Notes under the pieces: model-generated
Told to the model about the DNA's origin: nothing
Seen by the model: the letters and a program-made list of their open reading frames with translations, nothing else
The model's database searches: none
Program-made: the position numbers and the translations under genes
Source: Streptomyces sp. NBC_01717
GTDB lineage: Bacteria; Actinomycetota; Actinomycetes; Streptomycetales; Streptomycetaceae
DNA length: 64,000 bases
NCBI RefSeq assembly: GCF_036248255.1
Contig: NZ_CP109178.1
Coordinates: forward strand, 1,240,001-1,304,000
Direction: 5' to 3'
Shown here: positions 1-64,000 of the stretch, piece after piece
Position numbering within the stretch: position 1 is the first letter of the stretch
Layout: each line of letters begins with the position of its first letter

Positions 1-2
1 TC

Positions 3-1094
3 TCCGTAGCTGATGTCGCGGCCGCGGTCGGCATCACCGCCCCCGCGCTCTACCGGCACTTTCGAGGCAAGCCGGACCTTCTGCTCCAGGTCGTGCACCG
101 CACGATGGGCGCGATCTCGCGATCGGTGGAGGGAAGCACCGATCTCGAGACGTATCTCCGTTCATCGGCGAACCGGACTCTGGAGGGCCGCGGCGCGGCG
201 GTTCTGTGGCAGCGTGAGGCACGCCATCTGCCCGCCGAAAGCCGCGAGGAACTACGGCGCACGCTGAGCGACGTCGCCGACGGGATCGGCTCCCTGATCC
301 ACACAGAACGTCCCGAACTGGACGGCCCCGACCTGGAGTTGCTGGCCTGGGCCGTGCTGTCGGTCTACGGATCGATCTCCTGGCACCGCACGTCCCTGCC
401 CCGGCGCCGCTTCGAGGAACTGCTCCACCGCCTGGCGCGCGCCGCGACCGACTGCCCCCTCGGCACCCGGCCAGGCGCACCGGCCGAGGCCGAAGCCTCC
501 ACCGGCGGCTACGCCGGGCTCGCACTGTCCCGGCGCGAGGAGATCCTCGTCGAGGCGATCCGGCTCTTCGACGAACGGGGCTTCCAGTCGGTGAGCACCG
601 ACGACATCGGCGAGGCCGCCGGAGCATCAGGCCCCAGCATCTACAAGCACTTCCCCACCAAGACCGACCTGCTCGTCGCCGCCGTCCTACGGGGCGGCGA
701 ACAGCGCAGGGCCGGTACGGCGCGCGCACTGGACCGGTCCGGCACCCCGAGCGAGAGCCTCGACCGCCTGCTGCGCTCCTACATCGAATTCGCCTTGACT
801 CAGAGCCACCTGATCGGCCTGCTCATCGGGGAGCTCGACCAGCTCCCCGAGAAGGAGCGCAAGGCGTCCCGCCAGTCGCAGCGCGAATACCTCGCGCTCT
901 GGACTCATGTGCTCGAGGGCGTCAGACCCGGACTCGACACGTCCGAAGCGAAGATCGTCATCATTGCGGTGCTGACCGTGATCGACAACGCCACGCGTGC
1001 GGGGCGCCTCGGTCGGCGTAACGATCTCGCCGACAGGCTGGCCGAGATCGGTACAGCGATGCTGATGTCCGGGGATGCGCGCACGGCTGCGTAG
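3..1094 (+). CDS. TetR-family regulator with two tandem TetR domains (5' end outside window)
   Basis: The open frame enters from the left edge; the first in-window codons already encode the end of a TetR helix-turn-helix (IT-x-LYRHF-x-KPDLL), so the true start lies upstream. A second complete TetR DNA-binding unit begins about residue 175 of the visible part (LSRREEILVEAIRLF, then TDDIGEAAG-x-SIYKHFPTK), followed by a C-terminal ligand-type helical domain. Tandem TetR fusions occur in actinobacteria but are a minority of the family. It precedes and points toward the beta-oxidation operon at 1913, so it is the natural candidate for its repressor. That link is an inference from position. Confidence 0.85.
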   Translation, partial: SVADVAAAVGITAPALYRHFRGKPDLLLQVVHRTMGAISRSVEGSTDLETYLRSSANRTLEGRGAAVLWQREARHLPAESREELRRTLSDVADGIGSLIHTERPELDGPDLELLAWAVLSVYGSISWHRTSLPRRRFEELLHRLARAATDCPLGTRPGAPAEAEASTGGYAGLALSRREEILVEAIRLFDERGFQSVSTDDIGEAAGASGPSIYKHFPTKTDLLVAAVLRGGEQRRAGTARALDRSGTPSESLDRLLRSYIEFALTQSHLIGLLIGELDQLPEKERKASRQSQREYLALWTHVLEGVRPGLDTSEAKIVIIAVLTVIDNATRAGRLGRRNDLADRLAEIGTAMLMSGDARTAA

Positions 1095-1180
1095 GGCGTC
1101 GTCCCGACGGAGCCGACATCGAAGGCGCCGCCCATCACCCCTGAAGTCGCGCTTCATGACTGATCGCTGATCACCGATCA

Positions 1181-1215
1181 CTGATGGCTGATGGCTGATG
1201 GCTGATGGCTGATCC
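1181..1215. repeat. Tandem heptamer repeat (CTGATGG x4 plus a variant)
   Basis: Four perfect copies of CTGATGG are followed by CTGATCC. Degenerate TGATC/TGATG words continue just upstream (1160-1180). It lies in the gap after the TetR gene. No function is evident; it could be slippage-generated or a binding-site array. Confidence 0.9.
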
Positions 1216-1229
1216 AGCGTTGGGTTGCT

Positions 1230-1260
1230 GCCCGGAACAACCGTGAAGGCCGTTCCGGGC
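1230..1260. terminator. Hairpin after the TetR gene
   Basis: A perfect 9-bp inverted repeat (GCCCGGAAC / GTTCCGGGC) with a 13-nt loop lies between the TetR gene and the convergent small gene at 1357-1626. There is no U-tract, as is usual in streptomycetes. It could terminate either transcript. Confidence 0.5.
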
Positions 1261-1356
1261 AGGGGCGTATTCATACGGTCGGCTGCGCTCCGTCCCGGAA
1301 CGGTCCGCCCCGGCGGGCAGCCGTCGCCTCAGCTGGGCGTGCGGCTGGTTCACCGG

Positions 1357-1626
1357 TCAGTGGGTGTCACCACGCCAGTCCCACTTCAAAGGTTCGACCA
1401 GCCTGGGTTTGTACTCGGACCGCCCGCCCGGACCGTAGGCCCCGATCTCCGTGACCAGCGTCGCACCTTCGCGCAGCGCCGCGTCGGTCCACCCGGTGAC
1501 GTCCAGGAGCAGGCCGTCCAAGGGGCCGCCGACCAGCTCCCGGTACTCGTGGCCCGCTTTCGGTCCGGGGTCGGGGTCGTCGTGGTCGGCGCCGTAGACC
1601 CGACGCTGCCGCATGAGCTCGTCCAT
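1357..1626 (-). CDS. Small conserved hypothetical protein (89 aa)
   Basis: A small acidic soluble protein with no membrane segment. It contains YRELVGGPLDGLLLDVTGW and GARL-type motifs ending in EIGAYGPGGRSEYKP. I believe this resembles small hypothetical proteins common in Streptomyces, but I cannot assign a function. The ATG at 1626 opens the frame; coding composition fits this frame better than the overlapping frames. It is convergent with the TetR gene. Confidence 0.6.
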   Translation of the reverse strand: MDELMRQRRVYGADHDDPDPGPKAGHEYRELVGGPLDGLLLDVTGWTDAALREGATLVTEIGAYGPGGRSEYKPRLVEPLKWDWRGDTH

Positions 1627-1845
1627 GCGGACAGCATTTCATCGAGCACTGACACCGGCCCGGCCGCACAGCGGCTTCGTGGTTCACAACAGTGTCCGCG
1701 CTGGGGCCGACCCTGCCGGCAACGCTCGGGCTTTCGTGCCGACCGTCACGCAGGCCCAGAAGATGAGGGAAGCATGACATCACTCGGTACTCCCGTTACC
1801 CCATCCCTGCCAGGAGAATCAAGCCGTCAAGTTGTAGACAGGATG

Positions 1846-1867
1846 GTTATGGCAGATTAACTTGATG
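1846..1867. promoter_or_regulatory. Putative operator GTTA-N8-TAACTTGATG upstream of the acyl-CoA dehydrogenase operon
   Basis: GTTA and TAAC form short inverted arms separated by 8 nt, followed by TTGATG. The same layout with TTAATG occurs at 17452-17473, before the paralogous thiolase gene. It lies about 45 nt before the GTG start at 1913, where a repressor site would be expected. The double-TetR regulator at the window start is a plausible ligand; this is inferred, not shown. Confidence 0.45.
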
Positions 1868-1912
1868 CTGTTCCGGCGAGCATGCCGGGCACGCGAGTAA
1901 GGGAGTGCGATC

Positions 1913-3070
1913 GTGCGCCGCAGCGTGTTCACCGAGGACCACGAGGCGTTCCGGGCGACCGTCCGGGAGTTCATCGCCCAGGAGGTCACGCCGCATTACG
2001 CGGACTGGGAACGGCAGGGCCATGTCCCTCGCGAGCTGTACCGCGGGCTCGGCGAACTGGGTGTCTTCGGCATCAACGTGCCCGAGGAGTACGGCGGCGC
2101 CGGCGTCACCGACTTCACGTACCAGGCCGTGCTGCGCGAGGAGTGCGGACGTGCGGGTGTCGGGTTCGGCGCGGAGTCGGTGCACACCTGTCTCGTCCTG
2201 CCCTACCTGCTGGAGTTCGGGAGCGAGGACCAGAAGCGGCGCTGGCTTCCCGGTTTCCTGGCCGGCGAGGTCATGACCGCGATCGCGATGACCGAGCCCG
2301 GCACCGGCTCCGATCTCGCGGGCATCGCCACCCGCGCCCGGCTTGCAGCGGACGGCACGCACTACGTCCTCAACGGCGCCAAGACCTTCATCACCGGAGG
2401 TGCCCAGGCGGACCTGATCCTGGTGGTCTGCCGCACCGCCCCGTTCGACCCCGGCAACCGCCGGGCCGGCCTGTCGATCCTGTGCGTGGACACCACGTCC
2501 GAGGGCTTCGCCGTGGGGCGCAAGCTGGACAAGATCGGCCTGCGCGCGCAGGACACCGCCGAACTGTCCTTCACCGACGTCAGGGTCCCGGTCGCGAACC
2601 TGCTCGGCGAGGAGGGCGCGGCCTTCTCGTACCTCACCCACAACCTCGTGGTGGAACGGCTCGGCGCGGCGATCAACGCCTACGCGAACGCGGCCGGCGC
2701 GATCGGTTTCGCCACCGAGTACGTGAAGGAGCGTCAGGTCTTCGACAAGCCGGTCGCCGCGTTCCAGAACACAAAGTTCGTCCTCGCCGAGTGCGCAACC
2801 GAGGTCGAGGCCGCCCAGACCCTGGTCGACCGGGCACTCGAACTGCATGCGACCGGCGAGCTCACCCCCGCCGACGCCGCCAAGGCCAAGCTCTTCTGCA
2901 CCGAAACAGCCGGCCGCGTCATCGACAAGTGCCTCCAGCTGCACGGCGGTTACGGCTACATGCTCGAATACCCGATCGCCCGCCTCTACGCGGACACCCG
3001 CGTCAACCGGATCTACGCCGGAACCAGCGAGGTCATGAAAACGATCATCGCCAAGGACCTCGGGCTCTGA
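1913..3070 (+). CDS. Acyl-CoA dehydrogenase (385 aa)
   Basis: FAD-dependent alpha,beta-dehydrogenation of an acyl-CoA, first step of beta-oxidation. All three family regions are visible: N-terminal helices (FTEDHEAFRATVREF), the middle beta domain with AMTEPGTGSDLAGI, and the C-terminal domain ending LHGGYGYMLEYPIARLYADT and IYAGTSEVMK. The position of the MCAD-type catalytic Glu (Y-E-G-T) is Ala, so the base probably sits elsewhere, as in isovaleryl- or long-chain-type enzymes. GTG start follows AAGGGAG. It is first in a five-gene operon and has the same length as its paralogue at 16202-17359. Confidence 0.95.
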   Translation: MRRSVFTEDHEAFRATVREFIAQEVTPHYADWERQGHVPRELYRGLGELGVFGINVPEEYGGAGVTDFTYQAVLREECGRAGVGFGAESVHTCLVLPYLLEFGSEDQKRRWLPGFLAGEVMTAIAMTEPGTGSDLAGIATRARLAADGTHYVLNGAKTFITGGAQADLILVVCRTAPFDPGNRRAGLSILCVDTTSEGFAVGRKLDKIGLRAQDTAELSFTDVRVPVANLLGEEGAAFSYLTHNLVVERLGAAINAYANAAGAIGFATEYVKERQVFDKPVAAFQNTKFVLAECATEVEAAQTLVDRALELHATGELTPADAAKAKLFCTETAGRVIDKCLQLHGGYGYMLEYPIARLYADTRVNRIYAGTSEVMKTIIAKDLGL

Positions 3071-3104
3071 GCCCGTAATCCCCCACTTCCTCCAGGAGAA
3101 TCCC

Positions 3105-4271
3105 ATGCGCGACGCAGTGATCGTCGACGCCGTACGCACCCCCGTCGGCAAGCGAGGCGGCTCGCTCTCTCGGCTGCACTCCGCCTCCCTCTCCGCCCAT
3201 GTCCTCAACGCCCTCGTCGAGCGCACAGGCCTCGACCCGGTGCTCGTCGACGACGTGATCTGGGGCTGCGCGTCCGCCGTCGGCATGCAGGCCGGCTGCG
3301 TCGGCCGCGCCTCCGTACTGGCAGCCGGCTGGCCCGAGACCGTGCCCGGCGTCACCGTCGACCGCCAGTGCGGCTCCTCCCAGCAGGCCGTCCACCAGGC
3401 CGCGGCCGGCGTCGTCGCCGGCCAGTACGACGTCGCCGTCGCCGGTGGCGTCGAGATCATGAGCAGGCTCCCCCTGGGCACCACCCGCGGCGACGGCTCC
3501 TTCGGCGAGCCCTTCGGCCCTGATGTCTTCGCACGCTACGACGGCATCCGATTCAACCAGGGCACGGGCGCCCAGCTGATCGCCGACGAATACGGCATCA
3601 CCCGCACCGAGATGGACCAGCACGGCCTGGACTCCCACGCCCGCGCCGCCAAGGCCATCGACGAGGGCCGCTTCAAGAACCAGATCGCCCCTGTCACCAT
3701 CACCGACGCGGACGGCACCACCCGCGTCTTCGACACCGACGAAGGCATCCGTCGAGGCTCCACCCTGGACAAGCTCGCCGCCCTCGAGCCCGCCTTCGAG
3801 GGGGACGGGACGATCACCGCGGGCAACGCCTCACAGGTCTCCGACGGCACCGGCGCCCTGCTCGTCACCACCAGCCAGTTCGCCAAGGCCCAGGGCTGGA
3901 CACCGATGGCCCGGATCCACACCGCCGTGGTCGCCGGGACGGACCCGGTCACCATGCTCAAGGGCCCGATCCCCGCCACAGCCAAAGTCCTGAAGAAGGC
4001 CGGCCTCACCGTCGACGACATCGGCGCCTTCGAGATCAACGAGGCCTTCGCCTCGGTGACGCTGGCCTGGCTGCGCGAGACCGGCGCCGACTACGGACGC
4101 ATGAACCCGCTCGGCGGCGCGATGGCCATCGGCCACCCCATCGGCGGCTCCGGCGCCCGCCTCATGACCACCCTGGTCCACCACATGCGCGACAACAACA
4201 TCCGCTACGGCCTGCAGTCCATGTGCGAGGGCGGCGGCATGGCCAACGCCACCATCCTCGAACTCCTCTGA
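3105..4271 (+). CDS. Acetyl-CoA acetyltransferase / thiolase (388 aa)
   Basis: Thiolytic cleavage of 3-ketoacyl-CoA (or the reverse condensation). The nucleophilic Cys is Cys89 in RQCGSSQQ. Later come NEAFA, the GHP-x-GGSGAR histidine motif, and the second catalytic Cys in MCEGGGMANA near the C-terminus. Full family length. It starts 34 nt after the dehydrogenase, with GGAG upstream. A close paralogue (same N-terminal MRDAVIVDAVRTPVGKRGGS and nearly the same C-terminus) lies at 17505-18680, also next to an acyl-CoA dehydrogenase. Confidence 0.95.
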   Translation: MRDAVIVDAVRTPVGKRGGSLSRLHSASLSAHVLNALVERTGLDPVLVDDVIWGCASAVGMQAGCVGRASVLAAGWPETVPGVTVDRQCGSSQQAVHQAAAGVVAGQYDVAVAGGVEIMSRLPLGTTRGDGSFGEPFGPDVFARYDGIRFNQGTGAQLIADEYGITRTEMDQHGLDSHARAAKAIDEGRFKNQIAPVTITDADGTTRVFDTDEGIRRGSTLDKLAALEPAFEGDGTITAGNASQVSDGTGALLVTTSQFAKAQGWTPMARIHTAVVAGTDPVTMLKGPIPATAKVLKKAGLTVDDIGAFEINEAFASVTLAWLRETGADYGRMNPLGGAMAIGHPIGGSGARLMTTLVHHMRDNNIRYGLQSMCEGGGMANATILELL

Positions 4272-4282
4272 GGAGGTCTCTG

Positions 4283-5194
4283 ATGTCCGCGATGCCGGTG
4301 GCGCCCGAAGCGCCCGGAAGCGACACGGAGCAACGCCCGCTCGGGGACTTCGGCGGATTCCTGCACCTGGAGCAGCTGGACCGCGACCTGTTCCGCGGCT
4401 GGTGCCACGACGGCATCCCGCTGCGCGCCTTCGGCGGACAGGTCGCGGCCCAGGCGCTCACGGCGGCGAGCCGCACCGTTCCCGAGGACCGGCTCGTGCA
4501 CTCGCTGCACAGCTACTTCCTGCGGGCGGGCAGCACGGCCCACCCTCTGATCTACACGGTCGAGCGGGTCCGCGACGGCGCCTCGTACCTGTCGCGCCGA
4601 GTGACCGCCGTGCAGGGCGGCGAGATCGTCTTCACCCTCTCGGCCTCCTTCAAGAAACCGGAGGAGACCGAGGACCGCCAAGTGGCGATGGCCGAGGTCG
4701 CCGACCCGCAGTCGCTCCCCGACGTGTACGAGATCTGGGAGCGCATCAACCCGGAGGACTACCGCCAGGCGGAGTTCTGCCGGGTCGTCGAGATGCGGAT
4801 GGCCCCACCGCCCGCCGAGCCGGTCCCTGGCCTGACCGAGCAGAAGCTGTGGATGCGCTCGGCCGAACGGCTGCCCGACGATCCGATGTTGCACGCCTGC
4901 GCCCTGGCGTACGCCTCCGACCTGTTCCTCGCCCCGGCGACGGCCCTGGCGACGGAGCGGCCCCGGATGCTGCGCGAGGAGCCGCCGTCGGTGTTCCTCA
5001 CGTCGCTGGACCACGCGGTCTGGTTCCACCGGCCGTTCCGCGCCGACGAGTGGATGCTGTTCTCCCAGCGCAGCCCCACCGCGGGCGACGGACGGGGCCT
5101 CGCCTTCGCGGAGGTGTGGAGCCTCGACGGCAGGCTGATCGCCCATGTGGTGCAGGAGACCGTGGTGCGCCCGGCGCGGGCGCCCAGCAGCTGA
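4283..5194 (+). CDS. tesB: Acyl-CoA thioesterase II, TesB type (303 aa)
   Basis: Hydrolyses acyl-CoA to free acid and CoA. It is a double hot-dog protein: the N-terminal half has FRGWCHDG and FGGQVAAQAL, and the C-terminal half has LDHAVWFHRPFRADEW and the VVQE glutamine motif typical of TesB. The ATG at 4283 is chosen because it follows a strong AGGAGG and the frame then matches TesB from its first residues; an upstream in-frame extension lies inside the thiolase gene and is unlikely. Eleven nt separate it from the thiolase stop, consistent with one transcript. Confidence 0.92.
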   Translation: MSAMPVAPEAPGSDTEQRPLGDFGGFLHLEQLDRDLFRGWCHDGIPLRAFGGQVAAQALTAASRTVPEDRLVHSLHSYFLRAGSTAHPLIYTVERVRDGASYLSRRVTAVQGGEIVFTLSASFKKPEETEDRQVAMAEVADPQSLPDVYEIWERINPEDYRQAEFCRVVEMRMAPPPAEPVPGLTEQKLWMRSAERLPDDPMLHACALAYASDLFLAPATALATERPRMLREEPPSVFLTSLDHAVWFHRPFRADEWMLFSQRSPTAGDGRGLAFAEVWSLDGRLIAHVVQETVVRPARAPSS

Positions 5195-5259
5195 CCCCCG
5201 CTCCCCCGCTCCTTCCCCCCCTCCCTTCCCCTCTCTTCCTCTCATCGAAGGAACTCCTG

Positions 5260-6024
5260 ATGTCCGATCTGGTCCTCACCTCGTTCGCGGACGGCATCGC
5301 CGTCGTGACGATCAACCGCCCCGAGGCCCGCAACGCCGTCAACCGCGCGGTGGCGAACGCCGTCGCCGAGGCCATCGACGAACTCGAAGCCCGCGACGAC
5401 CTCGTCGTCGGTGTGATCTCGGGCGCCGGCGGCACCTTCTGCGCCGGTGCCGACCTCAAGGCCCTTGCCGCCGGTGAGCGATCCGGTGTTCCCGGCCGCG
5501 GCTTCTGCGGGATCACCGAGACCCCGCCCGCCAAGCCGCTGATCGCCGCGGTCGAGGGGTACGCACTCGGCGGCGGTACGGAACTGGCCCTGGCCTGCGA
5601 CATGGTCGTCGCCGCGAAGACCGCGAAGTTCGGTCTCCCGGAGACCAAGCGAGGCCTCATCGCGGCAGGTGGCGGCCTGGTGCGCCTGCCAAGGAAGATC
5701 CCGTACAACGTGGCCATGCAGTATGCGCTGACCGGTGCCTTCCTCGGTGCCGAGCGCGGTTACGAGCTCGGCATGGTCAACGAGCTGACCGCGCACGGCG
5801 AGGCGCTGGAGGGGGCCCTGAACCTCGCGAGGGAGATCGCCGCCAACGGCCCGCTGGCCGTGCGCGCCAGCAAGGGAATCGTGGTGGACTCGGCCGACTG
5901 GTCGGCCGACGAGGTCTGGGACCGCAACCGCGCCGCGTGTGCCCCGGTCTTCGCGTCGGCGGACGCCAAGGAGGGCGCGCGGGCGTTCACCGAGAAGCGG
6001 ACCCCTGTCTGGGGCGGCCGTTAG
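5260..6024 (+). CDS. Enoyl-CoA hydratase / crotonase family (254 aa)
   Basis: Hydrates trans-2-enoyl-CoA in beta-oxidation. Oxyanion-hole segments are SGAGGTFCAGADLK and GYALGGGTELALACD. Both canonical acidic positions appear present (the Glu in GGGTE, and the Glu in FGLPETKRG), so ordinary hydratase chemistry is plausible. ATG at 5260 follows AAGGA. It comes 65 nt after tesB across a pyrimidine-rich tract (CCCCTCCCTTCCCC). Fourth gene of the forward operon. Confidence 0.93.
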   Translation: MSDLVLTSFADGIAVVTINRPEARNAVNRAVANAVAEAIDELEARDDLVVGVISGAGGTFCAGADLKALAAGERSGVPGRGFCGITETPPAKPLIAAVEGYALGGGTELALACDMVVAAKTAKFGLPETKRGLIAAGGGLVRLPRKIPYNVAMQYALTGAFLGAERGYELGMVNELTAHGEALEGALNLAREIAANGPLAVRASKGIVVDSADWSADEVWDRNRAACAPVFASADAKEGARAFTEKRTPVWGGR

Positions 6025-6170
6025 GGGCAGATCCACCGGACCGGCCCAGACGGCTCCGCCGCCGCCCCACGCCCCGGTGCGCCGCAACGTCGAGCTCCAC
6101 GGCACCGAGGTGGACCACAGCTACAGTCCCGACGCAACGCTCGGGCATGACTGGACAAAGGAGTTCCGCC

Positions 6171-7871
6171 ATGACCACCATCTGGCCGAAAGGGATGCCC
6201 CGCACCCTCGACTACCCCGACGGCACGATCGCGGATCTGCTCGCCGGATCCGCCCACGCCTACCCCGACCGTGCGGCGCTGATCGACGGAGATGAGCGGC
6301 TCACCTTCGCGGAGCTGTACGAGCGGTCCCTGCGGGTGGCCCAAGGGCTGCGCGAACAGGGCATCGCCCCGGACGACGCCGTCGCCGTCCACATGCCCAA
6401 CTCGATCTGGTTCACCGTCGCTTACTACGGCATCCTGCTCGCAGGCGCCTCCGTGGTGCCGGTCAACCCGACGCAGCCGCCCCTCGCGCTGCGCCGTCAG
6501 CTCGACGACTCGGGCGCGGTCGCGGTCTTCACCCACCCCTCCGTCGCCGCGCAGATGTCCGAAGCCCTGAAGGGCTCCGAGGCGGTCCGCCGCGTCTGTC
6601 TCGCACCGGCCACGGCCGCGGCCCCCGCCGGCGACCGGGCCCCCGCCGGATTCCCGGTCCCCACGGTCGAGTTCGACGACCTGATGAAGGCCGAGGCAGC
6701 GCCGGCTACGGCGGTGGACGGGGAAGCGGTCGCTCACCTCGCCTTCACCGGCGGCACGACGGGCGTGCCCAAGGCCGTCCGGGTCCTGCACCGCAACCTC
6801 TTCAGGAACGTGCTCCAGGTGGCGTGCTGGCGCAGCGCCGCACTCCCGCACACGGACGAGCAGGGCCACATCACGCTGCGCCATGTGACCGAGGCCCGGA
6901 CCCCGCACCACATTCCGATCGGCGCCGCGACCGGCATCTCCGTCGCCCCGCTCTTCCACGGCATGGGCATGGTCAGCCAGAGCATCTTCGTCGTCGCCGG
7001 GCTCACGGTCGTCGTGTTCGGCCGGTTCGATGCCGTCCGGTACCTGGACACCATCGAGCAGCTGGGCGTCCACGCCGTCACCGGCTCCCCCGCGCTGTGC
7101 CACGCCGTCCTCTCCGTACGGGACGTGCGGGAGCGCGACCTTTCGTGCGTACGGCTGGTCAGCAGCGGCTCGGCACCCATCAATCCGGCCGCGGCCGCGG
7201 AGCTCGCCGAGGTCTTCCCGAACGCCGTCGTCAGCGACGGTTACGGACTGACGGAGGCGACCATGGGCGTCTCGATCAGCCCGCTGGACCGCTCGACGCC
7301 ACGCCCGGAGGGCAGTACCGGCCTGGCACTCTTCGACACCGCGATCGAGATCCGGGAGACGGACGGTGTCACCCCGGTGGCGCCGGGCGAGAAGGGCGAG
7401 GTCTGGGTCCGCGGTCCGCAGGTCACGGCGGGCTACCTCGGCCATCCCGAACTCACCGCGGGACAGTACGTGGACGGCTGGCTGCGCACCGGTGACCTCG
7501 GCACGCTCGACGAGCAGGGCTGGCTGTCCCTGGTCGGCCGGGCGAAGGACATGCTCATCTACAAGGGGTACAACGTGTACCCCGGCCCGCTGGAGAACAT
7601 CCTGCGTGAGCACCCGGCGGTCGCCCAGGCCTCCGTCGTGGGCCGGCCGCACCCTGAGCACGGCGAGATCCCGGTCGCGTTCGTCTCCGTGAAGGCCGAG
7701 GCGGAAACGCCGGATCGGGCGGCGATCGCCGAGGAGCTGATGGCGTACGTCGCGGCGCGCGTCGCCCCGTACCAGCGGATCCGTGACGTGGTGGTCGTGG
7801 ACGAGCTGCCGCTCTCGGCGACGGGCAAGATCCTCAAGACGGAGCTGCGCAGGCGGGCGACCGACTCCTGA
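6171..7871 (+). CDS. Acyl-CoA synthetase / AMP-dependent ligase (566 aa)
   Basis: Activates a carboxylic acid to acyl-CoA via an acyl-adenylate. ANL-family motifs are present: P-loop-like FTGGTTGVPKAV, DGYGLTEAT, WLRTGDLG, and the C-terminal catalytic lysine in SATGKILKTELRR. Length is typical of long- or medium-chain acyl-CoA ligases. ATG follows AAGGAG. It is last in the forward operon, 146 nt after the hydratase, and is followed by a strong hairpin. The substrate cannot be read from sequence. Confidence 0.92.
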   Translation: MTTIWPKGMPRTLDYPDGTIADLLAGSAHAYPDRAALIDGDERLTFAELYERSLRVAQGLREQGIAPDDAVAVHMPNSIWFTVAYYGILLAGASVVPVNPTQPPLALRRQLDDSGAVAVFTHPSVAAQMSEALKGSEAVRRVCLAPATAAAPAGDRAPAGFPVPTVEFDDLMKAEAAPATAVDGEAVAHLAFTGGTTGVPKAVRVLHRNLFRNVLQVACWRSAALPHTDEQGHITLRHVTEARTPHHIPIGAATGISVAPLFHGMGMVSQSIFVVAGLTVVVFGRFDAVRYLDTIEQLGVHAVTGSPALCHAVLSVRDVRERDLSCVRLVSSGSAPINPAAAAELAEVFPNAVVSDGYGLTEATMGVSISPLDRSTPRPEGSTGLALFDTAIEIRETDGVTPVAPGEKGEVWVRGPQVTAGYLGHPELTAGQYVDGWLRTGDLGTLDEQGWLSLVGRAKDMLIYKGYNVYPGPLENILREHPAVAQASVVGRPHPEHGEIPVAFVSVKAEAETPDRAAIAEELMAYVAARVAPYQRIRDVVVVDELPLSATGKILKTELRRRATDS

Positions 7872-7881
7872 CGGGCATTCA

Positions 7882-7923
7882 CGGCGGGGCCGGGCGGAGT
7901 GGTCACTCTGCCCGGCCCCGCCG
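7882..7923. terminator. Strong hairpin after the forward beta-oxidation operon
   Basis: Perfect 14-bp inverted repeat CGGCGGGGCCGGGC / GCCCGGCCCCGCCG with a 14-nt loop, 10 nt after the ligase stop. Intrinsic-type terminator for the forward operon. Confidence 0.8.
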
Positions 7924-8083
7924 TTCGGTGATCTGTCACACCGTCACCCATCGGAGCCATTCGTGGCGGTGCGCCTCGGCATCCTCTTCGGCCTGGGCAC
8001 GGGCTCGACGACGGTCGACATGCTGGTCGTGTTCATGCAGGGATTCCCGTAGTGGATCACGAGAGTTCGCAGAGACAGAAGAA

Positions 8084-8114
8084 CACCGGGGTCCGCTCGA
8101 CGCGGGCCCCGGTG
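8084..8114. terminator. Hairpin after the reverse operon (alkyl sulfatase end)
   Basis: CACCGGGGTCCGC / GCGGGCCCCGGTG with a 5-nt loop; 12 of 13 pairs are Watson-Crick and one is a wobble. It lies 14 nt beyond the reverse-strand sulfatase stop. Together with the hairpin at 7882-7923 it separates the two convergent operons. Confidence 0.8.
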
Positions 8115-8128
8115 CTGTGGAGCGCTCG

Positions 8129-9997
8129 TTACGGCAGGGCGATCGGGAAGTTGCGCGCCGGCTTCTCCAGGAGGCCGTGGAAGGTGGCGAGGACGGTGAC
8201 ATCGCCCTCCACCGCCATCGCGCCCGAACCGATCGCCTCCGTGAAGGTGGTGCGCTGGGCGAGCACCATGTTGAGCGCGGCCCGCTCCAGCCGCACGGTC
8301 AGCTGTGGAGCCTCCCCACCCGGCGCGTCTCCCTTCATCGGGGTGAGCACGCCGTTGCCGACGAGGAGAGTGAACACCTCGTCGGTGTCGGTGAACTCCC
8401 AGCGCAGCAGCAGCCGGTGGGCCGCCGCCCGGGGACCGTCGAGGCGGACCGCCAGGGACTCGAAGATCTGCCCGGTGGCGAGGGCGGCGAGCATCTCGAC
8501 GCTCTCCTTGCCGGGAGCTCCGGTCCGGCGGGTCTCCTGGCCGGCCTCGCGGAGCTCCTTGGCGCCGGTGAGGTAGATGTTGCGCCAGGTGCCGTTCTCC
8601 TGGGCGAAGCCGAGCCGCTCGTAGGTGGCGATCTGCAGTTCGCGGGCCGAAACGTGCTCCGGTTCGGCGAAGAGCACATGGTTGAGCAGTTCGGCGGCCC
8701 AGCGCAGATCGCCGGTCTCGAACGCCTCGCGGGCCGTGGCGACGGTGGTGTCCGCGCCGCCGATGGCCGCGACGTACCGCTTGGCCTGCTCGACCGGCGG
8801 GTGCTGCCACAGATGCGCCGGGTTGCCGTCGTACCAGCCCATGTAGCGCTGGTACACCGCCTTGACGTTGTGGCTGATGGAGCCGTAGTAGCCGCGCACG
8901 CTCCAGGCCCGCCCCAGCTCGCCGGGGAAGGACTGGATCTCCTCGGCGATCTCGGGGCCGGTGAGCCCCTGGTTCATCAGCCGGACGGTCTGGTCGTGGA
9001 TGTACGCGTAGGCGTCGCGCTGCTCGACAAGCATCCGCATCACCTCGTCGTTGCCCCACGTCGGCCAGTTGTGGGAGCCGATGAGCACCTCGACCTGGTC
9101 GAAGAGCCTGATCGACTCGGTGATGTACGACGCCCAGGCGTGCGCGTCGCGGACCTGGGCGCCGCGCAGAGTGAGGATGTTGTGCAGCGAGTGGTTGACG
9201 TTCTCGGCGATGAGCAGGACTCGGTGGTCCGGCAGGTAGAAGTTCATCTCCGAGGGCGCCTCGGTGTCGGGCGTCAGCTGGAAGAACAGCCGTACACCGT
9301 CGACGACGAACTCCTGGCCGGTGCCGGTGACGGTGTCCGTCGGCGCGATGAGGCCGACGGTGCCGGTGGACAGGGCCTGGCCGAGGCCGAAGCCGACCGA
9401 GGCCTCGGCGCCGACGGGCAGCGAGCGGCCGTACATGTAGACGGCGCGGCGCATCATCGCCGGGCCGGCGAAGATGTTCTCGCTGACCGCGTGGTGCATG
9501 AACTCGTCCGGGGCGATGACCAGGCAGTCCCCGGCCGCCACCGCCTCGTTCGTGGTGACTCCGAGGACTCCGCCGAAGTGGTCGCCGTGGCTGTGCGTAT
9601 AGATCACGGCCTTGACGGTGCGCTCACCGCGGTTGCGGATGTACAGCCCGAGCGCCTCGGCGGCGACCTCCCTCGACGTCAGCGGGTCGACGACGACCAG
9701 ACCGGTCTCGCCCTCGATGATCGTCATGTTGGAGACGTCGAGGCCGCGAACCTGGTAGATGCCGGGTACGACCTCGAACAGGCCCTGCGCGGTGTTGAGC
9801 CGGCTCTGCCGCCACAGGCTCGGGTGCACCGTGTCGGGGCAGTCGTCCTTGTTCAGGAAGTCCCAGCGGTCGTTGTCCCAGACGACCCGGCCCGCCTCGT
9901 TGCGCACGACGCAGGGCTCCAACCTGTCGATCAGGCCGCGCGTGGCGTTGACCTGATCGGTGGTGTCGTCCCAGTCGAATACGGGTGTGGAAGGCAT
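8129..9997 (-). CDS. Alkyl sulfatase, metallo-beta-lactamase fold (SdsA1/BDS1-like, 622 aa)
   Basis: Hydrolyses alkyl sulfate esters to alcohol and sulfate. The MBL zinc motif THSHGDHFGG lies about residues 150-160. The family segment ENIFAGPAMMRRAVYMYG follows, then a dimerisation region, and an SCP2-like C-terminal domain (about residues 490-622) as in SdsA1. No signal peptide is evident, so cytoplasmic action is likely, unlike the exported Pseudomonas enzyme. It is last in an eight-gene reverse operon, 6 nt from the preceding dehydrogenase; the released alcohol would feed the SDRs, ligase and dehydrogenases upstream (inference). Confidence 0.9.
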   Translation of the reverse strand: MPSTPVFDWDDTTDQVNATRGLIDRLEPCVVRNEAGRVVWDNDRWDFLNKDDCPDTVHPSLWRQSRLNTAQGLFEVVPGIYQVRGLDVSNMTIIEGETGLVVVDPLTSREVAAEALGLYIRNRGERTVKAVIYTHSHGDHFGGVLGVTTNEAVAAGDCLVIAPDEFMHHAVSENIFAGPAMMRRAVYMYGRSLPVGAEASVGFGLGQALSTGTVGLIAPTDTVTGTGQEFVVDGVRLFFQLTPDTEAPSEMNFYLPDHRVLLIAENVNHSLHNILTLRGAQVRDAHAWASYITESIRLFDQVEVLIGSHNWPTWGNDEVMRMLVEQRDAYAYIHDQTVRLMNQGLTGPEIAEEIQSFPGELGRAWSVRGYYGSISHNVKAVYQRYMGWYDGNPAHLWQHPPVEQAKRYVAAIGGADTTVATAREAFETGDLRWAAELLNHVLFAEPEHVSARELQIATYERLGFAQENGTWRNIYLTGAKELREAGQETRRTGAPGKESVEMLAALATGQIFESLAVRLDGPRAAAHRLLLRWEFTDTDEVFTLLVGNGVLTPMKGDAPGGEAPQLTVRLERAALNMVLAQRTTFTEAIGSGAMAVEGDVTVLATFHGLLEKPARNFPIALP

Positions 9998-10003
9998 CGC
10001 TAC

Positions 10004-11041
10004 TCATTCCTCGCGGGTGGGGTGGTGACGCGGACCGCCGCCGTCGTCCACGTCGGGGCTCCATCGACCGGTGGCGGTGATCCGCGTCCAGACGCCGGTC
10101 TCGCCCGCTTCGGCAGCGCGCCTGCCGAGGCTCTCGGCCCAGCGGCGCTCGGACGTGACGGCGTCCCGCCAGGACCAGAGGCGGCGGGTCAGGCGGTGCA
10201 GCGGGTACTCCTCCGTGATGCCTATCGCGCCGTGCAACTGGTGCGCGATCTGGGCGATCTCGGTGGCAGCGGAGGCCGTGGTGATCCGTACGATCTCGAT
10301 GGCGCCGTCGAGCGGTGCGGCCTCACGGGCCAGGGCCAGGGCGGCGTCGGCCTGGATGAGCTGGACGCGCATCCGGGCCAGGTTGCCGGCGACGGCCGGG
10401 ATCTTGAGCAGGGGTGCGCCGAACTGCTCCCGCTCGGAGACGTACTTCTTGGTGAGGCGGTACGCGCCCTGGGCGGCGCCGAGCACGGCGGCCGACCACA
10501 GCAGGGCAAGGCGCTCACGGACCTCGGCGTATTCCGGCGCGCCCTCGACGGCGGTGACGGGCGTGCCCGCGAGGAGCACGGTGTCGCGGGGCTCGCCGGC
10601 GATGTTGTCCACGGGCCGCACGGTGACCGAGGCATGGGCCAGGTCGACGAAGAGCGGCGCGGCGCCGGGCGCGCACAGCACCAGGCGTGCGGCGTCGCGG
10701 GCCCACGGCACGGTGGTCAGCTCGGCGGTGAGAGTGCCGGTGGAGGCGTCGGGCACCTCGTCGAGCAGCAGGACCGTGGTGAGGCCTTCGGCGAGGCCGC
10801 CGGCATGACTGAGGACCCAGTCCGCTGTGGACGCCTCGACGATCGGTACGCCGATGCCGTGCCTGCCGAGGGATTCGACCACCACGAGCAGATCGTCGAG
10901 GCAGCCGCCGGAGCCGCCCTTGTCCTCGTCGATGCCGACCCGGGGAAGTCCCGACCCGACCAGGCTGTCCCACAGTTCGGGTTTGCCGGATGCGGCCAGG
11001 TCGTCGACCAGGCTGCGCAGTTCGTCGGCGAACTGGCTCAT
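10004..11041 (-). CDS. Acyl-CoA dehydrogenase, short partner subunit (345 aa)
   Basis: A shorter, more divergent acyl-CoA dehydrogenase with recognisable C-terminal segments (AQGAYRLTKKYVSEREQFGAP, QLHGAIGITEEYPLHRLTRR). Its ATG overlaps the upstream dehydrogenase stop as ATGA, so the two are translationally coupled. Such pairs of one conserved and one divergent subunit form alpha2beta2 dehydrogenases in actinobacterial steroid side-chain catabolism (for example FadE28-FadE29). A heteromeric enzyme is therefore likely here, though the substrate is unknown. Confidence 0.88.
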   Translation of the reverse strand: MSQFADELRSLVDDLAASGKPELWDSLVGSGLPRVGIDEDKGGSGGCLDDLLVVVESLGRHGIGVPIVEASTADWVLSHAGGLAEGLTTVLLLDEVPDASTGTLTAELTTVPWARDAARLVLCAPGAAPLFVDLAHASVTVRPVDNIAGEPRDTVLLAGTPVTAVEGAPEYAEVRERLALLWSAAVLGAAQGAYRLTKKYVSEREQFGAPLLKIPAVAGNLARMRVQLIQADAALALAREAAPLDGAIEIVRITTASAATEIAQIAHQLHGAIGITEEYPLHRLTRRLWSWRDAVTSERRWAESLGRRAAEAGETGVWTRITATGRWSPDVDDGGGPRHHPTREE

Positions 11042-12159
11042 GAGCGGGCCTCCTGGCGGGCGATGAGGGAGAGCAGCACCTCGGCCGCGCCGCCGCGCAG
11101 GCTGAAGGCCGGAGAGGCGAGCAGCGCCTGACCGAAGACGGAGCCGAAGGCGGGGTCCTGGCAGAGGTCGGTGCGGCGCAGCGCCTCGATGATGTCGTGT
11201 TCGAAGGCGTTGCCGAGGAACTTCAGGGCCGCGGCCTGCTGGACGGGGGCCCGACCCGCGTCCATGGCGCCGGCGACCTCGAAGCAGAGCCGGCGAAGGA
11301 CCGCGAGGCGGGCGACGAGGGAGCCGAGCAGCGCGTGCAGCTCCCGGTCGTCCTTGTCGCGGGCGGCCGCGGCGATCAGCTCCACGAGGACGGGGTAGCT
11401 GGAAAGGGAGCGCTCGGCGCCGCCGCGCTCGAAGGAGAGCTGCTCGACGACCTGCTTCCAGCCCTGGCCGGCCTCGCCGATGAGGCGGTGGGTGGGCACG
11501 ACGACGTTCTCGAAGCGCACCTCGTTGAAGTGGTGCTCACCCGCGAGGTCGACGATCGGGGTGACCGACACCCCCTCGGCGTCCATGTCGAGGACGAACT
11601 CGCTGAGCCCCTCGTGTTTCCGCTCCGCGCGCGAGGTGCGGGCGAGGACGTAGGCGTGGGTGGCGTGGTGGGCCTGAGTGGTCCAGATCTTGTGGCCGTT
11701 GACCAGCCAGCCACCGTCGGTCCGCTCCGCGGTGGTCCTCACCGAGGCCAGGTCGGATCCGGCCTCCGGCTCGCTCATGCCCAGGCAGAACACGGCCTCG
11801 CCGGAGGCGATCTTCGGCACGATCTCCTCCTGGAGCGCACGCGTACCGTGGCGCAGGACCGCGGGGCCGATCTGCCGGTCGCCGATCCAGTGGGCGGCGA
11901 CGGGGGCGCCTGCGCGCAGCAGTTCCTCGGTGACGGCGAGGCGCTCGACGTTGGTCCGCGCGGCGCCGCCGAACTCCTTCGGGTACGTCATCGCGATGAG
12001 GCCGCGGGCTGCGAGCTCCTTGCTGAACTCCAGGTCGAAGGAGCGCAGCCAGGAGTCACTGCGGGGGGTGTAGCGTCCGGCGTCCCGCCACTCGGCGGTC
12101 AACCGGCGGACCCGTTCGCGCAGTCGGGCGCAGGAGTCCGGTCCTGGAGAGTGGTCCAT
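11038..12159 (-). CDS. Acyl-CoA dehydrogenase, FAD-binding partner subunit (373 aa)
   Basis: It contains SEPEAGSDLASV, KIWTTQAHHATHAYVLART and a C-terminal SLRGGAAEVLLSLIARQE region typical of FadE proteins that pair with a second subunit. ATG follows AAAGG. It ends in an ATGA overlap with the 345-aa partner downstream, indicating equimolar synthesis. It lies 30 nt after the crotonase gene in the same operon. Probably part of a heterotetrameric dehydrogenase for a bulky or branched acyl-CoA (inference from family). Confidence 0.9.
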   Translation of the reverse strand: MDHSPGPDSCARLRERVRRLTAEWRDAGRYTPRSDSWLRSFDLEFSKELAARGLIAMTYPKEFGGAARTNVERLAVTEELLRAGAPVAAHWIGDRQIGPAVLRHGTRALQEEIVPKIASGEAVFCLGMSEPEAGSDLASVRTTAERTDGGWLVNGHKIWTTQAHHATHAYVLARTSRAERKHEGLSEFVLDMDAEGVSVTPIVDLAGEHHFNEVRFENVVVPTHRLIGEAGQGWKQVVEQLSFERGGAERSLSSYPVLVELIAAAARDKDDRELHALLGSLVARLAVLRRLCFEVAGAMDAGRAPVQQAAALKFLGNAFEHDIIEALRRTDLCQDPAFGSVFGQALLASPAFSLRGGAAEVLLSLIARQEARS

Positions 12160-12189
12160 GATGGCCTTTCGGGCGTAGCGACGAGGGGC

Positions 12190-12972
12190 TCAGCGGCCGT
12201 TGAAGACGCCGGGGCGCTTCTCCTGGAAGGCTGCGAACGCCTCGGCGGAGTCCTCGGTCGAGGTGATCACGGCCATGTGGGACGAGATCAGGTCGAGGGC
12301 GGTCCGCAGGTCGTGGCGGGCGCCCTGGCGGACGGCACGCTTGATGGTGCGGATCGCGGCCGGCGGGCGCTCGGCGAGCCGGGTGGCATACGCGTACACC
12401 GCGTCCATCAGCTCCTCGTCCTCGTGCACTTCGTCCGCCAGGCCGATGCGCAGCGCCTCGTCGGCGCCGACGAAGTCGCCCGTCCACAGCATCCGCAGAG
12501 CGGTGGAGGTGCCCACGGCGCGGGGCAGCAGCCAGCAGCCGCCGTCACCCGGGACCAGGCCCACCTTGATGTAGCCCTCGGAGAAGCGGGCGCTGCGTCC
12601 TGCGAAGCGCAGGTCGCACAGGAGCGCCATGTCCATTCCGGCGCCCACGGCAGGTCCGGCGACGGCGGCGATCACCGGCTTGTCGACATCCTCCAGGGCG
12701 AGCGCGACCCGGTGCACGTGCTGGGTCAGCAGCTCCTTCTCCCCCAACGGCGGCCGCTGCTCCCCCTTGAAGGCGGAGAGGTCCACGCCGGAGCAGAAGG
12801 AGCCGCCGGCGCCGCTGACGACGATCACCCGCACCTCCGGGTCGCGCTGGGCCTCGATCAGGGAGTCGGCCCAGGTGTGCACCATGTCGATGGTGAAGGC
12901 GTTCTTGCGCTCGGGGCGGTTGAGCAGGATGGTCGCGATGTGGTCGCGAACCGTGTATTCGAGGTCGGCCAT
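12190..12972 (-). CDS. Crotonase-family protein with altered catalytic positions (260 aa)
   Basis: The crotonase fold is clear (SGAGGSFCSGVDLSAF and AGPAVGAGMDMALLCD). Where typical hydratases have Glu in GGG-x-E, this protein has Asp (GAGMDM). The second usual Glu (FG-x-PE) is replaced in FSEGYIKVGLVPGDGG. It may therefore be an isomerase, hydrolase or another crotonase activity rather than a standard enoyl-CoA hydratase. ATG at 12972 follows AAAGGGACGGCG; a longer upstream frame overlaps the ligase gene and is rejected. Fifth gene of the reverse operon. Confidence 0.88.
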   Translation of the reverse strand: MADLEYTVRDHIATILLNRPERKNAFTIDMVHTWADSLIEAQRDPEVRVIVVSGAGGSFCSGVDLSAFKGEQRPPLGEKELLTQHVHRVALALEDVDKPVIAAVAGPAVGAGMDMALLCDLRFAGRSARFSEGYIKVGLVPGDGGCWLLPRAVGTSTALRMLWTGDFVGADEALRIGLADEVHEDEELMDAVYAYATRLAERPPAAIRTIKRAVRQGARHDLRTALDLISSHMAVITSTEDSAEAFAAFQEKRPGVFNGR

Positions 12973-12986
12973 CGCCGTCCCTTTCT

Positions 12987-14528
12987 CTACTTGATGCCGG
13001 CCCGCAGCTCGCGCTTGAGGACCTTGCCGTTGGGGTTGCGGGGCAGCTCGTCGACGAAGTGCACCCCGCGCGGCTTCTTGTACGAGGCGATCCGAGACTT
13101 GGTGAAGTCGATGAGCTCCTGCTCGGTTGGGCGCACGACGCCCTTGCGCAGGACGACCATGGCGGTGACGGCCTCGCCCCACACCTCGTGCGGCACACCG
13201 ATGACCGCGGCCTCGGAGACCGCGGGGTGCTCGGCCAGCGCGGACTCGACCTCGGCGGGATACACGTTCTCGCCGCCGCTGACGATCATGTCCTTGATCC
13301 GGTCGGTGAGGAACAGGTAGCCGTCCGCGTCGAGGAATCCGCCGTCCCCGGTACGGAGCAGGCCGTCGGCGTCGTACAGAGCCGCGGTCTCCTCGGGACG
13401 GTTCCAGTAGCCGGGGGTGTTGTGCCGGGAACGGATACGGATCTCGCCGGGGGTCCCGGCCGGGACCGGTCTGCCGGTGACAGTGTCCGCGATCACCACA
13501 TCCACCCCGCGGCGCGGCCTGCCCACGGACTTCAGCAGGTACTGCCTGGGTCCGTCGGCCTCGTGGTCCTCCGGCGGCAGTTGGGTGACCGTGCCGCCGC
13601 CCTCGGTGAGGCCGTACTTGCCCATGAAGTGGCAGGAGAAGAGGGACATCGAGCGGCGCAGCAGCGCCGGGGTGATGGGCGCGGAGCCGTAGGTGATGAG
13701 CGCGAGGCGGGAGAAGTCGCGCTTCTCGATCCCCGGCAGCTCCGTGAGCATGTGCAGCACCGAAGGGACGAGGAAGGCGTGCGTGACACCCTCGCGCTCG
13801 ATGGTCTCGGCCGCGGTGTCAGGCGTGAAGTCCGGGAACATCAGGCTGTTGGCCCCGGCGGTGAGCGCCACGCGCAGCCAGCCCAGGCCCCCGATGTGGA
13901 ACATCGGCAGGGCATTCAGCGCCACCGACCCGGCCTCCCAGAGGTACTCCTCCAGCTCCGTCGTGTCGGCGTAGAAGTTGCCGTGGGTGAGCAGGACGCC
14001 CTTGGGCACGCCGGTGGTGCCGGAGGTGTAGATCTGCAGGAACACCTCGTCGGCGTCGGCGTCCGTGCCCCGCCCCGGGTCGTCGTCGGGGTGGGCGGCG
14101 AGCCAGTTCTCGTATGCGGGTACGGCATCGTCGGCGGACGGGCCGATGACGACCAGCCGCACGTCCGGCATGGCCGCGCGCACGGCGTCGGCCGCGGTAC
14201 GGAACTCGGGCTCGGCGAGCAGGAACGTCAGCTCGGCGTCCTGGGCAACGGCGGTCAACTCGGGCACGGCGAGGCGCCAGTTGAGAGGCACCGTCACCAG
14301 ACCGGCCTTGGCCGCGCCGACCAGGATCTCGCCCGCCGCGTTGCGGGTGCGGGCGAGGAAGCCGATCCGGGACCCGGCGGGGGCGGCGGCGAGGAGCGCG
14401 CGGGCGATCCGGTTGCTACGGGAGTCCAGCTCGGCGTAGCGGACGGTGCTGCCCTCCGAGGTGAGCGCGGCGAAGGAGCCGCGCTCACGTGCGTGCAGGC
14501 GGATGGCCTCGGGCAGGTGCAGACCCAT
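12987..14528 (-). CDS. Acyl-CoA synthetase / AMP-dependent ligase (513 aa)
   Basis: Acyl-adenylate-forming ligase. Motifs: YTSGTTGVPKGVLLTHGN, MGKYGLTEGGGTV, LLRTGDGGFLD, and the C-terminal lysine in PNGKVLKRELRAG. ATG at 14528 follows GGAGGG. It belongs to the reverse operon, 14 nt before the crotonase. It is not a close copy of the forward-operon ligase at 6171, which suggests the two operons activate different acids. Confidence 0.93.
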   Translation of the reverse strand: MGLHLPEAIRLHARERGSFAALTSEGSTVRYAELDSRSNRIARALLAAAPAGSRIGFLARTRNAAGEILVGAAKAGLVTVPLNWRLAVPELTAVAQDAELTFLLAEPEFRTAADAVRAAMPDVRLVVIGPSADDAVPAYENWLAAHPDDDPGRGTDADADEVFLQIYTSGTTGVPKGVLLTHGNFYADTTELEEYLWEAGSVALNALPMFHIGGLGWLRVALTAGANSLMFPDFTPDTAAETIEREGVTHAFLVPSVLHMLTELPGIEKRDFSRLALITYGSAPITPALLRRSMSLFSCHFMGKYGLTEGGGTVTQLPPEDHEADGPRQYLLKSVGRPRRGVDVVIADTVTGRPVPAGTPGEIRIRSRHNTPGYWNRPEETAALYDADGLLRTGDGGFLDADGYLFLTDRIKDMIVSGGENVYPAEVESALAEHPAVSEAAVIGVPHEVWGEAVTAMVVLRKGVVRPTEQELIDFTKSRIASYKKPRGVHFVDELPRNPNGKVLKRELRAGIK

Positions 14529-14607
14529 GACGGGGTCCCTCCATCGTCATTGGCAGAGGATGCGGCAGTACGGGGTGGACAGGGCCCGACCGGACCCGGC
14601 TCGGGCG

Positions 14608-15375
14608 TCAGCCCTTCGGGCCGCCCGCGACATAGAGGACCTGGCCGGAGACGAAGCCGGCCTCCTCGCGTGCGAAGTACGAGACCGCCTGGGCGATGTC
14701 CTCGGGGACGCCGACCCGGCGGACGGGGATGCTGGTGGCGTAGCGCCCGGTGAACTCCTCGAAGGTGATCCCCATCCGCCCGGCGGTGGCCGCGGTCATC
14801 TCGGTGGCGATGAAGCCGGGTGCCACGCAGTTGGAGGTGACGCCGAACGGGCCGAGTTCGATCGCCAGAGTCTTCGTGAGAGCCTGCAGGCCGGCCTTGG
14901 CGGAGGAGTAGTTGGACTGGCCCCGGTTGCCGAGGGCGGCGGCGGAGGACATGTTGATGATCCGTCCCCACCTGGCGTCGACCATGTGCTTCTGGCAGGC
15001 CTTGGCCATCAGGAACGCGCCGCGTAGGTGGACGCCGATGACGGCGTCGAACTCCTGCGGGGTCATCTTGAAGACGAGGTTGTCGCGGATGATGCCGGCG
15101 TTGTTCACCAGCACGGCGGGGGCACCGAGTTCGGCCACGACCTCGGCGACGCCGGCCTCGACCTGCTCGGGGTCCGAGACATCGCAGCCGACGGCGAGTG
15201 CACGGCCGCCGCCCTTCTCGATGATCTCGACGGTGCTCGCGCAAGCCGCCTCGTCCAGATCGAAGACGGCGACGGCGAAGCCGTCGCGGGCCAGGCGGGC
15301 GGCGGTCGCCGCACCGATGCCCCGTGCGGCGCCGGTGACGACGGCGACCTTCTGGGCCGGGTCGGTTTCGGACAC
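14608..15375 (-). CDS. SDR-family oxidoreductase, FabG/3-hydroxyacyl-CoA dehydrogenase type (255 aa)
   Basis: Short-chain dehydrogenase with TGAARGIGAATA cofactor motif, LVNNAG, and Ser-Tyr-Lys catalytic residues in MSSAAALGNRGQSNYSSAK. GTG at 15375 is preferred because AGGGAG lies upstream and the TG-x3-G-x-G motif then falls about 15 residues from the start; a longer frame begins inside the next SDR gene. Probably oxidises a 3-hydroxyacyl-CoA or an alcohol in the operon's pathway. Confidence 0.9.
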   Translation of the reverse strand: MSETDPAQKVAVVTGAARGIGAATAARLARDGFAVAVFDLDEAACASTVEIIEKGGGRALAVGCDVSDPEQVEAGVAEVVAELGAPAVLVNNAGIIRDNLVFKMTPQEFDAVIGVHLRGAFLMAKACQKHMVDARWGRIINMSSAAALGNRGQSNYSSAKAGLQALTKTLAIELGPFGVTSNCVAPGFIATEMTAATAGRMGITFEEFTGRYATSIPVRRVGVPEDIAQAVSYFAREEAGFVSGQVLYVAGGPKG

Positions 15376-15412
15376 AGTTGGCTCCCTGTGGACAGCAGCG
15401 GTGGGTGGTGGT

Positions 15413-16177
15413 CTACTTCGGGGCCATGCGGATGGCGCCGTCGAGACGGATCGTCTCGCCGTTGAGCATGGGGTTCTCGATGATCGAGGTCGCCAGCTGC
15501 GCGTACTCGGACGGGTCACCGAGGCGCGAGGGGTGCGGCACCTGGGCGCCGAGCGCGTCGAGTGCCTCCTGCGGTTTGCGGTTCAGGAGCGGGGTGGAGA
15601 ACAGGCCCGGGGCGATGGTCATCACGCGGATCCTGGCGGCGGCCAGGTCGCGGGCGATCGGCAGGGTCATGCCGACGATGCCGCCCTTGGAGGCGGAGTA
15701 GGCGCACTGGCCGATCTGGCCCTCGAAAGCCGCGGCGGAGGCGGTGTTGATGATGACGCCGCGCTCGCCGTCGACCTCCTCGGTCCTGGACATCTCGGCG
15801 GCCGCGAGGCGCAGCACGTTGAAGGTGCCGATCAGGTTGACGCCGACGACGAACTCGAAGTCCTTGAGCGCGTAGGGCGTGCCGTCGCGGTTGACCGTGC
15901 GACCGCCCTTGCCGAGGCCCGCGCAGTTGACCGTGATGCGCAGTGGCGCCCGGTCGGCGGCGGTGGCGACGGCGCAGGCGGCGTCCTCGGCGCTCCGGAC
16001 GTCACCGGCGACGAAGTGTGCTCGCTCGCCGAGTTCCTTGGCGACCTGCTCGCCGGCCGAGGTGGGAAGGTCGAGCAGGACGACGTGTGCGCCCCGCTCG
16101 AGCAGGCGCTTTGCGGTGGCGAGGCCGAGGCCCGATGCGCCACCGGTGATGACGGCGGAGACTCCGTTGATCTGCAT
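15413..16177 (-). CDS. SDR-family 3-hydroxyacyl-CoA dehydrogenase, type II-like (254 aa)
   Basis: NAD-dependent SDR with [17 protein letters not shown] and the active site [21 protein letters not shown]. The spacing and the EGQIGQ-x-AYSASK signature match the HSD17B10/type II 3-hydroxyacyl-CoA dehydrogenase group. ATG at 16177 lies 25 nt after the acyl-CoA dehydrogenase. It carries out the third beta-oxidation step, together with the dehydrogenase upstream and the divergent thiolase. Confidence 0.92.
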
Positions 16178-16201
16178 GGTGGGGGGTTCCGTTCTCGAAT
16201 C

Positions 16202-17359
16202 TCAGAGGCCGATGGATTTGGCGATGATGGTCTTCATGACCTCGCTGGTGCCGCCGTAGATCCGCATGACGCGGGTGTCGGCGTACAGGCGGGCGATCGG
16301 GTACTCGAGCATGTAGCCGTAACCTCCGTGCAGCTGGAGGCACTTGTCGATGACGCGGCCGGCGGTCTCGGTGCAGAGGAGCTTCGCCATGGCGGCGTAG
16401 TCCGCGGACAACTCGCCCTGCGCGTCGCGCTCCAGCGCCTCGTACGCCATGAGCCGGGCCGCCTCGACCTCGGTGGCGCACTCGGCGAGCACGAACTTGG
16501 TGTTCTGGAAGGACGCCACAGATTTACCGAAGACCGTACGGTCCTGGGTGTACTCCTTGGCGAAGCGCACGGCGGCGTCGGCCGCGGCGGCGGCCTGGAC
16601 GGCGATGACGAGGCGCTCGCGCGCGAGGTTGCGGCCCAGGTGGAAGAAGCCCTCGCCCTCCTCGCCGAGGACGTTCTCGACCGGCACCTTGACGTCGGTG
16701 AAGGACAGCTCAGCGGTGTCGGAGGCGTGCAGGCCGATCTTGTGCAGGCTGCGGCCGACCGCGAAGCCCTCGCTCCTGGTGTCCACGACAAGGATCGTCA
16801 GTCCCTTGCGGCGGTTGTCCGCCGGGGCGGGCGACGTACGGCAGACCACCAGGACCAGGTCGCACCGGGTACCGCCGGTGATGAAGGTCTTGGCTCCGTT
16901 GAGGACGTAGTGCGTGCCGTCCTCGGACAGCACGGCCGTCGTCCGGATGCCGGCCAGGTCCGAGCCGGTGCCGGGCTCGGTCATCGCGATCGACAGCATG
17001 ATGTCGCCCGAGGCGCAGCCCGGTACCCAGCGTTGCTTCTGCTCCTCGGTACCGAAGTGCAGGAGGTACGGCAGGATGATGTTGGCGTGCGTCATGGCGG
17101 TGCCGACGGTGGCCCCGGCCCGGGCGACTTCCTCCGCGAACACGGCGCCGAAGTGGTGGCCGGTCCCGGCGCCGCCGCCGTACTCCTCGGGCACCTCGAT
17201 GCCGAGGATGCCGAGCTCTCCGAGCTTGCGGTAGAAGTCGCGCGGGACGGCCTTGGCCGCCACCCAGTCCTGCAGTTGCGGGACCGCTTCCTTCGCCAGG
17301 AACTCCCGCACCACCACCCGGAAGGCCTCGTGCTCCTCGTTGAATACCGTGCGCGGCAT
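16202..17359 (-). CDS. Acyl-CoA dehydrogenase, paralogue of the 1913-3070 enzyme (385 aa)
   Basis: Same length and layout as the enzyme at 1913: FNEEHEAFRVVVREF, AMTEPGTGSDLAGIRTTA, KTFITGGTRCDLVLVVCRT, LHGGYGYMLEYPIARLYADT and C-terminal IYGGTSEVMKTIIAK. The usual MCAD Glu position is Gly. The ATG at 17359 matches the paralogue's start and has GAGG upstream; an alternative ATG seven codons earlier is less likely. It is the first gene of the reverse operon and diverges from the thiolase at 17505. Confidence 0.94.
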   Translation of the reverse strand: MPRTVFNEEHEAFRVVVREFLAKEAVPQLQDWVAAKAVPRDFYRKLGELGILGIEVPEEYGGGAGTGHHFGAVFAEEVARAGATVGTAMTHANIILPYLLHFGTEEQKQRWVPGCASGDIMLSIAMTEPGTGSDLAGIRTTAVLSEDGTHYVLNGAKTFITGGTRCDLVLVVCRTSPAPADNRRKGLTILVVDTRSEGFAVGRSLHKIGLHASDTAELSFTDVKVPVENVLGEEGEGFFHLGRNLARERLVIAVQAAAAADAAVRFAKEYTQDRTVFGKSVASFQNTKFVLAECATEVEAARLMAYEALERDAQGELSADYAAMAKLLCTETAGRVIDKCLQLHGGYGYMLEYPIARLYADTRVMRIYGGTSEVMKTIIAKSIGL

Positions 17360-17451
17360 GCCTGCCTCATTCCAGATCATGGGTTAGCCGGTTTTCACTT
17401 TCAGGCCCCACAAGGCCCACTGTCAAGGGATTTTTCTTATTGGACTCTGAG

Positions 17452-17473
17452 GTTAGCTTGGAATAACTTAATG
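17452..17473. promoter_or_regulatory. Putative operator GTTA-N8-TAACTTAATG in the divergent promoter
   Basis: The same arrangement as at 1846-1867: GTTA, 8 nt, TAAC, then TTAATG. It lies in the 145-bp gap between the divergent dehydrogenase (start 17359) and thiolase (start 17505), so one protein could control both. A weaker GTTA-N8-TCAC copy occurs at 17383-17398, close to the dehydrogenase start. Confidence 0.45.
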
Positions 17474-17504
17474 TCACCCGTCTCCCCGTTACCAGGAGCA
17501 GCCC

Positions 17505-18680
17505 ATGCGTGACGCAGTGATCGTGGATGCCGTTCGAACCCCTGTCGGCAAGCGCGGCGGTTCCCTCTCCGGTATCCACGCCGTCGATCTCTCCGCCCAT
17601 GTCCTGACCGCCCTCGCCGAGCGCAACGGTCTCGACCCCGGCACCGTCGACGACGTCGTCTGGGGCACCGTCTCCCAGGTCGGCGAGCAGGCCGGTGTCG
17701 TCGGCCGTTTCGCGGCCCTCGCGGCCGGCTGGCCCGAGTCCGTACCCGGCGTCTCCGTCTCGCGCGCCTGCGGCTCCTCCCAGCAGTCCGTGCACTTCGC
17801 CGCCGGTCTGGTCACCGCCGGCCAGTACGACATCGCCGTCGCCGGCGGCGTCGAGTCGATGAGCCGCGTGCCGATGGGCTCGGCCCGCAGCGTCCCGACG
17901 GCCGGCAAGGCGTACGGCCCCCTGGTCCTGAACCGCTACTTCCCCGGCGGCGAGGGCGAGTTCGACCAAGGCGTCGGTGCCGAGCTGATAGCCGAGCAGT
18001 ACGGCCTGAGCCGCACGCAACTCGATCAGCACGCCCTGGACTCGCACGAGCGCGCCGCCCGCGCGATCGACGAGGGGCGCTTCAACTCCCAGATCACACC
18101 CGTCACGGTCACCGACCCAGACGGCACCACGCGCGTCTTCGACACCGACGAGGGCGTGCGGCGCGGCTCCACCCTGGAGAAGCTCGCCGGCCTGAAGACG
18201 CCCTTCAAGCAGGACGGCGTGGTGAGCGCCGGGAACTCCTCACAGATCTCCGACGGCGCCGCCGCGCTGCTCATCACCACCGGTGAGATCGCGCAGCGGA
18301 ACGGCTGGACCCCGATCGCCCGCGTGCACACCGCCGTTCTCGCCGGGGCCGACCCGGTCACCATGGCCCTCGGTCCCGCCCCGGCCACCGCCAAGGCGCT
18401 CAAGCGCTCCGGCCTGTCGATCGGCGACATCGGCGCCTTCGAGATCAACGAGGCGTTCGCCCCGGTCACCCTGGCCTGGCTCAAGGAGACCGGCGCCGAT
18501 CACGAGCTGATGAACCCGCTCGGCGGCGCCATGGCGATCGGCCACCCGCTCGGCGGCTCGGGCGCGCGCCTGATGACCACGCTGGTCCACCACATGCGCG
18601 ACAACAACATCCGCTACGGCCTGCAGGCCATGTGCGAGGCCGGCGGCATGGCCAACGCGACGATCCTCGAACTCCTCTGA
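17505..18680 (+). CDS. Acetyl-CoA acetyltransferase / thiolase, paralogue of 3105-4271 (391 aa)
   Basis: Nucleophile Cys89 in RACGSSQQ, NEAFAP, GHPLGGSGAR and a second Cys in MCEAGGMANA. N- and C-termini are almost the same as those of the thiolase at 3105, showing a recent shared ancestor. It is monocistronic, divergent from the eight-gene operon, and followed by a perfect 15-bp hairpin. It probably provides the thiolytic step for the reverse operon, which has no thiolase of its own. Confidence 0.95.
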   Translation: MRDAVIVDAVRTPVGKRGGSLSGIHAVDLSAHVLTALAERNGLDPGTVDDVVWGTVSQVGEQAGVVGRFAALAAGWPESVPGVSVSRACGSSQQSVHFAAGLVTAGQYDIAVAGGVESMSRVPMGSARSVPTAGKAYGPLVLNRYFPGGEGEFDQGVGAELIAEQYGLSRTQLDQHALDSHERAARAIDEGRFNSQITPVTVTDPDGTTRVFDTDEGVRRGSTLEKLAGLKTPFKQDGVVSAGNSSQISDGAAALLITTGEIAQRNGWTPIARVHTAVLAGADPVTMALGPAPATAKALKRSGLSIGDIGAFEINEAFAPVTLAWLKETGADHELMNPLGGAMAIGHPLGGSGARLMTTLVHHMRDNNIRYGLQAMCEAGGMANATILELL

Positions 18681-18696
18681 AGCAGAGTCTCGTTCA

Positions 18697-18730
18697 AGTG
18701 GGGGTGCCGCCCGTGGGCGGCACCCCCACT
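18697..18730. terminator. Strong hairpin after the second thiolase
   Basis: Perfect 15-bp stem AGTGGGGGTGCCGCC / GGCGGCACCCCCACT with a CGTG loop, 16 nt after the stop codon. Confidence 0.85.
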
Positions 18731-18863
18731 CGCACTCTTGAGGAGCCTGCCGGTGGGCGTGAATGGGCGAGGGCGAGCGCCCTCACCGGGTGAAGGTAAG
18801 AAGACGAGCGGGCGCACGTCTCCACATGAGTCGACGCTCTGCAGGACGTCAAGCAGCACCGTG

Positions 18864-19541
18864 TCAGGCAGTCTCGGTCGCCGGGGGCTGCGCTGGAAGA
18901 GGCTGTTCGGCCCACACGGTTTTGCCGCCGGTGTCGGAGGTGTTGCGGACGCCCCAGTCCTCGCTGAGTTGCGCGGAGATGAACAGGCCTCGGCCGCCCT
19001 CGTCCACCGTGCGGGCGTGACGAACATGTGGTGCGGAGGGGCTGCTGTCGTGCACCTCGCACGTCAGGGTGCGGCCTTTGATCAGACGCAGTTGCACGGG
19101 TGGAGCACCGTAACGGATCGCGTTGGTCACCAGCTCGCTGACGATCAATTCGGTTGTGTACGCGGTCTCGTCGTCGACCCCCCACGTGGCGAGTCGGCGT
19201 CGCGTGCGTGCCCGAGCCTGACCCACGGATTCTGGCTGGTTGTCCAAGTCCCAGCTGGCGACCTGGTCGGCGGGGAAGACGCCGGTGCGGGCAAGGAGGA
19301 GGACCGCATCGCCGGTGGCGGGGGCGTTGCCCAGCCGGTTGACGGCGTCGTCGCAGATGTCCTGCAGGGCCCCCGGCCGGGGGCCAACAGCAGCCGGAGG
19401 GGGCCCAGGTCGGCCGGCCCGTTGGACGAAAGTGCGGACACGAGCGCGGTGGTGCAGAAAGCAAGGACGCTCCCCTCGGGTGTCCGACGTCAGTGTGTGA
19501 AGACAGAGTTGGACACCCGCGTCTCCTTGACGCCCGGCCAC
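18864..19541 (-). CDS. Truncated SpoIIE-phosphatase/RsbW-type ATPase fusion, HATPase domain retained
   Basis: The C-terminal two thirds is an anti-sigma-factor-type histidine-kinase-like ATPase: N-box in TELIVSELVTNAIRYG, then CEVHDSS and DEGGRGLFI. Just before it, LQDICDDAVNRLG and DDAVLLLART-like residues match the junction that follows a PP2C/SpoIIE domain in streptomycete fusion proteins. The phosphatase domain itself is missing. The segment ADLGPLRLLLAPGRGP, which looks like the expected upstream sequence, lies in the neighbouring reading frame near 19380-19430, suggesting a frameshift. The real start is uncertain; this may be a pseudogene or a stand-alone ATPase. Confidence 0.6.
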   Translation of the reverse strand: MAGRQGDAGVQLCLHTLTSDTRGERPCFLHHRARVRTFVQRAGRPGPPPAAVGPRPGALQDICDDAVNRLGNAPATGDAVLLLARTGVFPADQVASWDLDNQPESVGQARARTRRRLATWGVDDETAYTTELIVSELVTNAIRYGAPPVQLRLIKGRTLTCEVHDSSPSAPHVRHARTVDEGGRGLFISAQLSEDWGVRNTSDTGGKTVWAEQPLPAQPPATETA

Positions 19542-19667
19542 AGTACGACGAAGGCGGCCAGTACCTCACCCACGCTCCGGCTCGGAGCATCGATGACCCA
19601 CTTCGTGCCATCCGCCGGAGAGCCGGCGGCCAGGGGCCTCAGGGCCTCCACAGCTCCCGCCGGCCAG

Positions 19668-19690
19668 AATTTTGCACACCACGCAAAATT
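19668..19690. promoter_or_regulatory. Palindromic operator upstream of the TetR/efflux pair
   Basis: AATTTTGC-N7-GCAAAATT is a perfect 8-bp inverted repeat in an AT-rich island, ending 17 nt before the TetR ATG. Position and symmetry fit an autoregulatory TetR operator controlling the regulator and the downstream transporter. Confidence 0.65.
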
Positions 19691-19707
19691 GCATAGCATG
19701 CACCTTC

Positions 19708-20313
19708 ATGAGCGCCGACGACATGCCACTCGGGCTGCGCGAACGTAAGAAGCGTGCGACACGTGACGCCCTCGCGGACGTGGCGCTGCGCATGGCCGCG
19801 GATCGCGGAATCGAGAACGTGACCGTGGAAGCGGTCACCGATGCGGTCGGCGTCTCTGCGCGCACCTTCTTCAACTACTTCCCGTGCCTGGAAGACGCGG
19901 TCACCCGACCCGACCCCGACACCGCCGAGCGGGCCCGTCGGGCCGTACTCAACGCGCCGAAGGAACTCTCGGCGCTCCATGCTCTGCGCGAGGCGATCGG
20001 CCAGGAACTCGCCCATATCGAGGAGGATCACGAACGCTGGGAACTCCAGACGGCCGCGCTCAGGAAGAGTCCTTCGCTGCTGCCCGGATTCCTGGCCGCC
20101 CAGGGCGCGGACGAACGCGCACTGGTCGCTGTCGTGGCCGAGCGCCTCGGCCAGGATCCCGAGTCCGATCTTCACCCCCGGCTTCTCACGCACGTGACGA
20201 TCGCTGCCGTGCGCGCCGCCGTCGAGCTCTGGGTGGCCTCCGGCCGTACCCGCACGTTCCAGAGCATCTACAGCGAGGCGTTCGCCTCGCTGGCCGCCGG
20301 TCTGAGCGACTGA
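19708..20313 (+). CDS. TetR/AcrR-family repressor (201 aa)
   Basis: N-terminal TetR helix-turn-helix (LRERKKRATRDALADVALRMAA, then TVEAVTDAVGVSARTFFNYF) with a C-terminal helical domain for ligand and dimerisation. ATG at 19708 is preferred over an upstream ATG at 19672, which would lie within the palindromic operator. It is followed after 57 nt by a DHA2 drug transporter on the same strand, the standard repressor-pump arrangement; the pump's substrate probably acts as inducer. Confidence 0.9.
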   Translation: MSADDMPLGLRERKKRATRDALADVALRMAADRGIENVTVEAVTDAVGVSARTFFNYFPCLEDAVTRPDPDTAERARRAVLNAPKELSALHALREAIGQELAHIEEDHERWELQTAALRKSPSLLPGFLAAQGADERALVAVVAERLGQDPESDLHPRLLTHVTIAAVRAAVELWVASGRTRTFQSIYSEAFASLAAGLSD

Positions 20314-20370
20314 AGCACATCCGAACCCCCCACCGGGGGCCCTTCACCAGAGAATGAGGAACGTCAACCG

Positions 20371-21978
20371 ATGACCGCTGCCGTCACACCCGAAACCGGT
20401 ACCGCCGGTGCGCCCGAGGGGGCTGCACCGGCCATGACGCGTCGTCACATACTCCAGGCCATGTCGGGCCTGATGGCCGGCATGTTCGTGGCCATCCTGG
20501 CCTCCACCGTGGTCTCCAACGCCCTTCCCAGGATCATTGCCGATCTGCACGGCAGCCAGTCCTCGTACACCTGGGTGGTCACCGCCGAGCTCCTGGCGAT
20601 GACGGCGACCGTCCCGATCTGGGGCAAGCTGTCAGACCTCTACGACAAGAAGCTGCTCATCCAGCTCTCGCTCTCGATGTTCATCGTCGGCTCGCTCGTC
20701 GCCGGCTTCTCGCACAGCGTCGGCCTGCTCATCGTGAGCCGTGTGGTGCAGGGCATCGGCGCGGGCGGTCTCACCGCGCTCGCCCAGGTCGTGATGGCGG
20801 CGGTCATTCCACCGCGTGAACTCGGCCGCTATTCCGGCATCTTCGGCGCCGTCTTCGCCGTCGGCACCGTCGCGGGACCGCTCATCGGCGGCGTGCTCGT
20901 GGACACCTCCTGGCTGGGGTGGCGCTGGTGCTTCTTCATCGGTGTGCCGTTCGCCCTGCTCGCGATCGTGCTGCTCCAGCTGACCCTGAAGCTGCCCACG
21001 GTCCGCAGGGAGGTGAAGATCGACTATCTCGGTGCCGTCCTCATCATGAGCGGGGTCAGCTCACTGCTGCTGTGGGTGACCCTCGCAGGCAACCGGTTCG
21101 ACTGGGCGTCGTGGCAGACCGCCGCTCTGGTCTCCGCCGGTGTGGTCCTGCTGGCCACAGCGGTCCTGGTCGAATCCAGGGTCCAGGAACCGATCATCCC
21201 GCTGGACATCTTCCGTAACCGGACCGTCGCACTGACGACGGTGGCGAGCCTGCTGGTCGGCGTGGCCATGTTCGGCGGCACGGTGTTCCTCTCCCAGTAC
21301 TTCCAGATCTCGCTCGGCAAGTCGCCGACCATCGCAGGTCTGATGAGCCTGCCGATGATCCTCGGTCTGATGCTCTCCACGACCGTCGCCGGGCAGATCA
21401 TCTCCGCCCGGGGCAAGTGGAAGGGCTTCCTGATCGCGGGCGGCATCATCATGACCGCGGGCATGGGCCTGCTGGCCACGATCAGCGCGGACTCCTCGTT
21501 CGGGCTGCTCAGCATCTACATGGTCGTACTGGGCGTCGGCGTCGGCATGCTGATGCAGAACCTGGTGCTGGCAGCTCAGAACGACGTACCCGCGTCGGAG
21601 CTCGGCGCAGCGACCTCGGTGCTCTCGTTCTTCCGCAGCCTCGGTGGGGCGATCGGCACGAGCGCGCTGGGCGCCGTGCTCAGCCACCGGGTGGCGAGCG
21701 AGATGGAGAAGGGCTTCGGCGGGGCGGCGGACAACGGGGGCGCCGGGCACGGGGTCCCCGACCTCGCCGCCCTTCCCGAATCGGCCCGGCAGGTGGTCGA
21801 GCATGCGTACGGGGTCGCGACCGCGGATGTCTTCCTGATCGGAGCCCCCTTCGCGTTTCTCGCGCTGATCGCGGTGCTGTTCATCAAGGAGAAGCCGCTC
21901 AAGACGCAGAGCGGCATGGAACGGCTCGCGGAGGAGAACGCCGCCGCGGCAAAGGCGCCGGCTGCCCCGGCGCACTGA
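20371..21978 (+). CDS. MFS drug:H+ antiporter, DHA2 (14-TM, EmrB/QacA) family (535 aa)
   Basis: A multidrug or metabolite exporter with about 14 hydrophobic helices. It has the MFS loop 2-3 motif (GKLSDLYDKKLL) and the antiporter motif C-like segment (GAVFAVGTVAGPLIGG). A soluble N-terminus of about 25 residues precedes TM1 (MSGLMAGMFVAILASTVVSNALP). It is probably cotranscribed with, and repressed by, the TetR protein at 19708. Confidence 0.92.
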   Translation: MTAAVTPETGTAGAPEGAAPAMTRRHILQAMSGLMAGMFVAILASTVVSNALPRIIADLHGSQSSYTWVVTAELLAMTATVPIWGKLSDLYDKKLLIQLSLSMFIVGSLVAGFSHSVGLLIVSRVVQGIGAGGLTALAQVVMAAVIPPRELGRYSGIFGAVFAVGTVAGPLIGGVLVDTSWLGWRWCFFIGVPFALLAIVLLQLTLKLPTVRREVKIDYLGAVLIMSGVSSLLLWVTLAGNRFDWASWQTAALVSAGVVLLATAVLVESRVQEPIIPLDIFRNRTVALTTVASLLVGVAMFGGTVFLSQYFQISLGKSPTIAGLMSLPMILGLMLSTTVAGQIISARGKWKGFLIAGGIIMTAGMGLLATISADSSFGLLSIYMVVLGVGVGMLMQNLVLAAQNDVPASELGAATSVLSFFRSLGGAIGTSALGAVLSHRVASEMEKGFGGAADNGGAGHGVPDLAALPESARQVVEHAYGVATADVFLIGAPFAFLALIAVLFIKEKPLKTQSGMERLAEENAAAAKAPAAPAH

Positions 21979-22279
21979 GCGCGCCACAGCGACAGGTACA
22001 CCGAGTTCGAGGCGAAGCGCCGCCGTGCCCGGACAGAATCTGCGGACACGCACGATGCGTCCGCGTGAGGACGTCGCGCGCGGCGGCCAGGCTCCTTCTC
22101 GCCCAGGGGTACGAACGGACCAGATGCCCCGAACCGACGACGCGTTCAGCCTGAACACGCCATCGCAGTGCTTGCTTGAACGGGAGCCGCCTCCGAGCCG
22201 TACATGATGGGTGGCGGAACGCGGCCTCCCAACCTGGTCCGCCGTGCCACCACTTGGCTTCGCACGGAAGGATCTTCGG

Positions 22280-24103
22280 GTGTCGCACGCTGACCGCGCT
22301 CCGGTCCCGCCCCATACGGACAGCGCAAGCACGGAGGAGGACCTGACACGGGACGGTTCTCCGGAGCACGTCCCGGACTGTGACGCCGCGGGTCCGGACG
22401 GCGCCGCACGCGACGACCCTGGCGAGGCCGTCGTCCGCGGCCCGCGGGAAAGGCGCCCGGCCGTGGTGCGGAGCGTGGCGTGGGTGACCACGGCCCTGGC
22501 CACCGCGCTCGTGCTCTTCGCTCTACTCCTGCCGAACCAGGTCAGCCGACTCACGCCCGGCACGTTCGCCCGCATTCCGGTGGAGGCGATCCTCGGCGTC
22601 GCCGTACTGCTCGTCCTGCCGCCAAAGGCGAGGCGGGTGATGGCGGTGTTCGCGGGGGTGGGCCTCGGCCTGCTGACCATCCTGAAGTTCCTCGACATGG
22701 GTTTCTACGCGAGTCTCGACCGGCCATTCGATCCGGTACTCGACTGGATCCTGCTCGACGACGCGGAAGCCTTCCTCAAGGACTCGGTCGGCCGGGCCGA
22801 CGCGATCGGTGCGCTGATCGGGATCGTGGCCCTCGCTCTCGCCTTGCTCGCCTTCATGACGCTGGCTGTGGTCCGGCTGAGCCGCCTCCTGGTCCGGCAC
22901 AGCGCCGTGGCGACCCGTACCACCTTGGTGCTCGGGACCGCATGGATCACCTTCATGGCGCTCGGCACGCAGATCGCCGGCGTGCCGGTCGCTTCCAGGA
23001 ACACGGCCACCCTCGTCGAGGACCGTGCCGGCTCGGTGCGTGCAGGCCTCAAGGACGAGCGGGAGTTCGAAAAGGAGTCTGCCGTCGATGCCTTCGGCGA
23101 CACCCCGGCCGACCAACTGCTGACCGGGCTGCGCGGCAAGGACGTCATCTTCACCTTCATCGAAAGCTACGGGCGCTCCGCAGTCGAGGACCCGGCGATG
23201 GCGTCGCAGGTCGACGCGGTGCTCGCGGACGGGACCAGTCGGCTGAGTGCGGCCGGATTCTCCTCGCGAAGCGGCTGGCTCACCTCCCCCACGACGGGCG
23301 CCGGTAGCTGGCTTGCCCACACCACCTTCATGTCAGGCCTGTGGGTCGACAATCAGCAGCGCTATCGCAGCGTCACCTCGAGCGACCGGCTGACCCTCAC
23401 CGGCGCCTTCCGGCGCGCCGACGCCTGGCGGACGGTCGGCATCATGCCGGGGGTCACCCGGGCCTGGCCGGAGGGGAAATTCTTCGGCCTCGACAACATC
23501 CACGACTCCCGGCAGCTCGGGTACAAGGGCCCGAAGTTCAGCTGGACGCCCGTACCCGACCAGTACAGTCTGTCCGCCTTCGAACGCCTGGAGCACGGCA
23601 AGCCGGGCCGTGACCCATTGATGGCGGAGATCATTCTCGCCTCCAGTCACAATCCCTGGGCACCCATACCCAGGATGATCGGCTGGAACGAGGTCGGTGA
23701 CGGCTCGGTGTACGACGCCATGAAGAAGGCCGGCAAGGACCCCAAAGAAGTGTGGCGGGACCCCGCCCAGGTGCGAACCGAGTACCGGCGTGCCATTGAA
23801 TACTCGTTGCACAGTCTCATCTCCTACGTGGAGAAGTACGGCGACGACAACACCGTGCTCGTCTTCCTCGGCGACCATCAGCCGGTGACGACCGTCACCG
23901 ACGGCAAGTTCGGCCGGGACGTACCGGTCGCGATCGTCGCCCGCGATCCGGCCGTGCTGGACCGTATTTCCGGCTGGGGCTGGCAGGACGGTCTGAAACC
24001 CGGCCCGTCCGCTCCGGTCTGGAGGATGGACACCTTCCGCGACCGCTTCCTGACCGCCTTCGGTCCGCAGTCGGGCCCCAACTCGTCCCCGCCGACCCGG
24101 TGA
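22280..24103 (+). CDS. Sulfatase-like membrane hydrolase/transferase (LtaS-like topology, 607 aa)
   Basis: About four N-terminal membrane helices (first near residues 65-85) are followed by a large extracytoplasmic alkaline-phosphatase-superfamily domain with FTFIESYGRSAVE, NTVLVFLGDHQPVT and the mid-domain LDNIHDSRQLGY. The topology is like LTA synthase or phosphoethanolamine-type transferases acting on envelope lipids or polymers. GTG at 22280 is chosen for the AAGGA placed 7 nt upstream; an earlier frame opening at 22211 lacks a ribosome site. It precedes a PMT-like glycosyltransferase on the same strand. Confidence 0.82.
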   Translation: MSHADRAPVPPHTDSASTEEDLTRDGSPEHVPDCDAAGPDGAARDDPGEAVVRGPRERRPAVVRSVAWVTTALATALVLFALLLPNQVSRLTPGTFARIPVEAILGVAVLLVLPPKARRVMAVFAGVGLGLLTILKFLDMGFYASLDRPFDPVLDWILLDDAEAFLKDSVGRADAIGALIGIVALALALLAFMTLAVVRLSRLLVRHSAVATRTTLVLGTAWITFMALGTQIAGVPVASRNTATLVEDRAGSVRAGLKDEREFEKESAVDAFGDTPADQLLTGLRGKDVIFTFIESYGRSAVEDPAMASQVDAVLADGTSRLSAAGFSSRSGWLTSPTTGAGSWLAHTTFMSGLWVDNQQRYRSVTSSDRLTLTGAFRRADAWRTVGIMPGVTRAWPEGKFFGLDNIHDSRQLGYKGPKFSWTPVPDQYSLSAFERLEHGKPGRDPLMAEIILASSHNPWAPIPRMIGWNEVGDGSVYDAMKKAGKDPKEVWRDPAQVRTEYRRAIEYSLHSLISYVEKYGDDNTVLVFLGDHQPVTTVTDGKFGRDVPVAIVARDPAVLDRISGWGWQDGLKPGPSAPVWRMDTFRDRFLTAFGPQSGPNSSPPTR

Positions 24104-24215
24104 CCAGAGGCATCAGCAGTTGACCAGGTGGAGCCATGATGTCGCGTCGACCCGCCACAGCACAGTCGACGTCACTCAGGATGTGCGACAGAAGGAGCGG
24201 AAGGTTCGCGCACTG

Positions 24216-25928
24216 ATGCGGCGGGCAGTGACGCGGCAGGCCGCTCGAGCAGGCGAAGGGCTGCGGAGACACCGGCGGTGGCTGTTCGCACTCGTCGTGG
24301 TCGTGCTCCTCGCCGAGATGGCGTTCGCGATGGTCACGACGGCCGTGAAGCAGACCCCGACCATCGACGAGCCCGTGTACGTGGGCACGGCGGTGGTCTA
24401 CCTGCAGCAGCACAGCCTGCGGTACAACCCTGAGCATCCGCCGCTGGGGAAGCTGCTCATCGCGTCAGGGACGGCCTTCGCCGATCCGCACCTCGACCGC
24501 GCCTTCGTCGGCGATCAGACGGAGCTCGGACGGCACCTCCTGTACGAATCGGGCAATGATCCGTGGCGTCTGATGCTGTGGGCGCGATTGCCGGTGATCG
24601 TGCTGACGCTACTGTTCGGGCTGGTCGTCCTCGCGTTCGCCCGTGACCTCGCCGGTCCCGTGGGCGGGTTGGTGGCGCTCGGTCTGTACGCGTTCTCGCC
24701 CGACATCATCGCGCACGGGTCGCTGGCCACACTTGACGTACCGGCGGCCGGCTTCCTGCTGACGTCGGTCTGGTTGCTGTGGCGGGCGCGGCGGCGGCCT
24801 CGCCGCTGCCTCCCGCTCGCCGGAGGGGCGCTGGGCGCGGCCGTGGCCACGAAGATGAGCGTGTTGCCCGCGGTTCCGGTGCTGTTGCTCCTCGTCGTCC
24901 TGTCGGTCTGCCACGCCCGCCGGACGCACAACCTCGGCCCCCGCGGGCGGATGCGGCTTCTCCTGCTCGGCGTGGCGGCCGCATCGGTCGTGGCGCTGGT
25001 CTCGATCGCCGTGGTGTGGGCCACCTACCTCGCCGTCGACCCGCAGTTGCGATGGGCCGGTCCCGAGACCCTGCCGGTCACCCACGGGCTGCGCGCGCTG
25101 GTCGTCGACCGGCTCCCGTTCCCGGAGCCGTACCGGGACGGTATGCGCATCCAGTTCGGCTTCGAGAACATGGCGTGGGGCGGCTTCCTGTTCGGCCGCC
25201 ACTACCACGGTTCGCTGTGGTACTACCTGCCGACCGCGCTCCTGATCAAAACGCCGCTGGGCATGCTCGCGCTGTGGCTGACCGGAGTCGTCGCCACCGT
25301 GACGGTGCCCCGGCTGCGGTCCGCGGCACCGTACGTACTGGTCCCCACGGTGGTTCTGCTGGCCGCGGCCATGTCCGGGTCCCGCGATCTCGGCGTCCGG
25401 TACGCCCTCTTCATGCCGATGTTCCTGGCAGTCGCCGCGGCGGGCGTGGCCGTCTTCCGGCGGCGGGCGGCGCACATCGCGTCCGCGGCGCTGATCCTGT
25501 GCGTCGTGGTGAGCTCGCTGCGGACGTACCCGTACTACCTGCCGTACTCCAACGAGGCGTTCGGCGGCCCGGCCAGGACTCACCTGCGCCTGCACGACTC
25601 GAACGTCGATTGGGGTCAGGACCTGGGCCGGTTGGCCACCCGTCTGCGGCAGCGGTACCCGGACGAGAAGATCTGGCTCGTCTACAAAGGCAGCGGCGTG
25701 CCCTCCTTCTACGGCATCGACGCGTCCGACCCGCGCAAGGTCCCCCCGAGCGAGGTTCACGGCCTCCTCGTCGTGTCGGACTCCTCGATCGCAAAGGCCG
25801 ATGACCGACTGGCGACGCTGATCAACACCAGCGCGCGCATCGACGAGGTGGGCCACTCGATCACGATCTACCGCCGGGCAACGCGCGTGCCCGGAGCCCT
25901 CGAGGCGAAGCGGTCCCAGCGCGAGTAG
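24216..25928 (+). CDS. Membrane glycosyltransferase, PMT/ArnT (GT39/GT83) type (about 570 aa)
   Basis: A polytopic protein with about 10-12 hydrophobic helices. The first extracytoplasmic loop carries the acidic motif TIDEPVY and then NPEHPPLGKLL, as in polyprenyl-phosphate-sugar-dependent mannosyl- or arabinosyl-transferases. GSRDLGVRYALF and YLPYSNEAFGG follow, and the C-terminal soluble part begins near DSNVDWGQD. Start is uncertain: ATG 24216 places TM1 soon after a basic tail, but GTG 24183 and TTG 24120 are also in frame. It follows the sulfatase-like gene by about 110 nt; the acceptor is unknown. Confidence 0.8.
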   Translation: MRRAVTRQAARAGEGLRRHRRWLFALVVVVLLAEMAFAMVTTAVKQTPTIDEPVYVGTAVVYLQQHSLRYNPEHPPLGKLLIASGTAFADPHLDRAFVGDQTELGRHLLYESGNDPWRLMLWARLPVIVLTLLFGLVVLAFARDLAGPVGGLVALGLYAFSPDIIAHGSLATLDVPAAGFLLTSVWLLWRARRRPRRCLPLAGGALGAAVATKMSVLPAVPVLLLLVVLSVCHARRTHNLGPRGRMRLLLLGVAAASVVALVSIAVVWATYLAVDPQLRWAGPETLPVTHGLRALVVDRLPFPEPYRDGMRIQFGFENMAWGGFLFGRHYHGSLWYYLPTALLIKTPLGMLALWLTGVVATVTVPRLRSAAPYVLVPTVVLLAAAMSGSRDLGVRYALFMPMFLAVAAAGVAVFRRRAAHIASAALILCVVVSSLRTYPYYLPYSNEAFGGPARTHLRLHDSNVDWGQDLGRLATRLRQRYPDEKIWLVYKGSGVPSFYGIDASDPRKVPPSEVHGLLVVSDSSIAKADDRLATLINTSARIDEVGHSITIYRRATRVPGALEAKRSQRE

Positions 25929-25971
25929 GTACCTGACAACCGTTCCACGACGTGACCGGGCGAGGCAGCGA

Positions 25972-26730
25972 TCATGCGTTTTCGAGCATCGTCTCCCGGA
26001 CCTCGCCGGCGTTCTCGCGGGACCTGACGCACCACAGCCACCCGATGTCACGCGCGAAGGACCAGACGAGCAGCACCAGCGCCCCGAGGACTGCTGCATA
26101 CGAGGGCAGGCGCGGGATGATCCCGGCGCCGACCGCGAGAAGAACGATCCCCTGCAGGGCGGCCACCGTCTTACGGGCCATGCTCGGACGTAGGGGCCCA
26201 CGCAACCACGGCAGTACCCGGGCCGCCACGACGAATACGTAGCGCATGGCACCGATCAGCAGCACCCAGGCGCCCAGCGACGTGGCGACGTGGACGCTGA
26301 GCACCAGAATGAGGAAGGCGTCGACTTCCATGTCGAAGCGCGCCCCCAGGGAGGACGCCGTCCCGGTGCGCCGGGCGACCTGGCCGTCGACTGCATCGAG
26401 GATCAGCGCCACCGTGGCGAGCGCGGCCAGGACCACGACCGGCGGTCGGCTCACGAAGGAGTCTGCGACCAGCGCGGCCACACCCCCGACGAGCGTCGTG
26501 CGGGCCAGGGTGACGCCGTTGGCGGGACCGAAGGGCCTGTTGCCCGCCTGGTCCAGTGCACGTGTGAGGACGACCCAGACGCCGGCCGTGAAGCCCAGGC
26601 CTGTCAGCCATCCCGCGGCTCCCAGTCCGGTCGTCATGCCGAGAAGAACCAGCAGCAGTGTCTGCCCTGCTGCCCCCCACGCCGGCTCCGGGCGCAGCAG
26701 ACGAGTTCTGTATGTGCTACTCCGGGTCAC
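25972..26730 (-). CDS. CDP-alcohol phosphatidyltransferase family protein (252 aa)
   Basis: An integral membrane enzyme of phospholipid-type head-group transfer. The family signature DG-x2-AR-x8-G-x3-D-x3-D is present as DAVDGQVARRTGTASSLGARF followed by D-MEV-D. About six hydrophobic helices. GTG at 26730 has AGGAGG upstream; an ATG ten codons earlier has none. It is divergent from the MDR oxidoreductase at 26844, which starts the pterin-type cluster, so the two may share a promoter region. The alcohol acceptor is not predictable. Confidence 0.85.
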   Translation of the reverse strand: MTRSSTYRTRLLRPEPAWGAAGQTLLLVLLGMTTGLGAAGWLTGLGFTAGVWVVLTRALDQAGNRPFGPANGVTLARTTLVGGVAALVADSFVSRPPVVVLAALATVALILDAVDGQVARRTGTASSLGARFDMEVDAFLILVLSVHVATSLGAWVLLIGAMRYVFVVAARVLPWLRGPLRPSMARKTVAALQGIVLLAVGAGIIPRLPSYAAVLGALVLLVWSFARDIGWLWCVRSRENAGEVRETMLENA

Positions 26731-26843
26731 CGCGCGCCGCCCTCCTGCCGTGTGACACATTCGCCGAGAACCGCGTACGTTTACGCGGTCTCACGATCAT
26801 CAGAACGTAAACCATCGCCCGAGCGTTCAGCAGGAGGTCATCG

Positions 26844-27851
26844 ATGGAGCGCACCGCACGCGCCTTCTGGCTCCGCTCCCCCGGCCACGGCGAGATAAGG
26901 GATGTTCCGCTGCCGGAACCGGCCGGCGACGACGTCGTGGTGCGCACGCTGTTCTCCGGTGTGAGCCGTGGCACCGAGAGCCTCGTCTTTCGCGGCGGCG
27001 TACCGGAGAGTCAGCACACCGCGATGCGGGCGCCGTTTCAGGACGGCGATTTCCCCGGTCCCGTCAAGTACGGCTATCTCAACGTCGGCCTTGTCGAGGA
27101 AGGACCGGGGCACCTCGTGGGCCGTACGGTCTTCTGCCTCTACCCGCACCAGAGCCGGTACGTCGTCCCTGCGAGTGCTGTGACCCCGGTGCCGGACACC
27201 GTCCCCGCCGGGCGGGCGGTGCTGGCCGGAACGGTGGAGACGGCGGTGAACGCCCTGTGGGACGCCGCACCGCTGATCGGCGACCGGATCGCCGTCGTCG
27301 GAGCAGGCATGATCGGCTGCTCCGTCGCAGCGCTTCTCGCCCGGTACCCGGCCGTCCGCGTCCAGTTGGTCGATTCCGATCCCACCCGCGCCGCTGTCGC
27401 CGGCGCGCTGGGCGTCGACTTCGCGCTCCCCGAACATGCCCTGGGCGACTGCGACCTCGTGGTCCACGCCAGCGCCACCGAAGCCGGGCTCACCCGCTCG
27501 CTGGAGCTCCTCGCCCCGGAGGGCACGGTCCTGGAACTGAGCTGGTACGGCGACCGGCGGGTCAGCCTGCCGCTCGGGGAGGCCTTCCACTCCGGTCGTC
27601 TGGTCCTGCGCGGCAGCCAAGTGGGGACCGTGTCTCCGGCCCGGAGCTCCCGCCGTACCTTCGCCGATCGGCTTGCCCTCTCGCTCGATCTGCTCGCCGA
27701 CCCCGCCTTCGACGCACTGATCACCGGCGAATGCGCCTTCGAGGAGCTGCCGTCGGTGCTGGCCGGGATCGGCAAGGGTGATCTTCCCGGGTTGTGCCAC
27801 CGCGTGCTGTACGACACGACCCCAGTGCCACGGGTTCCGGCCGAGCGTTGA
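26844..27851 (+). CDS. Medium-chain dehydrogenase/reductase, zinc-less ADH type (335 aa)
   Basis: GroES-like N-terminal region (VVVRTLFSGVSRGTESLVF) and a Rossmann domain with IAVVGAGMIGCSVAALLA at about residue 150. The catalytic-zinc GHE motif of classical alcohol dehydrogenases is missing (KYGYLNVGLVEEG stands there), so 'zinc-binding ADH' would be misleading. ATG follows AGGAGG. It is first of five close forward genes (oxidoreductase, PTPS homologue, glycosyltransferase, methyltransferase, flippase). Probably oxidises or reduces a pathway intermediate. Confidence 0.85.
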   Translation: MERTARAFWLRSPGHGEIRDVPLPEPAGDDVVVRTLFSGVSRGTESLVFRGGVPESQHTAMRAPFQDGDFPGPVKYGYLNVGLVEEGPGHLVGRTVFCLYPHQSRYVVPASAVTPVPDTVPAGRAVLAGTVETAVNALWDAAPLIGDRIAVVGAGMIGCSVAALLARYPAVRVQLVDSDPTRAAVAGALGVDFALPEHALGDCDLVVHASATEAGLTRSLELLAPEGTVLELSWYGDRRVSLPLGEAFHSGRLVLRGSQVGTVSPARSSRRTFADRLALSLDLLADPAFDALITGECAFEELPSVLAGIGKGDLPGLCHRVLYDTTPVPRVPAER

Positions 27852-27962
27852 ACGAATCTCGCCATTGAACCTGTCGGGCCCTGAACGCACAGCGTGTTCC
27901 AGCCGTACTGAACGACAAGGGCCGCGAGCGGCCACACGGGTCGGACCAGGAGGTCACAGCCG

Positions 27963-28361
27963 TTGTTCAGTGTCACCGTCCGCGAGCACTTCATGATCGC
28001 CCACAGTTTCCACGGGAAGGTGTTCGGTCCCGCGCAGCGTCTGCACGGAGCGACGTACGTGGTGGACGCCTCCTTTCGCCGTCCCGAGCTGGACTCCGAC
28101 AACATCGTCGTCGACATCGGGCTGGCCACCACTGAACTCAAACGCGTGGTGGGCGAGTTCAACTACCGCAACCTCGATGACGAATCCGAGTTCGCGGACA
28201 TCAACACCTCGACGGAATTCCTGGCCAAGGTCATCGCCGACCGCCTGGCCGACCAGGTGCGCGCCGGAGCACTGGGCGAGGGCGCACATGGTCTGACCGG
28301 CATCACGGTGACCCTGCACGAATCACACATCGCATGGGCGAGCTACGAGCGGCTCCTGTGA
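27963..28361 (+). CDS. 6-pyruvoyltetrahydropterin synthase / QueD homologue lacking catalytic residues (132 aa)
   Basis: T-fold protein with the family opening F-x-V-x-V-x3-F and IAH (His14), then RLHGATY. In active enzymes the motif is C-x3-HGH: here the Cys position is Ala24 and the second zinc His is Ala30, so metal binding and PTPS chemistry should be impaired. This matches what is known for S. coelicolor SCO6650, a PTPS fold without zinc or catalytic triad that keeps a pterin-like pocket. TTG start is supported by AGGAGGT at the correct distance. It overlaps the next gene by GTGA. Confidence 0.85.
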
Positions 28362-29491
28362 ACCCCTCCGCTGCCACCACGGTGACCGGGCGCTCGGTCA
28401 TCGTGGTGATGCCCGGTGGCGTCGACGATCCGTCGGCGCCGAGTGGGGGCAACACCTACGACCGCCGAGTGTGCCGGGACCTGCCCCGGATCGGATGGCA
28501 GGTCCACGAGTACGCCGTCGCGGGCACCTGGCCACAGCCCCGAACCACCGCGCGTACGGAACTGGCCCGGATGCTCAGGGAGTCGGCGGACGGCGCCGTC
28601 GTCCTCCTCGACGGACTCGTCGCCTGCGCCGTCCCCGACATCGTCGTCCCCGAAGCAGAGCGGCTGCGCCTGGTGGTGCTCGTCCACCTGCCGCTGGGCG
28701 ACGAGACAGGCCTCACCCCTGCCATGGCGGCAGCTCTGAACGCTGGAGAGCGCAGGACGCTGCAGGCCGCGGCGGCGGTCGTGGCGACCAGTGGCTGGGC
28801 AGCCGACCGGCTCGTGGCGCACCACGGACTCGACCCCGGCCGGGTCCACGTCGCCGCCCCCGGAGCCGACACGGCACCCCTCGCGACCGGCACCGCAACC
28901 GGTACCGACCGCGCCCCGAGCCTGCTCTGCGTGGCCTCTGTCACTCCGCGCAAAGGGCAGCTCCAGCTGGTGGAGTCCCTCACGGCCGTCTCGGACCTTC
29001 CGTGGAACTGCGTCTGCGTCGGCGGACTGGGCCAGGACCCCGGCTACGTCACCCGGCTCCGGGAACTGATCGAGCGGTGCGGCCTCGACGACCGGGTACA
29101 CCTTGTCGGCCCGCGGACAGGCACCGAGCTGAACGCGAGCTACGCCGCAGCTGACCTGCTGCTGCTCGCCTCGCACGCCGAGACGTACGGCATGGTTGCG
29201 ACGGAGGCTCTTGCCCACGGCGTCCCCGTACTGGCGACGGCGGTCGGTGGGCTCCCGGAAGCGGTCGGACACGCACCCGACAGGGGCGTGCCGGGCTTCC
29301 TGGTACCAGCGCAGGACCCGGCAGCATTCGCCTCGGCGTTGCGCCTCTGGCTCGGTGAGCCGGACGAACGCCGACGTTCGCAAGAGGCTGCCATGGCTCG
29401 GCGCACTGCGCTGGCCGGCTGGGACACGACGTCGCGCAGTGTGGCCGCGGTGCTGGAACAACTCCGCAAGGAATCTCAGGAGGCCGCGTGA
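28358..29491 (+). CDS. Glycosyltransferase family 4 (GT-B, 377 aa)
   Basis: A retaining GT-B enzyme with the donor-binding C-terminal half: [39 protein letters not shown], then [26 protein letters not shown] (the E-x7-E motif). The GTG start overlaps the PTPS stop (GTGA); an upstream ATG at 28334 is in frame but overlaps more. It is coupled by another GTGA to the methyltransferase. Its presence implies that the cluster's product, or a lipid carrier, is glycosylated. Confidence 0.88.
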
Positions 29492-30456
29492 GCGGGACCG
29501 GTGCAACTCGCTATGCCCCGGAGTGGCTGGCGCTGCGGGAGGGTCCCGATGCGGCCGCCCGCGCATCCGGACTCCTCGGCCCGCTGCGGCGGCACCTGGA
29601 GGCCGCGGCCGGTGGGCCCGGAGGTGCAGAACCGACGCCAGGCCTCTCGACGTCGGTGATCCGCGATCTCGGGTGCGGCACCGGTTCCATGGGGCGCTGG
29701 CTCGCTCCCCGGCTGAACGGTCCCCAGCACTGGATCCTGCACGACCATGACCCGGGTCTGCTCGACCTGGCCGCTGCTCGGACGCCTGAGAGGGCTGCCG
29801 ACGGCAGCCCCGTCACCGTCACAACAGAACGCGGCGATGTCGCGCGACTGACCGCGAACGTCCTCTCAGGCACCTCGCTGGTGACGGCCTCCGCTCTGCT
29901 GGACCTGCTCACCCGCGAAGAGCTGAACAGGCTGGCCGCGGCCTGCGCCGGGGCCGGCTGCCCGGCCCTGCTGTCGCTCTCCGTGGTGGGAAGGGTCCAC
30001 CTCACCCCGGCGGACCCGCTGGACGCCGAGATCGTGCACGCGTTCAACGCGCACCAGCGCCGCGTCGACCAGGGCCGCCGGCTCCTCGGGCCCGACGCCG
30101 TCGCGGCGGCGTCCGAGGCCTTCGCACGTCATGGCCTGACCGTACGAGAACAGCCGAGCCCGTGGCGGCTCGGTTCCGGTCCTCGTTCTCTGCCCTGCGA
30201 CGGGTCGCGCCGGACGCGAGAGGTCGATCCGTACGGATCCGGAAGTCGGGACCTGGGCACCTGCGAGTCCGCGCTGACGGCGGAGTGGCTTCGGGGCTGG
30301 GTCGGCGCCGCTCGTGACCAGCGGCCGGACCTCGCACAGCGTGCCGATGCGTATCTGCGGCGCCGCCTGGCGGAGTGCTGGGCAGGTGAGTTGCAGGTGG
30401 TGGTGCATCACAAGGATGTACTGGCCCTGCCCGGCCCGACGGGTGGATCTTCGTGA
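29488..30456 (+). CDS. Class I SAM-dependent methyltransferase (322 aa)
   Basis: SAM-binding motif I is IRDLGCGTGSMGRWLA (residues 58-73), with an acidic motif II-like ILHDHDPGLLDLA. GTG start overlaps the glycosyltransferase stop, and the stop overlaps the next ATG (ATGA). Residues about 231-260 (rich in Ser, Arg and Gly, near bases 30178-30267) look unlike the rest and interrupt the expected SPWRLG...ALTAEWL run, so may be a recent in-frame insertion. The substrate is unknown; the cluster suggests a pterin- or pyrimidine-derived compound or a glycolipid. Confidence 0.82.
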   Translation: MSGTGATRYAPEWLALREGPDAAARASGLLGPLRRHLEAAAGGPGGAEPTPGLSTSVIRDLGCGTGSMGRWLAPRLNGPQHWILHDHDPGLLDLAAARTPERAADGSPVTVTTERGDVARLTANVLSGTSLVTASALLDLLTREELNRLAAACAGAGCPALLSLSVVGRVHLTPADPLDAEIVHAFNAHQRRVDQGRRLLGPDAVAAASEAFARHGLTVREQPSPWRLGSGPRSLPCDGSRRTREVDPYGSGSRDLGTCESALTAEWLRGWVGAARDQRPDLAQRADAYLRRRLAECWAGELQVVVHHKDVLALPGPTGGSS

Positions 30457-32441
30457 CGCCGCGGGTCGTGCGGGCCCGTCTCGGCATGCTCGCCGGAACG
30501 GCCATCGTCGCGGGGCTGCTGTGGTGGCAGGGCACCGCCGTCGTCCTGAACGGCGTGCGCGGGATCGACGGCCCCACACTGTTGGCCGCTCTCGGTCTCG
30601 GCGTGCTCACCACCGTGTGCAGTGCGTGGCGTTGGCGCCTGGTGGCGAAAGGGCTGAGCGTACGGCTGCCGCTGGGTCGGGCCGTCGCCGACTACTACCG
30701 TGCTCTGTTCCTGAACGCGGCGCTGCCCGGTGGCGTCCTCGGCGACGTACACCGTGGTGTGCGGCACGGGCAGAGCGCAGGGGACGTCGGCCGGGGGGTC
30801 CGCACCGTCGTCCTCGAGCGCGTTGCGGGCCAAGTGGTCCTTGCCGCAGTCGGCGTGACGCTCCTGCTCACGCAGCCCTCCCTGGCACTGGACAGGATCG
30901 GCCATCTCGCCGATCGGACCGCTACTGCGCCGGGTGCCCTGTCCGCCCTCCTCGTGCTGTCCGGCGTGGTGATCGTGGGTGCTGTCCGGCTCCGCGGGAG
31001 GCAGAGCACATCCCGGTTGCACCGAGCGGTTCGGACCACGCTGGCCGAAGCGCGCCTCGGACTGCTCGCCCCCGGAAGCTGGCCGGGGGTGCTGATCTCG
31101 TCCCTTGCCGTGCTGGCAGGACATCTCGGCATGTTCCTTCTGGCCGCCCGAACCGCAGGATCGACGGCGCCGGCGACCGAACTCGTGCCGCTGATGGTGC
31201 TGGCACTTCTCGCCATGGCTCTGCCGCTGAACGTCGGGGGCTGGGGGCCCAGGGAAGGGGTCACCGCATGGGCCTTCGGAGCCGCGGGCATGAGTGCCGC
31301 GCAGGGACTGAGCGTCGCCGTGGTGTACGGACTACTCACCCTCGTCGCGAGCCTGCCCGGTATCGGCGTGCTCGTCACCCAGTGGTTCACCGGGATGCGC
31401 CGTCCGCAGATCGAGCTCGAAGAGAGTGTCCTCGCCGAGAGCGGCGCGCCGGGTCGGCGGACGGAGCGCATCGCGCATCAGCTCCGGGCCGGGGAAGCCG
31501 AGCCCCGGGACGCCGTCACCGAGCAGGACCGGTGCCACTGTGAGGTAGAGGCGGTGCAGCGCCCGCGCGTGGAGGAAGCGCGACACGGTGATTCCGCCAC
31601 CCTCGACAAGCACGCGGCCCAGCCCACGGCGTGCGAGTTCCCGCAGCAGACGTCGAGGGGCGAACGCGGCGGCGTCGGGCAGGGGCAGTATGTCGATGCC
31701 CTCCATGGCCGGAACGGCCTGCCCCCGGTCCTTGTCCGCGCCCACCACCCACAGGGTGGGTGCTGCCCCGTCACTGAACACTCGGTGGCGCAGCGGTACC
31801 CGGCGGTGCGGATCGAGGACGACGCGAACCGGGTTGCTGCCCGCGCAGGTACGGACCGTCAGTTGGGGATCGTCCGCGACGGCGGTGCCGGCACCGATGA
31901 CCACCGCGTCGCAGAGGGCACGCAGGCGGTGCAGATGGTCGCGGTCCTCCGTGCCCGTGACGTAGTCGGCGTCTCCGGTACGGCTCGCGATGAATCCGTC
32001 CAGACTCTGTCCCAGCTGCGCGATGGCGAAGCGCGGACCGCCCAGACAGAGCGGCAGATAGCGGTCGGCGAGGATGTCCGCATCGGGCGAGGCGCATCCC
32101 CACCGGCGTCGGCCGTCGGTTCCCCGGATCAGTCCGGCGGCCTCGGCGTCCGCCTCGGACCGGATGCCGCGCAGCCGCTCCCAGGCTTCCGCCGCATCAA
32201 GGATGCCGTCGCGCTGTTCCGAGGAGCGGCCGGTCACCGCGTTCCCCGCCGGACGACGGCCGACGGCCGGCTGTCCGCGGCGCCGGACGGCCCGGACCCG
32301 GGGTCCGCCGGAACCAGGAGCTCATCCGGTGCCAGAAGCGAGAGGTATTCAGCGAAGGAATCGACGAGACCGGTCAGCAACTGCTTGCCCTTTTCGGCGG
32401 ATGCCAGGGAAGGACGGCCGATCACACCGGATTCCGTATAG
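30453..32441 (+). CDS. Flippase-like (LPG-synthase TM/AglD family) membrane protein with long antisense C-terminal tail
   Basis: Residues 1 to about 315 form a polytopic protein with the family signatures RWRLVAKGLSV, YYRALFLNAALPGGVLGD and ALPLNVGGWGPREGVTAW. These integral proteins are linked to lipid or glycolipid export. No stop follows: the frame continues about 340 residues antisense through the reductase gene to 32441. The recognisable domain ends at GVLVTQWFTGM near 31400, exactly where the opposing reductase also passes its usual end. The functional protein is probably about 320 aa with a meaningless tail, or the gene has lost its stop by deletion. Overlaps the methyltransferase by ATGA. 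Confidence 0.7.
   Translation: MTPRVVRARLGMLAGTAIVAGLLWWQGTAVVLNGVRGIDGPTLLAALGLGVLTTVCSAWRWRLVAKGLSVRLPLGRAVADYYRALFLNAALPGGVLGDVHRGVRHGQSAGDVGRGVRTVVLERVAGQVVLAAVGVTLLLTQPSLALDRIGHLADRTATAPGALSALLVLSGVVIVGAVRLRGRQSTSRLHRAVRTTLAEARLGLLAPGSWPGVLISSLAVLAGHLGMFLLAARTAGSTAPATELVPLMVLALLAMALPLNVGGWGPREGVTAWAFGAAGMSAAQGLSVAVVYGLLTLVASLPGIGVLVTQWFTGMRRPQIELEESVLAESGAPGRRTERIAHQLRAGEAEPRDAVTEQDRCHCEVEAVQRPRVEEARHGDSATLDKHAAQPTACEFPQQTSRGERGGVGQGQYVDALHGRNGLPPVLVRAHHPQGGCCPVTEHSVAQRYPAVRIEDDANRVAARAGTDRQLGIVRDGGAGTDDHRVAEGTQAVQMVAVLRARDVVGVSGTARDESVQTLSQLRDGEARTAQTERQIAVGEDVRIGRGASPPASAVGSPDQSGGLGVRLGPDAAQPLPGFRRIKDAVALFRGAAGHRVPRRTTADGRLSAAPDGPDPGSAGTRSSSGARSERYSAKESTRPVSNCLPFSADAREGRPITPDSV
31332..32237 (-). 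CDS. RibD-type reductase domain protein (301 aa)
   Basis: DHFR-like fold of the RibD C-terminal reductase: RFAIAQLGQSLDGFIAS, ALCDAVVIGAGTAVADDP, NPVRVVLDPHRRVP, RVLVEGGGITVSRFL and RLYLTVAPVLLGDG. There is no deaminase domain; an N-terminal extension of about 65 residues takes its place. GTG start overlaps the creatininase stop (GTGA). The last 23 residues lie beyond the family's usual end and are antisense to a membrane helix of the flippase gene. Probably NADPH-dependent reduction of a ribosylamino-pyrimidine or related pathway intermediate. Confidence 0.85.
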   Translation of the reverse strand: MTGRSSEQRDGILDAAEAWERLRGIRSEADAEAAGLIRGTDGRRRWGCASPDADILADRYLPLCLGGPRFAIAQLGQSLDGFIASRTGDADYVTGTEDRDHLHRLRALCDAVVIGAGTAVADDPQLTVRTCAGSNPVRVVLDPHRRVPLRHRVFSDGAAPTLWVVGADKDRGQAVPAMEGIDILPLPDAAAFAPRRLLRELARRGLGRVLVEGGGITVSRFLHARALHRLYLTVAPVLLGDGVPGLGFPGPELMRDALRPPTRRAALGEDTLFELDLRTAHPGEPLGDEHADTGQARDEGE

Positions 32442-33064
32442 GCCCGCATACCGAGAGTGAGCAAATGCTTCCGGTCGTCGGCGAGGAAATCGGAGGTCTC
32501 ATAACCGGGGCGGATCATTCCTGGATCCACATTCAGCAGGATGGACGTTTCCAATTCTCCCGCATGCATGTCGCTGTATGAGGACGTACTCAAGCCGGCC
32601 CTGTCCCGCGCCCTGCCCCAGTCGGCCGATCCGGGGAACAGAGCCATCCGAGTCCCCGTTCCCGCCGACTCCTGAACTGCGTTACGCAGCACATAGTTTC
32701 CACCGTGCCCGTTGATCAGAACCAGATTATTGATACCGGATCGACGGAGCGATTCAGCGATGTCCCGGACAACGGCACACAAGGTGGCCGCAGAAATGCT
32801 GACCGTTCCCGGCCAAGCGGCGTGTTCGTGCGAGCAGGAGATCGTCACCGGAGGCAGTCGGTGCACCGCATGGGCGGCAGCGATCTCCCGGGCGATGGCG
32901 CAGGCCACGACCGTATCGGTCATCAGGGGCAGATACGGCCCATGTTGCTCGAAGCTGCCGATGGGAAGGACCGCGACACCGGCCCGACCGGCCCCCACAT
33001 CCGCCGTCGTCGCGTCCGGTGACAACAGATCGGATATCCGCGTGCGCCCTTGCCGTTCACTCAT
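32234..33064 (-). CDS. Creatininase-family amidohydrolase (276 aa)
   Basis: Metal ligands of the creatininase/ArfB family are visible: Glu39, His41 and Asp50 in GSFEQHGPYLPLMTD, then NGHGGN and DMHAGELETS. Archaeal members (ArfB) deformylate the product of GTP cyclohydrolase III. With a GCH II paralogue of altered active site directly divergent, the same role is plausible here. ATG at 33064 is chosen because homology begins only after it; the longer frame from 33280 would run across the divergent promoter. It overlaps the reductase gene by GTGA. Base composition is lower in GC than its neighbours. Confidence 0.85.
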   Translation of the reverse strand: MSERQGRTRISDLLSPDATTADVGAGRAGVAVLPIGSFEQHGPYLPLMTDTVVACAIAREIAAAHAVHRLPPVTISCSHEHAAWPGTVSISAATLCAVVRDIAESLRRSGINNLVLINGHGGNYVLRNAVQESAGTGTRMALFPGSADWGRARDRAGLSTSSYSDMHAGELETSILLNVDPGMIRPGYETSDFLADDRKHLLTLGMRAYTESGVIGRPSLASAEKGKQLLTGLVDSFAEYLSLLAPDELLVPADPGSGPSGAADSRPSAVVRRGTR

Positions 33065-33278
33065 GTTTCCCGACCCATTCCTTCTTCGCGCCACGAGACC
33101 TGGCCACCGGCCGGCCCGAATAGGACAGCACACGGAGGGAAGTTCCGTACGCGCCCACGAGAGCAGGCTACGCAAAGTCGATGCATTCATCAGTCGAACA
33201 CGATGACCTGGCAGACCAGTTGTCTTCCTGTCGTCGACTTCCGGCCCACCGGTGAAGGCTACCCGATATGATCGGGCC
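33065..33278. promoter_or_regulatory. Divergent promoter region between creatininase and cyclohydrolase genes
   Basis: A 214-bp gap with lower GC. A -10-like TATGAT at 33268-33273 is spaced for a leaderless start of the cyclohydrolase at 33279. No convincing -35 is visible, so an activator or alternative sigma factor may be needed. No riboswitch fold (such as FMN) was recognised. Confidence 0.4.
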
Positions 33279-33935
33279 ATGATAGAGAGCGATGGCGCAC
33301 ACCGCGACAGCGCGCGTTCAACGGGCGCTGAACGAGCGACAACTGTCCAGCTGTCAACCGAGCACGGTGTGTTCCGTGCTGTCGGCTACTGGGATCACAA
33401 TCGTAGGGACGAACAAATAGCGCTGGTATACGGCGACATCGAGGGAGACGATGCGCTCACCCGGGTACATTCGGAGTGTTTGACCGGAGATACTTTTGGG
33501 TCCAACCATTGCGAGTGCGGGGACCAATTGTCCGCGGCGCTACGCGCCATCGTGGGCGAAGGACGCGGCGTACTCATCTACCTGCGGGGTCACGAAGGCC
33601 GGGGGATCGGCCTGTTGGCCAAGCTCCGAGCGATGCAGCTCCAGGCGGAGGGACTTGACACGGTCGAGGCGAATATCGCGCTCGGGCTCCCGGTCGACGC
33701 CCGCAACTACCAGGTGGCGGCAGAGATTCTGCACGACCTCGGTGTCCGATCCGTGCGGCTGCTGTCGAACAACCCACGCAAGCGCGAGGCGCTGCTGCAG
33801 CACGGCATCAAGGTCACCGAACAGGTTCCGCTCCTGACAGAACCGCGTGAGGAGAATCTCGTCTACCTGCGGACCAAGCGAGAACGCCTTGGCCATCACC
33901 TGCCGCATCTGGATGGCGGGGTCGACCGGACCTGA
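33279..33935 (+). CDS. GTP cyclohydrolase II paralogue with Tyr-to-Met active-site change (218 aa)
   Basis: It opens the imidazole ring of GTP. The zinc triad is intact: Cys67, Cys78 and Cys80 in HSECLTGDTFGSNHCECGDQ. The Arg/Glu-rich RGHEGRGIGL and LLSNNPRK follow. Aligned with E. coli RibA, catalytic-site Tyr105 (KIRAY) is replaced by Met119 (KLRAM). In S. coelicolor SCO6655 the same change makes the enzyme stop at the formylated FAPy nucleotide. The ATG at 33279 is 6 nt after TATGAT, suggesting a leaderless transcript; GTG 33252 is an alternative. No RibB domain is fused. Divergent from the creatininase gene. Confidence 0.88.
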   Translation: MIESDGAHRDSARSTGAERATTVQLSTEHGVFRAVGYWDHNRRDEQIALVYGDIEGDDALTRVHSECLTGDTFGSNHCECGDQLSAALRAIVGEGRGVLIYLRGHEGRGIGLLAKLRAMQLQAEGLDTVEANIALGLPVDARNYQVAAEILHDLGVRSVRLLSNNPRKREALLQHGIKVTEQVPLLTEPREENLVYLRTKRERLGHHLPHLDGGVDRT

Positions 33936-34288
33936 CGCGTGGGCGAAGCCCGGTGCGCGGCGTTGCCCGTGCAGAGGCGTCCGGCAGCCTCCGGGGGCGC
34001 CGGCAGGCTGTCGGTTCCGACGCCGGCACTCCGGTGGCGGAGTTAACCGTTCGGTGTATTTACTGAGACGGTATGCGGTCGGCAGCTGCCGACGTGAGAA
34101 CGGCGCGCTCCTCGTCCATGGCGATGCGGACCGCATCCTGCCGGTACGAGAACACCGCCGGACGACTGCCTCCGCTGTTCCAAGGACCTCACCTTCGTGA
34201 CGGTAAAGGCGGTCCGCACAACGTCGCCCGGACACCCGCGGAGGTCGTCACCCCGCGCTGCTGGACTCCGTGAAGGGATGAGCGGCCT
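33936..34288. other. Gene-free gap, no recognisable feature
   Basis: About 350 bp after the cyclohydrolase gene. I see no supported coding frame, tRNA or strong terminator. The more AT-rich segment near 34040-34070 (AGTTAACCG...GTATTTACTGAG) may hold the promoter of the following membrane protein. Confidence 0.4.
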
Positions 34289-34855
34289 ATGACAGGAATC
34301 AGCGGTCCGGCCCGACACCTGCGTGGTCTCCTGGCCGGGGCCGCCGCGGGCGCCGCCGGGACCACGGTCCTGGACGCGGTCGGATACCTGGACATGGTGA
34401 TCCGCGGTCGAGGAGCGAGTACGACACCCGAGGTCACCGTGGAGCGACTGTCGGAGACCCTGCACGTTCCGATTCCGGGCGACGAGAAGAAGCGGGAGAA
34501 CCGCGTCAACGGTCTGGGCCCCCTGACCGGTGTGGCAGCGGGTGTGGGGATGGGAGCCCTGCTCGGCCTCGCTCTGTCCTGCGGCTGGCGGCCGGGCAAC
34601 GCGGTCCTGACCGCCACGGCGACCACGGGGGCGCTGATCGGGACCAACGGACCGATGACCATGCTGCGCGTGACCGACCCGCGCACCTGGTCACGCTCCG
34701 ACTGGGTCGCCGACATCATTCCGCACGTGGCCTACGCGCTGGTCACCGTCGCCGTCGTCAGGGGCCTGGAACCTGGCCCGCCCGATCACGCCGGCGGGAT
34801 CCGCACGGGAGTGCGGGAGTGCGGCGCCGCGCTCCGGCACACCCTGTGCTCATGA
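34289..34855 (+). CDS. Small hydrophobic protein of unknown function (188 aa)
   Basis: Four probable membrane-associated segments: residues about 10-30 (LLAGAAAGAAGTTVLDAVGY), 75-95 (GPLTGVAAGVGMGALLGLAL), 103-120 and 140-158. A soluble loop between the first two carries VERLSETLHVPIPGDE. It resembles small conserved actinobacterial membrane proteins, but I do not recognise the family. GAAGGG lies upstream of the ATG. Monocistronic. Confidence 0.65.
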   Translation: MTGISGPARHLRGLLAGAAAGAAGTTVLDAVGYLDMVIRGRGASTTPEVTVERLSETLHVPIPGDEKKRENRVNGLGPLTGVAAGVGMGALLGLALSCGWRPGNAVLTATATTGALIGTNGPMTMLRVTDPRTWSRSDWVADIIPHVAYALVTVAVVRGLEPGPPDHAGGIRTGVRECGAALRHTLCS

Positions 34856-35147
34856 CCGACCAGGGCTGTCCCTGTTCCACCGACCGCGGGCCGGTGGTGG
34901 ACATCAGCGTCGCCGACCGGGACCGGCGGCTTCCCGAGGCAGATGCGCCCGGCGCGCGTAGCGCGGTCACCGGATGAGGCATCGCCCACCATCCCCTGCC
35001 TGCACGAACGGGACCGACCGACCCGCTCTGCCGGGCTGCCGCGCGTACCGCGCCAGGACACTCCAGCAGCCCAACCGGGCTGGTCGGTGGCCCGCGATGC
35101 CAACAGGCTGACCCAGGGGACCTACAAGCACGTTGGGATCAGCAGAC

Positions 35148-36326
35148 ATGACATCCTCGCAACGACGTCCGATAGCCCGCAGGACCCGCTACGGAACCAT
35201 GGTCGCGCTCCTGGTGACGACCAGCGCAACGCTCAGTGCCTGCGCCGGCCACAGCGACCGCGCCGCGGACAGCCACCGCACCGCCGAGAGCAGCCGGGCG
35301 GTAGCCGCCGGGGCCACGCAGAGCCAGACCCCGTACGTGCCCTGCGGCAAGCCGCCGGTGAAGCTGGAGAAGGCCGACCAGGACTTCCTCGACACGCTCG
35401 CGGCGGCCGGCGGCACCCCGCTGTACGAGCAGTCGTACAAGGACGCCCGGGAAGTGCTGAACAAGCTGCAGGCAGGTCCCGTGGACATGCTGCCCGCGCA
35501 GATCAGTGAGCGGACCGTGCCCGGTGGTCCGACCGGTCCGGTGTCCATTCACGTCGTCCGCCCCGACGGTGTCCAGGGCGATCTGCCCGCCGTCGTGTAC
35601 ATCCACGGCGGCGGCTGGGTGCTGGGCAACTTCATGACCCACGAACGCCTCGTCCGGCAGATCGCCGACGGTGCCCGCGCCACTGTCGTCTTCGTCGACT
35701 ACACCCCCTCCCCCGAGGCCCAGTTCCCCGTCCCGGTCGAGCAGGCCTACACCGTCGCCAAGTGGGTGGCCGACCACGGCCGTGAGATCGGCGTCGACCC
35801 CAGCCGGCTGGCAATCGCCGGCGACTCGGTGGGCGGAGACATGACCGCGGCCGTCACCATGATGGCCAAGCAGCGCGGTGGCCCCCACTTCAAGCAACAG
35901 GTCCTGCTCTACCCCGTCACCGACGCCGACTTCGACACCGCCTCCTACAACCGCTTCGCCGAAAACTGCTGGCTCACGCGGCCGGCCATGAAGTGGTTCT
36001 GGGACGCCTACGCGCCCCGCGTGGCCGACCGCAGCAATCCGCTGGCCTCCCCGCTGCACGCCACCGTCGACCAGCTGCGCGGCCTGCCGCCCGCCCTGAT
36101 GATCACCGACTCCGATGTGCTGCTGGACGAGGCCAACGCCTATGCCGCCAAGCTCCGCGCAGCCGGAGTCCCGGTCACCTCGACCCACCACAGCGGGATC
36201 ACCCACGACTTCATGATGCTCAACGCACTGGCCGACACCCAGGCCGCCAAGCAGGCCGTCACCCAGACGACCGCAACTCTGCGCGAGGCACTGTACGCAC
36301 CGACCGACCCCGGCCCCGGCAAGTAA
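35148..36326 (+). CDS. Secreted alpha/beta-hydrolase lipoprotein, HSL-type esterase (392 aa)
   Basis: Lipoprotein signal with basic n-region (SSQRRPIARRTRYG), hydrophobic core and lipobox LSAC near residue 34. The hydrolase domain has the HSL-family oxyanion motif HGGGW, nucleophile elbow GDSVGG (G-D-S-x-G), the acid in ITDSDVLLDEA and the catalytic His in GITHDFMM. Probably an ester hydrolase anchored to the outer face of the membrane. ATG 35148 is preferred over an in-frame TTG five codons earlier. Converges with the AEC transporter gene, 16 nt apart. Confidence 0.88.
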   Translation: MTSSQRRPIARRTRYGTMVALLVTTSATLSACAGHSDRAADSHRTAESSRAVAAGATQSQTPYVPCGKPPVKLEKADQDFLDTLAAAGGTPLYEQSYKDAREVLNKLQAGPVDMLPAQISERTVPGGPTGPVSIHVVRPDGVQGDLPAVVYIHGGGWVLGNFMTHERLVRQIADGARATVVFVDYTPSPEAQFPVPVEQAYTVAKWVADHGREIGVDPSRLAIAGDSVGGDMTAAVTMMAKQRGGPHFKQQVLLYPVTDADFDTASYNRFAENCWLTRPAMKWFWDAYAPRVADRSNPLASPLHATVDQLRGLPPALMITDSDVLLDEANAYAAKLRAAGVPVTSTHHSGITHDFMMLNALADTQAAKQAVTQTTATLREALYAPTDPGPGK

Positions 36327-36342
36327 CACGCACTTCCTGGGC

Positions 36343-37293
36343 TCATGCGTGCTGGGGCAGCAGGGCGATCACCACGGACAGCGAGGCAATCCCGGCGACC
36401 GTCGAGAGCATCAGAGTCGATCCGGCAACCCTGGACTGCACACCGAAGGGCGCGCTGAACACCAGCCCGAAGAATCCGCAGGGAATGGCGGTGAGCAGCA
36501 CGGCCTCGGTGGTGGTGAGCCTGTCCAGGCCGAGGAGCAGGCACAGCCCCCAGACGAACAGCGGCATGAGCCCGTTCTTCACCACGATGCCGTACGCCAC
36601 GTTCGGCCCGAACGACACCTTCTGCGCGGAGAGCAGGAGCCCGGTGAGGAACAGCGCCGCACCCGCACCGGCCTGGCCCATGGGGGTCAGTGTCTTCTCG
36701 ACCAGGTCAGGCATGTGCACGCCGCTGAGCACGAGCACGATGGCGAGCATCGGAGCCCAGAAAATCGGCCGACGCACCGACTTGCCCAATGCACCGCCGA
36801 ACCGGGAGAGAGTGGACCCGGGCGCGTTCGGGCCCAGCTTGGAGTCCTCCAGCAGGGCCAGACTGAACGGCACGATGGTCACAGCCCCTACCGCGAGGCC
36901 GATGGCGACGGCGATTGCCCCACGGGCGCCGACCACGGCGGCGGACAACGGCAGGCCGATGGACGCATAGTTCGGGAACGCGACGGTGAGGGCCTGCACT
37001 GCGGCCTCCGCCTTCTGCAGCCCGAACGCTTTTTGCTGCAGCACCAGAGTCACGGCATACACGACAGCCAGAGCAACGACTGTCACGACGATGTACCCGG
37101 CGTGCGCGGTGATGTCGGACCGGTCCGTGGAGGAGATCGATACGAACAGCGACGCCGGGATGGCGAAATCCATGACCAGCTTGTTGATCGAGGAAACGTT
37201 CCGGTTGTCGACGTATCCGCGCAGGCCGGCGCCGAACCCGAGGGCGAGGGCGAAGAAGACGGGGAGCAGGGCCGTCGCGATCTCGTGCACCAT
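36343..37293 (-). CDS. AEC-family (auxin efflux carrier) transporter (316 aa)
   Basis: About ten hydrophobic helices in the two five-helix halves typical of AEC/MdcF-type carriers: LLPVFFALALGFGAGLRG at the N-terminus and NKLVMDFAIPASLFVSIS next, with a mirrored second half (GLMPLFVWGLCLLLGL). Family members move organic acids such as malonate or malate. The promoter side (37294-37340) is AT-rich. No dedicated catabolic genes lie next to it. Confidence 0.88.
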   Translation of the reverse strand: MVHEIATALLPVFFALALGFGAGLRGYVDNRNVSSINKLVMDFAIPASLFVSISSTDRSDITAHAGYIVVTVVALAVVYAVTLVLQQKAFGLQKAEAAVQALTVAFPNYASIGLPLSAAVVGARGAIAVAIGLAVGAVTIVPFSLALLEDSKLGPNAPGSTLSRFGGALGKSVRRPIFWAPMLAIVLVLSGVHMPDLVEKTLTPMGQAGAGAALFLTGLLLSAQKVSFGPNVAYGIVVKNGLMPLFVWGLCLLLGLDRLTTTEAVLLTAIPCGFFGLVFSAPFGVQSRVAGSTLMLSTVAGIASLSVVIALLPQHA

Positions 37294-38275
37294 GCAAAAA
37301 CTATAGACTTCTGCAGTAATCGCTACGGAGAATGACTTTCCCCTATATTTCCATGAATATGCGGTGCAGGTCGCCCGTACGTGCTCACCCGGTACTCGAG
37401 CTGCCGGGCACGGCGCCGCTGACCGGTCGCAGCCGTGGCGTCCACGGGTGAACCGGCCGACGTGGACGCCAGATGCGACCGCTGGGATCGGGGCGGGCCG
37501 GATGGGGCGTCAGCTGCGGGGTAGGGCGCGCCGGGTGGCGAAGAGTTGGAGCCAGGGGTCCCGGGAAGGTGCAGCGCCAGCACCGCGTCCCTCGGGCGGT
37601 AGCGCCGGCACGGCGCCCGGGTTCTGGATCGTGACGCTGCCGGCCCCGGCGGGTTGGACGGCGGCCAGTGAGCCGGGGCGCGCATGAGGTCGTGAGTGAA
37701 CGCGACCAGGGCCGGGCAGACGGTTTTGGCCTGAAAGTCTCCGGACGGAAGGTTCGCGCGGGGACCTTCCGGGCTGGGGCGCGGGCGACCTTCCAGCCCA
37801 AATCCCCGCGGGCCCGCGATGGCCGAGTCGGCGCTCCGACCGCGAATACGGGTGCCGCCGGCACCACACACGTCCGTCGACGACACGAATCCGCCGACGC
37901 GCCCGTGCGTTCAACTCCTTGCACATACAGAGCAATTACAGGGTCTCCTTGCTTCACATCTTGACGTGCCTGGTTCAGACCTTTAGGTTCACCGATCACC
38001 ACCGTTCCATGAATGCACTCGACGTTCACATGTCTGGACGGGCCACGCACCTCCCGTCCCGATGCCTGCACCTGCGCGCCACGTTCCCATCCCCCCACCG
38101 TCGGCCACGCACGAAAGGCTTAGACCCCTCGATGGCCGGACATCTCTTTCCGCGCCCCACGACGCTGCGCGCCGGCCTCCCGACAGCGCTACTCGCACGC
38201 TGCTCCGGAGTCACCGGCTGACGGACACGTCCGCCGCTCCCACCCCCCACCCCGACCCGCACAGGAGATCCCACC
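37294..38275. other. Roughly 980-bp non-coding stretch
   Basis: Several overlapping frames exist on both strands, but none shows a recognisable domain or a ribosome site, and they exclude one another, so I call none. GGACCTTCC-type inverted words cluster at 37740-37810. The right end holds a good sigma-70 promoter (37961-37989) for the secreted ricin-domain gene. It may include decayed gene remnants that I cannot identify. Confidence 0.5.
37961..37989 (+). promoter_or_regulatory. HrdB-like promoter TTGACG-N17-TAGGTT
   Basis: -35 TTGACG and -10 TAGGTT are separated by exactly 17 nt. Predicted transcription start is near 37996, giving a leader of about 280 nt before the GTG at 38276. GGTTCA occurs twice, 14 nt apart, across the spacer and -10, and could bind a regulator. 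Confidence 0.55.
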
Positions 38276-40492
38276 GTGCCCGGATCCAAGAGAGAAACCG
38301 GCCGTCGCCGGATACCGAAGCTGCTCACCCTGATCGCCCTCGTGGCCACGACCGGAACCGGTGTCGCGGCCGCCTCGCAGGACACGGCGACCGCGCAGGC
38401 CGCCGCGCTGCCGACCAGTTGGGCCACCGTGGTCAACGTGGGCAGCGGCAAGTGCGTCGACGCGCGCGCCGCGGGAGCGGTGAACGGCACCGTCGTCCAG
38501 CAGTACGCCTGCAACAGCAGCCAGGCCCAGCAGTGGCAGTTCGCCGCCACCTCCGGCGGATTCACCCAGGTCGGCAACCGCACCGACGCGACCAAGGTCT
38601 GGGACGTCACCGACGTCTCGACGGCGGACAGCGCGCTCGTGCAGCTGTGGACGTACGGCGGCGGAAACAACCAGCAGTGGCAGGCCGTGGCGGAGTCCAG
38701 CGGCGCGTACCACTTCGTGAACCGCAACAGCGGCAAGTGCCTCGACGTGCCGAGCGCCTCGACCGCGGACAGCGTGCAGCTCCAGCAGTACACCTGCAAC
38801 GGCAGCGCGGCCCAGTCCTTCCATGTCAACCCCGCGGATCCCCAACAGCCGCCCGGGACACCGGACCTCGGCCCGAATGTCACCGTTTTCGACCCGTCCA
38901 CACCCGCTGCCACCATCCAGAGCAGCCTGAACGCGGCCTTCGCCCAGCAGGAGACCAACCAGTTCGGCACCGCCCGCAAGGCCTTCCTCTTCAAGCCGGG
39001 CACGTACGACGCCGATGCCAATGTCGGCTTCTACACCCAGGTCGCGGGGCTCGGCCTCTCCCCCGACGACGTCACCATCCGCGGTGCGGTACACACCGAG
39101 GCGGACTGGTTCCAGGGCAACGCCACCCAGAACTTCTGGCGGTCGGCGGAGAACCTGTCCGTGACCCCGACCTCCGGCACGGACCGTTGGGCGGTGTCGC
39201 AGGCCGCCCCGTACCGCCGGATGCATCTGCGCGGCAACCTCCGGCTGGACGACGGCGGTTGGTCCAGCGGCGGCTACATGGCCGACACGAAGATCGACGG
39301 TCAGGTCAACTCGGGTTCGCAGCAGCAATGGCTGTCGCGCAACACCGAGTGGTCGAGTTGGACCGGCTCCAACTGGAACATGGTCTACGTCGGCGCCAAG
39401 AACGCTCCCGCGAACAGCTTCCCGAGCCCGCCGTACACCACGGTCGACCAGACCCCCGTGTCGCGTGAGAAGCCCTTCCTGTACGTCGACACGTCGGGCG
39501 CCTACAAGGTGTTCGTACCCGGCGTACGCACCAACTCGTCCGGGACCTCGTGGAGTTCAGGCGCGCCGGCGGGCACGTCCCTGCCCCTCTCCGACTTCTT
39601 CATCGTCAAGCCGGGCGCGACGGCCGCACAGATGAACGACGCGCTCGCCCAGGGCAAGAACCTGCTGGTGACGCCGGGTGTCTATCACCTCGACCAGACG
39701 CTCAAGGTGAACAGGGCCGGCACCGTGGTCCTGGGCCTCGGCCTGGCCACGCTCATTCCCGACAACGGGATCACCGCCATGACGGTCGCCGACGTGAACG
39801 GTGTCCAGCTGGCCGGGCTGCTGATCGACGCCGGCACCACGAACTCGTCCCAGCTCCTCGAGATGGGACCGAGCGGGTCGTCGGCCGACCACAGCGCCGA
39901 CCCCAGTTCCCTGCACGACGTGTTCTTCCGGATCGGCGGCGCGGGCGTCGGCAAGGCCACCACCAGCCTGACCATCAACAGTAACGGCGTCATCGGCGAC
40001 CACCTGTGGCTGTGGCGCGCCGACCACGGCAACGGCGTGGGGTGGACCAGCAACACCGGCGCCACCGGGCTCGTCGTCAACGGCAACAACGTGACGATGT
40101 ACGGCTTGTTCGTCGAGCACTACCAGAAGCACCAGACCATCTGGAACGGCAACGGCGGCCGCACGTACTTCTACCAGAACGAGATGCCGTACGACCCGCC
40201 CAACCAGGCCTCCTGGATGAATGGTTCGACGCAGGGCTACGCCGCCTACAAGGTCGCGGACTCCGTAACGAGTCATCAGGTGTACGGATTCGGCAGCTAC
40301 TGCTACTTCAACGTCAATCCGAGCGTCACCGCCGAGCACGCCATCGAGGCGCCCAACAACGCGAATGTGCGGTTCAAGGACATGGTGACGGTCTCGCTGG
40401 GCGGCACCGGGACGATCCGGCACGTCGTCAACGACCGGGGTGGCCCGTCCAACTCCACCACCAACGTCGCCAACCTCGTCAGCTACCCCTGA
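38276..40492 (+). CDS. Secreted ricin-B-lectin plus beta-helix glycan-active protein (738 aa)
   Basis: A signal peptide (RRRIPKLLTLIALVATTGTGVAAA) is followed by a ricin-type lectin domain (about residues 45-180) with repeated QQWQ motifs and CVDARAAGAVNGT. The C-terminal 550 residues look like a right-handed beta-helix of the pectate-lyase/GH55-like kind (KAFLFKPGTYDADANVGFYTQ, NLLVTPGVYHLDQTLKVN, TIWNGNGGRTYFYQNEMPYD). Streptomyces homologues are often mislabelled 'adenylyl cyclase'. Polysaccharide binding or cleavage is probable; the substrate is unknown. GTG follows AGGAG. Directly followed by a second ricin-domain gene. Confidence 0.8.
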   Translation: MPGSKRETGRRRIPKLLTLIALVATTGTGVAAASQDTATAQAAALPTSWATVVNVGSGKCVDARAAGAVNGTVVQQYACNSSQAQQWQFAATSGGFTQVGNRTDATKVWDVTDVSTADSALVQLWTYGGGNNQQWQAVAESSGAYHFVNRNSGKCLDVPSASTADSVQLQQYTCNGSAAQSFHVNPADPQQPPGTPDLGPNVTVFDPSTPAATIQSSLNAAFAQQETNQFGTARKAFLFKPGTYDADANVGFYTQVAGLGLSPDDVTIRGAVHTEADWFQGNATQNFWRSAENLSVTPTSGTDRWAVSQAAPYRRMHLRGNLRLDDGGWSSGGYMADTKIDGQVNSGSQQQWLSRNTEWSSWTGSNWNMVYVGAKNAPANSFPSPPYTTVDQTPVSREKPFLYVDTSGAYKVFVPGVRTNSSGTSWSSGAPAGTSLPLSDFFIVKPGATAAQMNDALAQGKNLLVTPGVYHLDQTLKVNRAGTVVLGLGLATLIPDNGITAMTVADVNGVQLAGLLIDAGTTNSSQLLEMGPSGSSADHSADPSSLHDVFFRIGGAGVGKATTSLTINSNGVIGDHLWLWRADHGNGVGWTSNTGATGLVVNGNNVTMYGLFVEHYQKHQTIWNGNGGRTYFYQNEMPYDPPNQASWMNGSTQGYAAYKVADSVTSHQVYGFGSYCYFNVNPSVTAEHAIEAPNNANVRFKDMVTVSLGGTGTIRHVVNDRGGPSNSTTNVANLVSYP

Positions 40493-40512
40493 TGGTCAAG
40501 GAAGGATCGTCG

Positions 40513-41817
40513 ATGGACATCAGTCCGGACACCAGCAGAACCGGTCCTGCGCGTGCGACCCTGTGGGTCCTCGTCCTGCTGGCGACGCTGCTCGGCCTGG
40601 CGACACCGCCCGACGCCCGGGCGAGCACGGCGGCAACGCCGTTCAAGGTGCTCGCTCTCTACAACGGCACCTGGGACGCCGCGCACATCAGCTTCGTCCA
40701 CGAGGCCAACGAGTGGTTCCCCGAGCAGGCCGCGCAGAACGGCTTCACCTACACGGCCAGCAACAACTGGGACCTCCTCAGTAACGGTGGCGTGAATGCC
40801 TATCAAGTCGTGCTGTTCCTCGACGACTTGCCGCAGACCGCTGCTCAGCGGTCCGGCTTCGAGCAGTACATGCGCGGTGGCGGCGCCTGGATGGGCTTCC
40901 ACGTGTCCGCGTTCACGACGGACGCACAGTCCTGGCCCTGGTACCACAACCAGTTCCTGGGCAGCGGCAACTTCAAGTCCAACACCTGGGGTCCGACCAC
41001 GTCCGTCCTGAAGGTCGAGGACCGCACTCACCCGTCCACCACGAGCCTGCCCGGGACCTTCACCTCGTCGGTCAGCGAGTGGTACAGCTGGTCCAACGAC
41101 CTGCGGCAGAATCCGGACATCAAGATTCTCGCCTCGATCGACCCCAGCAGCTTCCCGCTGGGTACAGACCCCAACCAGACCTGGTACAGCGGCTATTACC
41201 CGATCCTGTGGACCAACACGAAGTACCGGATGCTGTACGCGAACTTCGGTCACAACGCGATGGACTACGCATCCAACACCACGCTGTCGTCGACGTTCGC
41301 CAGTGAGACACAGAACCGGTTCCTGCTCGACGGGCTGAAGTGGCTGGGCGGCGCCGGAGGCACCGTGCCACCGGCGGACCCGATCTCCGAGACCGCCTGG
41401 TACTCGCTGACGAACACCGGAAACGGCACCTGCGTGGACGCCCGTTCCGCCGCCACGGCGAACGGGACGGCGATCCAGCAGTACTCCTGCAACGGGACCC
41501 TGGCCCAGCAGTTCCAGTTCCGCGCGACGGACGGCGGATACACCCGGATCACCATTCGCGGGAACCCACAACAGGTCATCGATGTGACCGACCGCTCGAC
41601 CGCCGGCAACGCACCACTACAGCTGTGGAGTTACTCGGGCGGGCAGAACCAGCAGTGGCAGCCCGTGAAGGAGAGCAGCGGGCGTTACCACTTCACCGCC
41701 CGGCACAGCGGCCAGTGCCTGAGTTCCGCGAGCTCCTCGGCGAACGGTGTCCAGCTCACCCAGCGACCCTGCGACGGCTCCTCCGCACAGAGCTTCACGC
41801 TCACAGCCCAGCCCTGA
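40513..41817 (+). CDS. Secreted ThuA-like domain plus ricin-B-lectin protein (434 aa)
   Basis: A signal peptide (ATLWVLVLLATLLGLATPPDARA) precedes a ThuA-type domain (FKVLALYNGTWDAAHISFVHEANEWFP, then VVLFLDDLPQTAAQRSGFEQYMRGGGAW and MLYANFGHNAMDYAS). A C-terminal ricin domain follows (CVDARSAATANGT, QQFQF, QNQQWQ). ThuA domains occur in carbohydrate-use proteins. ATG 40513 is chosen for AAGGA 7 nt upstream; an ATG overlapping the previous stop at 40492 is possible. Its lectin domain resembles that of the preceding protein, so both may target the same polysaccharide. Confidence 0.85.
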   Translation: MDISPDTSRTGPARATLWVLVLLATLLGLATPPDARASTAATPFKVLALYNGTWDAAHISFVHEANEWFPEQAAQNGFTYTASNNWDLLSNGGVNAYQVVLFLDDLPQTAAQRSGFEQYMRGGGAWMGFHVSAFTTDAQSWPWYHNQFLGSGNFKSNTWGPTTSVLKVEDRTHPSTTSLPGTFTSSVSEWYSWSNDLRQNPDIKILASIDPSSFPLGTDPNQTWYSGYYPILWTNTKYRMLYANFGHNAMDYASNTTLSSTFASETQNRFLLDGLKWLGGAGGTVPPADPISETAWYSLTNTGNGTCVDARSAATANGTAIQQYSCNGTLAQQFQFRATDGGYTRITIRGNPQQVIDVTDRSTAGNAPLQLWSYSGGQNQQWQPVKESSGRYHFTARHSGQCLSSASSSANGVQLTQRPCDGSSAQSFTLTAQP

Positions 41818-41829
41818 CCGCTCCACCTG

Positions 41830-41869
41830 CCGGTGCCCCTCGCCGCCGATCCGCGGCGAGGGGCACCGG
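41830..41869. terminator. Strong hairpin after the ricin-domain gene pair
   Basis: Perfect 16-bp stem CCGGTGCCCCTCGCCG / CGGCGAGGGGCACCGG with an 8-nt loop, 12 nt after the stop codon. Confidence 0.85.
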
Positions 41870-42536
41870 CCCGTTCTGCGCCGCTTGCCTCGGGGATGAA
41901 CGCACCCAACGGCACGAGCACCAGGAATTGCGGCAGGAACAGGGTCCGGCCGCGAGCATCCTCGTGCCCGTGCAGTTCGTGGTGGGGGCGGCTGCCGTTG
42001 AGCCAGGCGATCGGGCCGGCCACCCGCTCGCGCGGCTGCTCGCCATGAGCGCGCGGGGGCTGCCACAGTTGGCGGCGCAGCCTGGCCCACTGCTCGTGTT
42101 GCCCCCTCGCTCTGCCTGCCGGGTTGCCATGCCGGCACGTGCTGCCTGGAGGCTGTCGCGAGGTGTCAGTAAAGGCTGCGGTGGAGCTCGGGTGGTCCGC
42201 CCAGGGTGTATCGCAGGGAGAGTGGGGCGCTGCCGTCGATGTCGGTGATACCGAGGTGGGCACCCAGTTCAGCGCCGATCAGTGCCCTGCCGGAGAGCTG
42301 CATGAGATCGTCGGCCGCGTAGAGGGCCGATATCACCCGGCCCGTGAACTGCGGGGATTCGCGCCTGTTGGTTGGTCGGGCCTCAGCAGGCAACGTTGCG
42401 AAATGCGCTCGTGCGGGCTCGGTGTCCAGTCCGCCCATCCAGATCGAGACGGCGGCGACGTTGTGGGGACGGAGATCCTTGGCCATGTCGGCGGCCATCT
42501 TGTCGGCGCCGGCTTTCTGGGCGCCGTACGCGGGTC

Positions 42537-42540
42537 CTAG
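42537..42540. repeat. Target-site duplication CTAG (left copy of the IS701 element)
   Basis: CTAG directly precedes the left inverted repeat. The matching copy is at 43983-43986. In the uninterrupted gene the site reads CCTAGG. Confidence 0.88.
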
Positions 42541-43982
42541 TAGGGCTTGGTCAGGTTCGTATGGGGGTGGGTATGTTGCGGTGGCAGGTGGGGCAGGCGC
42601 CGACCCAGAGGGCGAGGAGTGTCTGGAGTTCGCGGAGGACCTGGTAGAGGCTCAGACCTGCGCTGAGTCTTTTGGGTGGTGTGCCAGTCGTTGCAGGGTG
42701 CAGAAGGCATGAGCTGCGGAGACGAGGGTGACGTGGTGATGCCAGCCGTTCCAGGTGCGGCCTTCGAAGTGGGCAAGTCCCAGGGCCTGTTTCATCTCGC
42801 GGTAGTCGTGCTCGATGCGCCAGCGTAGTTTGGCCAGCCGCACCAGTGTGGCCAGCGGCATCCCGGAAGGCAGGTTCGAGAGCCAGAACTGCACCGGCTC
42901 GGGCTCGGTGGCGGGCCATTCGGCCAGCAGCCAGCGCTCTGGTAGTTCTGGACCGTCGCCGGCTGTGCGGGCACCGCGTCCGGCCGGTCGGACGCGCAGA
43001 GCGACGAAGCGTGAGTGCATGCGCTTGAAGCCGCTTTGGCCCTGGCCTGGCCGGGATCCTTCCCGCCAGGACACCGGTCTCGCAGCAGCCCGGCCGGCCG
43101 CGATGACCAAATTTTTCATGGTCTGTGCAGGCTCGGGATACTGCATCTTCGGTGGCCGGCCGGTGCCCGCATAGGCAGGCTGGACAGGCCGGGCGCCGGC
43201 CCGATGGGCGGTGTGGCGGGAAGAAATGCCCACCGCATAAGGCAGGTTGCGTTCCTCCAAGCCCAGACGGAAGGCGGCGGCATCACCGTATCCGGCGTCC
43301 GCGACGACCAAGGGGAGGTCGATGCCCCACGAGCGGGTCTCATCGATCATGTCCAGGGCCAGCTGCCACTTCTCCACATGCCCCGCCTGGGAGGGAATGC
43401 CGCAGCGGCCCCGGCGGGCGACCTTGTCCGCATCCGCCTCCGGCGAGCCCGGATCCCAGGAAGCGGGCAGGAACAGCCGCCAGTTCACCGCGGCCGAGGC
43501 ATGATCGCGGGCCAGGTGCAACGACACCCCGACCTGACAATTGGTGACCTTGCCCGCGGTGCCGGTGTACTGCCGGGACACACACGCCGAGGCGTCCCCG
43601 TCCTTCAAAAAGCCGGTGTCATCGACGATCAGCGCCTCCGCACCGATCACATCCTGCATCTTCCAGGCCAGCCGGGCCCGCACATGCGCTGGATCCCACG
43701 GGCTGGTAGTCACGAAGTGGGCCAGTGCCTGCCGGTTGCCGTCCTCGCCCAGACGCGCCGCCATCGGCTCCACCGACTTGCGCCGACCCTCCAGCAGCAG
43801 CCCACGCACATACACCTGCCCCCACCGCCGCTGATCCGCACGGAAGAACCCGTCGAACATCTCCGTCGTGAATGCCTCCAGGTCCTCCCGGACCCCGGCC
43901 ATCTCTTCAGGTGTCACACCACCTCAACGACACTCACCAACAAGCAGACACGCCACCCACGAGTGAAGCTGACCAAGCCCTA
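42541..43982 (-). mobile_element. IS701-family insertion sequence (1442 bp)
   Basis: Terminal inverted repeats TAGGGCTTGGTCAG at 42541 and its complement ending at 43982, extending imperfectly a few bases inward. Both ends are flanked by CTAG (42537-42540 and 43983-43986), the 4-bp YTAR-type target duplication known for the IS701 family. It carries one transposase on the reverse strand. It abuts an IS630-type element, sharing the CTAG at its right edge. Confidence 0.92.
42652..43917 (-). CDS. IS701-family DDE transposase (421 aa, possible -1 frameshift extension)
   Basis: Catalytic residues of the family are visible: Asp in LIVDDTGFLKDGD, Asp in VVADAGYGD, and Glu in the RWRIEHDYREMKQALGL segment. 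Length is near normal. Just before its stop, at 42676-42670, the heptamer CCCAAAA sits in the correct phase for -1 slippage. The -1 frame then continues for about 40 codons (AGLSLYQVLRELQTLLALW, then CPTCHRN) to 42551, resembling the C-terminus I would expect for this family. Either programmed frameshifting or a recent 1-nt mutation would explain it. Confidence 0.9.
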   Translation of the reverse strand: MTPEEMAGVREDLEAFTTEMFDGFFRADQRRWGQVYVRGLLLEGRRKSVEPMAARLGEDGNRQALAHFVTTSPWDPAHVRARLAWKMQDVIGAEALIVDDTGFLKDGDASACVSRQYTGTAGKVTNCQVGVSLHLARDHASAAVNWRLFLPASWDPGSPEADADKVARRGRCGIPSQAGHVEKWQLALDMIDETRSWGIDLPLVVADAGYGDAAAFRLGLEERNLPYAVGISSRHTAHRAGARPVQPAYAGTGRPPKMQYPEPAQTMKNLVIAAGRAAARPVSWREGSRPGQGQSGFKRMHSRFVALRVRPAGRGARTAGDGPELPERWLLAEWPATEPEPVQFWLSNLPSGMPLATLVRLAKLRWRIEHDYREMKQALGLAHFEGRTWNGWHHHVTLVSAAHAFCTLQRLAHHPKDSAQV

Positions 43983-43985
43983 CTA

Positions 43986-45200
43986 GTGCTGGATTCCGCT
44001 TTCAGTGGGTATACATGCTGGTGGCGGGGTTGTTTGGGGTAATCGGGGTGGGTGGTTCGGGGTGGTGTTGCGGGCGCGACAGAGCCGTGATTCGGGTGAG
44101 GGATCGGTGGTGCGGCGGTTAGCTCGAGCGCGGAAGGCGCCGGCGGACTTGGTGATGCGGGCGCGGATGGTCGAGCTGAGCTGGGCCGGGTCTCGGGTGC
44201 CCGCGATCGCCTCTGAACTGGGTTGTAGCCAGAAGACGGTGCGGTGTTGGCTGCACCGTTTCAACCGGTACGGTCTCGAGGGTCTGGAGGATCTGGGCGG
44301 GCAGGGCCGCAAGCGGCGGATCACCGAACTCGAGCGGTCGAGGATCATCGCCCTGGTCAGGCAGCCCCCGCCGGGCAGACTGATGGTCCAGCCGGGCGGG
44401 GATCTCGAGGCCATGGACGAGGCCGGACCGCCGGAGTGGACCCTGGACGCGTTGGCCGGTCGGGCAAGGGAACTGGGGATTGAGGTGGGTCGCTCGCAGG
44501 TCCGCAGAATCCTGCTGGCCGAGGGCGTCAGATGGCGCCGCACGCGTTCCTGGATCCGTTCCAAGGATCCGGATTTCGAGGGAAAAGGACGCGGGTCGTC
44601 GGCCTCTACACCTGCCCGCCCGAGGACGCGACGGTCGTCTGCGTCGACGAACTCGGGCCGGTGATCCCGCGTACTTTCCCGCCGGCGCCGGGCTGGTCGC
44701 CGGACGGACACCGCATCAAAGCTGAGCTGGAGTACAGCCGCGGACCGGAGAAGACCTGGGTCTACGGCGGCTTGCGTGTCACGGACGGGCAGCAGGTCAC
44801 CATGACCGCGTCCTCCCGCAACAGTGCCTTCTACCAGCGGTTCTTGCGGAAGCTGGAGGAAGCTAACCCGGCGGGCGACATCTACGTGGTCACCGACAAC
44901 CTGTCCTCCCACAACAGCCTGTCGACCCGGACCTGGCTCGAGGACCACCCGCGTATCCGACACGTCTTCATACCCGTCGGCGCGTGCTGGCTCAACCTCC
45001 AGGAAGGCTGGTGGCGCATCTTCCGCAAGGCCGCCCTCGCCGGACAGACCTTCGCCGGCCCGGACGAAATCACCCAGGCCACCGAACTCGCGACAGCCCA
45101 GCTCAACGCCCGTGCCAGGCCATGGATCTGGGGCAGACCAGCACCACCCACCCGCCGCTTACGTCGCCGATATGTGTACTGCCTTTGAGGAACTCAGCAC
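43986..45200 (+). mobile_element. IS630-family insertion sequence (about 1215 bp) flanked by TA
   Basis: Inverted ends GTGCTGGATTCC (left) and GTGCTGAGTTCC (complement of right end) with TA at 43984-43985 and 45201-45202, matching the TA target duplication of the IS630/Tc1 group. The left TA lies inside the CTAG shared with the neighbouring IS701 element. Transposase is encoded on the forward strand in two frames. Confidence 0.88.
44107..45188 (+). CDS. IS630-family transposase in two frames joined by a -1 shift at GGGAAAA
   Basis: The first frame (to 44664) has the helix-turn-helix (RARMVELSWAGSRVPAIASELGCS) and the KDPDFEGK junction. The second frame (open from 44532) has the catalytic core: Asp in VVCVDELGPV, Asp in IYVVTDNLSSHNS and Glu in WLNLQEGWW. 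At 44580-44586 the sequence G GGA AAA is a canonical X-XXY-YYZ slippery heptamer in phase. A -1 slip yields ...DFEGKRTRVVGLYT..., matching the expected continuous protein of about 360 aa. A one-base deletion in a G run is the alternative. The start is uncertain (GTG 44107 assumed). Confidence 0.8.
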
Positions 45201-45436
45201 TAGGTGGTAGGCCACAGCACCGTAGTGACATGTGTTGACGATCAGTCCTCGACCATTGGCGATCAGCAGGGGTGCGGCGTGGAAGCTTGCGACGTAGTGC
45301 GATCGCAGGCCGACCGCTATGAGATCGGCCGCCTCCAGCGGCTGTTCCCAGAACCTCCCGGCAGGCGTGGCGTTGACCACCTGTGCCGCGTTGTTGACCA
45401 GGATGTCGAGTCGCCCGTGGGCCTACTGTCCTTTTC

Positions 45437-46219
45437 ATGTCTGCCTTCAGCCCCACCAGCGAGCACGTGCCCGTACGCGTCTTCGGCGGCCCGACCGCCC
45501 TCTTCGAGTACGGCGGGCTGCGCTTTCTGACCGACCCGACCTTCGACGCACCCGGCGACTACCCGAGGCCGGACGGCCGGCGGCTGACCAAGACGGCCCC
45601 CTCCTCCGGCCGCCCCGCCGACCTCGGTCGCATCGACGTAGTCCTGCTCTCCCATGACGAGCACCCCGACAACCTCGACCACTCCGGCCGTGCCCTGCTC
45701 GCCGACGTCCCGCTCACCCTCACCACACCGGGCGGCGGACAGCGCCTGGGGAAGGGTGCCACGGGACTGACCGACTGGGAGTCGGTCGAGCTGGACCGTC
45801 CCGGCGGCGGCACGATCACCGTGACCGGCGTACCCGCCATCCACGGCCCCGGACCGCGTGAGGAGGTCGAAGCGGTCACCGGCCAGGTCGTCGGTTTCGT
45901 CCTGACCGGAGATGGTCTGCCCACCGTCTATGTCAGCGGCGACAACGCCTCGCTCGATGCGGTCAAGGAGATCGCCGAGCGCTTCGCCCCGGTGGACACC
46001 GCCATCGTCTTCGCCGGAGCTCCCCGCTTCCCCAGCCTCTTCGCCGGAGCGTGCATCGTCCTCGACAGCGCCCAGGCAGCCGAGGCCGCCACGATTCTCG
46101 ACGCCCGCCGGGTGGTTCCCGTCCACTACGACAGCTGGGCCCACTTCACCGAGGGCCGAGAGGAACTGGTGGCCGCTTTCACCGCCGCAGGACTGGCCGC
46201 CCGCCTGGACCTGGGCTGA
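45437..46219 (+). CDS. MBL-fold metal-dependent hydrolase, UlaG-like (260 aa)
   Basis: Metallo-beta-lactamase-fold protein with TDPTFD (the L-x-TDP segment), LLSHDEHPDNLD in place of HxHxDH, IHGPGP and VPVHYDSWAHF near the C-terminus, as in UlaG-like hydrolases with a variant metal site. There is no Shine-Dalgarno sequence; TACTGT lies about 8 nt before the ATG, suggesting a leaderless message. Its upstream region abuts the truncated end of the SDR pseudogene, so its original promoter may have been replaced. Confidence 0.85.
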   Translation: MSAFSPTSEHVPVRVFGGPTALFEYGGLRFLTDPTFDAPGDYPRPDGRRLTKTAPSSGRPADLGRIDVVLLSHDEHPDNLDHSGRALLADVPLTLTTPGGGQRLGKGATGLTDWESVELDRPGGGTITVTGVPAIHGPGPREEVEAVTGQVVGFVLTGDGLPTVYVSGDNASLDAVKEIAERFAPVDTAIVFAGAPRFPSLFAGACIVLDSAQAAEAATILDARRVVPVHYDSWAHFTEGREELVAAFTAAGLAARLDLG

Positions 46220-46236
46220 GCAGACGGCGACCTCAC

Positions 46237-46608
46237 TCAGCTCAGGGGGGTCGACCCCCTGAGCGGTCTCCGTCGCTTTCGCTCAGCGGGCCGGGGCCGC
46301 CCGCATTGGCTGCTGCGTAGGCCGCTGCTTCCTCGGCCATGCTCCAGCAGCCGTGCGACGTCCTCGTCCCCGTAGCGGCGACGTATGAGGCGGCCCGGGT
46401 TGCCTCCGGGCACGTCCTCCACGACCACGGCACCGGAGGCAACGACCGCGCCGTGGCCGATCCGGACCCCGGCCATCACCGTCGACCGATACCCGAACCA
46501 CACGTCGTGCCCGAAGACGGTGTCGCCGCGGCCGGGCAGCCCGGTGATGAGATCGCAGTGCTCGGCCCACGCCCCGCCCATGATTTCGACGGGCCCAACC
46601 TGCTCCAC
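46237..46608 (-). pseudogene. Remnant of a CatB/Vat-type xenobiotic acetyltransferase
   Basis: Hexapeptide-repeat residues are recognisable: GDTVFGHDVWFGYRSTVMAGVRIGHG, AVVASGAVVVEDV, GGNPGRLIRRRY. About six residues normally between VVVEDVP and GGNPGRLI (P-YAIV type) appear deleted. The N-terminal half is missing, and after DEDVARLLE the frame no longer resembles the family. Chloramphenicol- or streptogramin-type O-acetylation would have been the ancestral activity. Converges with the MBL gene. Confidence 0.65.
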
Positions 46609-46777
46609 CCAGCTCCTTGTCCGGCGGGTCGCGACAGCGATTCAGCGCCGGTGGGCAGCCCGGCATGATCCGCCGGACAGACCCAGGCGTCCTTCGTGCT
46701 CGCGCAGGACGGGTGCGCTGGACGAGATGGTCCTGTCGCTGACCGCGAAGAGACTCACCTCCGGCAAGTTGCGCTGG

Positions 46778-46809
46778 GCGGATGGGGAAAGTCGCGGATG
46801 GGGAAAGTC
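46778..46809. repeat. 16-bp perfect tandem duplication
   Basis: GCGGATGGGGAAAGTC occurs twice back to back, just before the MazG-like pseudogene start. Likely a recent slippage duplication in decaying sequence. Confidence 0.9.
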
Positions 46810-46815
46810 TGGGAC

Positions 46816-47171
46816 ATGGACCTCAACGAACTCCAACGCCGCGCCCTGCGCATTCATGACCTCTACGACGAGTGAACCTGAGGGAGCGCGGCCGGGTGTG
46901 GACACGCGAGGAGTTCATGCTCGGCTTTGTCGGGGACGTCGGCGATCTGGCAAAGATCGTCATGGCACAGGAAGGCGCCCGTGACATGCCGAGCGGACGT
47001 GCCGCTCTGGAGCACGAACTTGCGGACTGTCTGTGGTCCGTGCTTGTTCTCGCGCATCGGTACGACGTCGATCTGGACGCTGCTTTCCTGCACACGATGG
47101 ACCAGCTCGCCCAATCGATCACCGCGCGAGGCGGACGCGACGTCGGCCGGCATGACCGTGGGCAGGTGTGA
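46816..47171 (+). pseudogene. MazG-like nucleotide pyrophosphohydrolase gene with 1-nt frameshift
   Basis: The first frame reads MDLNELQRRALRIHDLYDE and then meets TGA at 46873. The next frame, opening with GTG at 46872, continues NLRERGRVWTREEFMLGFVGDVGDLAKIV and ELADCLWSVLVLAHRYDVDLDAAF. Restoring one base between E and N joins them as LYDELNLRERGR, as expected for a MazG-like protein of about 118 aa. A GTGA re-initiation could still produce the 99-aa second part. Ancestral role: hydrolysis of nucleoside triphosphates to monophosphates. Confidence 0.7.
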
Positions 47172-47290
47172 ACTCTCGGGCCAGTGAGAGGGCCGTTTGG
47201 CCTGACTCTAGACCTCGGGGGGCGCCTCGCAGGGTTGGCACCCGGGATCCAGGCCGTCCGGCGGCACGGTGGAGCGCATACGCTCGTTTC

Positions 47291-47764
47291 GTGGGGAAGA
47301 TCTTGATCACCGGCATGTCGGGCGTCGGCAAGTCGACGGCACTCCAGCTGTTGCATCTGCGCGGGCACCGGACGGTGGACACCGATACGGACGACTGGAG
47401 CCGTTGGGTCACACTGCCGGACGGCTCCACCGACTGGATCTGGCGGGAGCAGGCCATCACCGACCTGCTGACCGGCCACGACGCGGGCAACCTCTTTGTG
47501 GCCGGCTGCAAGACCAACCAGGGCCAGTTCTACCCCTTGTTCGACCAGGTGGTGCTGCTGAGTGCTCCTGCCGATGTACTGCTGGCCCGTATCAAGGCGC
47601 GAACCAACAACCCCTACGGCAAACGGACTGAAGAACGGGACGCCGTTCTCCACCACCTGGCCACCATCGAGCCGCTACTCCGTGCCACCGCGGCCATCGA
47701 GATCGACGCCACCGCGCCCGTCGAACGCATCGTGCAACAGCTGGAAGAACTCTCTGAGCACTGA
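47291..47764 (+). CDS. P-loop NTPase / AAA-type nucleotide kinase-like protein (157 aa)
   Basis: Walker A motif GMSGVGKST at residues about 7-15, then TDTDDWSRW (Walker-B-like acid after a short strand) and a lid-like NNPYGKRTEERD. Size and layout resemble small shikimate/adenylate-kinase-type proteins of unknown substrate. The GTG at 47291 starts directly before the first beta strand (KILITG). A -10-like CATACGCT lies about 6-13 nt upstream, again suggesting leaderless translation. A longer upstream frame lacks any similarity. Followed by a hairpin. Confidence 0.85.
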   Translation: MGKILITGMSGVGKSTALQLLHLRGHRTVDTDTDDWSRWVTLPDGSTDWIWREQAITDLLTGHDAGNLFVAGCKTNQGQFYPLFDQVVLLSAPADVLLARIKARTNNPYGKRTEERDAVLHHLATIEPLLRATAAIEIDATAPVERIVQQLEELSEH

Positions 47765-47767
47765 CGT

Positions 47768-47792
47768 CTGCGGTCGGCTGAGCCGACCGCAG
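47768..47792. terminator. Hairpin after the P-loop NTPase gene
   Basis: Perfect 11-bp stem CTGCGGTCGGC / GCCGACCGCAG with TGA loop, 3 nt after the stop codon. Confidence 0.8.
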
Positions 47793-47888
47793 AGCGTCGG
47801 CCGTGCTCGGGACGGTCGGAGCCCGAACCCCGCGCCCACTCCCGGGCCGTGCCACACATAACCCCCCGGAACAGGGGCACCAGACCCT

Positions 47889-48347
47889 ATGACCCGAGCT
47901 CCGGCAGGCGCATCCCCCGACCTGCCCGAGCCCCGCGGCCCCACCAGTTCCCCCCGCCGGTGGGGCCGACTCACGTTCCGGCCTACTTCACCGGCTTCCC
48001 TGGTCGCCCGCCACCGGCCGACACTGGACCGGGATCTGGGCGAGACACACGGCACGGTCGCGGTCCGGACGCCGTCCCACCCAGTGGCTCTTGACCTGCT
48101 CGCCGAAACCCGGCCGATGGCTGTCTCCAGCGCCAACCTGACCAGACAGCCGTCCCCGCAGGACTGCGATGCAGCTCACGGCATACTCGGCGACCCGGTC
48201 GCCGTCTACCTGGACGGCGGACCCACCGCGGCCGCCGTCGCCTCCTCGATCGTGGGTCTCACCGGCTGGGTCTCCATCCTGAAACGCGCGGGCGCGATCA
48301 ACGCCGAGCGCCTGCTCAAGGTGGTGCCCGACCTGCAGGAGCCATGA
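47889..48347 (+). pseudogene. C-terminal fragment of a Sua5/YrdC threonylcarbamoyl-AMP synthase homologue
   Basis: From about 48045 the frame reads TVAVRTPSHPVALDLLAET, MAVSSANLT, and then VAVYLDGGPTAAAVASSIV, the second half of a YrdC domain. The N-terminal half, including the usual PT(D/E)T-x-Y-G-L nucleotide site, is missing; the first 50 residues are low-complexity Pro/Arg-rich and resemble nothing. This is probably a truncated paralogue of the tRNA t6A enzyme, whose housekeeping copy should be elsewhere. Confidence 0.65.
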
Positions 48348-48558
48348 CCCGAACCCGTCGGCAACGCCACAGGACGGCACAGTCGACCTGCTTCAGCCAC
48401 CCGTTCGGCGGGCGTCGTGATCGCGGTAGCGGCGTTGCGCGCTGTGTGGCGAAACACGGTGAACAACGCGCCCACGGCCGGGGCGCCGGACACGGCGCCG
48501 CTCCTGTTTTTCGGACCCCCACACAGCAGCGAGCCGGGGCTGGACGTATTCTGCGGCC

Positions 48559-49197
48559 ATGACTGAGGACCCACCGCTGACTCCGTCCGAAGCCGTCGAG
48601 GTGCTGCTGGCCGGCAACCAACGCTTCGTGGCGGGCGCGCCGCAGCACCCGAACCAGGACGCCGCGCGCCGCGCCCAGACCGCACCCGTCCAGCGCCCCT
48701 TCGCCGTGCTGTTCGGCTGCTCCGACTCACGCCTGGCCGCAGAGATCATCTTCGACCGGGGTCTGGGAGACCTGTTCGTGGTCCGCACCGCAGGCCACGT
48801 GGCGGGGCCGGAGGTGCTGGGCAGCATCGAGTACGGCGTGAGCGTGCTGGACTGCCCACTGGTGGTGGTACTGGGTCACGACTCATGCGGCGCGGTGGCG
48901 GCCACCCGTGCCGCTCTGGCCGACGGCGTCCCCGCCACCGGATACGTACGCGACCTCATCGAGCGCGTCACCCCCAGCGTCCTTTCCGCCCGCGCCGCCG
49001 GGCTCACCGAAGACGACGACATCATCGCCGAGCACATACGGCACACCGTCGACCTCCTGCTGGACCGCTCCCGGGTCCTCGCCGACCAGGTCACCACCGG
49101 AAAAACCGCTGTGGTGGGCCTGTCCTACCACCTGGCCGACGGGAGCGCCCGACTCATCACGAGCCGCGGCCTGCCCGTGGAGGCAGCGGGCGCCTGA
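48559..49197 (+). CDS. Beta-class carbonic anhydrase (212 aa)
   Basis: Reversible hydration of CO2. Zinc ligands are evident: Cys and the Asp-Arg dyad in FGCSDSRL, and His and Cys in LGHDSCGAV. GNQRFVAG near the N-terminus and the hydrophobic C-terminal GLSYHLADGSARLI are typical of bacterial beta-CAs. Length is normal and the protein appears cytoplasmic. It is an intact gene amid several decayed neighbours. Confidence 0.93.
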   Translation: MTEDPPLTPSEAVEVLLAGNQRFVAGAPQHPNQDAARRAQTAPVQRPFAVLFGCSDSRLAAEIIFDRGLGDLFVVRTAGHVAGPEVLGSIEYGVSVLDCPLVVVLGHDSCGAVAATRAALADGVPATGYVRDLIERVTPSVLSARAAGLTEDDDIIAEHIRHTVDLLLDRSRVLADQVTTGKTAVVGLSYHLADGSARLITSRGLPVEAAGA

Positions 49198-49423
49198 ACG
49201 GTTCACAGGCGGACGGCGAGGGCTATGTCAGGCGCCGCCACCAGGGGTCCGCGCTCGCCGAGGCCGGCGCGGATTCGGCGGAGGCGCTCGCGGAGGCTCG
49301 CAGGGTCCCGACCGTGACTGGACTCTCATCTGAGCCGAGCAGAGCTTGCCCGACCGCGTCGTTTCGGATTCACACCGATGCGAGGGCCTTCGTCCTCGCC
49401 CCCGCATCGGCCCCGATGCAAAC

Positions 49424-49804
49424 TCAGCCGCCGTAGGTGTGGACGTAGTCGAAACGGGCGGTCGCCCCGGCCGTGTTGAGGGAGACCAGGCCGATGCGGA
49501 GCGTCTGCTCCTTCGGCAGGGTCCACGCACCGGTCCACGTCCAGTGCACCCCGTCCGTGCTGGTGCCGGCGCGGACCTCGTGCTCGTTCCCGGACCTGTC
49601 GTAGTGGTAGGACAGCCGCATCCACAGCGTCTCCGCCGCGGGACCGCCCCACATCGGCCCGTACGCCACGGCCGTCGGCGGTGTGGTGGTTGGCCGCGCA
49701 CGACCCGGCTCCCAGCGGATCGCGGGCCCGAGCGCGACCGGCGCCACACGCGCGTCTCCCGGGGGTGCACAGCAACTCCTGGGTTCCGCCTCGGACTGCG
49801 CCAT
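49424..49804 (-). CDS. Short protein with ConA-like/DUF1349-type C-terminus (126 aa)
   Basis: The C-terminal 70 residues (LWMRLSYHYDRSGNEHEVRAG, STDGVHWTWTGAWTLP, IGLVSLNTAGATARFDYVHTY) match the last strands of concanavalin-like glucanase modules found at the end of beta-xylosidase-type proteins. The N-terminal CCAPPGD segment looks unrelated, perhaps from another gene. A strong AGGAGGT precedes the ATG, so it may be expressed. It is probably a deletion chimera; the lectin-like fold is incomplete. Confidence 0.5.
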   Translation of the reverse strand: MAQSEAEPRSCCAPPGDARVAPVALGPAIRWEPGRARPTTTPPTAVAYGPMWGGPAAETLWMRLSYHYDRSGNEHEVRAGTSTDGVHWTWTGAWTLPKEQTLRIGLVSLNTAGATARFDYVHTYGG

Positions 49805-50057
49805 GCGACCTCCTACCTAGGCCTGATCCACGCCCCGAGGCTACGTCACCAGCGGTGACGGCCTCGACGGCCGCCGCCGCGGACGGTCCGCATCGGCGAT
49901 CGAGGGCCTTCTGGCGGCCCTGTGCCGCAGCGACCTCCGCGCCGGCCTCGCGTGCACCTGGCGCCGGACGGGCCGTGAGCAGGAGGCACTTGAACGGACC
50001 GAGCGCGCGCTGCGCGACGTCGGCGGCGAACGGCCTTCGGGCCGACGGTGCGGGAGT

Positions 50058-51539
50058 TCAGCCCCTGGACGCCGTCACGAACCGAGTCCGTTCCTCCGCG
50101 TCCGCGTCGAAGCCGACCGGCTCCCAGTGCTTCGCCAGCAGTGCGATCAGGCCGAGGACGGGGGCGGCGAGGATGACCCAGTAGACACGTGTTCCGAGGC
50201 CGCTGCTGAGGATGGGGAAGAAGAACAGCGTCAGCGTCGAACCGAGGCGCAGCACGGCCTGGTTGAAGCCGATGCTGACGCCGCGCATCGAGGTCGGGAA
50301 GCCCAGCGAGGCGTAGCTCATGATGTGCGCGCCGGGGCCGAAGCCCTGGGCGAACATGAACGCGCCGAGCATCAGGACACCGGCTGTCACGAAGGCCGTC
50401 CCGGACGGGTCTCCGATGAGACCGAGCACCGTGATGGCAACGAACTGGATCGCGAAGCCCAGCGTCATCATCGGCCAGGCGCCGCGGGTCGACGCCCAAC
50501 GGATGCCGAGAATTCCACCGGTCAGGGCGAAGACGAGGTTCAGCGCGAAAGAGGACGCGATCGTGGTCAGCGGGCCCTGGGTCATCAGTGTGGCGATGAT
50601 GATCGGCAGTCCGAACGCGACCGCGTTGTAGCCGAAGGTCTCCGCCAGACCGACCGTCACCGACTGGATCGTGCGCGTGCGGTACGGAGGGGTGAAGAGC
50701 CGTGCGTACGCGGCGAGGCCGGGCTTGGGCGGGCGGGGCGTCGTCGCGGGCGCGTCCTCGGCGACGCGCGCGTCCACGCCGTACGACTGCCGCAGGATCC
50801 TCGCCGCGCCTTCCAGATCGCCCTGGTCGGCGGCCCAGGTCGGGGACTCGTTCATGTAGCGCCGGCGCAGCAGCAGCACCAGCAGCGCGGGTATCGCGCC
50901 GAAGCCGACGGTGAACCGCCACAGCCAGCCCAACTGGGCGTCCGGCAGGAGGAAGTACAGCAGCATGATCACCAGGTAGCAACCGCTGGTCGCGGTGTAC
51001 CAGGCAGGTGACCAGGCGGCCGTGCGTGAGCCCTTGCTGCCCTTGCCGCGCAGCCGGGAGAACTCGGCGAGGAACGCGATCGCGACCGGGATGTCCATGC
51101 CGACGCCGATGCCCATCACGAAGCGTGCGGCGATCAGCGTCCACACGTCCTGCGCCACCGCGCACACCAGCGCGGTGGCGACGAAGAAGAGCATGTTGGC
51201 CATGAAGACCCGGTAGCGGCCGATTCGGTCCACCAGCCAGCCGCCGACGAGCGCGCCGAGGAGCGAACCGACGCTGATCGAGGCGGTGACCGTGCCGGCC
51301 ATGGTGGAGCTGAGACCGAACTGTTCCGTGATGTCGGGCAGCCCATAGGCGAGGGAGCTCAGGTCGTAGGCATCGAGGAAGATGCCGCCGAGCGCGATGA
51401 TCACGATCATCTTGGCGTGACGGCCTCGCGCCGTGCCCGAGTTGACCAGATCGGAGACGTCGGCCGCGGAACGGATCAGTACCGTGCTCGACGTCGTCAC
51501 CGGGGATGTGCTGGTGGACAGGGGGGAGGTGGAGCTCAC
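50058..51539 (-). CDS. MFS transporter, sugar-porter/aromatic-acid-symporter-like (493 aa)
   Basis: Twelve predicted helices, a 40-residue Ser/Thr-rich soluble N-terminus, and the MFS signature GGWLVDRIGRYRVFM after TM2. FARFVMGIGVGMDIPVAIAFLAEFSRLRGKGSKG resembles the SP/AAHS groups of H+-coupled solute importers. It diverges from the GntR regulator at 51815 with the 18-bp motif in between, so it is probably part of that regulon and imports the substrate or inducer of the 50-56 kb locus. Confidence 0.88.
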   Translation of the reverse strand: MSSTSPLSTSTSPVTTSSTVLIRSAADVSDLVNSGTARGRHAKMIVIIALGGIFLDAYDLSSLAYGLPDITEQFGLSSTMAGTVTASISVGSLLGALVGGWLVDRIGRYRVFMANMLFFVATALVCAVAQDVWTLIAARFVMGIGVGMDIPVAIAFLAEFSRLRGKGSKGSRTAAWSPAWYTATSGCYLVIMLLYFLLPDAQLGWLWRFTVGFGAIPALLVLLLRRRYMNESPTWAADQGDLEGAARILRQSYGVDARVAEDAPATTPRPPKPGLAAYARLFTPPYRTRTIQSVTVGLAETFGYNAVAFGLPIIIATLMTQGPLTTIASSFALNLVFALTGGILGIRWASTRGAWPMMTLGFAIQFVAITVLGLIGDPSGTAFVTAGVLMLGAFMFAQGFGPGAHIMSYASLGFPTSMRGVSIGFNQAVLRLGSTLTLFFFPILSSGLGTRVYWVILAAPVLGLIALLAKHWEPVGFDADAEERTRFVTASRG

Positions 51540-51774
51540 GAGCGCCTTCCGGTGTGGTGCAGGGACGTACCGGCGGATCGTATGCGCCGACCGGAATTCG
51601 TTCGCAAATCCGTCCGCATAGTGGTCACCGATATGGACATGATCACGAGTGGTACACGGCCGACAACCCGGCGTCGAGCCCGAACTTCAGGGAGCCGCGT
51701 CGGGATCCACGTCGAGCCCCCCGGCTCCGCACAGGGCTTATGGGCCAGTTGCTCGTCGGTCCGTGCTAACTTCC

Positions 51775-51792
51775 GTATACAAGTTGTATGCG
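51775..51792. promoter_or_regulatory. Putative GntR operator, copy 1 (GTATACARGTYGTATGCG)
   Basis: GTATACAAGTTGTATGCG lies 23 nt before the GntR ATG. A near-identical copy differing at two positions is at 55120-55137. It consists of GTATAC and GTATGC half-words, 5 nt apart. Expected target of the FCD-type GntR protein and autoregulatory by position. Confidence 0.65.
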
Positions 51793-51814
51793 ATGCGGTT
51801 CCACGGGAGCTCAG

Positions 51815-52444
51815 ATGGCGACGTCCGGTCGGGAGAAGGCATACGCCTACCTCAAGGAAACAGTGCTCACCGACCCGGCGATGCAGGGTGAGTTCCTCTC
51901 CGAGCAGGAGATCGCCGATCGCATCGGCGTCTCCCGCACTCCCATCCGCGAAGCCCTGCTGCTGCTCGCGGCCGAGGATCTGGTCCAGATGGTGCCCCGG
52001 CGCGGAGCGCGGGTCGCCAGGCTGACCGGGCGGGAGATCTCCGAGCTGATGGAGTTGCGCGGCATCGTAGAACGGTATGCGGCGGAACAGGTCATCGCGT
52101 TGGACCGCGCGCCCGTCGAGGAACTGGCCGAGCTGTTGGAGCGGCAGCGTGGGCTGAGCGGACCCGACGACGCCAAAGAGTTCATCGCCATCGACCATCG
52201 CTTTCACACGACGCTCGTCTCGGCCGTCGGCAACGGCCTCCTCGACCGCCACTACGACGGGCTGCGCAGCCGCCAGGTGCGTGCGGGCGTCGTGGCACTG
52301 TACAACCAGAAGGGTCGGCCGCAGTCGGTGATCGACGAACACCGGGCGATCCTGGACGCGATCGCCGCGGCCGACGCGGGCGCGGCGAGCGCGGCGATCG
52401 ACAGCCACCTGGAGTCGACGCTGCGGGTCCTGCTCGTGGGGTGA
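51815..52444 (+). CDS. GntR-family regulator, FadR/FCD subfamily (209 aa)
   Basis: N-terminal winged helix (EFLSEQEIADRIGVSRTPIREALLLLAAEDLVQMVPRRGARV in the GntR layout) followed by an all-helical FCD ligand domain with metal-ligand-type residues (Asp/His in AIDHRFHTTL, the later His in DEHRAI and SHLE). ATG 51815 follows GGGAG; an upstream ATG is in frame but would cover the operator. It divergently neighbours one MFS gene and probably also controls the promoter region at 55.1 kb. Confidence 0.9.
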   Translation: MATSGREKAYAYLKETVLTDPAMQGEFLSEQEIADRIGVSRTPIREALLLLAAEDLVQMVPRRGARVARLTGREISELMELRGIVERYAAEQVIALDRAPVEELAELLERQRGLSGPDDAKEFIAIDHRFHTTLVSAVGNGLLDRHYDGLRSRQVRAGVVALYNQKGRPQSVIDEHRAILDAIAAADAGAASAAIDSHLESTLRVLLVG

Positions 52445-52482
52445 CGCGGAACCGGCAGGCACGGTTCGCCCGCCGCCTCCGC

Positions 52483-52830
52483 TCAGTCGTGGTCCGGATA
52501 GGTGAACACCAGCATCGTCACGCCCTCCTGCGACGTCCAAGGGCCGTGCGGCATGCCTGGCGGACGGCAGGCGTACTGGCCCTGGGTGAAGGTCTGCTCG
52601 ATGGTGAGGTCGTACATCGAGCCCTCGACGAGGTAGACCTCCTCCCAGAAGTCGTGCCGTGTCACGCCGAGGTCCGAGGAGTCCGTGCCGGGCTCCCACT
52701 TCACCAGAGCCGTGGTGCGCGTACCCGAAGCGTCCTGGGCGAGTACGCGCTCCACGACGCCCGGCGCGGACCCGGGTGCCGGCCGCCAGGGCCCGGCGGG
52801 GTGGTGGAATTCGAGTTCTGGCTTGCTCAC
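52483..52830 (-). CDS. Cupin-domain protein (115 aa)
   Basis: A single-domain small beta-barrel with RHDFWEEVYLVEGSMYD (cupin motif 1-like, with Glu metal ligands) and PPGMPHGPWTSQEG (motif 2-like). It resembles ChrR-type or small isomerase/dioxygenase cupins; activity cannot be assigned. It is the last of three reverse genes (MFS, nitrilase, cupin), 30 nt from the nitrilase gene, and converges with the GntR gene. Confidence 0.85.
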   Translation of the reverse strand: MSKPELEFHHPAGPWRPAPGSAPGVVERVLAQDASGTRTTALVKWEPGTDSSDLGVTRHDFWEEVYLVEGSMYDLTIEQTFTQGQYACRPPGMPHGPWTSQEGVTMLVFTYPDHD

Positions 52831-52860
52831 GACGGTGCTCCCTGAGCTGGTCGGACCGGA

Positions 52861-53685
52861 TCACACCGGGTAGGTGATCGCAGCATCGCCGAGCCCGAGC
52901 CTACGGTTGGCCAGCACGGACGTCTTCTCCCGCACCCGGGCGACCTCGGCGACGTCCAACTCCGCGATCAGCAGCCCCGGTGCCGCGCCCAAGGCTTCCC
53001 GTACCGTGCCGTCCGGGCCGACGAGCATGCTGTGCCCGATGCCCGTCGGTGCCGTTCCCGCGCCGGTGATGCCGCTCGCCGCCGGATCGGCCTGGCCCGT
53101 TGCGGCGACCCAGACCGTGGCGTCCAGAGCCCGCGCCCGTACGAGGAGTTCCCACTGCTCGCGCTTCCCGGGGCCCGCGCCCCAGGACGCGGCGAGCAGA
53201 GTGGCGACGGCGCCCGCGTCGGCGTGGGCCCGAAAGAGTTCGGGGAAGCGCACGTCGTAGCAGGTGGCCAGACCGAAGCGGACGCCTTCCACGTCGACGG
53301 TGACCACCGTCGAGCCGGGGGCGACACTGTCGGACTCCGCGAAGCCGAAGGCGTCGTAGAGGTGGATCTTGTCGTACGTCGCCTCGACGCCCGGGCCGGT
53401 CACGAGCAGGGTGTTCGTCACCCGCCCGTCGCCGGCCGGGGTGAACATCCCCGCGACGACGACGATGCCTGCCGCCTCGGCGATGGCCCTCACCCGGTGC
53501 GCCCACGGCCCGTCGAGCGGCTCGGCGAGCGGGGCGAGCGGCGTGCCGAAACAGGCCATCGCCGCTTCGGGGAGGACGACGACGCGGGCGCCTGCCTCGG
53601 CCGCGCGCCGGGCCTGCTCCTCGATGAGGTCGAGGTTCTTGGCCGGTTCGGGCCCGGTGGTGATCTGGCTCAGGGCGATGAGCAT
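52861..53685 (-). CDS. Carbon-nitrogen hydrolase, nitrilase superfamily (274 aa)
   Basis: The amidase/nitrilase catalytic triad is visible as Glu40 (VVLPEAAM), Lys106 (YDKIHLYD) and Cys142 (ATCYDVRFPEL). Loop and length match omega-amidase/deaminated-glutathione-amidase-like and related branch members. Probably hydrolyses an amide in the small catabolic locus. It sits between an MFS transporter (start 55074) and the cupin gene. Confidence 0.9.
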   Translation of the reverse strand: MLIALSQITTGPEPAKNLDLIEEQARRAAEAGARVVVLPEAAMACFGTPLAPLAEPLDGPWAHRVRAIAEAAGIVVVAGMFTPAGDGRVTNTLLVTGPGVEATYDKIHLYDAFGFAESDSVAPGSTVVTVDVEGVRFGLATCYDVRFPELFRAHADAGAVATLLAASWGAGPGKREQWELLVRARALDATVWVAATGQADPAASGITGAGTAPTGIGHSMLVGPDGTVREALGAAPGLLIAELDVAEVARVREKTSVLANRRLGLGDAAITYPV

Positions 53686-53724
53686 GAGGAATCCCTTCCG
53701 ACAAAAGTTCAGGTGGCTACGGGT

Positions 53725-55074
53725 TCAGGCAGCCGCTTGCGCGACCAGTTGGGCGTCCTCGTCCACCGCTGCCGCCGAGTCCCGGCCCAGCAGGAGTCCG
53801 GCAAGGGTCACGGCTGCGGCGACGGCGACGTACACCGCGAGCGGCACCCAGCTGTGGAACGAACCGAGCAGCGCCGTGAACAGCAGCGGAGCGATCGCGC
53901 CGCCGATCAGACCGGCCAGCGTGTACGCGAGCGAGGACCCCGTGGAGCGCAGCCGCGGCGAGAACTGCTCGGCGACGAACGCGGCCTGCGGCCCGTACAT
54001 CAGGGAGTGCAGGACCAGGGCGACGACCACGCCGAGGACCAACAGACCCCACGAGTCGCCGTCGACCATGCCGAAGAAGACGAACGGCCAGACACCGGCG
54101 CCGACGGCCGAACAGCCGTACAGGAGGCGCCGGTTGACCCGGTCGGACAGGGCGCCGGCCAGCGGGATCAGGAAGATCTGCAGCGAGGAGCCGATCAGTA
54201 CGGCCGTCAGGGCCGAGCCGCGCGACATGTCCAGCTCGTCGGTGGCGTAGGTCAGGACGAACACGGTGAACAAGGCGTACAGCACGTCCGGGGCAACGCG
54301 GGCGAGGATCGCGGCGGCCAGCGCGCGGGGCTGACGGGTGAGCACCTCTCGCACCGGCGCCTCCGGGCGGGAGTGCTCGGCCTCCATCGCCTTGAAGACC
54401 GGGGTCTCCTCCAGCTTCGCGCGGATCCACAGGCCGAATCCGACCAGGACGCCGGAGACCAGGAAGGCGATGCGCCAGCCCCAGGAGAGGAACTGGTCCT
54501 CCGTCAACAGGACGCCGAGCGCTGCCAGGACGCCGTTGGCGAGGAGGTTGCCTGCAGGCGGTCCGACCTGCGCGGCGGAGGCGTAGAAGCCGCGCCTCTT
54601 CGAGTCGCCGAACTCACTGGAGAGCAGCACGGCACCGCCCCACTCGCCGCCGACGCCGACGCCCTGTGCGAACCGCAGCACGACCAGTGCGATGGGCGCG
54701 GCGGCACCGATGGTGCTGTGGGTGGGCAGCAGGCCGATCACAAAAGTGGCCGCGCCGATCAGGACCAGCGTCGCGATCAGGACCTTCTTCCGGCCGATCA
54801 CATCGCCCAGCCGCCCGAAGACGATGCCGCCGAGCGGGCGCGATACGTAGCCGACGGCGTACGTGGAGAAGGCGAGCAGGGTGCCGGTCAGCGGGTCCTC
54901 GGAGGGGAAGAACAGGTCGCCGAAGACCAGGGCCGACGCGGCGGAGTAGACCGCGAAGTCGTACCACTCCAGGGCGGTGCCGGTCAGGCTCGCGAAGAAG
55001 GCGCGAACGAGACCGGAGCGGCCCGTCGTCATGCCCGGTGGGGCGGCCTCGGCTCGGGGGGCGTCGTACAGCAT
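53725..55074 (-). CDS. MFS transporter, metabolite:H+ symporter (MHS) family (449 aa)
   Basis: Twelve helices with the MHS hallmark TGTALEWYDFAVYSAASALVF in TM1, GRLGDVIGRKKVLIATL in the 2-3 loop and RFAQGVGVGGEWGGAVLLSSEF in TM4-5. Members import osmolytes, dicarboxylates or other metabolites. ATG 55074 is preferred because GAGG lies 7 nt upstream; ATG 55098 is also in frame. The operator-like motif at 55120-55137 lies directly upstream. First of a three-gene reverse unit with the nitrilase and cupin. Confidence 0.9.
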   Translation of the reverse strand: MLYDAPRAEAAPPGMTTGRSGLVRAFFASLTGTALEWYDFAVYSAASALVFGDLFFPSEDPLTGTLLAFSTYAVGYVSRPLGGIVFGRLGDVIGRKKVLIATLVLIGAATFVIGLLPTHSTIGAAAPIALVVLRFAQGVGVGGEWGGAVLLSSEFGDSKRRGFYASAAQVGPPAGNLLANGVLAALGVLLTEDQFLSWGWRIAFLVSGVLVGFGLWIRAKLEETPVFKAMEAEHSRPEAPVREVLTRQPRALAAAILARVAPDVLYALFTVFVLTYATDELDMSRGSALTAVLIGSSLQIFLIPLAGALSDRVNRRLLYGCSAVGAGVWPFVFFGMVDGDSWGLLVLGVVVALVLHSLMYGPQAAFVAEQFSPRLRSTGSSLAYTLAGLIGGAIAPLLFTALLGSFHSWVPLAVYVAVAAAVTLAGLLLGRDSAAAVDEDAQLVAQAAA

Positions 55075-55119
55075 TTCAGTCCTCGGTTCGTGGAACATCG
55101 ACCTTTCGGCATACTTCTT

Positions 55120-55137
55120 GTATACAGGTCGTATGCG
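55120..55137. promoter_or_regulatory. Putative GntR operator, copy 2
   Basis: GTATACAGGTCGTATGCG is identical to the 51775 copy at 16 of 18 positions. An inverted GCATAC word sits 5 nt to its left (55109-55114). It lies in the 127-bp divergent gap between the MHS transporter and the DUF2848 gene, where one regulator could control both directions. Confidence 0.65.
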
Positions 55138-55201
55138 CAACCCCTGAACGGGAAGTTAACTGCTTCGCAACCCGCCTGCCCCTTCACTCCCGGGAGATCC
55201 C

Positions 55202-55888
55202 ATGGCCCTGCTCACATTCGAACTGCCCGACGGCTCCACCCTTGACGTGGACATCGTCCAAGTCCTCAACGCCGGCTACGCCGGGCGCAGCCAGGACGAC
55301 GTCGCCGCGCACGTCGCCGAACTCGCCGCACTCGGTGTGCCCGCCCCGACCACGACCCCGGCTCTCTACCCGGTCTCGCCCTACCTCGCGCAGCAGACCG
55401 ATCGCGTCGCCGTGCAGCACGGGCGGACCTCCGGCGAGGCGGAGTGGGCGCTCGTCGTGGCCGAGGAAGGCGAGCTGCTGCTCACCGCCGCCTGCGACCA
55501 CACCGACCGTGAGCTCGAAGTGCACGGCGTGGCCTGGAGCAAGAACGCGAGCCCCGATGTCCTGGCCCGCCGCGCCTGGCGGCTGGCCGACGTGGAGGAT
55601 CGCCTGGACGACCTGACCCTGCGCGCCTGGGTCACCGTCAAGGGCGAGGAATTCCTGATCCAGGACGGCTGCCTCGCCGAGCTGCTCACGCCCGCCTACT
55701 GGGCCGACGTGCTTCGCGGACGCGGCGAGCTGATCCCCGGCACGGTGCTGATATCCGGCACGATCCCGATGGCGGAGGACGTTGACCAGTTCGGCGAGGC
55801 CTGGCGCGTGGAGCTGGCCGATCCGGCGACCGGTAACGCCATCACCCTTGCCTACTCGGTGGTCCCGATGCCGGAGCCGATCGGCTGA
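55202..55888 (+). CDS. DUF2848-family protein (228 aa)
   Basis: A soluble protein matching the DUF2848 family, related in fold to fumarylacetoacetate-hydrolase-like proteins: LYPVSPYLAQQTDRVAVQHGRTSGEAEWALV and TVLISGTIPMAEDVDQFGEAWRVEL are the recognisable blocks. ATG follows GGGAGA. Divergent from the MHS transporter with the shared motif between them, so it is probably induced with the transporter, nitrilase and cupin. Its reaction is unknown. Confidence 0.82.
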   Translation: MALLTFELPDGSTLDVDIVQVLNAGYAGRSQDDVAAHVAELAALGVPAPTTTPALYPVSPYLAQQTDRVAVQHGRTSGEAEWALVVAEEGELLLTAACDHTDRELEVHGVAWSKNASPDVLARRAWRLADVEDRLDDLTLRAWVTVKGEEFLIQDGCLAELLTPAYWADVLRGRGELIPGTVLISGTIPMAEDVDQFGEAWRVELADPATGNAITLAYSVVPMPEPIG

Positions 55889-56661
55889 TCAGCACAGTGC
55901 CGTCCTGCTGGGGCTTCGGCGGAAGGCCCACCAGGACGACTCGTTCCTCCGGCGCGAACGGTCGCTTCGGGCTTGCACCGACCCGCTGATGAGCATCTCG
56001 AAACTGCGCTCCGCGCTCGAACGGAATCAGATCGGCACGCCCACGGGCTGACGGCCATCGCCTGGGTCCTGGCGGTGTCCGGGCCCACCGTGATGGTCGA
56101 CGGCGGGTCGACGTTCGTCGGCCCGAAAGCGGCTACGCCCACCTGGTCCCGGGCGACTCCGGCAAGATCAGCGGGAACCTGCGGCCTCCCCAGCGAAACA
56201 GCCGCAGACTCCGAAGCCCAAGTGCCTTCGGCTGTCGGCCGAACGGGGCGCCGACTGACACATCGCCACGTGTGGACATGCCGGCACCATTCCGTCTCCA
56301 CGCGAGCCAGTTCGGCGTCGTACCGGCAGGCTTCGAAGTGAAACTCCGGCGGAGGGACCTCCGAGTACGGAACCCGCCAGTCCGACCACTGCACGATGCC
56401 CCCGATTCGCTGTACGACCACGGACAGGAAACCGCAGCAGCCACCTGTGCACTCAGGTTCCCCCAGTTCCACGCGCCGCGGCTCACTGGCCGCACGGAGG
56501 GCACTGGGACGGCCGACGGGCAGCACGTCAGACGCGAACGGCCCGCGGCCCCCTTCGCCGACCGCCCCTGCCACCACGTCCTCACCGTTGACCCAGAACC
56601 GCAGACGGACACCGAACCGGGGCCCTGGCGGCAGCACACTGATCTCCAGCCGATCGAACAT
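55852..56661 (-). CDS. Hypothetical protein, conserved N-terminal half (269 aa)
   Basis: The first about 130 residues look like a genuine soluble domain (MFDRLEISVLPPGPRFGVRL, GGRGPFASDVLP, VELGEPECTGGCCGFLSVVVQRI, EFHFEACRYDAELARVE), of a kind I recall in streptomycetes without function. The ATG is preceded by AGGGTGG. The remaining C-terminal half is Ser/Arg/Gly-rich with no resemblance to a domain and overlaps the DUF2848 3' end by 37 nt, so the frame may be shifted after about 56260 and the C-terminus lost. Confidence 0.5.
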   Translation of the reverse strand: MFDRLEISVLPPGPRFGVRLRFWVNGEDVVAGAVGEGGRGPFASDVLPVGRPSALRAASEPRRVELGEPECTGGCCGFLSVVVQRIGGIVQWSDWRVPYSEVPPPEFHFEACRYDAELARVETEWCRHVHTWRCVSRRPVRPTAEGTWASESAAVSLGRPQVPADLAGVARDQVGVAAFGPTNVDPPSTITVGPDTARTQAMAVSPWACRSDSVRARSAVSRCSSAGRCKPEATVRAGGTSRPGGPSAEAPAGRHCADQPIGSGIGTTE

Positions 56662-56832
56662 CGGGCCACCCTACGGCGAGTGCTGGCGGGGGATTCCGCG
56701 ACCGCCTTGCCGAGCCGTCGCCGCACAGCAGCCCGCCCTCCCGGCGACGCCATCTGGGCCCTCCTGCGCGACGGACGGCGCTCAGGCGCAGCGCCGTCAC
56801 ATCTGCTCGGCAATCACGAGCTGAGTGATCAC

Positions 56833-58137
56833 CTCCTAATGACGTTGTCAAGCCGCGACTGTGACAGGGAGTTCGCTTTGGAAGCACCGTCCGTCACGAA
56901 TCAAGGCCCACAGCACGTTGACCCGTCGCCGGGCCAGTGCGAGGACGGCCTGGGTGTGCCGCTTGCCCTCGGCGCGCTTGCGTTCGTAGTAGCGGCGGGA
57001 CGCGTCGCAGCTGCGGATGCTGATGAGCGCGGAGGTGTAGAAGACGCGTTGCAGGCCGCGGTGGTAGCGCCGGGGGCGGTGCAGGTTGCCGATGACGTTG
57101 CCCGAGTCGCGGGGCACTGGGGCGACTCCGGCAAGGCTGGCCAGGCGGTCGGCCGTGCCGTAGCGGCTCATGTCGCCGGCGGTGGCGGCGAGGAACTCGG
57201 CGCCCAGCAGCGGGCCGATGCCAGGCATGCTGGAGATCACTTCGGCGAGTTCGTGCTCGCGAAACCGGGTCGCAATGAGCTTGTCGATCTCGGTGATCTG
57301 CTCGTTGAGACTCATCACCTCCTTCGCCAGGGTGTGGATCACCTGAGCGGTGATCTTCTCCCCGGGGACGGCGGTGTGCTGGCGCTCGGCCGCCTCGACG
57401 GCGGTTTCGGCGAGGACTTCGGCCCCGCGGACGGAGCGGTTGCGCAGCCAGGTCTCCAGCCGCTTGCGGCCGGTGCGGCGCAGGGCGCCCGGGGTCTGGT
57501 AACCGGTCAGCAGGACCAGCGGGCCGACGTTCCCCAGGTCCAGGACTCGCTCCAACGCCGGGAAGATGCCGGTGAGTTGCCCGCGCAGGCGGTTGATGCG
57601 GCGGGTGCGGTCGGCATTGATGTCGGCCCGGCGGTTGGTGAGGACCCGCAGCTCGATGGCGTGCTCGTCGTCCGGGCGCAGGACGGTCAGGTCCCGGCGC
57701 ATCCGGGCCTGGTCGGCAATGACGGTGGCGTCCTTGGCGTCGGTTTTGCCGGTGCCCCGGTAGCCGGCGGATGCCCGGTTGACCGCGAGGCCGGGGATGT
57801 AGAGCAGCTGCTGTCCGTGGTTGAGCAGCACACTGATCAGCAAGGTGGCCATACCGTCGGCGACATCGACCGCCCACACGGCGTCCTCGTCGATGGCCAG
57901 CACGTCGGCGAGCAGGGCCAGCAGTTCCGGCTCGTCGTTCAACACGCGGCGCGACAGCAGCCGCGTGCCCTCGGCATTCAGGACCACGCAGTGGTGATGG
58001 GTCTTGCCGATGTCCACGCCTGCCCATATCTGGGGCACGGGTTCCTCCGGTTCCGTCGGTGTGCGCTGTTTTCCCGAACGACCTCGCCAGCGTGGTCCTA
58101 CTCAGCGGTACACCCGCAGGTGCCCGCAGCTCCTAAT
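56833..58137 (-). mobile_element. IS110-family insertion element (boundaries approximate)
   Basis: The transposase gene is bracketed by the direct repeat CTCCTAAT (56833-56840 and 58130-58137), which may mark the recombination core. The short spacing leaves only about 90 nt of non-coding DNA upstream of the transposase within these bounds, less than an IS110-type guide RNA normally needs. The real right end may therefore lie further out, within 58137-58300. No terminal inverted repeats are visible, as expected for the family. Confidence 0.55.
56848..58038 (-). CDS. IS110-family transposase/recombinase (396 aa)
   Basis: RuvC-like DEDD N-terminal domain (VDIGKTHHHCVVLN, later AVDVADGMATLL and GKTDAKDATVIADQAR) and a C-terminal Tnp20 domain with the helix-hairpin-helix MPGIGPLLGAEFLAATAGDMSRY, the ASLAGVAPVPRDSG motif and the conserved Ser region. 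Intact and full length. These recombinases are directed by a structured bridge RNA encoded in the element's non-coding end. It shows no sign of decay, so it may be recently acquired or still active. Confidence 0.93.
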   Translation of the reverse strand: MPQIWAGVDIGKTHHHCVVLNAEGTRLLSRRVLNDEPELLALLADVLAIDEDAVWAVDVADGMATLLISVLLNHGQQLLYIPGLAVNRASAGYRGTGKTDAKDATVIADQARMRRDLTVLRPDDEHAIELRVLTNRRADINADRTRRINRLRGQLTGIFPALERVLDLGNVGPLVLLTGYQTPGALRRTGRKRLETWLRNRSVRGAEVLAETAVEAAERQHTAVPGEKITAQVIHTLAKEVMSLNEQITEIDKLIATRFREHELAEVISSMPGIGPLLGAEFLAATAGDMSRYGTADRLASLAGVAPVPRDSGNVIGNLHRPRRYHRGLQRVFYTSALISIRSCDASRRYYERKRAEGKRHTQAVLALARRRVNVLWALIRDGRCFQSELPVTVAA

Positions 58138-58355
58138 CAGCGGCCGAGTCGTCGTGAGACACCCGGCGGCCAGGTGACGGGAACCATCGAGGGCAACCAA
58201 CTGAAAGCCATACCCGGTGTCTCTGGGCCTCTGGACCTTACGACGGCCCGTCCAACCCACCAACAACGTAGGACCAACTGACTCCGGAACCCGTCGGGCC
58301 GTCAGGGCGTCGCGGTCGGACCGACTACGCAGGCGGGCGGCCTCCGCCCCTGCGG
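58039..58355. ncRNA. Candidate IS110 guide (bridge) RNA region, unproven
   Basis: A 317-bp gene-free stretch upstream of the transposase start. In the IS110 subgroup the bridge RNA is encoded on this side. Short self-complementary words occur (for example CGGGTGTACCGC and GGGCACCTGCGGGT on the reverse strand), but I cannot fold it by eye, and exact ends are unknown. Confidence 0.3.
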
Positions 58356-59420
58356 CTACTGGTCGCGGAGCGCCTGCTCGACCGCGTCCCGGATGCGGGC
58401 GTCCTCACGCGCCTTGCGCCGTACGCGGTTTCGACGCCGGAGAACGAGTGCCCCGGCGACTGCCGCGATCACCACGACGACCAGCAGCAACAGCGTCCAC
58501 GGGACGGCCCAGCCGTGCGCCGTGGCCTGGACCGGCTTGAGCGAACTGGTTGAGCCCGACGCGTCGGTGAGCAGAGGTGTCAGGGTCGCGGTCGCGGCCA
58601 GGCTGACTCCGGGCGCCACGCCGTGAACGGGCACCTTCACCTTCCAGCTCTCACCGGGGAGCAGCTCCGGCGGCGAGGCGATGTCGCCCGCTGCGGACCG
58701 CAGCCACCCGAACGGGCCGGCGACCGATACCCCCTGCTTGGCCGACAGGATGGCGTTGCCGGTGTTGTGGATCGTGTAGGTGACGGTGGCATCGCCCTGG
58801 GCGAACGGGTTGAACGACCCGGCGTAGCCCACGTGTAGGTCCTCGATCGCGAGCTTCGGCTTGAGCTCGCCGCTGACCCGCAGTTTGACCCGGATGCCGA
58901 GGCGCCGATCCACGTTGATGCCCTCGGCCTCGTCGGACTGCCGCAGGGAGGTGAGGATTCCGCCCACGTAGTCGCCGGGCGTGGCGTTGTCCGGAACGGC
59001 GACCGTGAAGGGAATCCTGGCGGACTTACCAGGCTTGATCACGACGCTGTCGCGGTCGGCGTGGACCCAGGCTCCGATGCCGACGGACTTCTTGTCCTGG
59101 GTGAGCAGATCGAGCTGGCCCGTGCCGGCCGTGAAACCGTCGGCGGCGTAGACAGCGAGTTCGAGCGGGGACTTGCTGTGGTTGGCGACGACCATGGCGT
59201 CCTCGGCGGTGCCGCCGGGGTTCACGCCGTAGCTGAAGCTGGAGCGGTCGTCGCCGTACCCGTTCGCGGCCGTTCTGACCGTCCAGGTGACGTCGCCGTT
59301 GTCCGCCAGAGCGGGATCGACCCGCAGGCCGACGGCCGCGAGGGCCATGAGCAGGGCCAGGGTGGCGTTACGAACGAGCGCGCTGACGTTGGTCTTCCGG
59401 CGCGGGACGGGCGGGTGCAT
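58356..59420 (-). CDS. DUF916/WxL-type cell-surface protein with C-terminal membrane anchor (354 aa)
   Basis: A signal peptide (VRNATLALLMALAAVGLRV, cleavage near ALADNG) is followed by two immunoglobulin-like beta domains of the WxL-interacting/DUF916 type (FSYGVNPGGTAEDAMVVANHS, VPDNATPGDYVGGILTSL). A C-terminal helix (VPWTLLLLVVVVIAAVAGALVL) with a basic cytoplasmic tail completes it. Probably anchored outside the membrane and able to bind peptidoglycan or a partner. It follows the secreted metallophosphoesterase on the same strand after a hairpin. Confidence 0.85.
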   Translation of the reverse strand: MHPPVPRRKTNVSALVRNATLALLMALAAVGLRVDPALADNGDVTWTVRTAANGYGDDRSSFSYGVNPGGTAEDAMVVANHSKSPLELAVYAADGFTAGTGQLDLLTQDKKSVGIGAWVHADRDSVVIKPGKSARIPFTVAVPDNATPGDYVGGILTSLRQSDEAEGINVDRRLGIRVKLRVSGELKPKLAIEDLHVGYAGSFNPFAQGDATVTYTIHNTGNAILSAKQGVSVAGPFGWLRSAAGDIASPPELLPGESWKVKVPVHGVAPGVSLAATATLTPLLTDASGSTSSLKPVQATAHGWAVPWTLLLLVVVVIAAVAGALVLRRRNRVRRKAREDARIRDAVEQALRDQ

Positions 59421-59447
59421 GTCGGGGGTCTCCTGGAACTTCAGGCA

Positions 59448-59475
59448 GGGCGGGGCACCGGAAGGTGCCCCGCCC
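59448..59475. terminator. Hairpin between the metallophosphoesterase and DUF916 genes
   Basis: Perfect 12-bp stem GGGCGGGGCACC / GGTGCCCCGCCC with GGAA tetraloop, 21 nt after the phosphoesterase stop and 27 nt before the DUF916 ATG. It may reduce rather than abolish read-through. Confidence 0.8.
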
Positions 59476-59496
59476 CGCCATGTTGGGACGGGTTGA

Positions 59497-61473
59497 TCAG
59501 CTGCTCAGTGCGGTGATCGTCAGAGTGGCGCGGTAGCCACCCTTGGTAACGCTGTCCGGGATCTTCAGACCCAGGTCGGCGCCGAGCTTGGCCCCACCAC
59601 GGGCGTGGCCCTGGTCGGCGTGAGCGAGGCCGCGCGAGACGGACAGGCCCTGGCCGTTGTCGTCGTAGCCGGAGGCCACCGATTCGCCGCTGGTGGCGCC
59701 GGCGCCCTGGTCGAGGACGTACGGGCTCCAGCCGAGGTACGAGCCGGAGAACTTCTTGTCGGCGTCCTTGAAGTCGCTCACGTCAGCCGAGATCGACCAC
59801 GGGGCGAGCGAACGGCGGCTGTCCGACACGGTGATCGGGTTGATCTTGCCGGAGGCCTCGAAGTGGTCACCGTTGCGCTCCTGCGCGGTGCCGAGGTTCA
59901 CCAGGCCGTTGTAGCCGTCGATCGTCCAACCGAACTCGCCCGGGGCCGGGTTCGGCACGTTGACCTGGAGGTCCTGGCCGGTGCCGTGGTTCGGGTGCAC
60001 CTGGAACTTGTCGACGGTCGAGCCGACAGGCTGGTCCCCGTCGGTGTTGTTGCAGGACATGCCCTGCTCGACCTCGGAGTTCGGGGCCGCGCAGGTGCCG
60101 CTGCGAATGTCCTCGACCACGAGCTTGTCGCTGCGCACCTGGACCTTGACGTAGGTGCGGACGTGCTCCTGGTTCTGGACCGAGTTGTACCAGTAGTTGT
60201 TCGGGTTCTGCGGGTCGGCACCGTTACCGGCACCGCTGGTCCCGCTGCTGTCCGGCTTCGTGATGTCGTAGTACTTCGAGCCCGAAGCGGAGTTCGCGGT
60301 CACGTAGATGACGCCACCGGGACCGGGGTACAGGTCAGCGGCGCCGGGCTTCTCGTCCGGGTTCGCCTTCTGGCCGTTCTTGATCTCATAGCTGCGCGAG
60401 TAGCTGTGGTCGTGGCCCTGGAGGACCAGGTCGACACCGAGCTTGGAGAACGCGTCCGAGAAGTCGACGCGGCGGACCTTGTTGTCGTTGTCCTTGGCGT
60501 GGGACGCCGGCGAGTAGATCGCGTGGTGGTAACTGAGCACCTTCCACTTGGCCTCGGCGCCGTGCTGGTTGATGACGTCGGTCACGTACTTGATGTGCGC
60601 CGCGTCACCGCCGCCGCCCTGGGAGGTGGCATAGCTGTTGCTGTTGAGGTTGATGAACAGCACATCCTTGTAGATGTACCAGTAGTCACCGCCGGACGTG
60701 TTGGACGCCGGGTTGCCGTTGGAGTACAGCGGGCCCGAGCGGTCCGTGTTCGGGGTGGTGAAGTGCTGCTCGTACGCCTTGCCGCCGACGTCGTGGTTAC
60801 CGATGGTGGGAGCCCACGGGTACTGACGGAGCTTGTCGGGGGCCAGGAAGGAGTTCCACTGGGACTCGGTGTTCGCGGTCTCGACCTGGTCACCGCCCGA
60901 CAACAGCAGTTCGGCGTTGGGGTTGGCCGCCAGCGAGACGTCCACTGTGTCCTGCCAACCGGCCTGGTCCTGCGCCAGGTTGCCGGACGAGCCGATCTGC
61001 GGGTCGCCGAAGAACAGGAAGTCGTAGTCGCCCTCGAAGTCCTGCGTCTTGAACGAGTACGTCGAGGACCAGTTGCCCTCGGTGCCCACGCGGTAGGAGT
61101 ACGCCGTGTGCTCCTTCAGGCCCGTGATCGTCGCGTGGCGGTTGAAGCCGCCGCTGGTCGCGATGTTCGCCGCGCCGGTGGCGTCGAAGTTGGCGGCGTC
61201 CGCCGGGAACTCGCCGTTGACGAGCGCGGTGGTCGGGGCGACCTGGAGCTTCTGCGCGGTGTCGGCCGAAGAGTACCAGGTCACGGTGCGCTGGGTCTCG
61301 TTGGCGCCCACGCCGAGTATGACGCCGGTGAGCGTTGCGGATTCGGCGGCGGCGGCGGGGGACGCCGTACCGCTGCCGAGGGCTACGGCCAAGCCCAGGA
61401 ATGCCGCTGTGGCCCCAGTGGCCGCGCGGCGCCGTACAGACCCGGGAGCCTGTCTCTTGGTGCTCGATTTCAT
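59497..61473 (-). CDS. Secreted metallophosphoesterase, purple-acid-phosphatase type, with WxL-like C-terminus (658 aa)
   Basis: A signal peptide (RRRAATGATAAFLGLAVALGSG, then ASPAAAAE) and an FN3-like PAP N-domain are followed by calcineurin-like metal motifs: FFGDPQIG, SGGDQVE, TIGNHDVGG, LSYHHAIYS and LQGHDHSYSR. The last about 170 residues form a beta domain ending YRATLTITALSS, like the WxL-type repeat end. Hydrolyses extracellular phosphate esters. A PHO-box-like GTTCACC (reverse strand) lies upstream. Likely partnered with the DUF916 protein at the cell surface. Confidence 0.9.
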   Translation of the reverse strand: MKSSTKRQAPGSVRRRAATGATAAFLGLAVALGSGTASPAAAAESATLTGVILGVGANETQRTVTWYSSADTAQKLQVAPTTALVNGEFPADAANFDATGAANIATSGGFNRHATITGLKEHTAYSYRVGTEGNWSSTYSFKTQDFEGDYDFLFFGDPQIGSSGNLAQDQAGWQDTVDVSLAANPNAELLLSGGDQVETANTESQWNSFLAPDKLRQYPWAPTIGNHDVGGKAYEQHFTTPNTDRSGPLYSNGNPASNTSGGDYWYIYKDVLFINLNSNSYATSQGGGGDAAHIKYVTDVINQHGAEAKWKVLSYHHAIYSPASHAKDNDNKVRRVDFSDAFSKLGVDLVLQGHDHSYSRSYEIKNGQKANPDEKPGAADLYPGPGGVIYVTANSASGSKYYDITKPDSSGTSGAGNGADPQNPNNYWYNSVQNQEHVRTYVKVQVRSDKLVVEDIRSGTCAAPNSEVEQGMSCNNTDGDQPVGSTVDKFQVHPNHGTGQDLQVNVPNPAPGEFGWTIDGYNGLVNLGTAQERNGDHFEASGKINPITVSDSRRSLAPWSISADVSDFKDADKKFSGSYLGWSPYVLDQGAGATSGESVASGYDDNGQGLSVSRGLAHADQGHARGGAKLGADLGLKIPDSVTKGGYRATLTITALSS

Positions 61474-61530
61474 TGGTTTTTTGTTCCTTTAACGCACATG
61501 AGTGCACGGAATGGAGACCCTTACGATTCC

Positions 61531-61544
61531 TTCACATGGTGAAC
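61531..61544 (-). promoter_or_regulatory. PHO-box-like element upstream of the metallophosphoesterase
   Basis: On the reverse strand GTTCACC (complement of 61538-61544) matches the core of the Streptomyces PhoP direct-repeat unit, and TTCAC-ATG-GTGAA is a palindrome. A clear second 11-nt unit is not visible, so PhoP control is only suggested. Confidence 0.3.
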
Positions 61545-61600
61545 CCGCGACCAATGCCATCTCGGACTTGTCTGAACATCTCGCGGGACCTGAATCGGTC

Positions 61601-62809
61601 TCAGATTCCGAACGTCCGTTGCACGAACCACACCAGTCCCATGGCTGACACGCCGGCAGAGATCACGCCGGTCGCCCAGAGGCCGGCCGTCGGCGCCCGG
61701 TGGCGCAGCACGATCAGCAGCGGGAAGAGGGCGGCGATGATAGCCAACTGCACTGTCTCGATGCCGACGTTGAACACCAGCAAGGACCACAGCAGAGTCC
61801 ATGACCACGCCTCGTCGATCCCCAGCGCGCCCGCGAAGCCCAGGCCGTGCACGAGGCCGAAGCAGAACACGACCCCGAGGCGGATCCAGCCCGCACGGTC
61901 CAGGCTGAAGTGGCCCCGCCCTGCTGTCTCGAGGTCGGACGCGTGGCCGCGGCGCCGCCAGAGCCGCCACAGGTGCCAGCCGGCGACCACGGCGATCGAC
62001 AGCGCGATGACGGGCTCCACGATGCCGGCGGGCGCGTCGACCAGTCCGAGCGCGGCGAGCATGAAGGTCACCGAGTGCGCCAGGGTGAAACTCGTTGCCA
62101 CGAGCACGATCTCGCGCAGGCGCCGTGACCCGGCGATGAGTGCCAGCAGGAACAGGATGTGGTCGATCCCGGACAGCAGATGCTCGGCGCCCAGGCGAAA
62201 GAACTCCCAGAACCGTTCGTACCAGGCCTGACCGATCGAGAAGGACGGGTGACCCGCGTCGAGTGCGGCACTGCCGGAGCGGCCGTCGAGCTCGTAGGTG
62301 ACGATCGTCTTGGTGCCCTTGACGTACGTCTCGCCGTCGGGGAACAGCCCGCTGCGCACCTCCAGGTCGTCGCCCCGCTCGGAACACGCCCAGTCGAGCA
62401 GCAGACCGGCGTACGGCACGCCCTCCCGCCGGCCGATCGTGAAGTCGCCGACCCGTGTCGGCGTGCACGCCCTGCCGTCCGAGGTGACCGAGAAGCGCTC
62501 GGTCACGTATCTGACGGCCGACTCCGCATGGGCGTTGAGCGCCTCGGACTGTTCCTTGGCGCCACCGGTTTCGAACGCGGCGTTTCCGGTCTTGAAGAGG
62601 GGGTCGTCGTCCTCGTAGTCGGCGGCGGATACGATGAAGAGGTCGTACTCGAGCCCCAGTTTCGTCCGTATATGACCCTCGTTGCCCTCGGCGACGTCGA
62701 CGTACGCGGTCGACGTGAACCCGTGGGCGGACGCCGGCTGTCCGGCGCTCAGGAAAGCGATCACGGCCGCGGTGATCCCGACGATGGTGCGGCGGACCCG
62801 TTGTGACAT
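61601..62809 (-). CDS. HupE/UreJ-type membrane protein (402 aa)
   Basis: A signal-like N-terminal helix (IVGITAAVIAFLSAG) is followed by HGFTSTAY and an extracellular beta-rich domain of about 190 residues. Then come six or seven helices with the family motifs FRLGAEHLLSGIDHILFLLAL, SFTLAHSVTFMLAAL and FGLVHGLGFAGAL. The conserved His residues suggest metal (nickel/cobalt-like) or other ion handling. It precedes the phosphoesterase gene by 127 nt on the same strand, forming a surface-protein unit. Confidence 0.87.
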   Translation of the reverse strand: MSQRVRRTIVGITAAVIAFLSAGQPASAHGFTSTAYVDVAEGNEGHIRTKLGLEYDLFIVSAADYEDDDPLFKTGNAAFETGGAKEQSEALNAHAESAVRYVTERFSVTSDGRACTPTRVGDFTIGRREGVPYAGLLLDWACSERGDDLEVRSGLFPDGETYVKGTKTIVTYELDGRSGSAALDAGHPSFSIGQAWYERFWEFFRLGAEHLLSGIDHILFLLALIAGSRRLREIVLVATSFTLAHSVTFMLAALGLVDAPAGIVEPVIALSIAVVAGWHLWRLWRRRGHASDLETAGRGHFSLDRAGWIRLGVVFCFGLVHGLGFAGALGIDEAWSWTLLWSLLVFNVGIETVQLAIIAALFPLLIVLRHRAPTAGLWATGVISAGVSAMGLVWFVQRTFGI

Positions 62810-62981
62810 GTTGCTCCTTCAGGTTGCCAGTGCACGGTGCGCGTCACGGGTGAACACGGCCCGGGCGGCCGGCGAACTGTGGAACAACAAACGCGATGAC
62901 GACACCTGCGGAGGAAGACGGCACCAACCGGGATAGCAGGATGTAGACGCACCATCCGCCACCACTCGGAGGACGATCGCC

Positions 62982-63665
62982 TTGCGCTCCCTGCTTCGGG
63001 CCGCTGCCGCGCTGGCCGCGGCCGCCGCGCTGGTCACCGGATGCAGTTCCGGCGACGACTGGTCACAGCCGCACCCCGACCCCACTGCCGTGGGCACGCT
63101 CGGTCCGGGGTTCGTCGACCCCTCTTCCCCACCCATCCCGGAGGGGACCGCCACGCCGCGGCCCGGCTCCTGGACCGGGGTCCACCCACCGAAGGACTAC
63201 CGGGTGGTCCTGCTCACCTCGGGTGACGAGCGCCCGACCAAGAAGCTCGTGACGGCGGTCCAGGACTGGGCCGGGGACGAACACGTCGATCTCAGAACGA
63301 TGACCGCCGACGGTCCGTCCGACCTCGTTCCCAGCGTCACCAGGGCCCTCGAGATGGGCCCGGACCTTGTCGTCAGCGCAGGCAACGACCTCGTCGACCC
63401 CCTCGCGGTGGTCACCCCGAACCACCTGTCCCAGCAGTTCCTCGTCGTGGGCGCGGAGCTTGCCGAGCCCACCCACAACGTCACGGCGGTCGACTGGTCC
63501 GGTGCGTCGTTCCGTGGCGAAGGGCTCGGCATGTCCTCGACGTACGACCCCGGCTCGTTCTCCACCGAGCGCTGCGCTGCCGCCATCAGGGCAGGCGTCG
63601 CGTCCGTGCTCAACGACCTGACCGGGATTGTGATCTGGCTCGACGCCCCCTCTGCCCCGCGCTGA
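62982..63665 (+). CDS. Lipoprotein of unknown function (227 aa)
   Basis: A lipoprotein signal RSLLRAAAALAAAAALVTGC gives an acylated Cys at about residue 21, followed by a Pro-rich linker and a globular domain (YRVVLLTSGDERPTKKLV, MGPDLVVSAGNDLVD, FLVVGAELAEPT). Alternating strands and helices resemble a periplasmic-binding/BMP-like Rossmann lobe, but only part of it. TTG start is supported by GGAGG 9 nt upstream. Divergent from the HupE/UreJ-type gene. Confidence 0.82.
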   Translation: MRSLLRAAAALAAAAALVTGCSSGDDWSQPHPDPTAVGTLGPGFVDPSSPPIPEGTATPRPGSWTGVHPPKDYRVVLLTSGDERPTKKLVTAVQDWAGDEHVDLRTMTADGPSDLVPSVTRALEMGPDLVVSAGNDLVDPLAVVTPNHLSQQFLVVGAELAEPTHNVTAVDWSGASFRGEGLGMSSTYDPGSFSTERCAAAIRAGVASVLNDLTGIVIWLDAPSAPR

Positions 63666-63982
63666 GGGTCGCGGCCTGCTGCGAAACTGCCGGTCGAACC
63701 CACACCTTGGATTTGGCCGGGCGAGGTCAGCACGGGTGGGGTCAGGAGAGGGTCGCGCCGCGGTTGGAAAGCAGCGCGAGCTCACTGTGGAGGGCGAAGT
63801 GGTTAGCCCTTGGCGGGGAGGCCGGCGTGGTAGCGGCCGGGGGGGGGCGCTGCCCGGTTTCGACCCGCTCACCCGGACGTGCCGGCGACGGTCGCCGAGA
63901 CGAAGTGGCGCCCTACCGACGATCGCTCCATGGGATCGGTATCGTCCGCCCCGATGCCCCGGTCCGCGGCTCAGCGGCCGGC

Positions 63983-64000
63983 ACGAGGAGGAGCAGCATG
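63983..64000 (+). promoter_or_regulatory. Ribosome-binding site and ATG of the next gene, cut by the window edge
   Basis: GAGGAGGAG precedes an ATG whose bases are 63998-64000. Only the start codon is inside the window. The 330 bp before it (63666-63982) hold no gene I can support. Confidence 0.6.

Follow-up and report, generated by a model that had tools for sequence, protein, structure and literature searches.

The eight genes A to H in the middle of the window (the whole stretch of 64,000 nucleotides of Streptomyces DNA that was analysed) belong to a genuine co-inherited unit of about ten genes, common to many soil bacteria. With a probability of about 0.5, this unit encodes a conserved actinobacterial pathway, separate from riboflavin, in which a GTP-derived 2-amino-pyrimidine or pterin-like compound is directed to the cell envelope.

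The eight genes are located where the first-pass annotation had them (Table 1). A single overlapping, co-directional operon is not supported: the strands are mixed, and GTGA overlaps are found at only four of the seven junctions.

Table 1. Genes of the unit and its neighbours, with positions in the window. X and Z lie outside the limits of the first-pass annotation.
Gene	Positions	Strand	Assignment	Evidence and remarks
Z	22463-24103		LtaS/LtaP-fold membrane phosphotransferase	
Y	24120..25928	+	PMT/GT39-type membrane glycosyltransferase, optional neighbour	PF02366, 41.5 bits
X	25972..26760	-	CDP-alcohol phosphatidyltransferase	PF01066, 49.8 bits
A	26844..27851	+	MDR-type dehydrogenase without zinc ligands (SGVSRGTE), polyol/alcohol-dehydrogenase-like fold	
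B	27963..28361	+	SCO6650-family degenerate PTPS (T-fold)	PF01242; TTG start
C	28358..29491	+	GT4 glycosyltransferase	Best curated model MshA, 106 bits, far under the cut-off of 462
D	29488..30456	+	Class I SAM-dependent methyltransferase	PF13649, 32 bits
E	30453..32441	+	LPG_synthase_TM (flippase-like) membrane protein	PF03706, 120.6 bits
F	31332..32237	-	Stand-alone RibD_C-type pyrimidine reductase without deaminase domain	PF01872, 126 bits, above cut-off
G	32234..33055	-	Creatininase-family amidohydrolase, proposed FAPy deformylase	PF02633, 207.7 bits; longest frame starts at 33280
H	33252..33935	+	GTP cyclohydrolase II	PF00925, 219 bits; start uncertain

Conservation was assessed in 119 distinct loci selected by gene B (the SCO6650 family) alone. 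A is present in 114 of them, C in 115, X in 106, E in 105, D in 102, H in 93 and G in 75. Homologues of these genes thus clearly co-occur in other genomes, a point that the first-pass annotation had left to a neighbourhood search. When the flanks were clustered, no additional gene family matched the unit in frequency; the most frequent one was found in 32 of 81 loci. Among 37 sampled Streptomyces genomes the cluster is present in 19, and it also occurs in many other actinomycetes. There are further four solo copies of B (L006, L070, L097, L098), with no cluster genes around them in the stretch examined.

The evidence for the chemistry is strongest at the entry, where the steps from GTP to 2-amino-5-formylamino-6-ribosylamino-4(3H)-pyrimidinone 5'-phosphate (FAPy-P), to a diaminopyrimidine and to a ribityl-pyrimidine are well supported. 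In H the zinc Cys motif (C-x10-C-x-C) is intact, while residue 128 is Met (KLRAMQLQ) in place of Tyr. This Tyr, which we take to be the switch by which GTP cyclohydrolase II deformylates its own product, is found in all 19 non-cluster comparison rows, the RibBA of the same genome included; Met at the position presumably leads to FAPy. SCO6655 of S. coelicolor reportedly forms FAPy owing to Met120, and the Met of H sits at what we assume to be the corresponding place. By domain, Cys motif and Met, H is predicted to be a FAPy-forming enzyme of the SCO6655 type.

A cyclohydrolase that stops at FAPy would have its rationale in a partner deformylase, and this partner is probably G, which bears metal-site-type motifs (EQHG, TDT, NGHGGN, HAGE). 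In all 75 loci with G the switch residue of H is different from Tyr (Met in 60, His in nine, Leu in five, Gln in one). When H is present without G in the locus, it has Tyr in 17 of 18 cases; for the sole exception (L119) a G is located about 10 kb away, and G without H is found in none of the 119 loci. This tracking of the switch residue is a new result, and it gives specific support to the earlier guess that the creatininase-type protein is a deformylase: a residue that varies, but is never Tyr together with G, is expected if G took over deformylation. The association counts just two to three independent switches. On the GCHII tree the Tyr-type cluster H need three changes, two of them forced by supported branches, so the ring-opening enzymes seemingly joined the cluster more than once.

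The small number of switches would also fit a different and distinctly unlikely explanation, namely that G hydrolyses another cyclic amide or a peptide, in the manner of MftE, and that the loss of Tyr in H is a co-travelling lineage marker. Four other genomes have homologues of G (56-64% identity) that lie apart from the cluster; in two of these genomes (L035, L050) H is of the Tyr type, and in the L170, L171 and L172 stretches no other cluster gene was called beside the homologue. MftE, the mycofactocin peptidase, is the top NCBIfam score of G; however, at 139.4 bits it does not reach the cut-off of 172, and Tyr is never the switch residue while G is present.

With the curated ArfB model, G scores far below the cut-off (38.3 bits against 180); what we propose is a deformylase role, not ArfB membership. 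BrbF is a bacterial enzyme annotated as creatininase that performs FAPy deformylation, likewise without sequence similarity to ArfB (PMC9478397). G, which we liken to BrbF by annotation and probable role, would catalyse the same reaction as these two formamidases (FAPy is also called AFRPP) and, like them, is paired with a route whose intermediate still bears the formyl group. BrbF serves riboflavin (PMC9478397), while G travels with the A-B-C core.

For the reduction, F is the candidate in the window. Its best PDB match is 6p8c, a 2,5-diamino-6-ribosylamino-pyrimidinone 5'-phosphate reductase (E 3e-22), its TIGR00227 score is under the cut-off (122.2 vs 150.15), and it is joined to G by one of the GTGA overlaps. 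A bifunctional RibD can be rejected, as RibD_C alone is detected and the TIGR00326 match is confined to its C-terminal part. Fusions of GCHII with RibD_C, again without deaminase, are seen in three loci (L135, L137, L041).

A reductase without deaminase (F or F') is found in 42 of the 119 loci, which does not support RibD_C as a fixed member. Among the 19 Streptomyces genomes with the cluster, four have F in it, 14 have F' elsewhere and one (G001, 79% complete) has neither; F' is also found in three of the 18 without the cluster. In other genera all 16 checked genomes with a cluster lacking F have F' elsewhere, in two cases in two pieces. The context of F' was read at eight places: it is fused to a deaminase in L176, beside one in L181, L183 and (by similar start) L182, of fused length in L177, L178 and L180, judged by length and not by domain scan, and without deaminase in L179. 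A canonical-looking RibD is missing, by score, from 15 of the 17 Streptomyces genomes with F'. Given these deaminase neighbours and the genomes lacking RibD, F' may simply mark a clade, and its distribution is not counted as proof that the cluster requires a reductase.

It could be argued that H, G and F are an alternative or duplicate feeder, supplying ribityl-pyrimidine to a flavin (riboflavin) or deazaflavin (F420) route, and that the remaining genes are unrelated. They would then equal the first three flavin steps, and a creatininase-type formamidase supplies riboflavin in S. meliloti (PMC9478397). However, we regard this as very unlikely: a complete riboflavin operon (RibD-RibE-PnuC-RibBA-RibH) is found elsewhere in the same genome, and the H orthologue occurs in exactly the same 19 of 37 Streptomyces genomes as a close B, and in none of the other 18. 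Further, profile searches of the window genes detect no lumazine, riboflavin or FO synthase among the identified genes of the unit. An expression study also gives a course for SCO6655 opposite to the predicted riboflavin flux (r -0.61); it tabulates SCO6655 among genes proposed for antibiotic-type metabolism, most of which, per the legend, rise in stationary phase (PMC2853524).

The co-inherited, GTP-derived pathway apart from riboflavin is accordingly a part of the earlier interpretation that holds. A single operon, RibD_C as a fixed member and 'pterin' as a product class are unsupported or open, the last because the entry enzymes yield a pyrimidine and no sign of ring closure was seen. The pathway resembles the archaeal-order entry to riboflavin and F420 in its three reactions, probably in the same order and with reduction but no deamination. 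It differs from it in using GCHII, not GCHIII, and in having no flavin or deazaflavin enzyme among its identified genes.

Of the core genes, B aligns with 3d7j (SCO6650) over its full length (residues 1-132, E 3e-65). D51, N70, D72, E85 and E120 are found in all 120 aligned rows, one row being a duplicate, and H14 and H28 in 118. With this similarity and E120, presumably the pterin-binding Glu, B is by sequence a member of the SCO6650 family. B does not look like an active 6-pyruvoyltetrahydropterin synthase: HGH is changed to HGA, and the catalytic Cys and His are missing while the Asp is retained, at positions that we take to be the zinc site and the Cys/Asp/His triad. SCO6650 is said to have neither zinc nor PTPS activity. 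The 120 matches listed for B in a protein database carry only generic PTPS-type or hypothetical names.

The S. coelicolor region SCO6650-6655 is thus similar in B and, as we assume, in the Met of H; the differences are that the window has F as well and that X, and in some loci Z, belong to the conserved unit. Publications on this region, from the work of Spoonamore and Bandarian, reportedly deal with single proteins, and a full-text literature search, with most subscription papers beyond its reach, gave no paper naming a cluster product.

The fold of A matches only generic MDR polyol/alcohol dehydrogenases, which does not fix its substrate, and a PDB profile search with D was uninformative. 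For C the best PDB profile matches are 6kih (Tll1590, 135 bits) and the 'predicted glycosyltransferases' 3c4q/3c48 (125 bits), presumably MshA, followed by the inositol-phosphate glycosyltransferase 7qsg (93 bits) and the tetrahydrobiopterin glucosyltransferase 5ze7 (53 bits).

On the membrane side, the motif of X (D-x2-D-G-x2-A-R-x8-G-x3-D-x3-D) is intact. Z has no match to any curated family, but it resembles LtaS/LtaP lipid head-group phosphotransferases in fold and in invariant catalytic-type residues; its extracellular catalytic domain matches 4uop with E 8e-11 and probability 1.00 (TM-score 0.39 by query, 0.51 by target). Together with E, these two genes strengthen the earlier idea of a lipid-linked product.

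They also bear on a possible, if somewhat unlikely, alternative: a pyrimidine or pterin glycoside that is soluble and secreted (a pigment, UV screen or antibiotic), made by A-D with H, G and F and exported by E, with X and Z as bystanders or makers of a carrier lipid. Among the distant loci, L133, L134 and L136 have a minimal cluster with only A-B-C of the set; this is consistent with such a product, as are the 5ze7 match and the tabulation of SCO6655 mentioned above. However, X is nearly as constant as the core and adjoins A in most loci, and within 11 cluster loci X and Z share one frame. Further, several other GT4 enzymes outscore the pterin enzyme by far. The GT4 pterin glycoside routes likewise have a GT4 enzyme beside a PTPS-fold protein, but they begin with GTP cyclohydrolase I and a functional PTPS, while the cluster has GCHII and an inactive-looking PTPS fold.

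For the envelope-directed pathway, we start from what is directly seen (gene content, conservation, the link between G and the switch residue, fusions and folds) and infer the reactions and order of A-D, the membrane steps, the core chemistry and the product. H would open the ring of GTP and halt at FAPy-P because the switch Tyr is missing, and G would deformylate it. The ribosyl chain would be converted to ribityl by F or a comparable reductase, and, as the base is not deaminated, the 2-amino group would be retained. B may bind the 2-amino-4-oxo ring via its conserved Glu and act on ring or side chain jointly with A, the dehydrogenase that lacks zinc, while C would add a sugar and D a methyl group. 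X would link a CDP-activated lipid, or a comparable alcohol, to the polyol or sugar product, E would assist the movement of this product across the membrane, and Z, where present, would transfer the phospho-head-group on the outer side.

A tentative and rather unlikely specific outcome is a membrane lipid whose head would be a glycosylated, methylated and GTP-derived 2-amino-ribitylpyrimidine or pterin, which the X-Z enzyme could pass to a surface acceptor. If true, such a nucleobase-headed phospholipid would be a new class of actinomycete envelope molecule, possibly redox- or light-active. Overall, the cluster is recast as a testable set of reactions, with the lipid fraction as a place to seek the product.

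A few features vary between loci. The domain of E stops near 31390; the rest of the frame runs open on the strand opposite F and G, and the length of this tail is variable. In L114 and L120 (by Pfam) and in L105 (by similar start) the cluster has a different methyltransferase close by. Y is weakly linked to the cluster, with homologues near it, besides the window, in L032 and L104 only.

The eight genes that the first-pass annotation had named by family are all present in the window, which is part of a Streptomyces-type genome of 10.2 Mb (G000, C1:1240001-1304000), the genus being assigned by its close relatives. Five follow each other on the plus strand: A (an MDR dehydrogenase), B (a degenerate PTPS of the SCO6650 family), C (a GT4 glycosyltransferase), D (a SAM methyltransferase) and E (a flippase-like LPG_synthase_TM protein). 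F (a stand-alone RibD_C reductase) and G (a creatininase-family protein, the proposed deformylase) are then found on the minus strand, and H (GTP cyclohydrolase II, GCHII) on the plus strand. The junctions B/C, C/D, D/E and G/F are GTGA overlaps, and B starts with TTG, preceded by GGAGG.

Loci were chosen for B alone: the 80 with the highest similarity among at least 486, the window itself, and 39 stretches with clear B matches outside its genus from the class and phylum samples, weak matches excluded. L101 repeats L064, which leaves 119 distinct loci. By profile searches, A is present in 114 of these, C in 115, a CDP-alcohol phosphatidyltransferase (X) in 106, E in 105, D in 102, H in 93, G in 75, and F or a second reductase type (F') in 42; the absences come partly from stretches cut by contig ends (for instance L138 and L139) and from loci with B alone (L070, L097, L098). 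Five Actinomadura loci (L038, L058, L072, L080, L092) have H-X-A-B-C-D-E on one strand and G opposite; L031, deposited as Actinomadura, is without C, G and H. When flanks were clustered, no further family was as frequent as the members of the unit, the next one occurring in 32 of 81 loci.

Of 37 genomes of the same genus, 19 carry B at 75% identity or more; an H orthologue (at least 69%) is present in exactly these 19, and the remaining 18 have neither. The B family is matched in 60 of 394 genomes of the class sample and in 89 of 396 of the phylum sample, 10 of the latter at 50% identity or more, the others being probably ordinary PTPS-family proteins. A solitary SCO6650-type copy away from a cluster occurs in L006, L070, L097 and L098, the last three sharing a neighbourhood of unrelated genes.

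The presence of G goes together with the residue at the deformylation switch of H. Spoonamore and Bandarian reportedly found that SCO6655 yields FAPy, the formylated pyrimidine product of GTP ring opening, because Met replaces the Tyr required for deformylation. H of the window has Met here. For the 75 of 93 cluster H proteins with G in the locus, the residue is never Tyr (Met 60, His 9, Leu 5, Gln 1), while 17 of the 18 without G have Tyr; of these 17, 14 are accompanied by F', two by the window-type F and one by neither. The sole exception, L119 (Leu), does carry G, some 10 kb away from E. No locus of the 119 has G without H. In two Tyr-type genomes (L035, L050) a G paralogue lies elsewhere, off-cluster.

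In a core tree of A and B (47 rows; Streptomyces was thinned and L119 scored as G-present) G and non-Tyr need three changes each; they agree, but two independent pairs on supported branches (three on the best tree) are too few for significance. In the H tree the non-Tyr type requires one or two changes, and Tyr-type cluster H three, two of them forced by supported branches, with a long-branch warning. From these counts, the cluster seems to have gained GCHII on more than one occasion, the deformylase being present only alongside a GCHII without Tyr. H is absent from 27 of 120 stretches, which speaks against its role being fixed; of 16 distinct genomes examined in this group, 10 show a single GCHII match overall, presumably the housekeeping enzyme. 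That a bacterial enzyme annotated as creatininase is capable of the deformylation is shown by BrbF of S. meliloti (PMC9478397). The predicted entry module has about as much support as sequence can give.

Creatininase paralogues of 56-64% identity are found away from the cluster in L170, L171, L172 and L173, with a helix-turn-helix regulator-like gene (first residues only) upstream in all except L171.

F lacks a deaminase, and its closest PDB entry is 6p8c, a 2,5-diamino-6-ribosylamino-pyrimidinone phosphate reductase. F' is found in Tyr-type clusters; the one scanned, from L035, has an archaeal reductase as best model (119 bits, below cut-off). Together with GCHII-RibD_C fusions in L041, L135 and L137, this suggests a ribityl pyrimidine that keeps its 2-amino group. 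Against this, F is missing from the neighbourhood of many G-containing clusters. F' lies elsewhere in nearly all such genomes checked, and since it is fused to or beside a deaminase-type gene in four of eight places read (L176, L181 and L183 by Pfam, L182 by a similar start), this off-cluster F' may be a riboflavin enzyme.

In the window's genus, L176-L180 represent a separate locus in which a GCHII with Tyr is accompanied by a RibD_C protein, the latter with a deaminase domain in L176; in several, a MarR-like gene (by eye) lies between. This type of locus seems to replace canonical RibD in one genome group.

The cluster pathway itself is very probably separate from riboflavin biosynthesis. 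This genome has RibD, RibE, a PnuC-like gene, RibBA and RibH elsewhere (L175), and expression of S. coelicolor SCO6655 is anticorrelated (-0.61) with predicted riboflavin flux in a table of PMC2853524; by its legend, the majority of these genes increase in stationary phase and may serve antibiotic biosynthesis.

B retains two His, the Asp and the Glu, the last of which holds the 2-amino-4-oxo ring in PTPS; HGH has become HGA, and neither the catalytic Cys nor the catalytic His is kept. A lacks zinc ligands, and its model (pLDDT 92) is nearest to polyol and alcohol dehydrogenases. Among curated models MshA fits C best, at a score far under its cut-off; in the PDB 6kih (Tll1590) scores highest, followed by MshA-type entries; D is a class I methyltransferase. 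What A-D do chemically, and what the cluster makes, we infer. A membrane lipid with a pyrimidine or pterin head is a bold proposal, given roughly one chance in four. The interest of the finding is that it becomes directly testable.

The domain of E ends at about 31390, but its frame stays open, antisense through F and into G. This tail varies in length among relatives: of 19 with a window-type F beside E, 18 also have an E stop that overlaps F, the overlap measuring 122 to 1256 bases, and in L137 the two narrowly miss each other.

Coordinates of features in the window
Feature	Position	Strand	Remark
Thiolase-like protein	3105-4271	+	by eye
Alkyl sulfatase	8129-9997		between the two thiolase-like genes
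Thiolase-like protein	17505-18680	+	by eye
E frame	30453-32441	+	
F	31332-32237	-	
G	32234-33055	-	
DDE_5 transposase	42652-43902		
IS110-type transposase	56848-58017		

The two thiolase-like proteins, 13 kb apart, have nearly identical starts. In L135, phytoene synthase-like and phytoene desaturase-like genes (3972-6358 of that stretch; by eye, first residues) adjoin the distant cluster.
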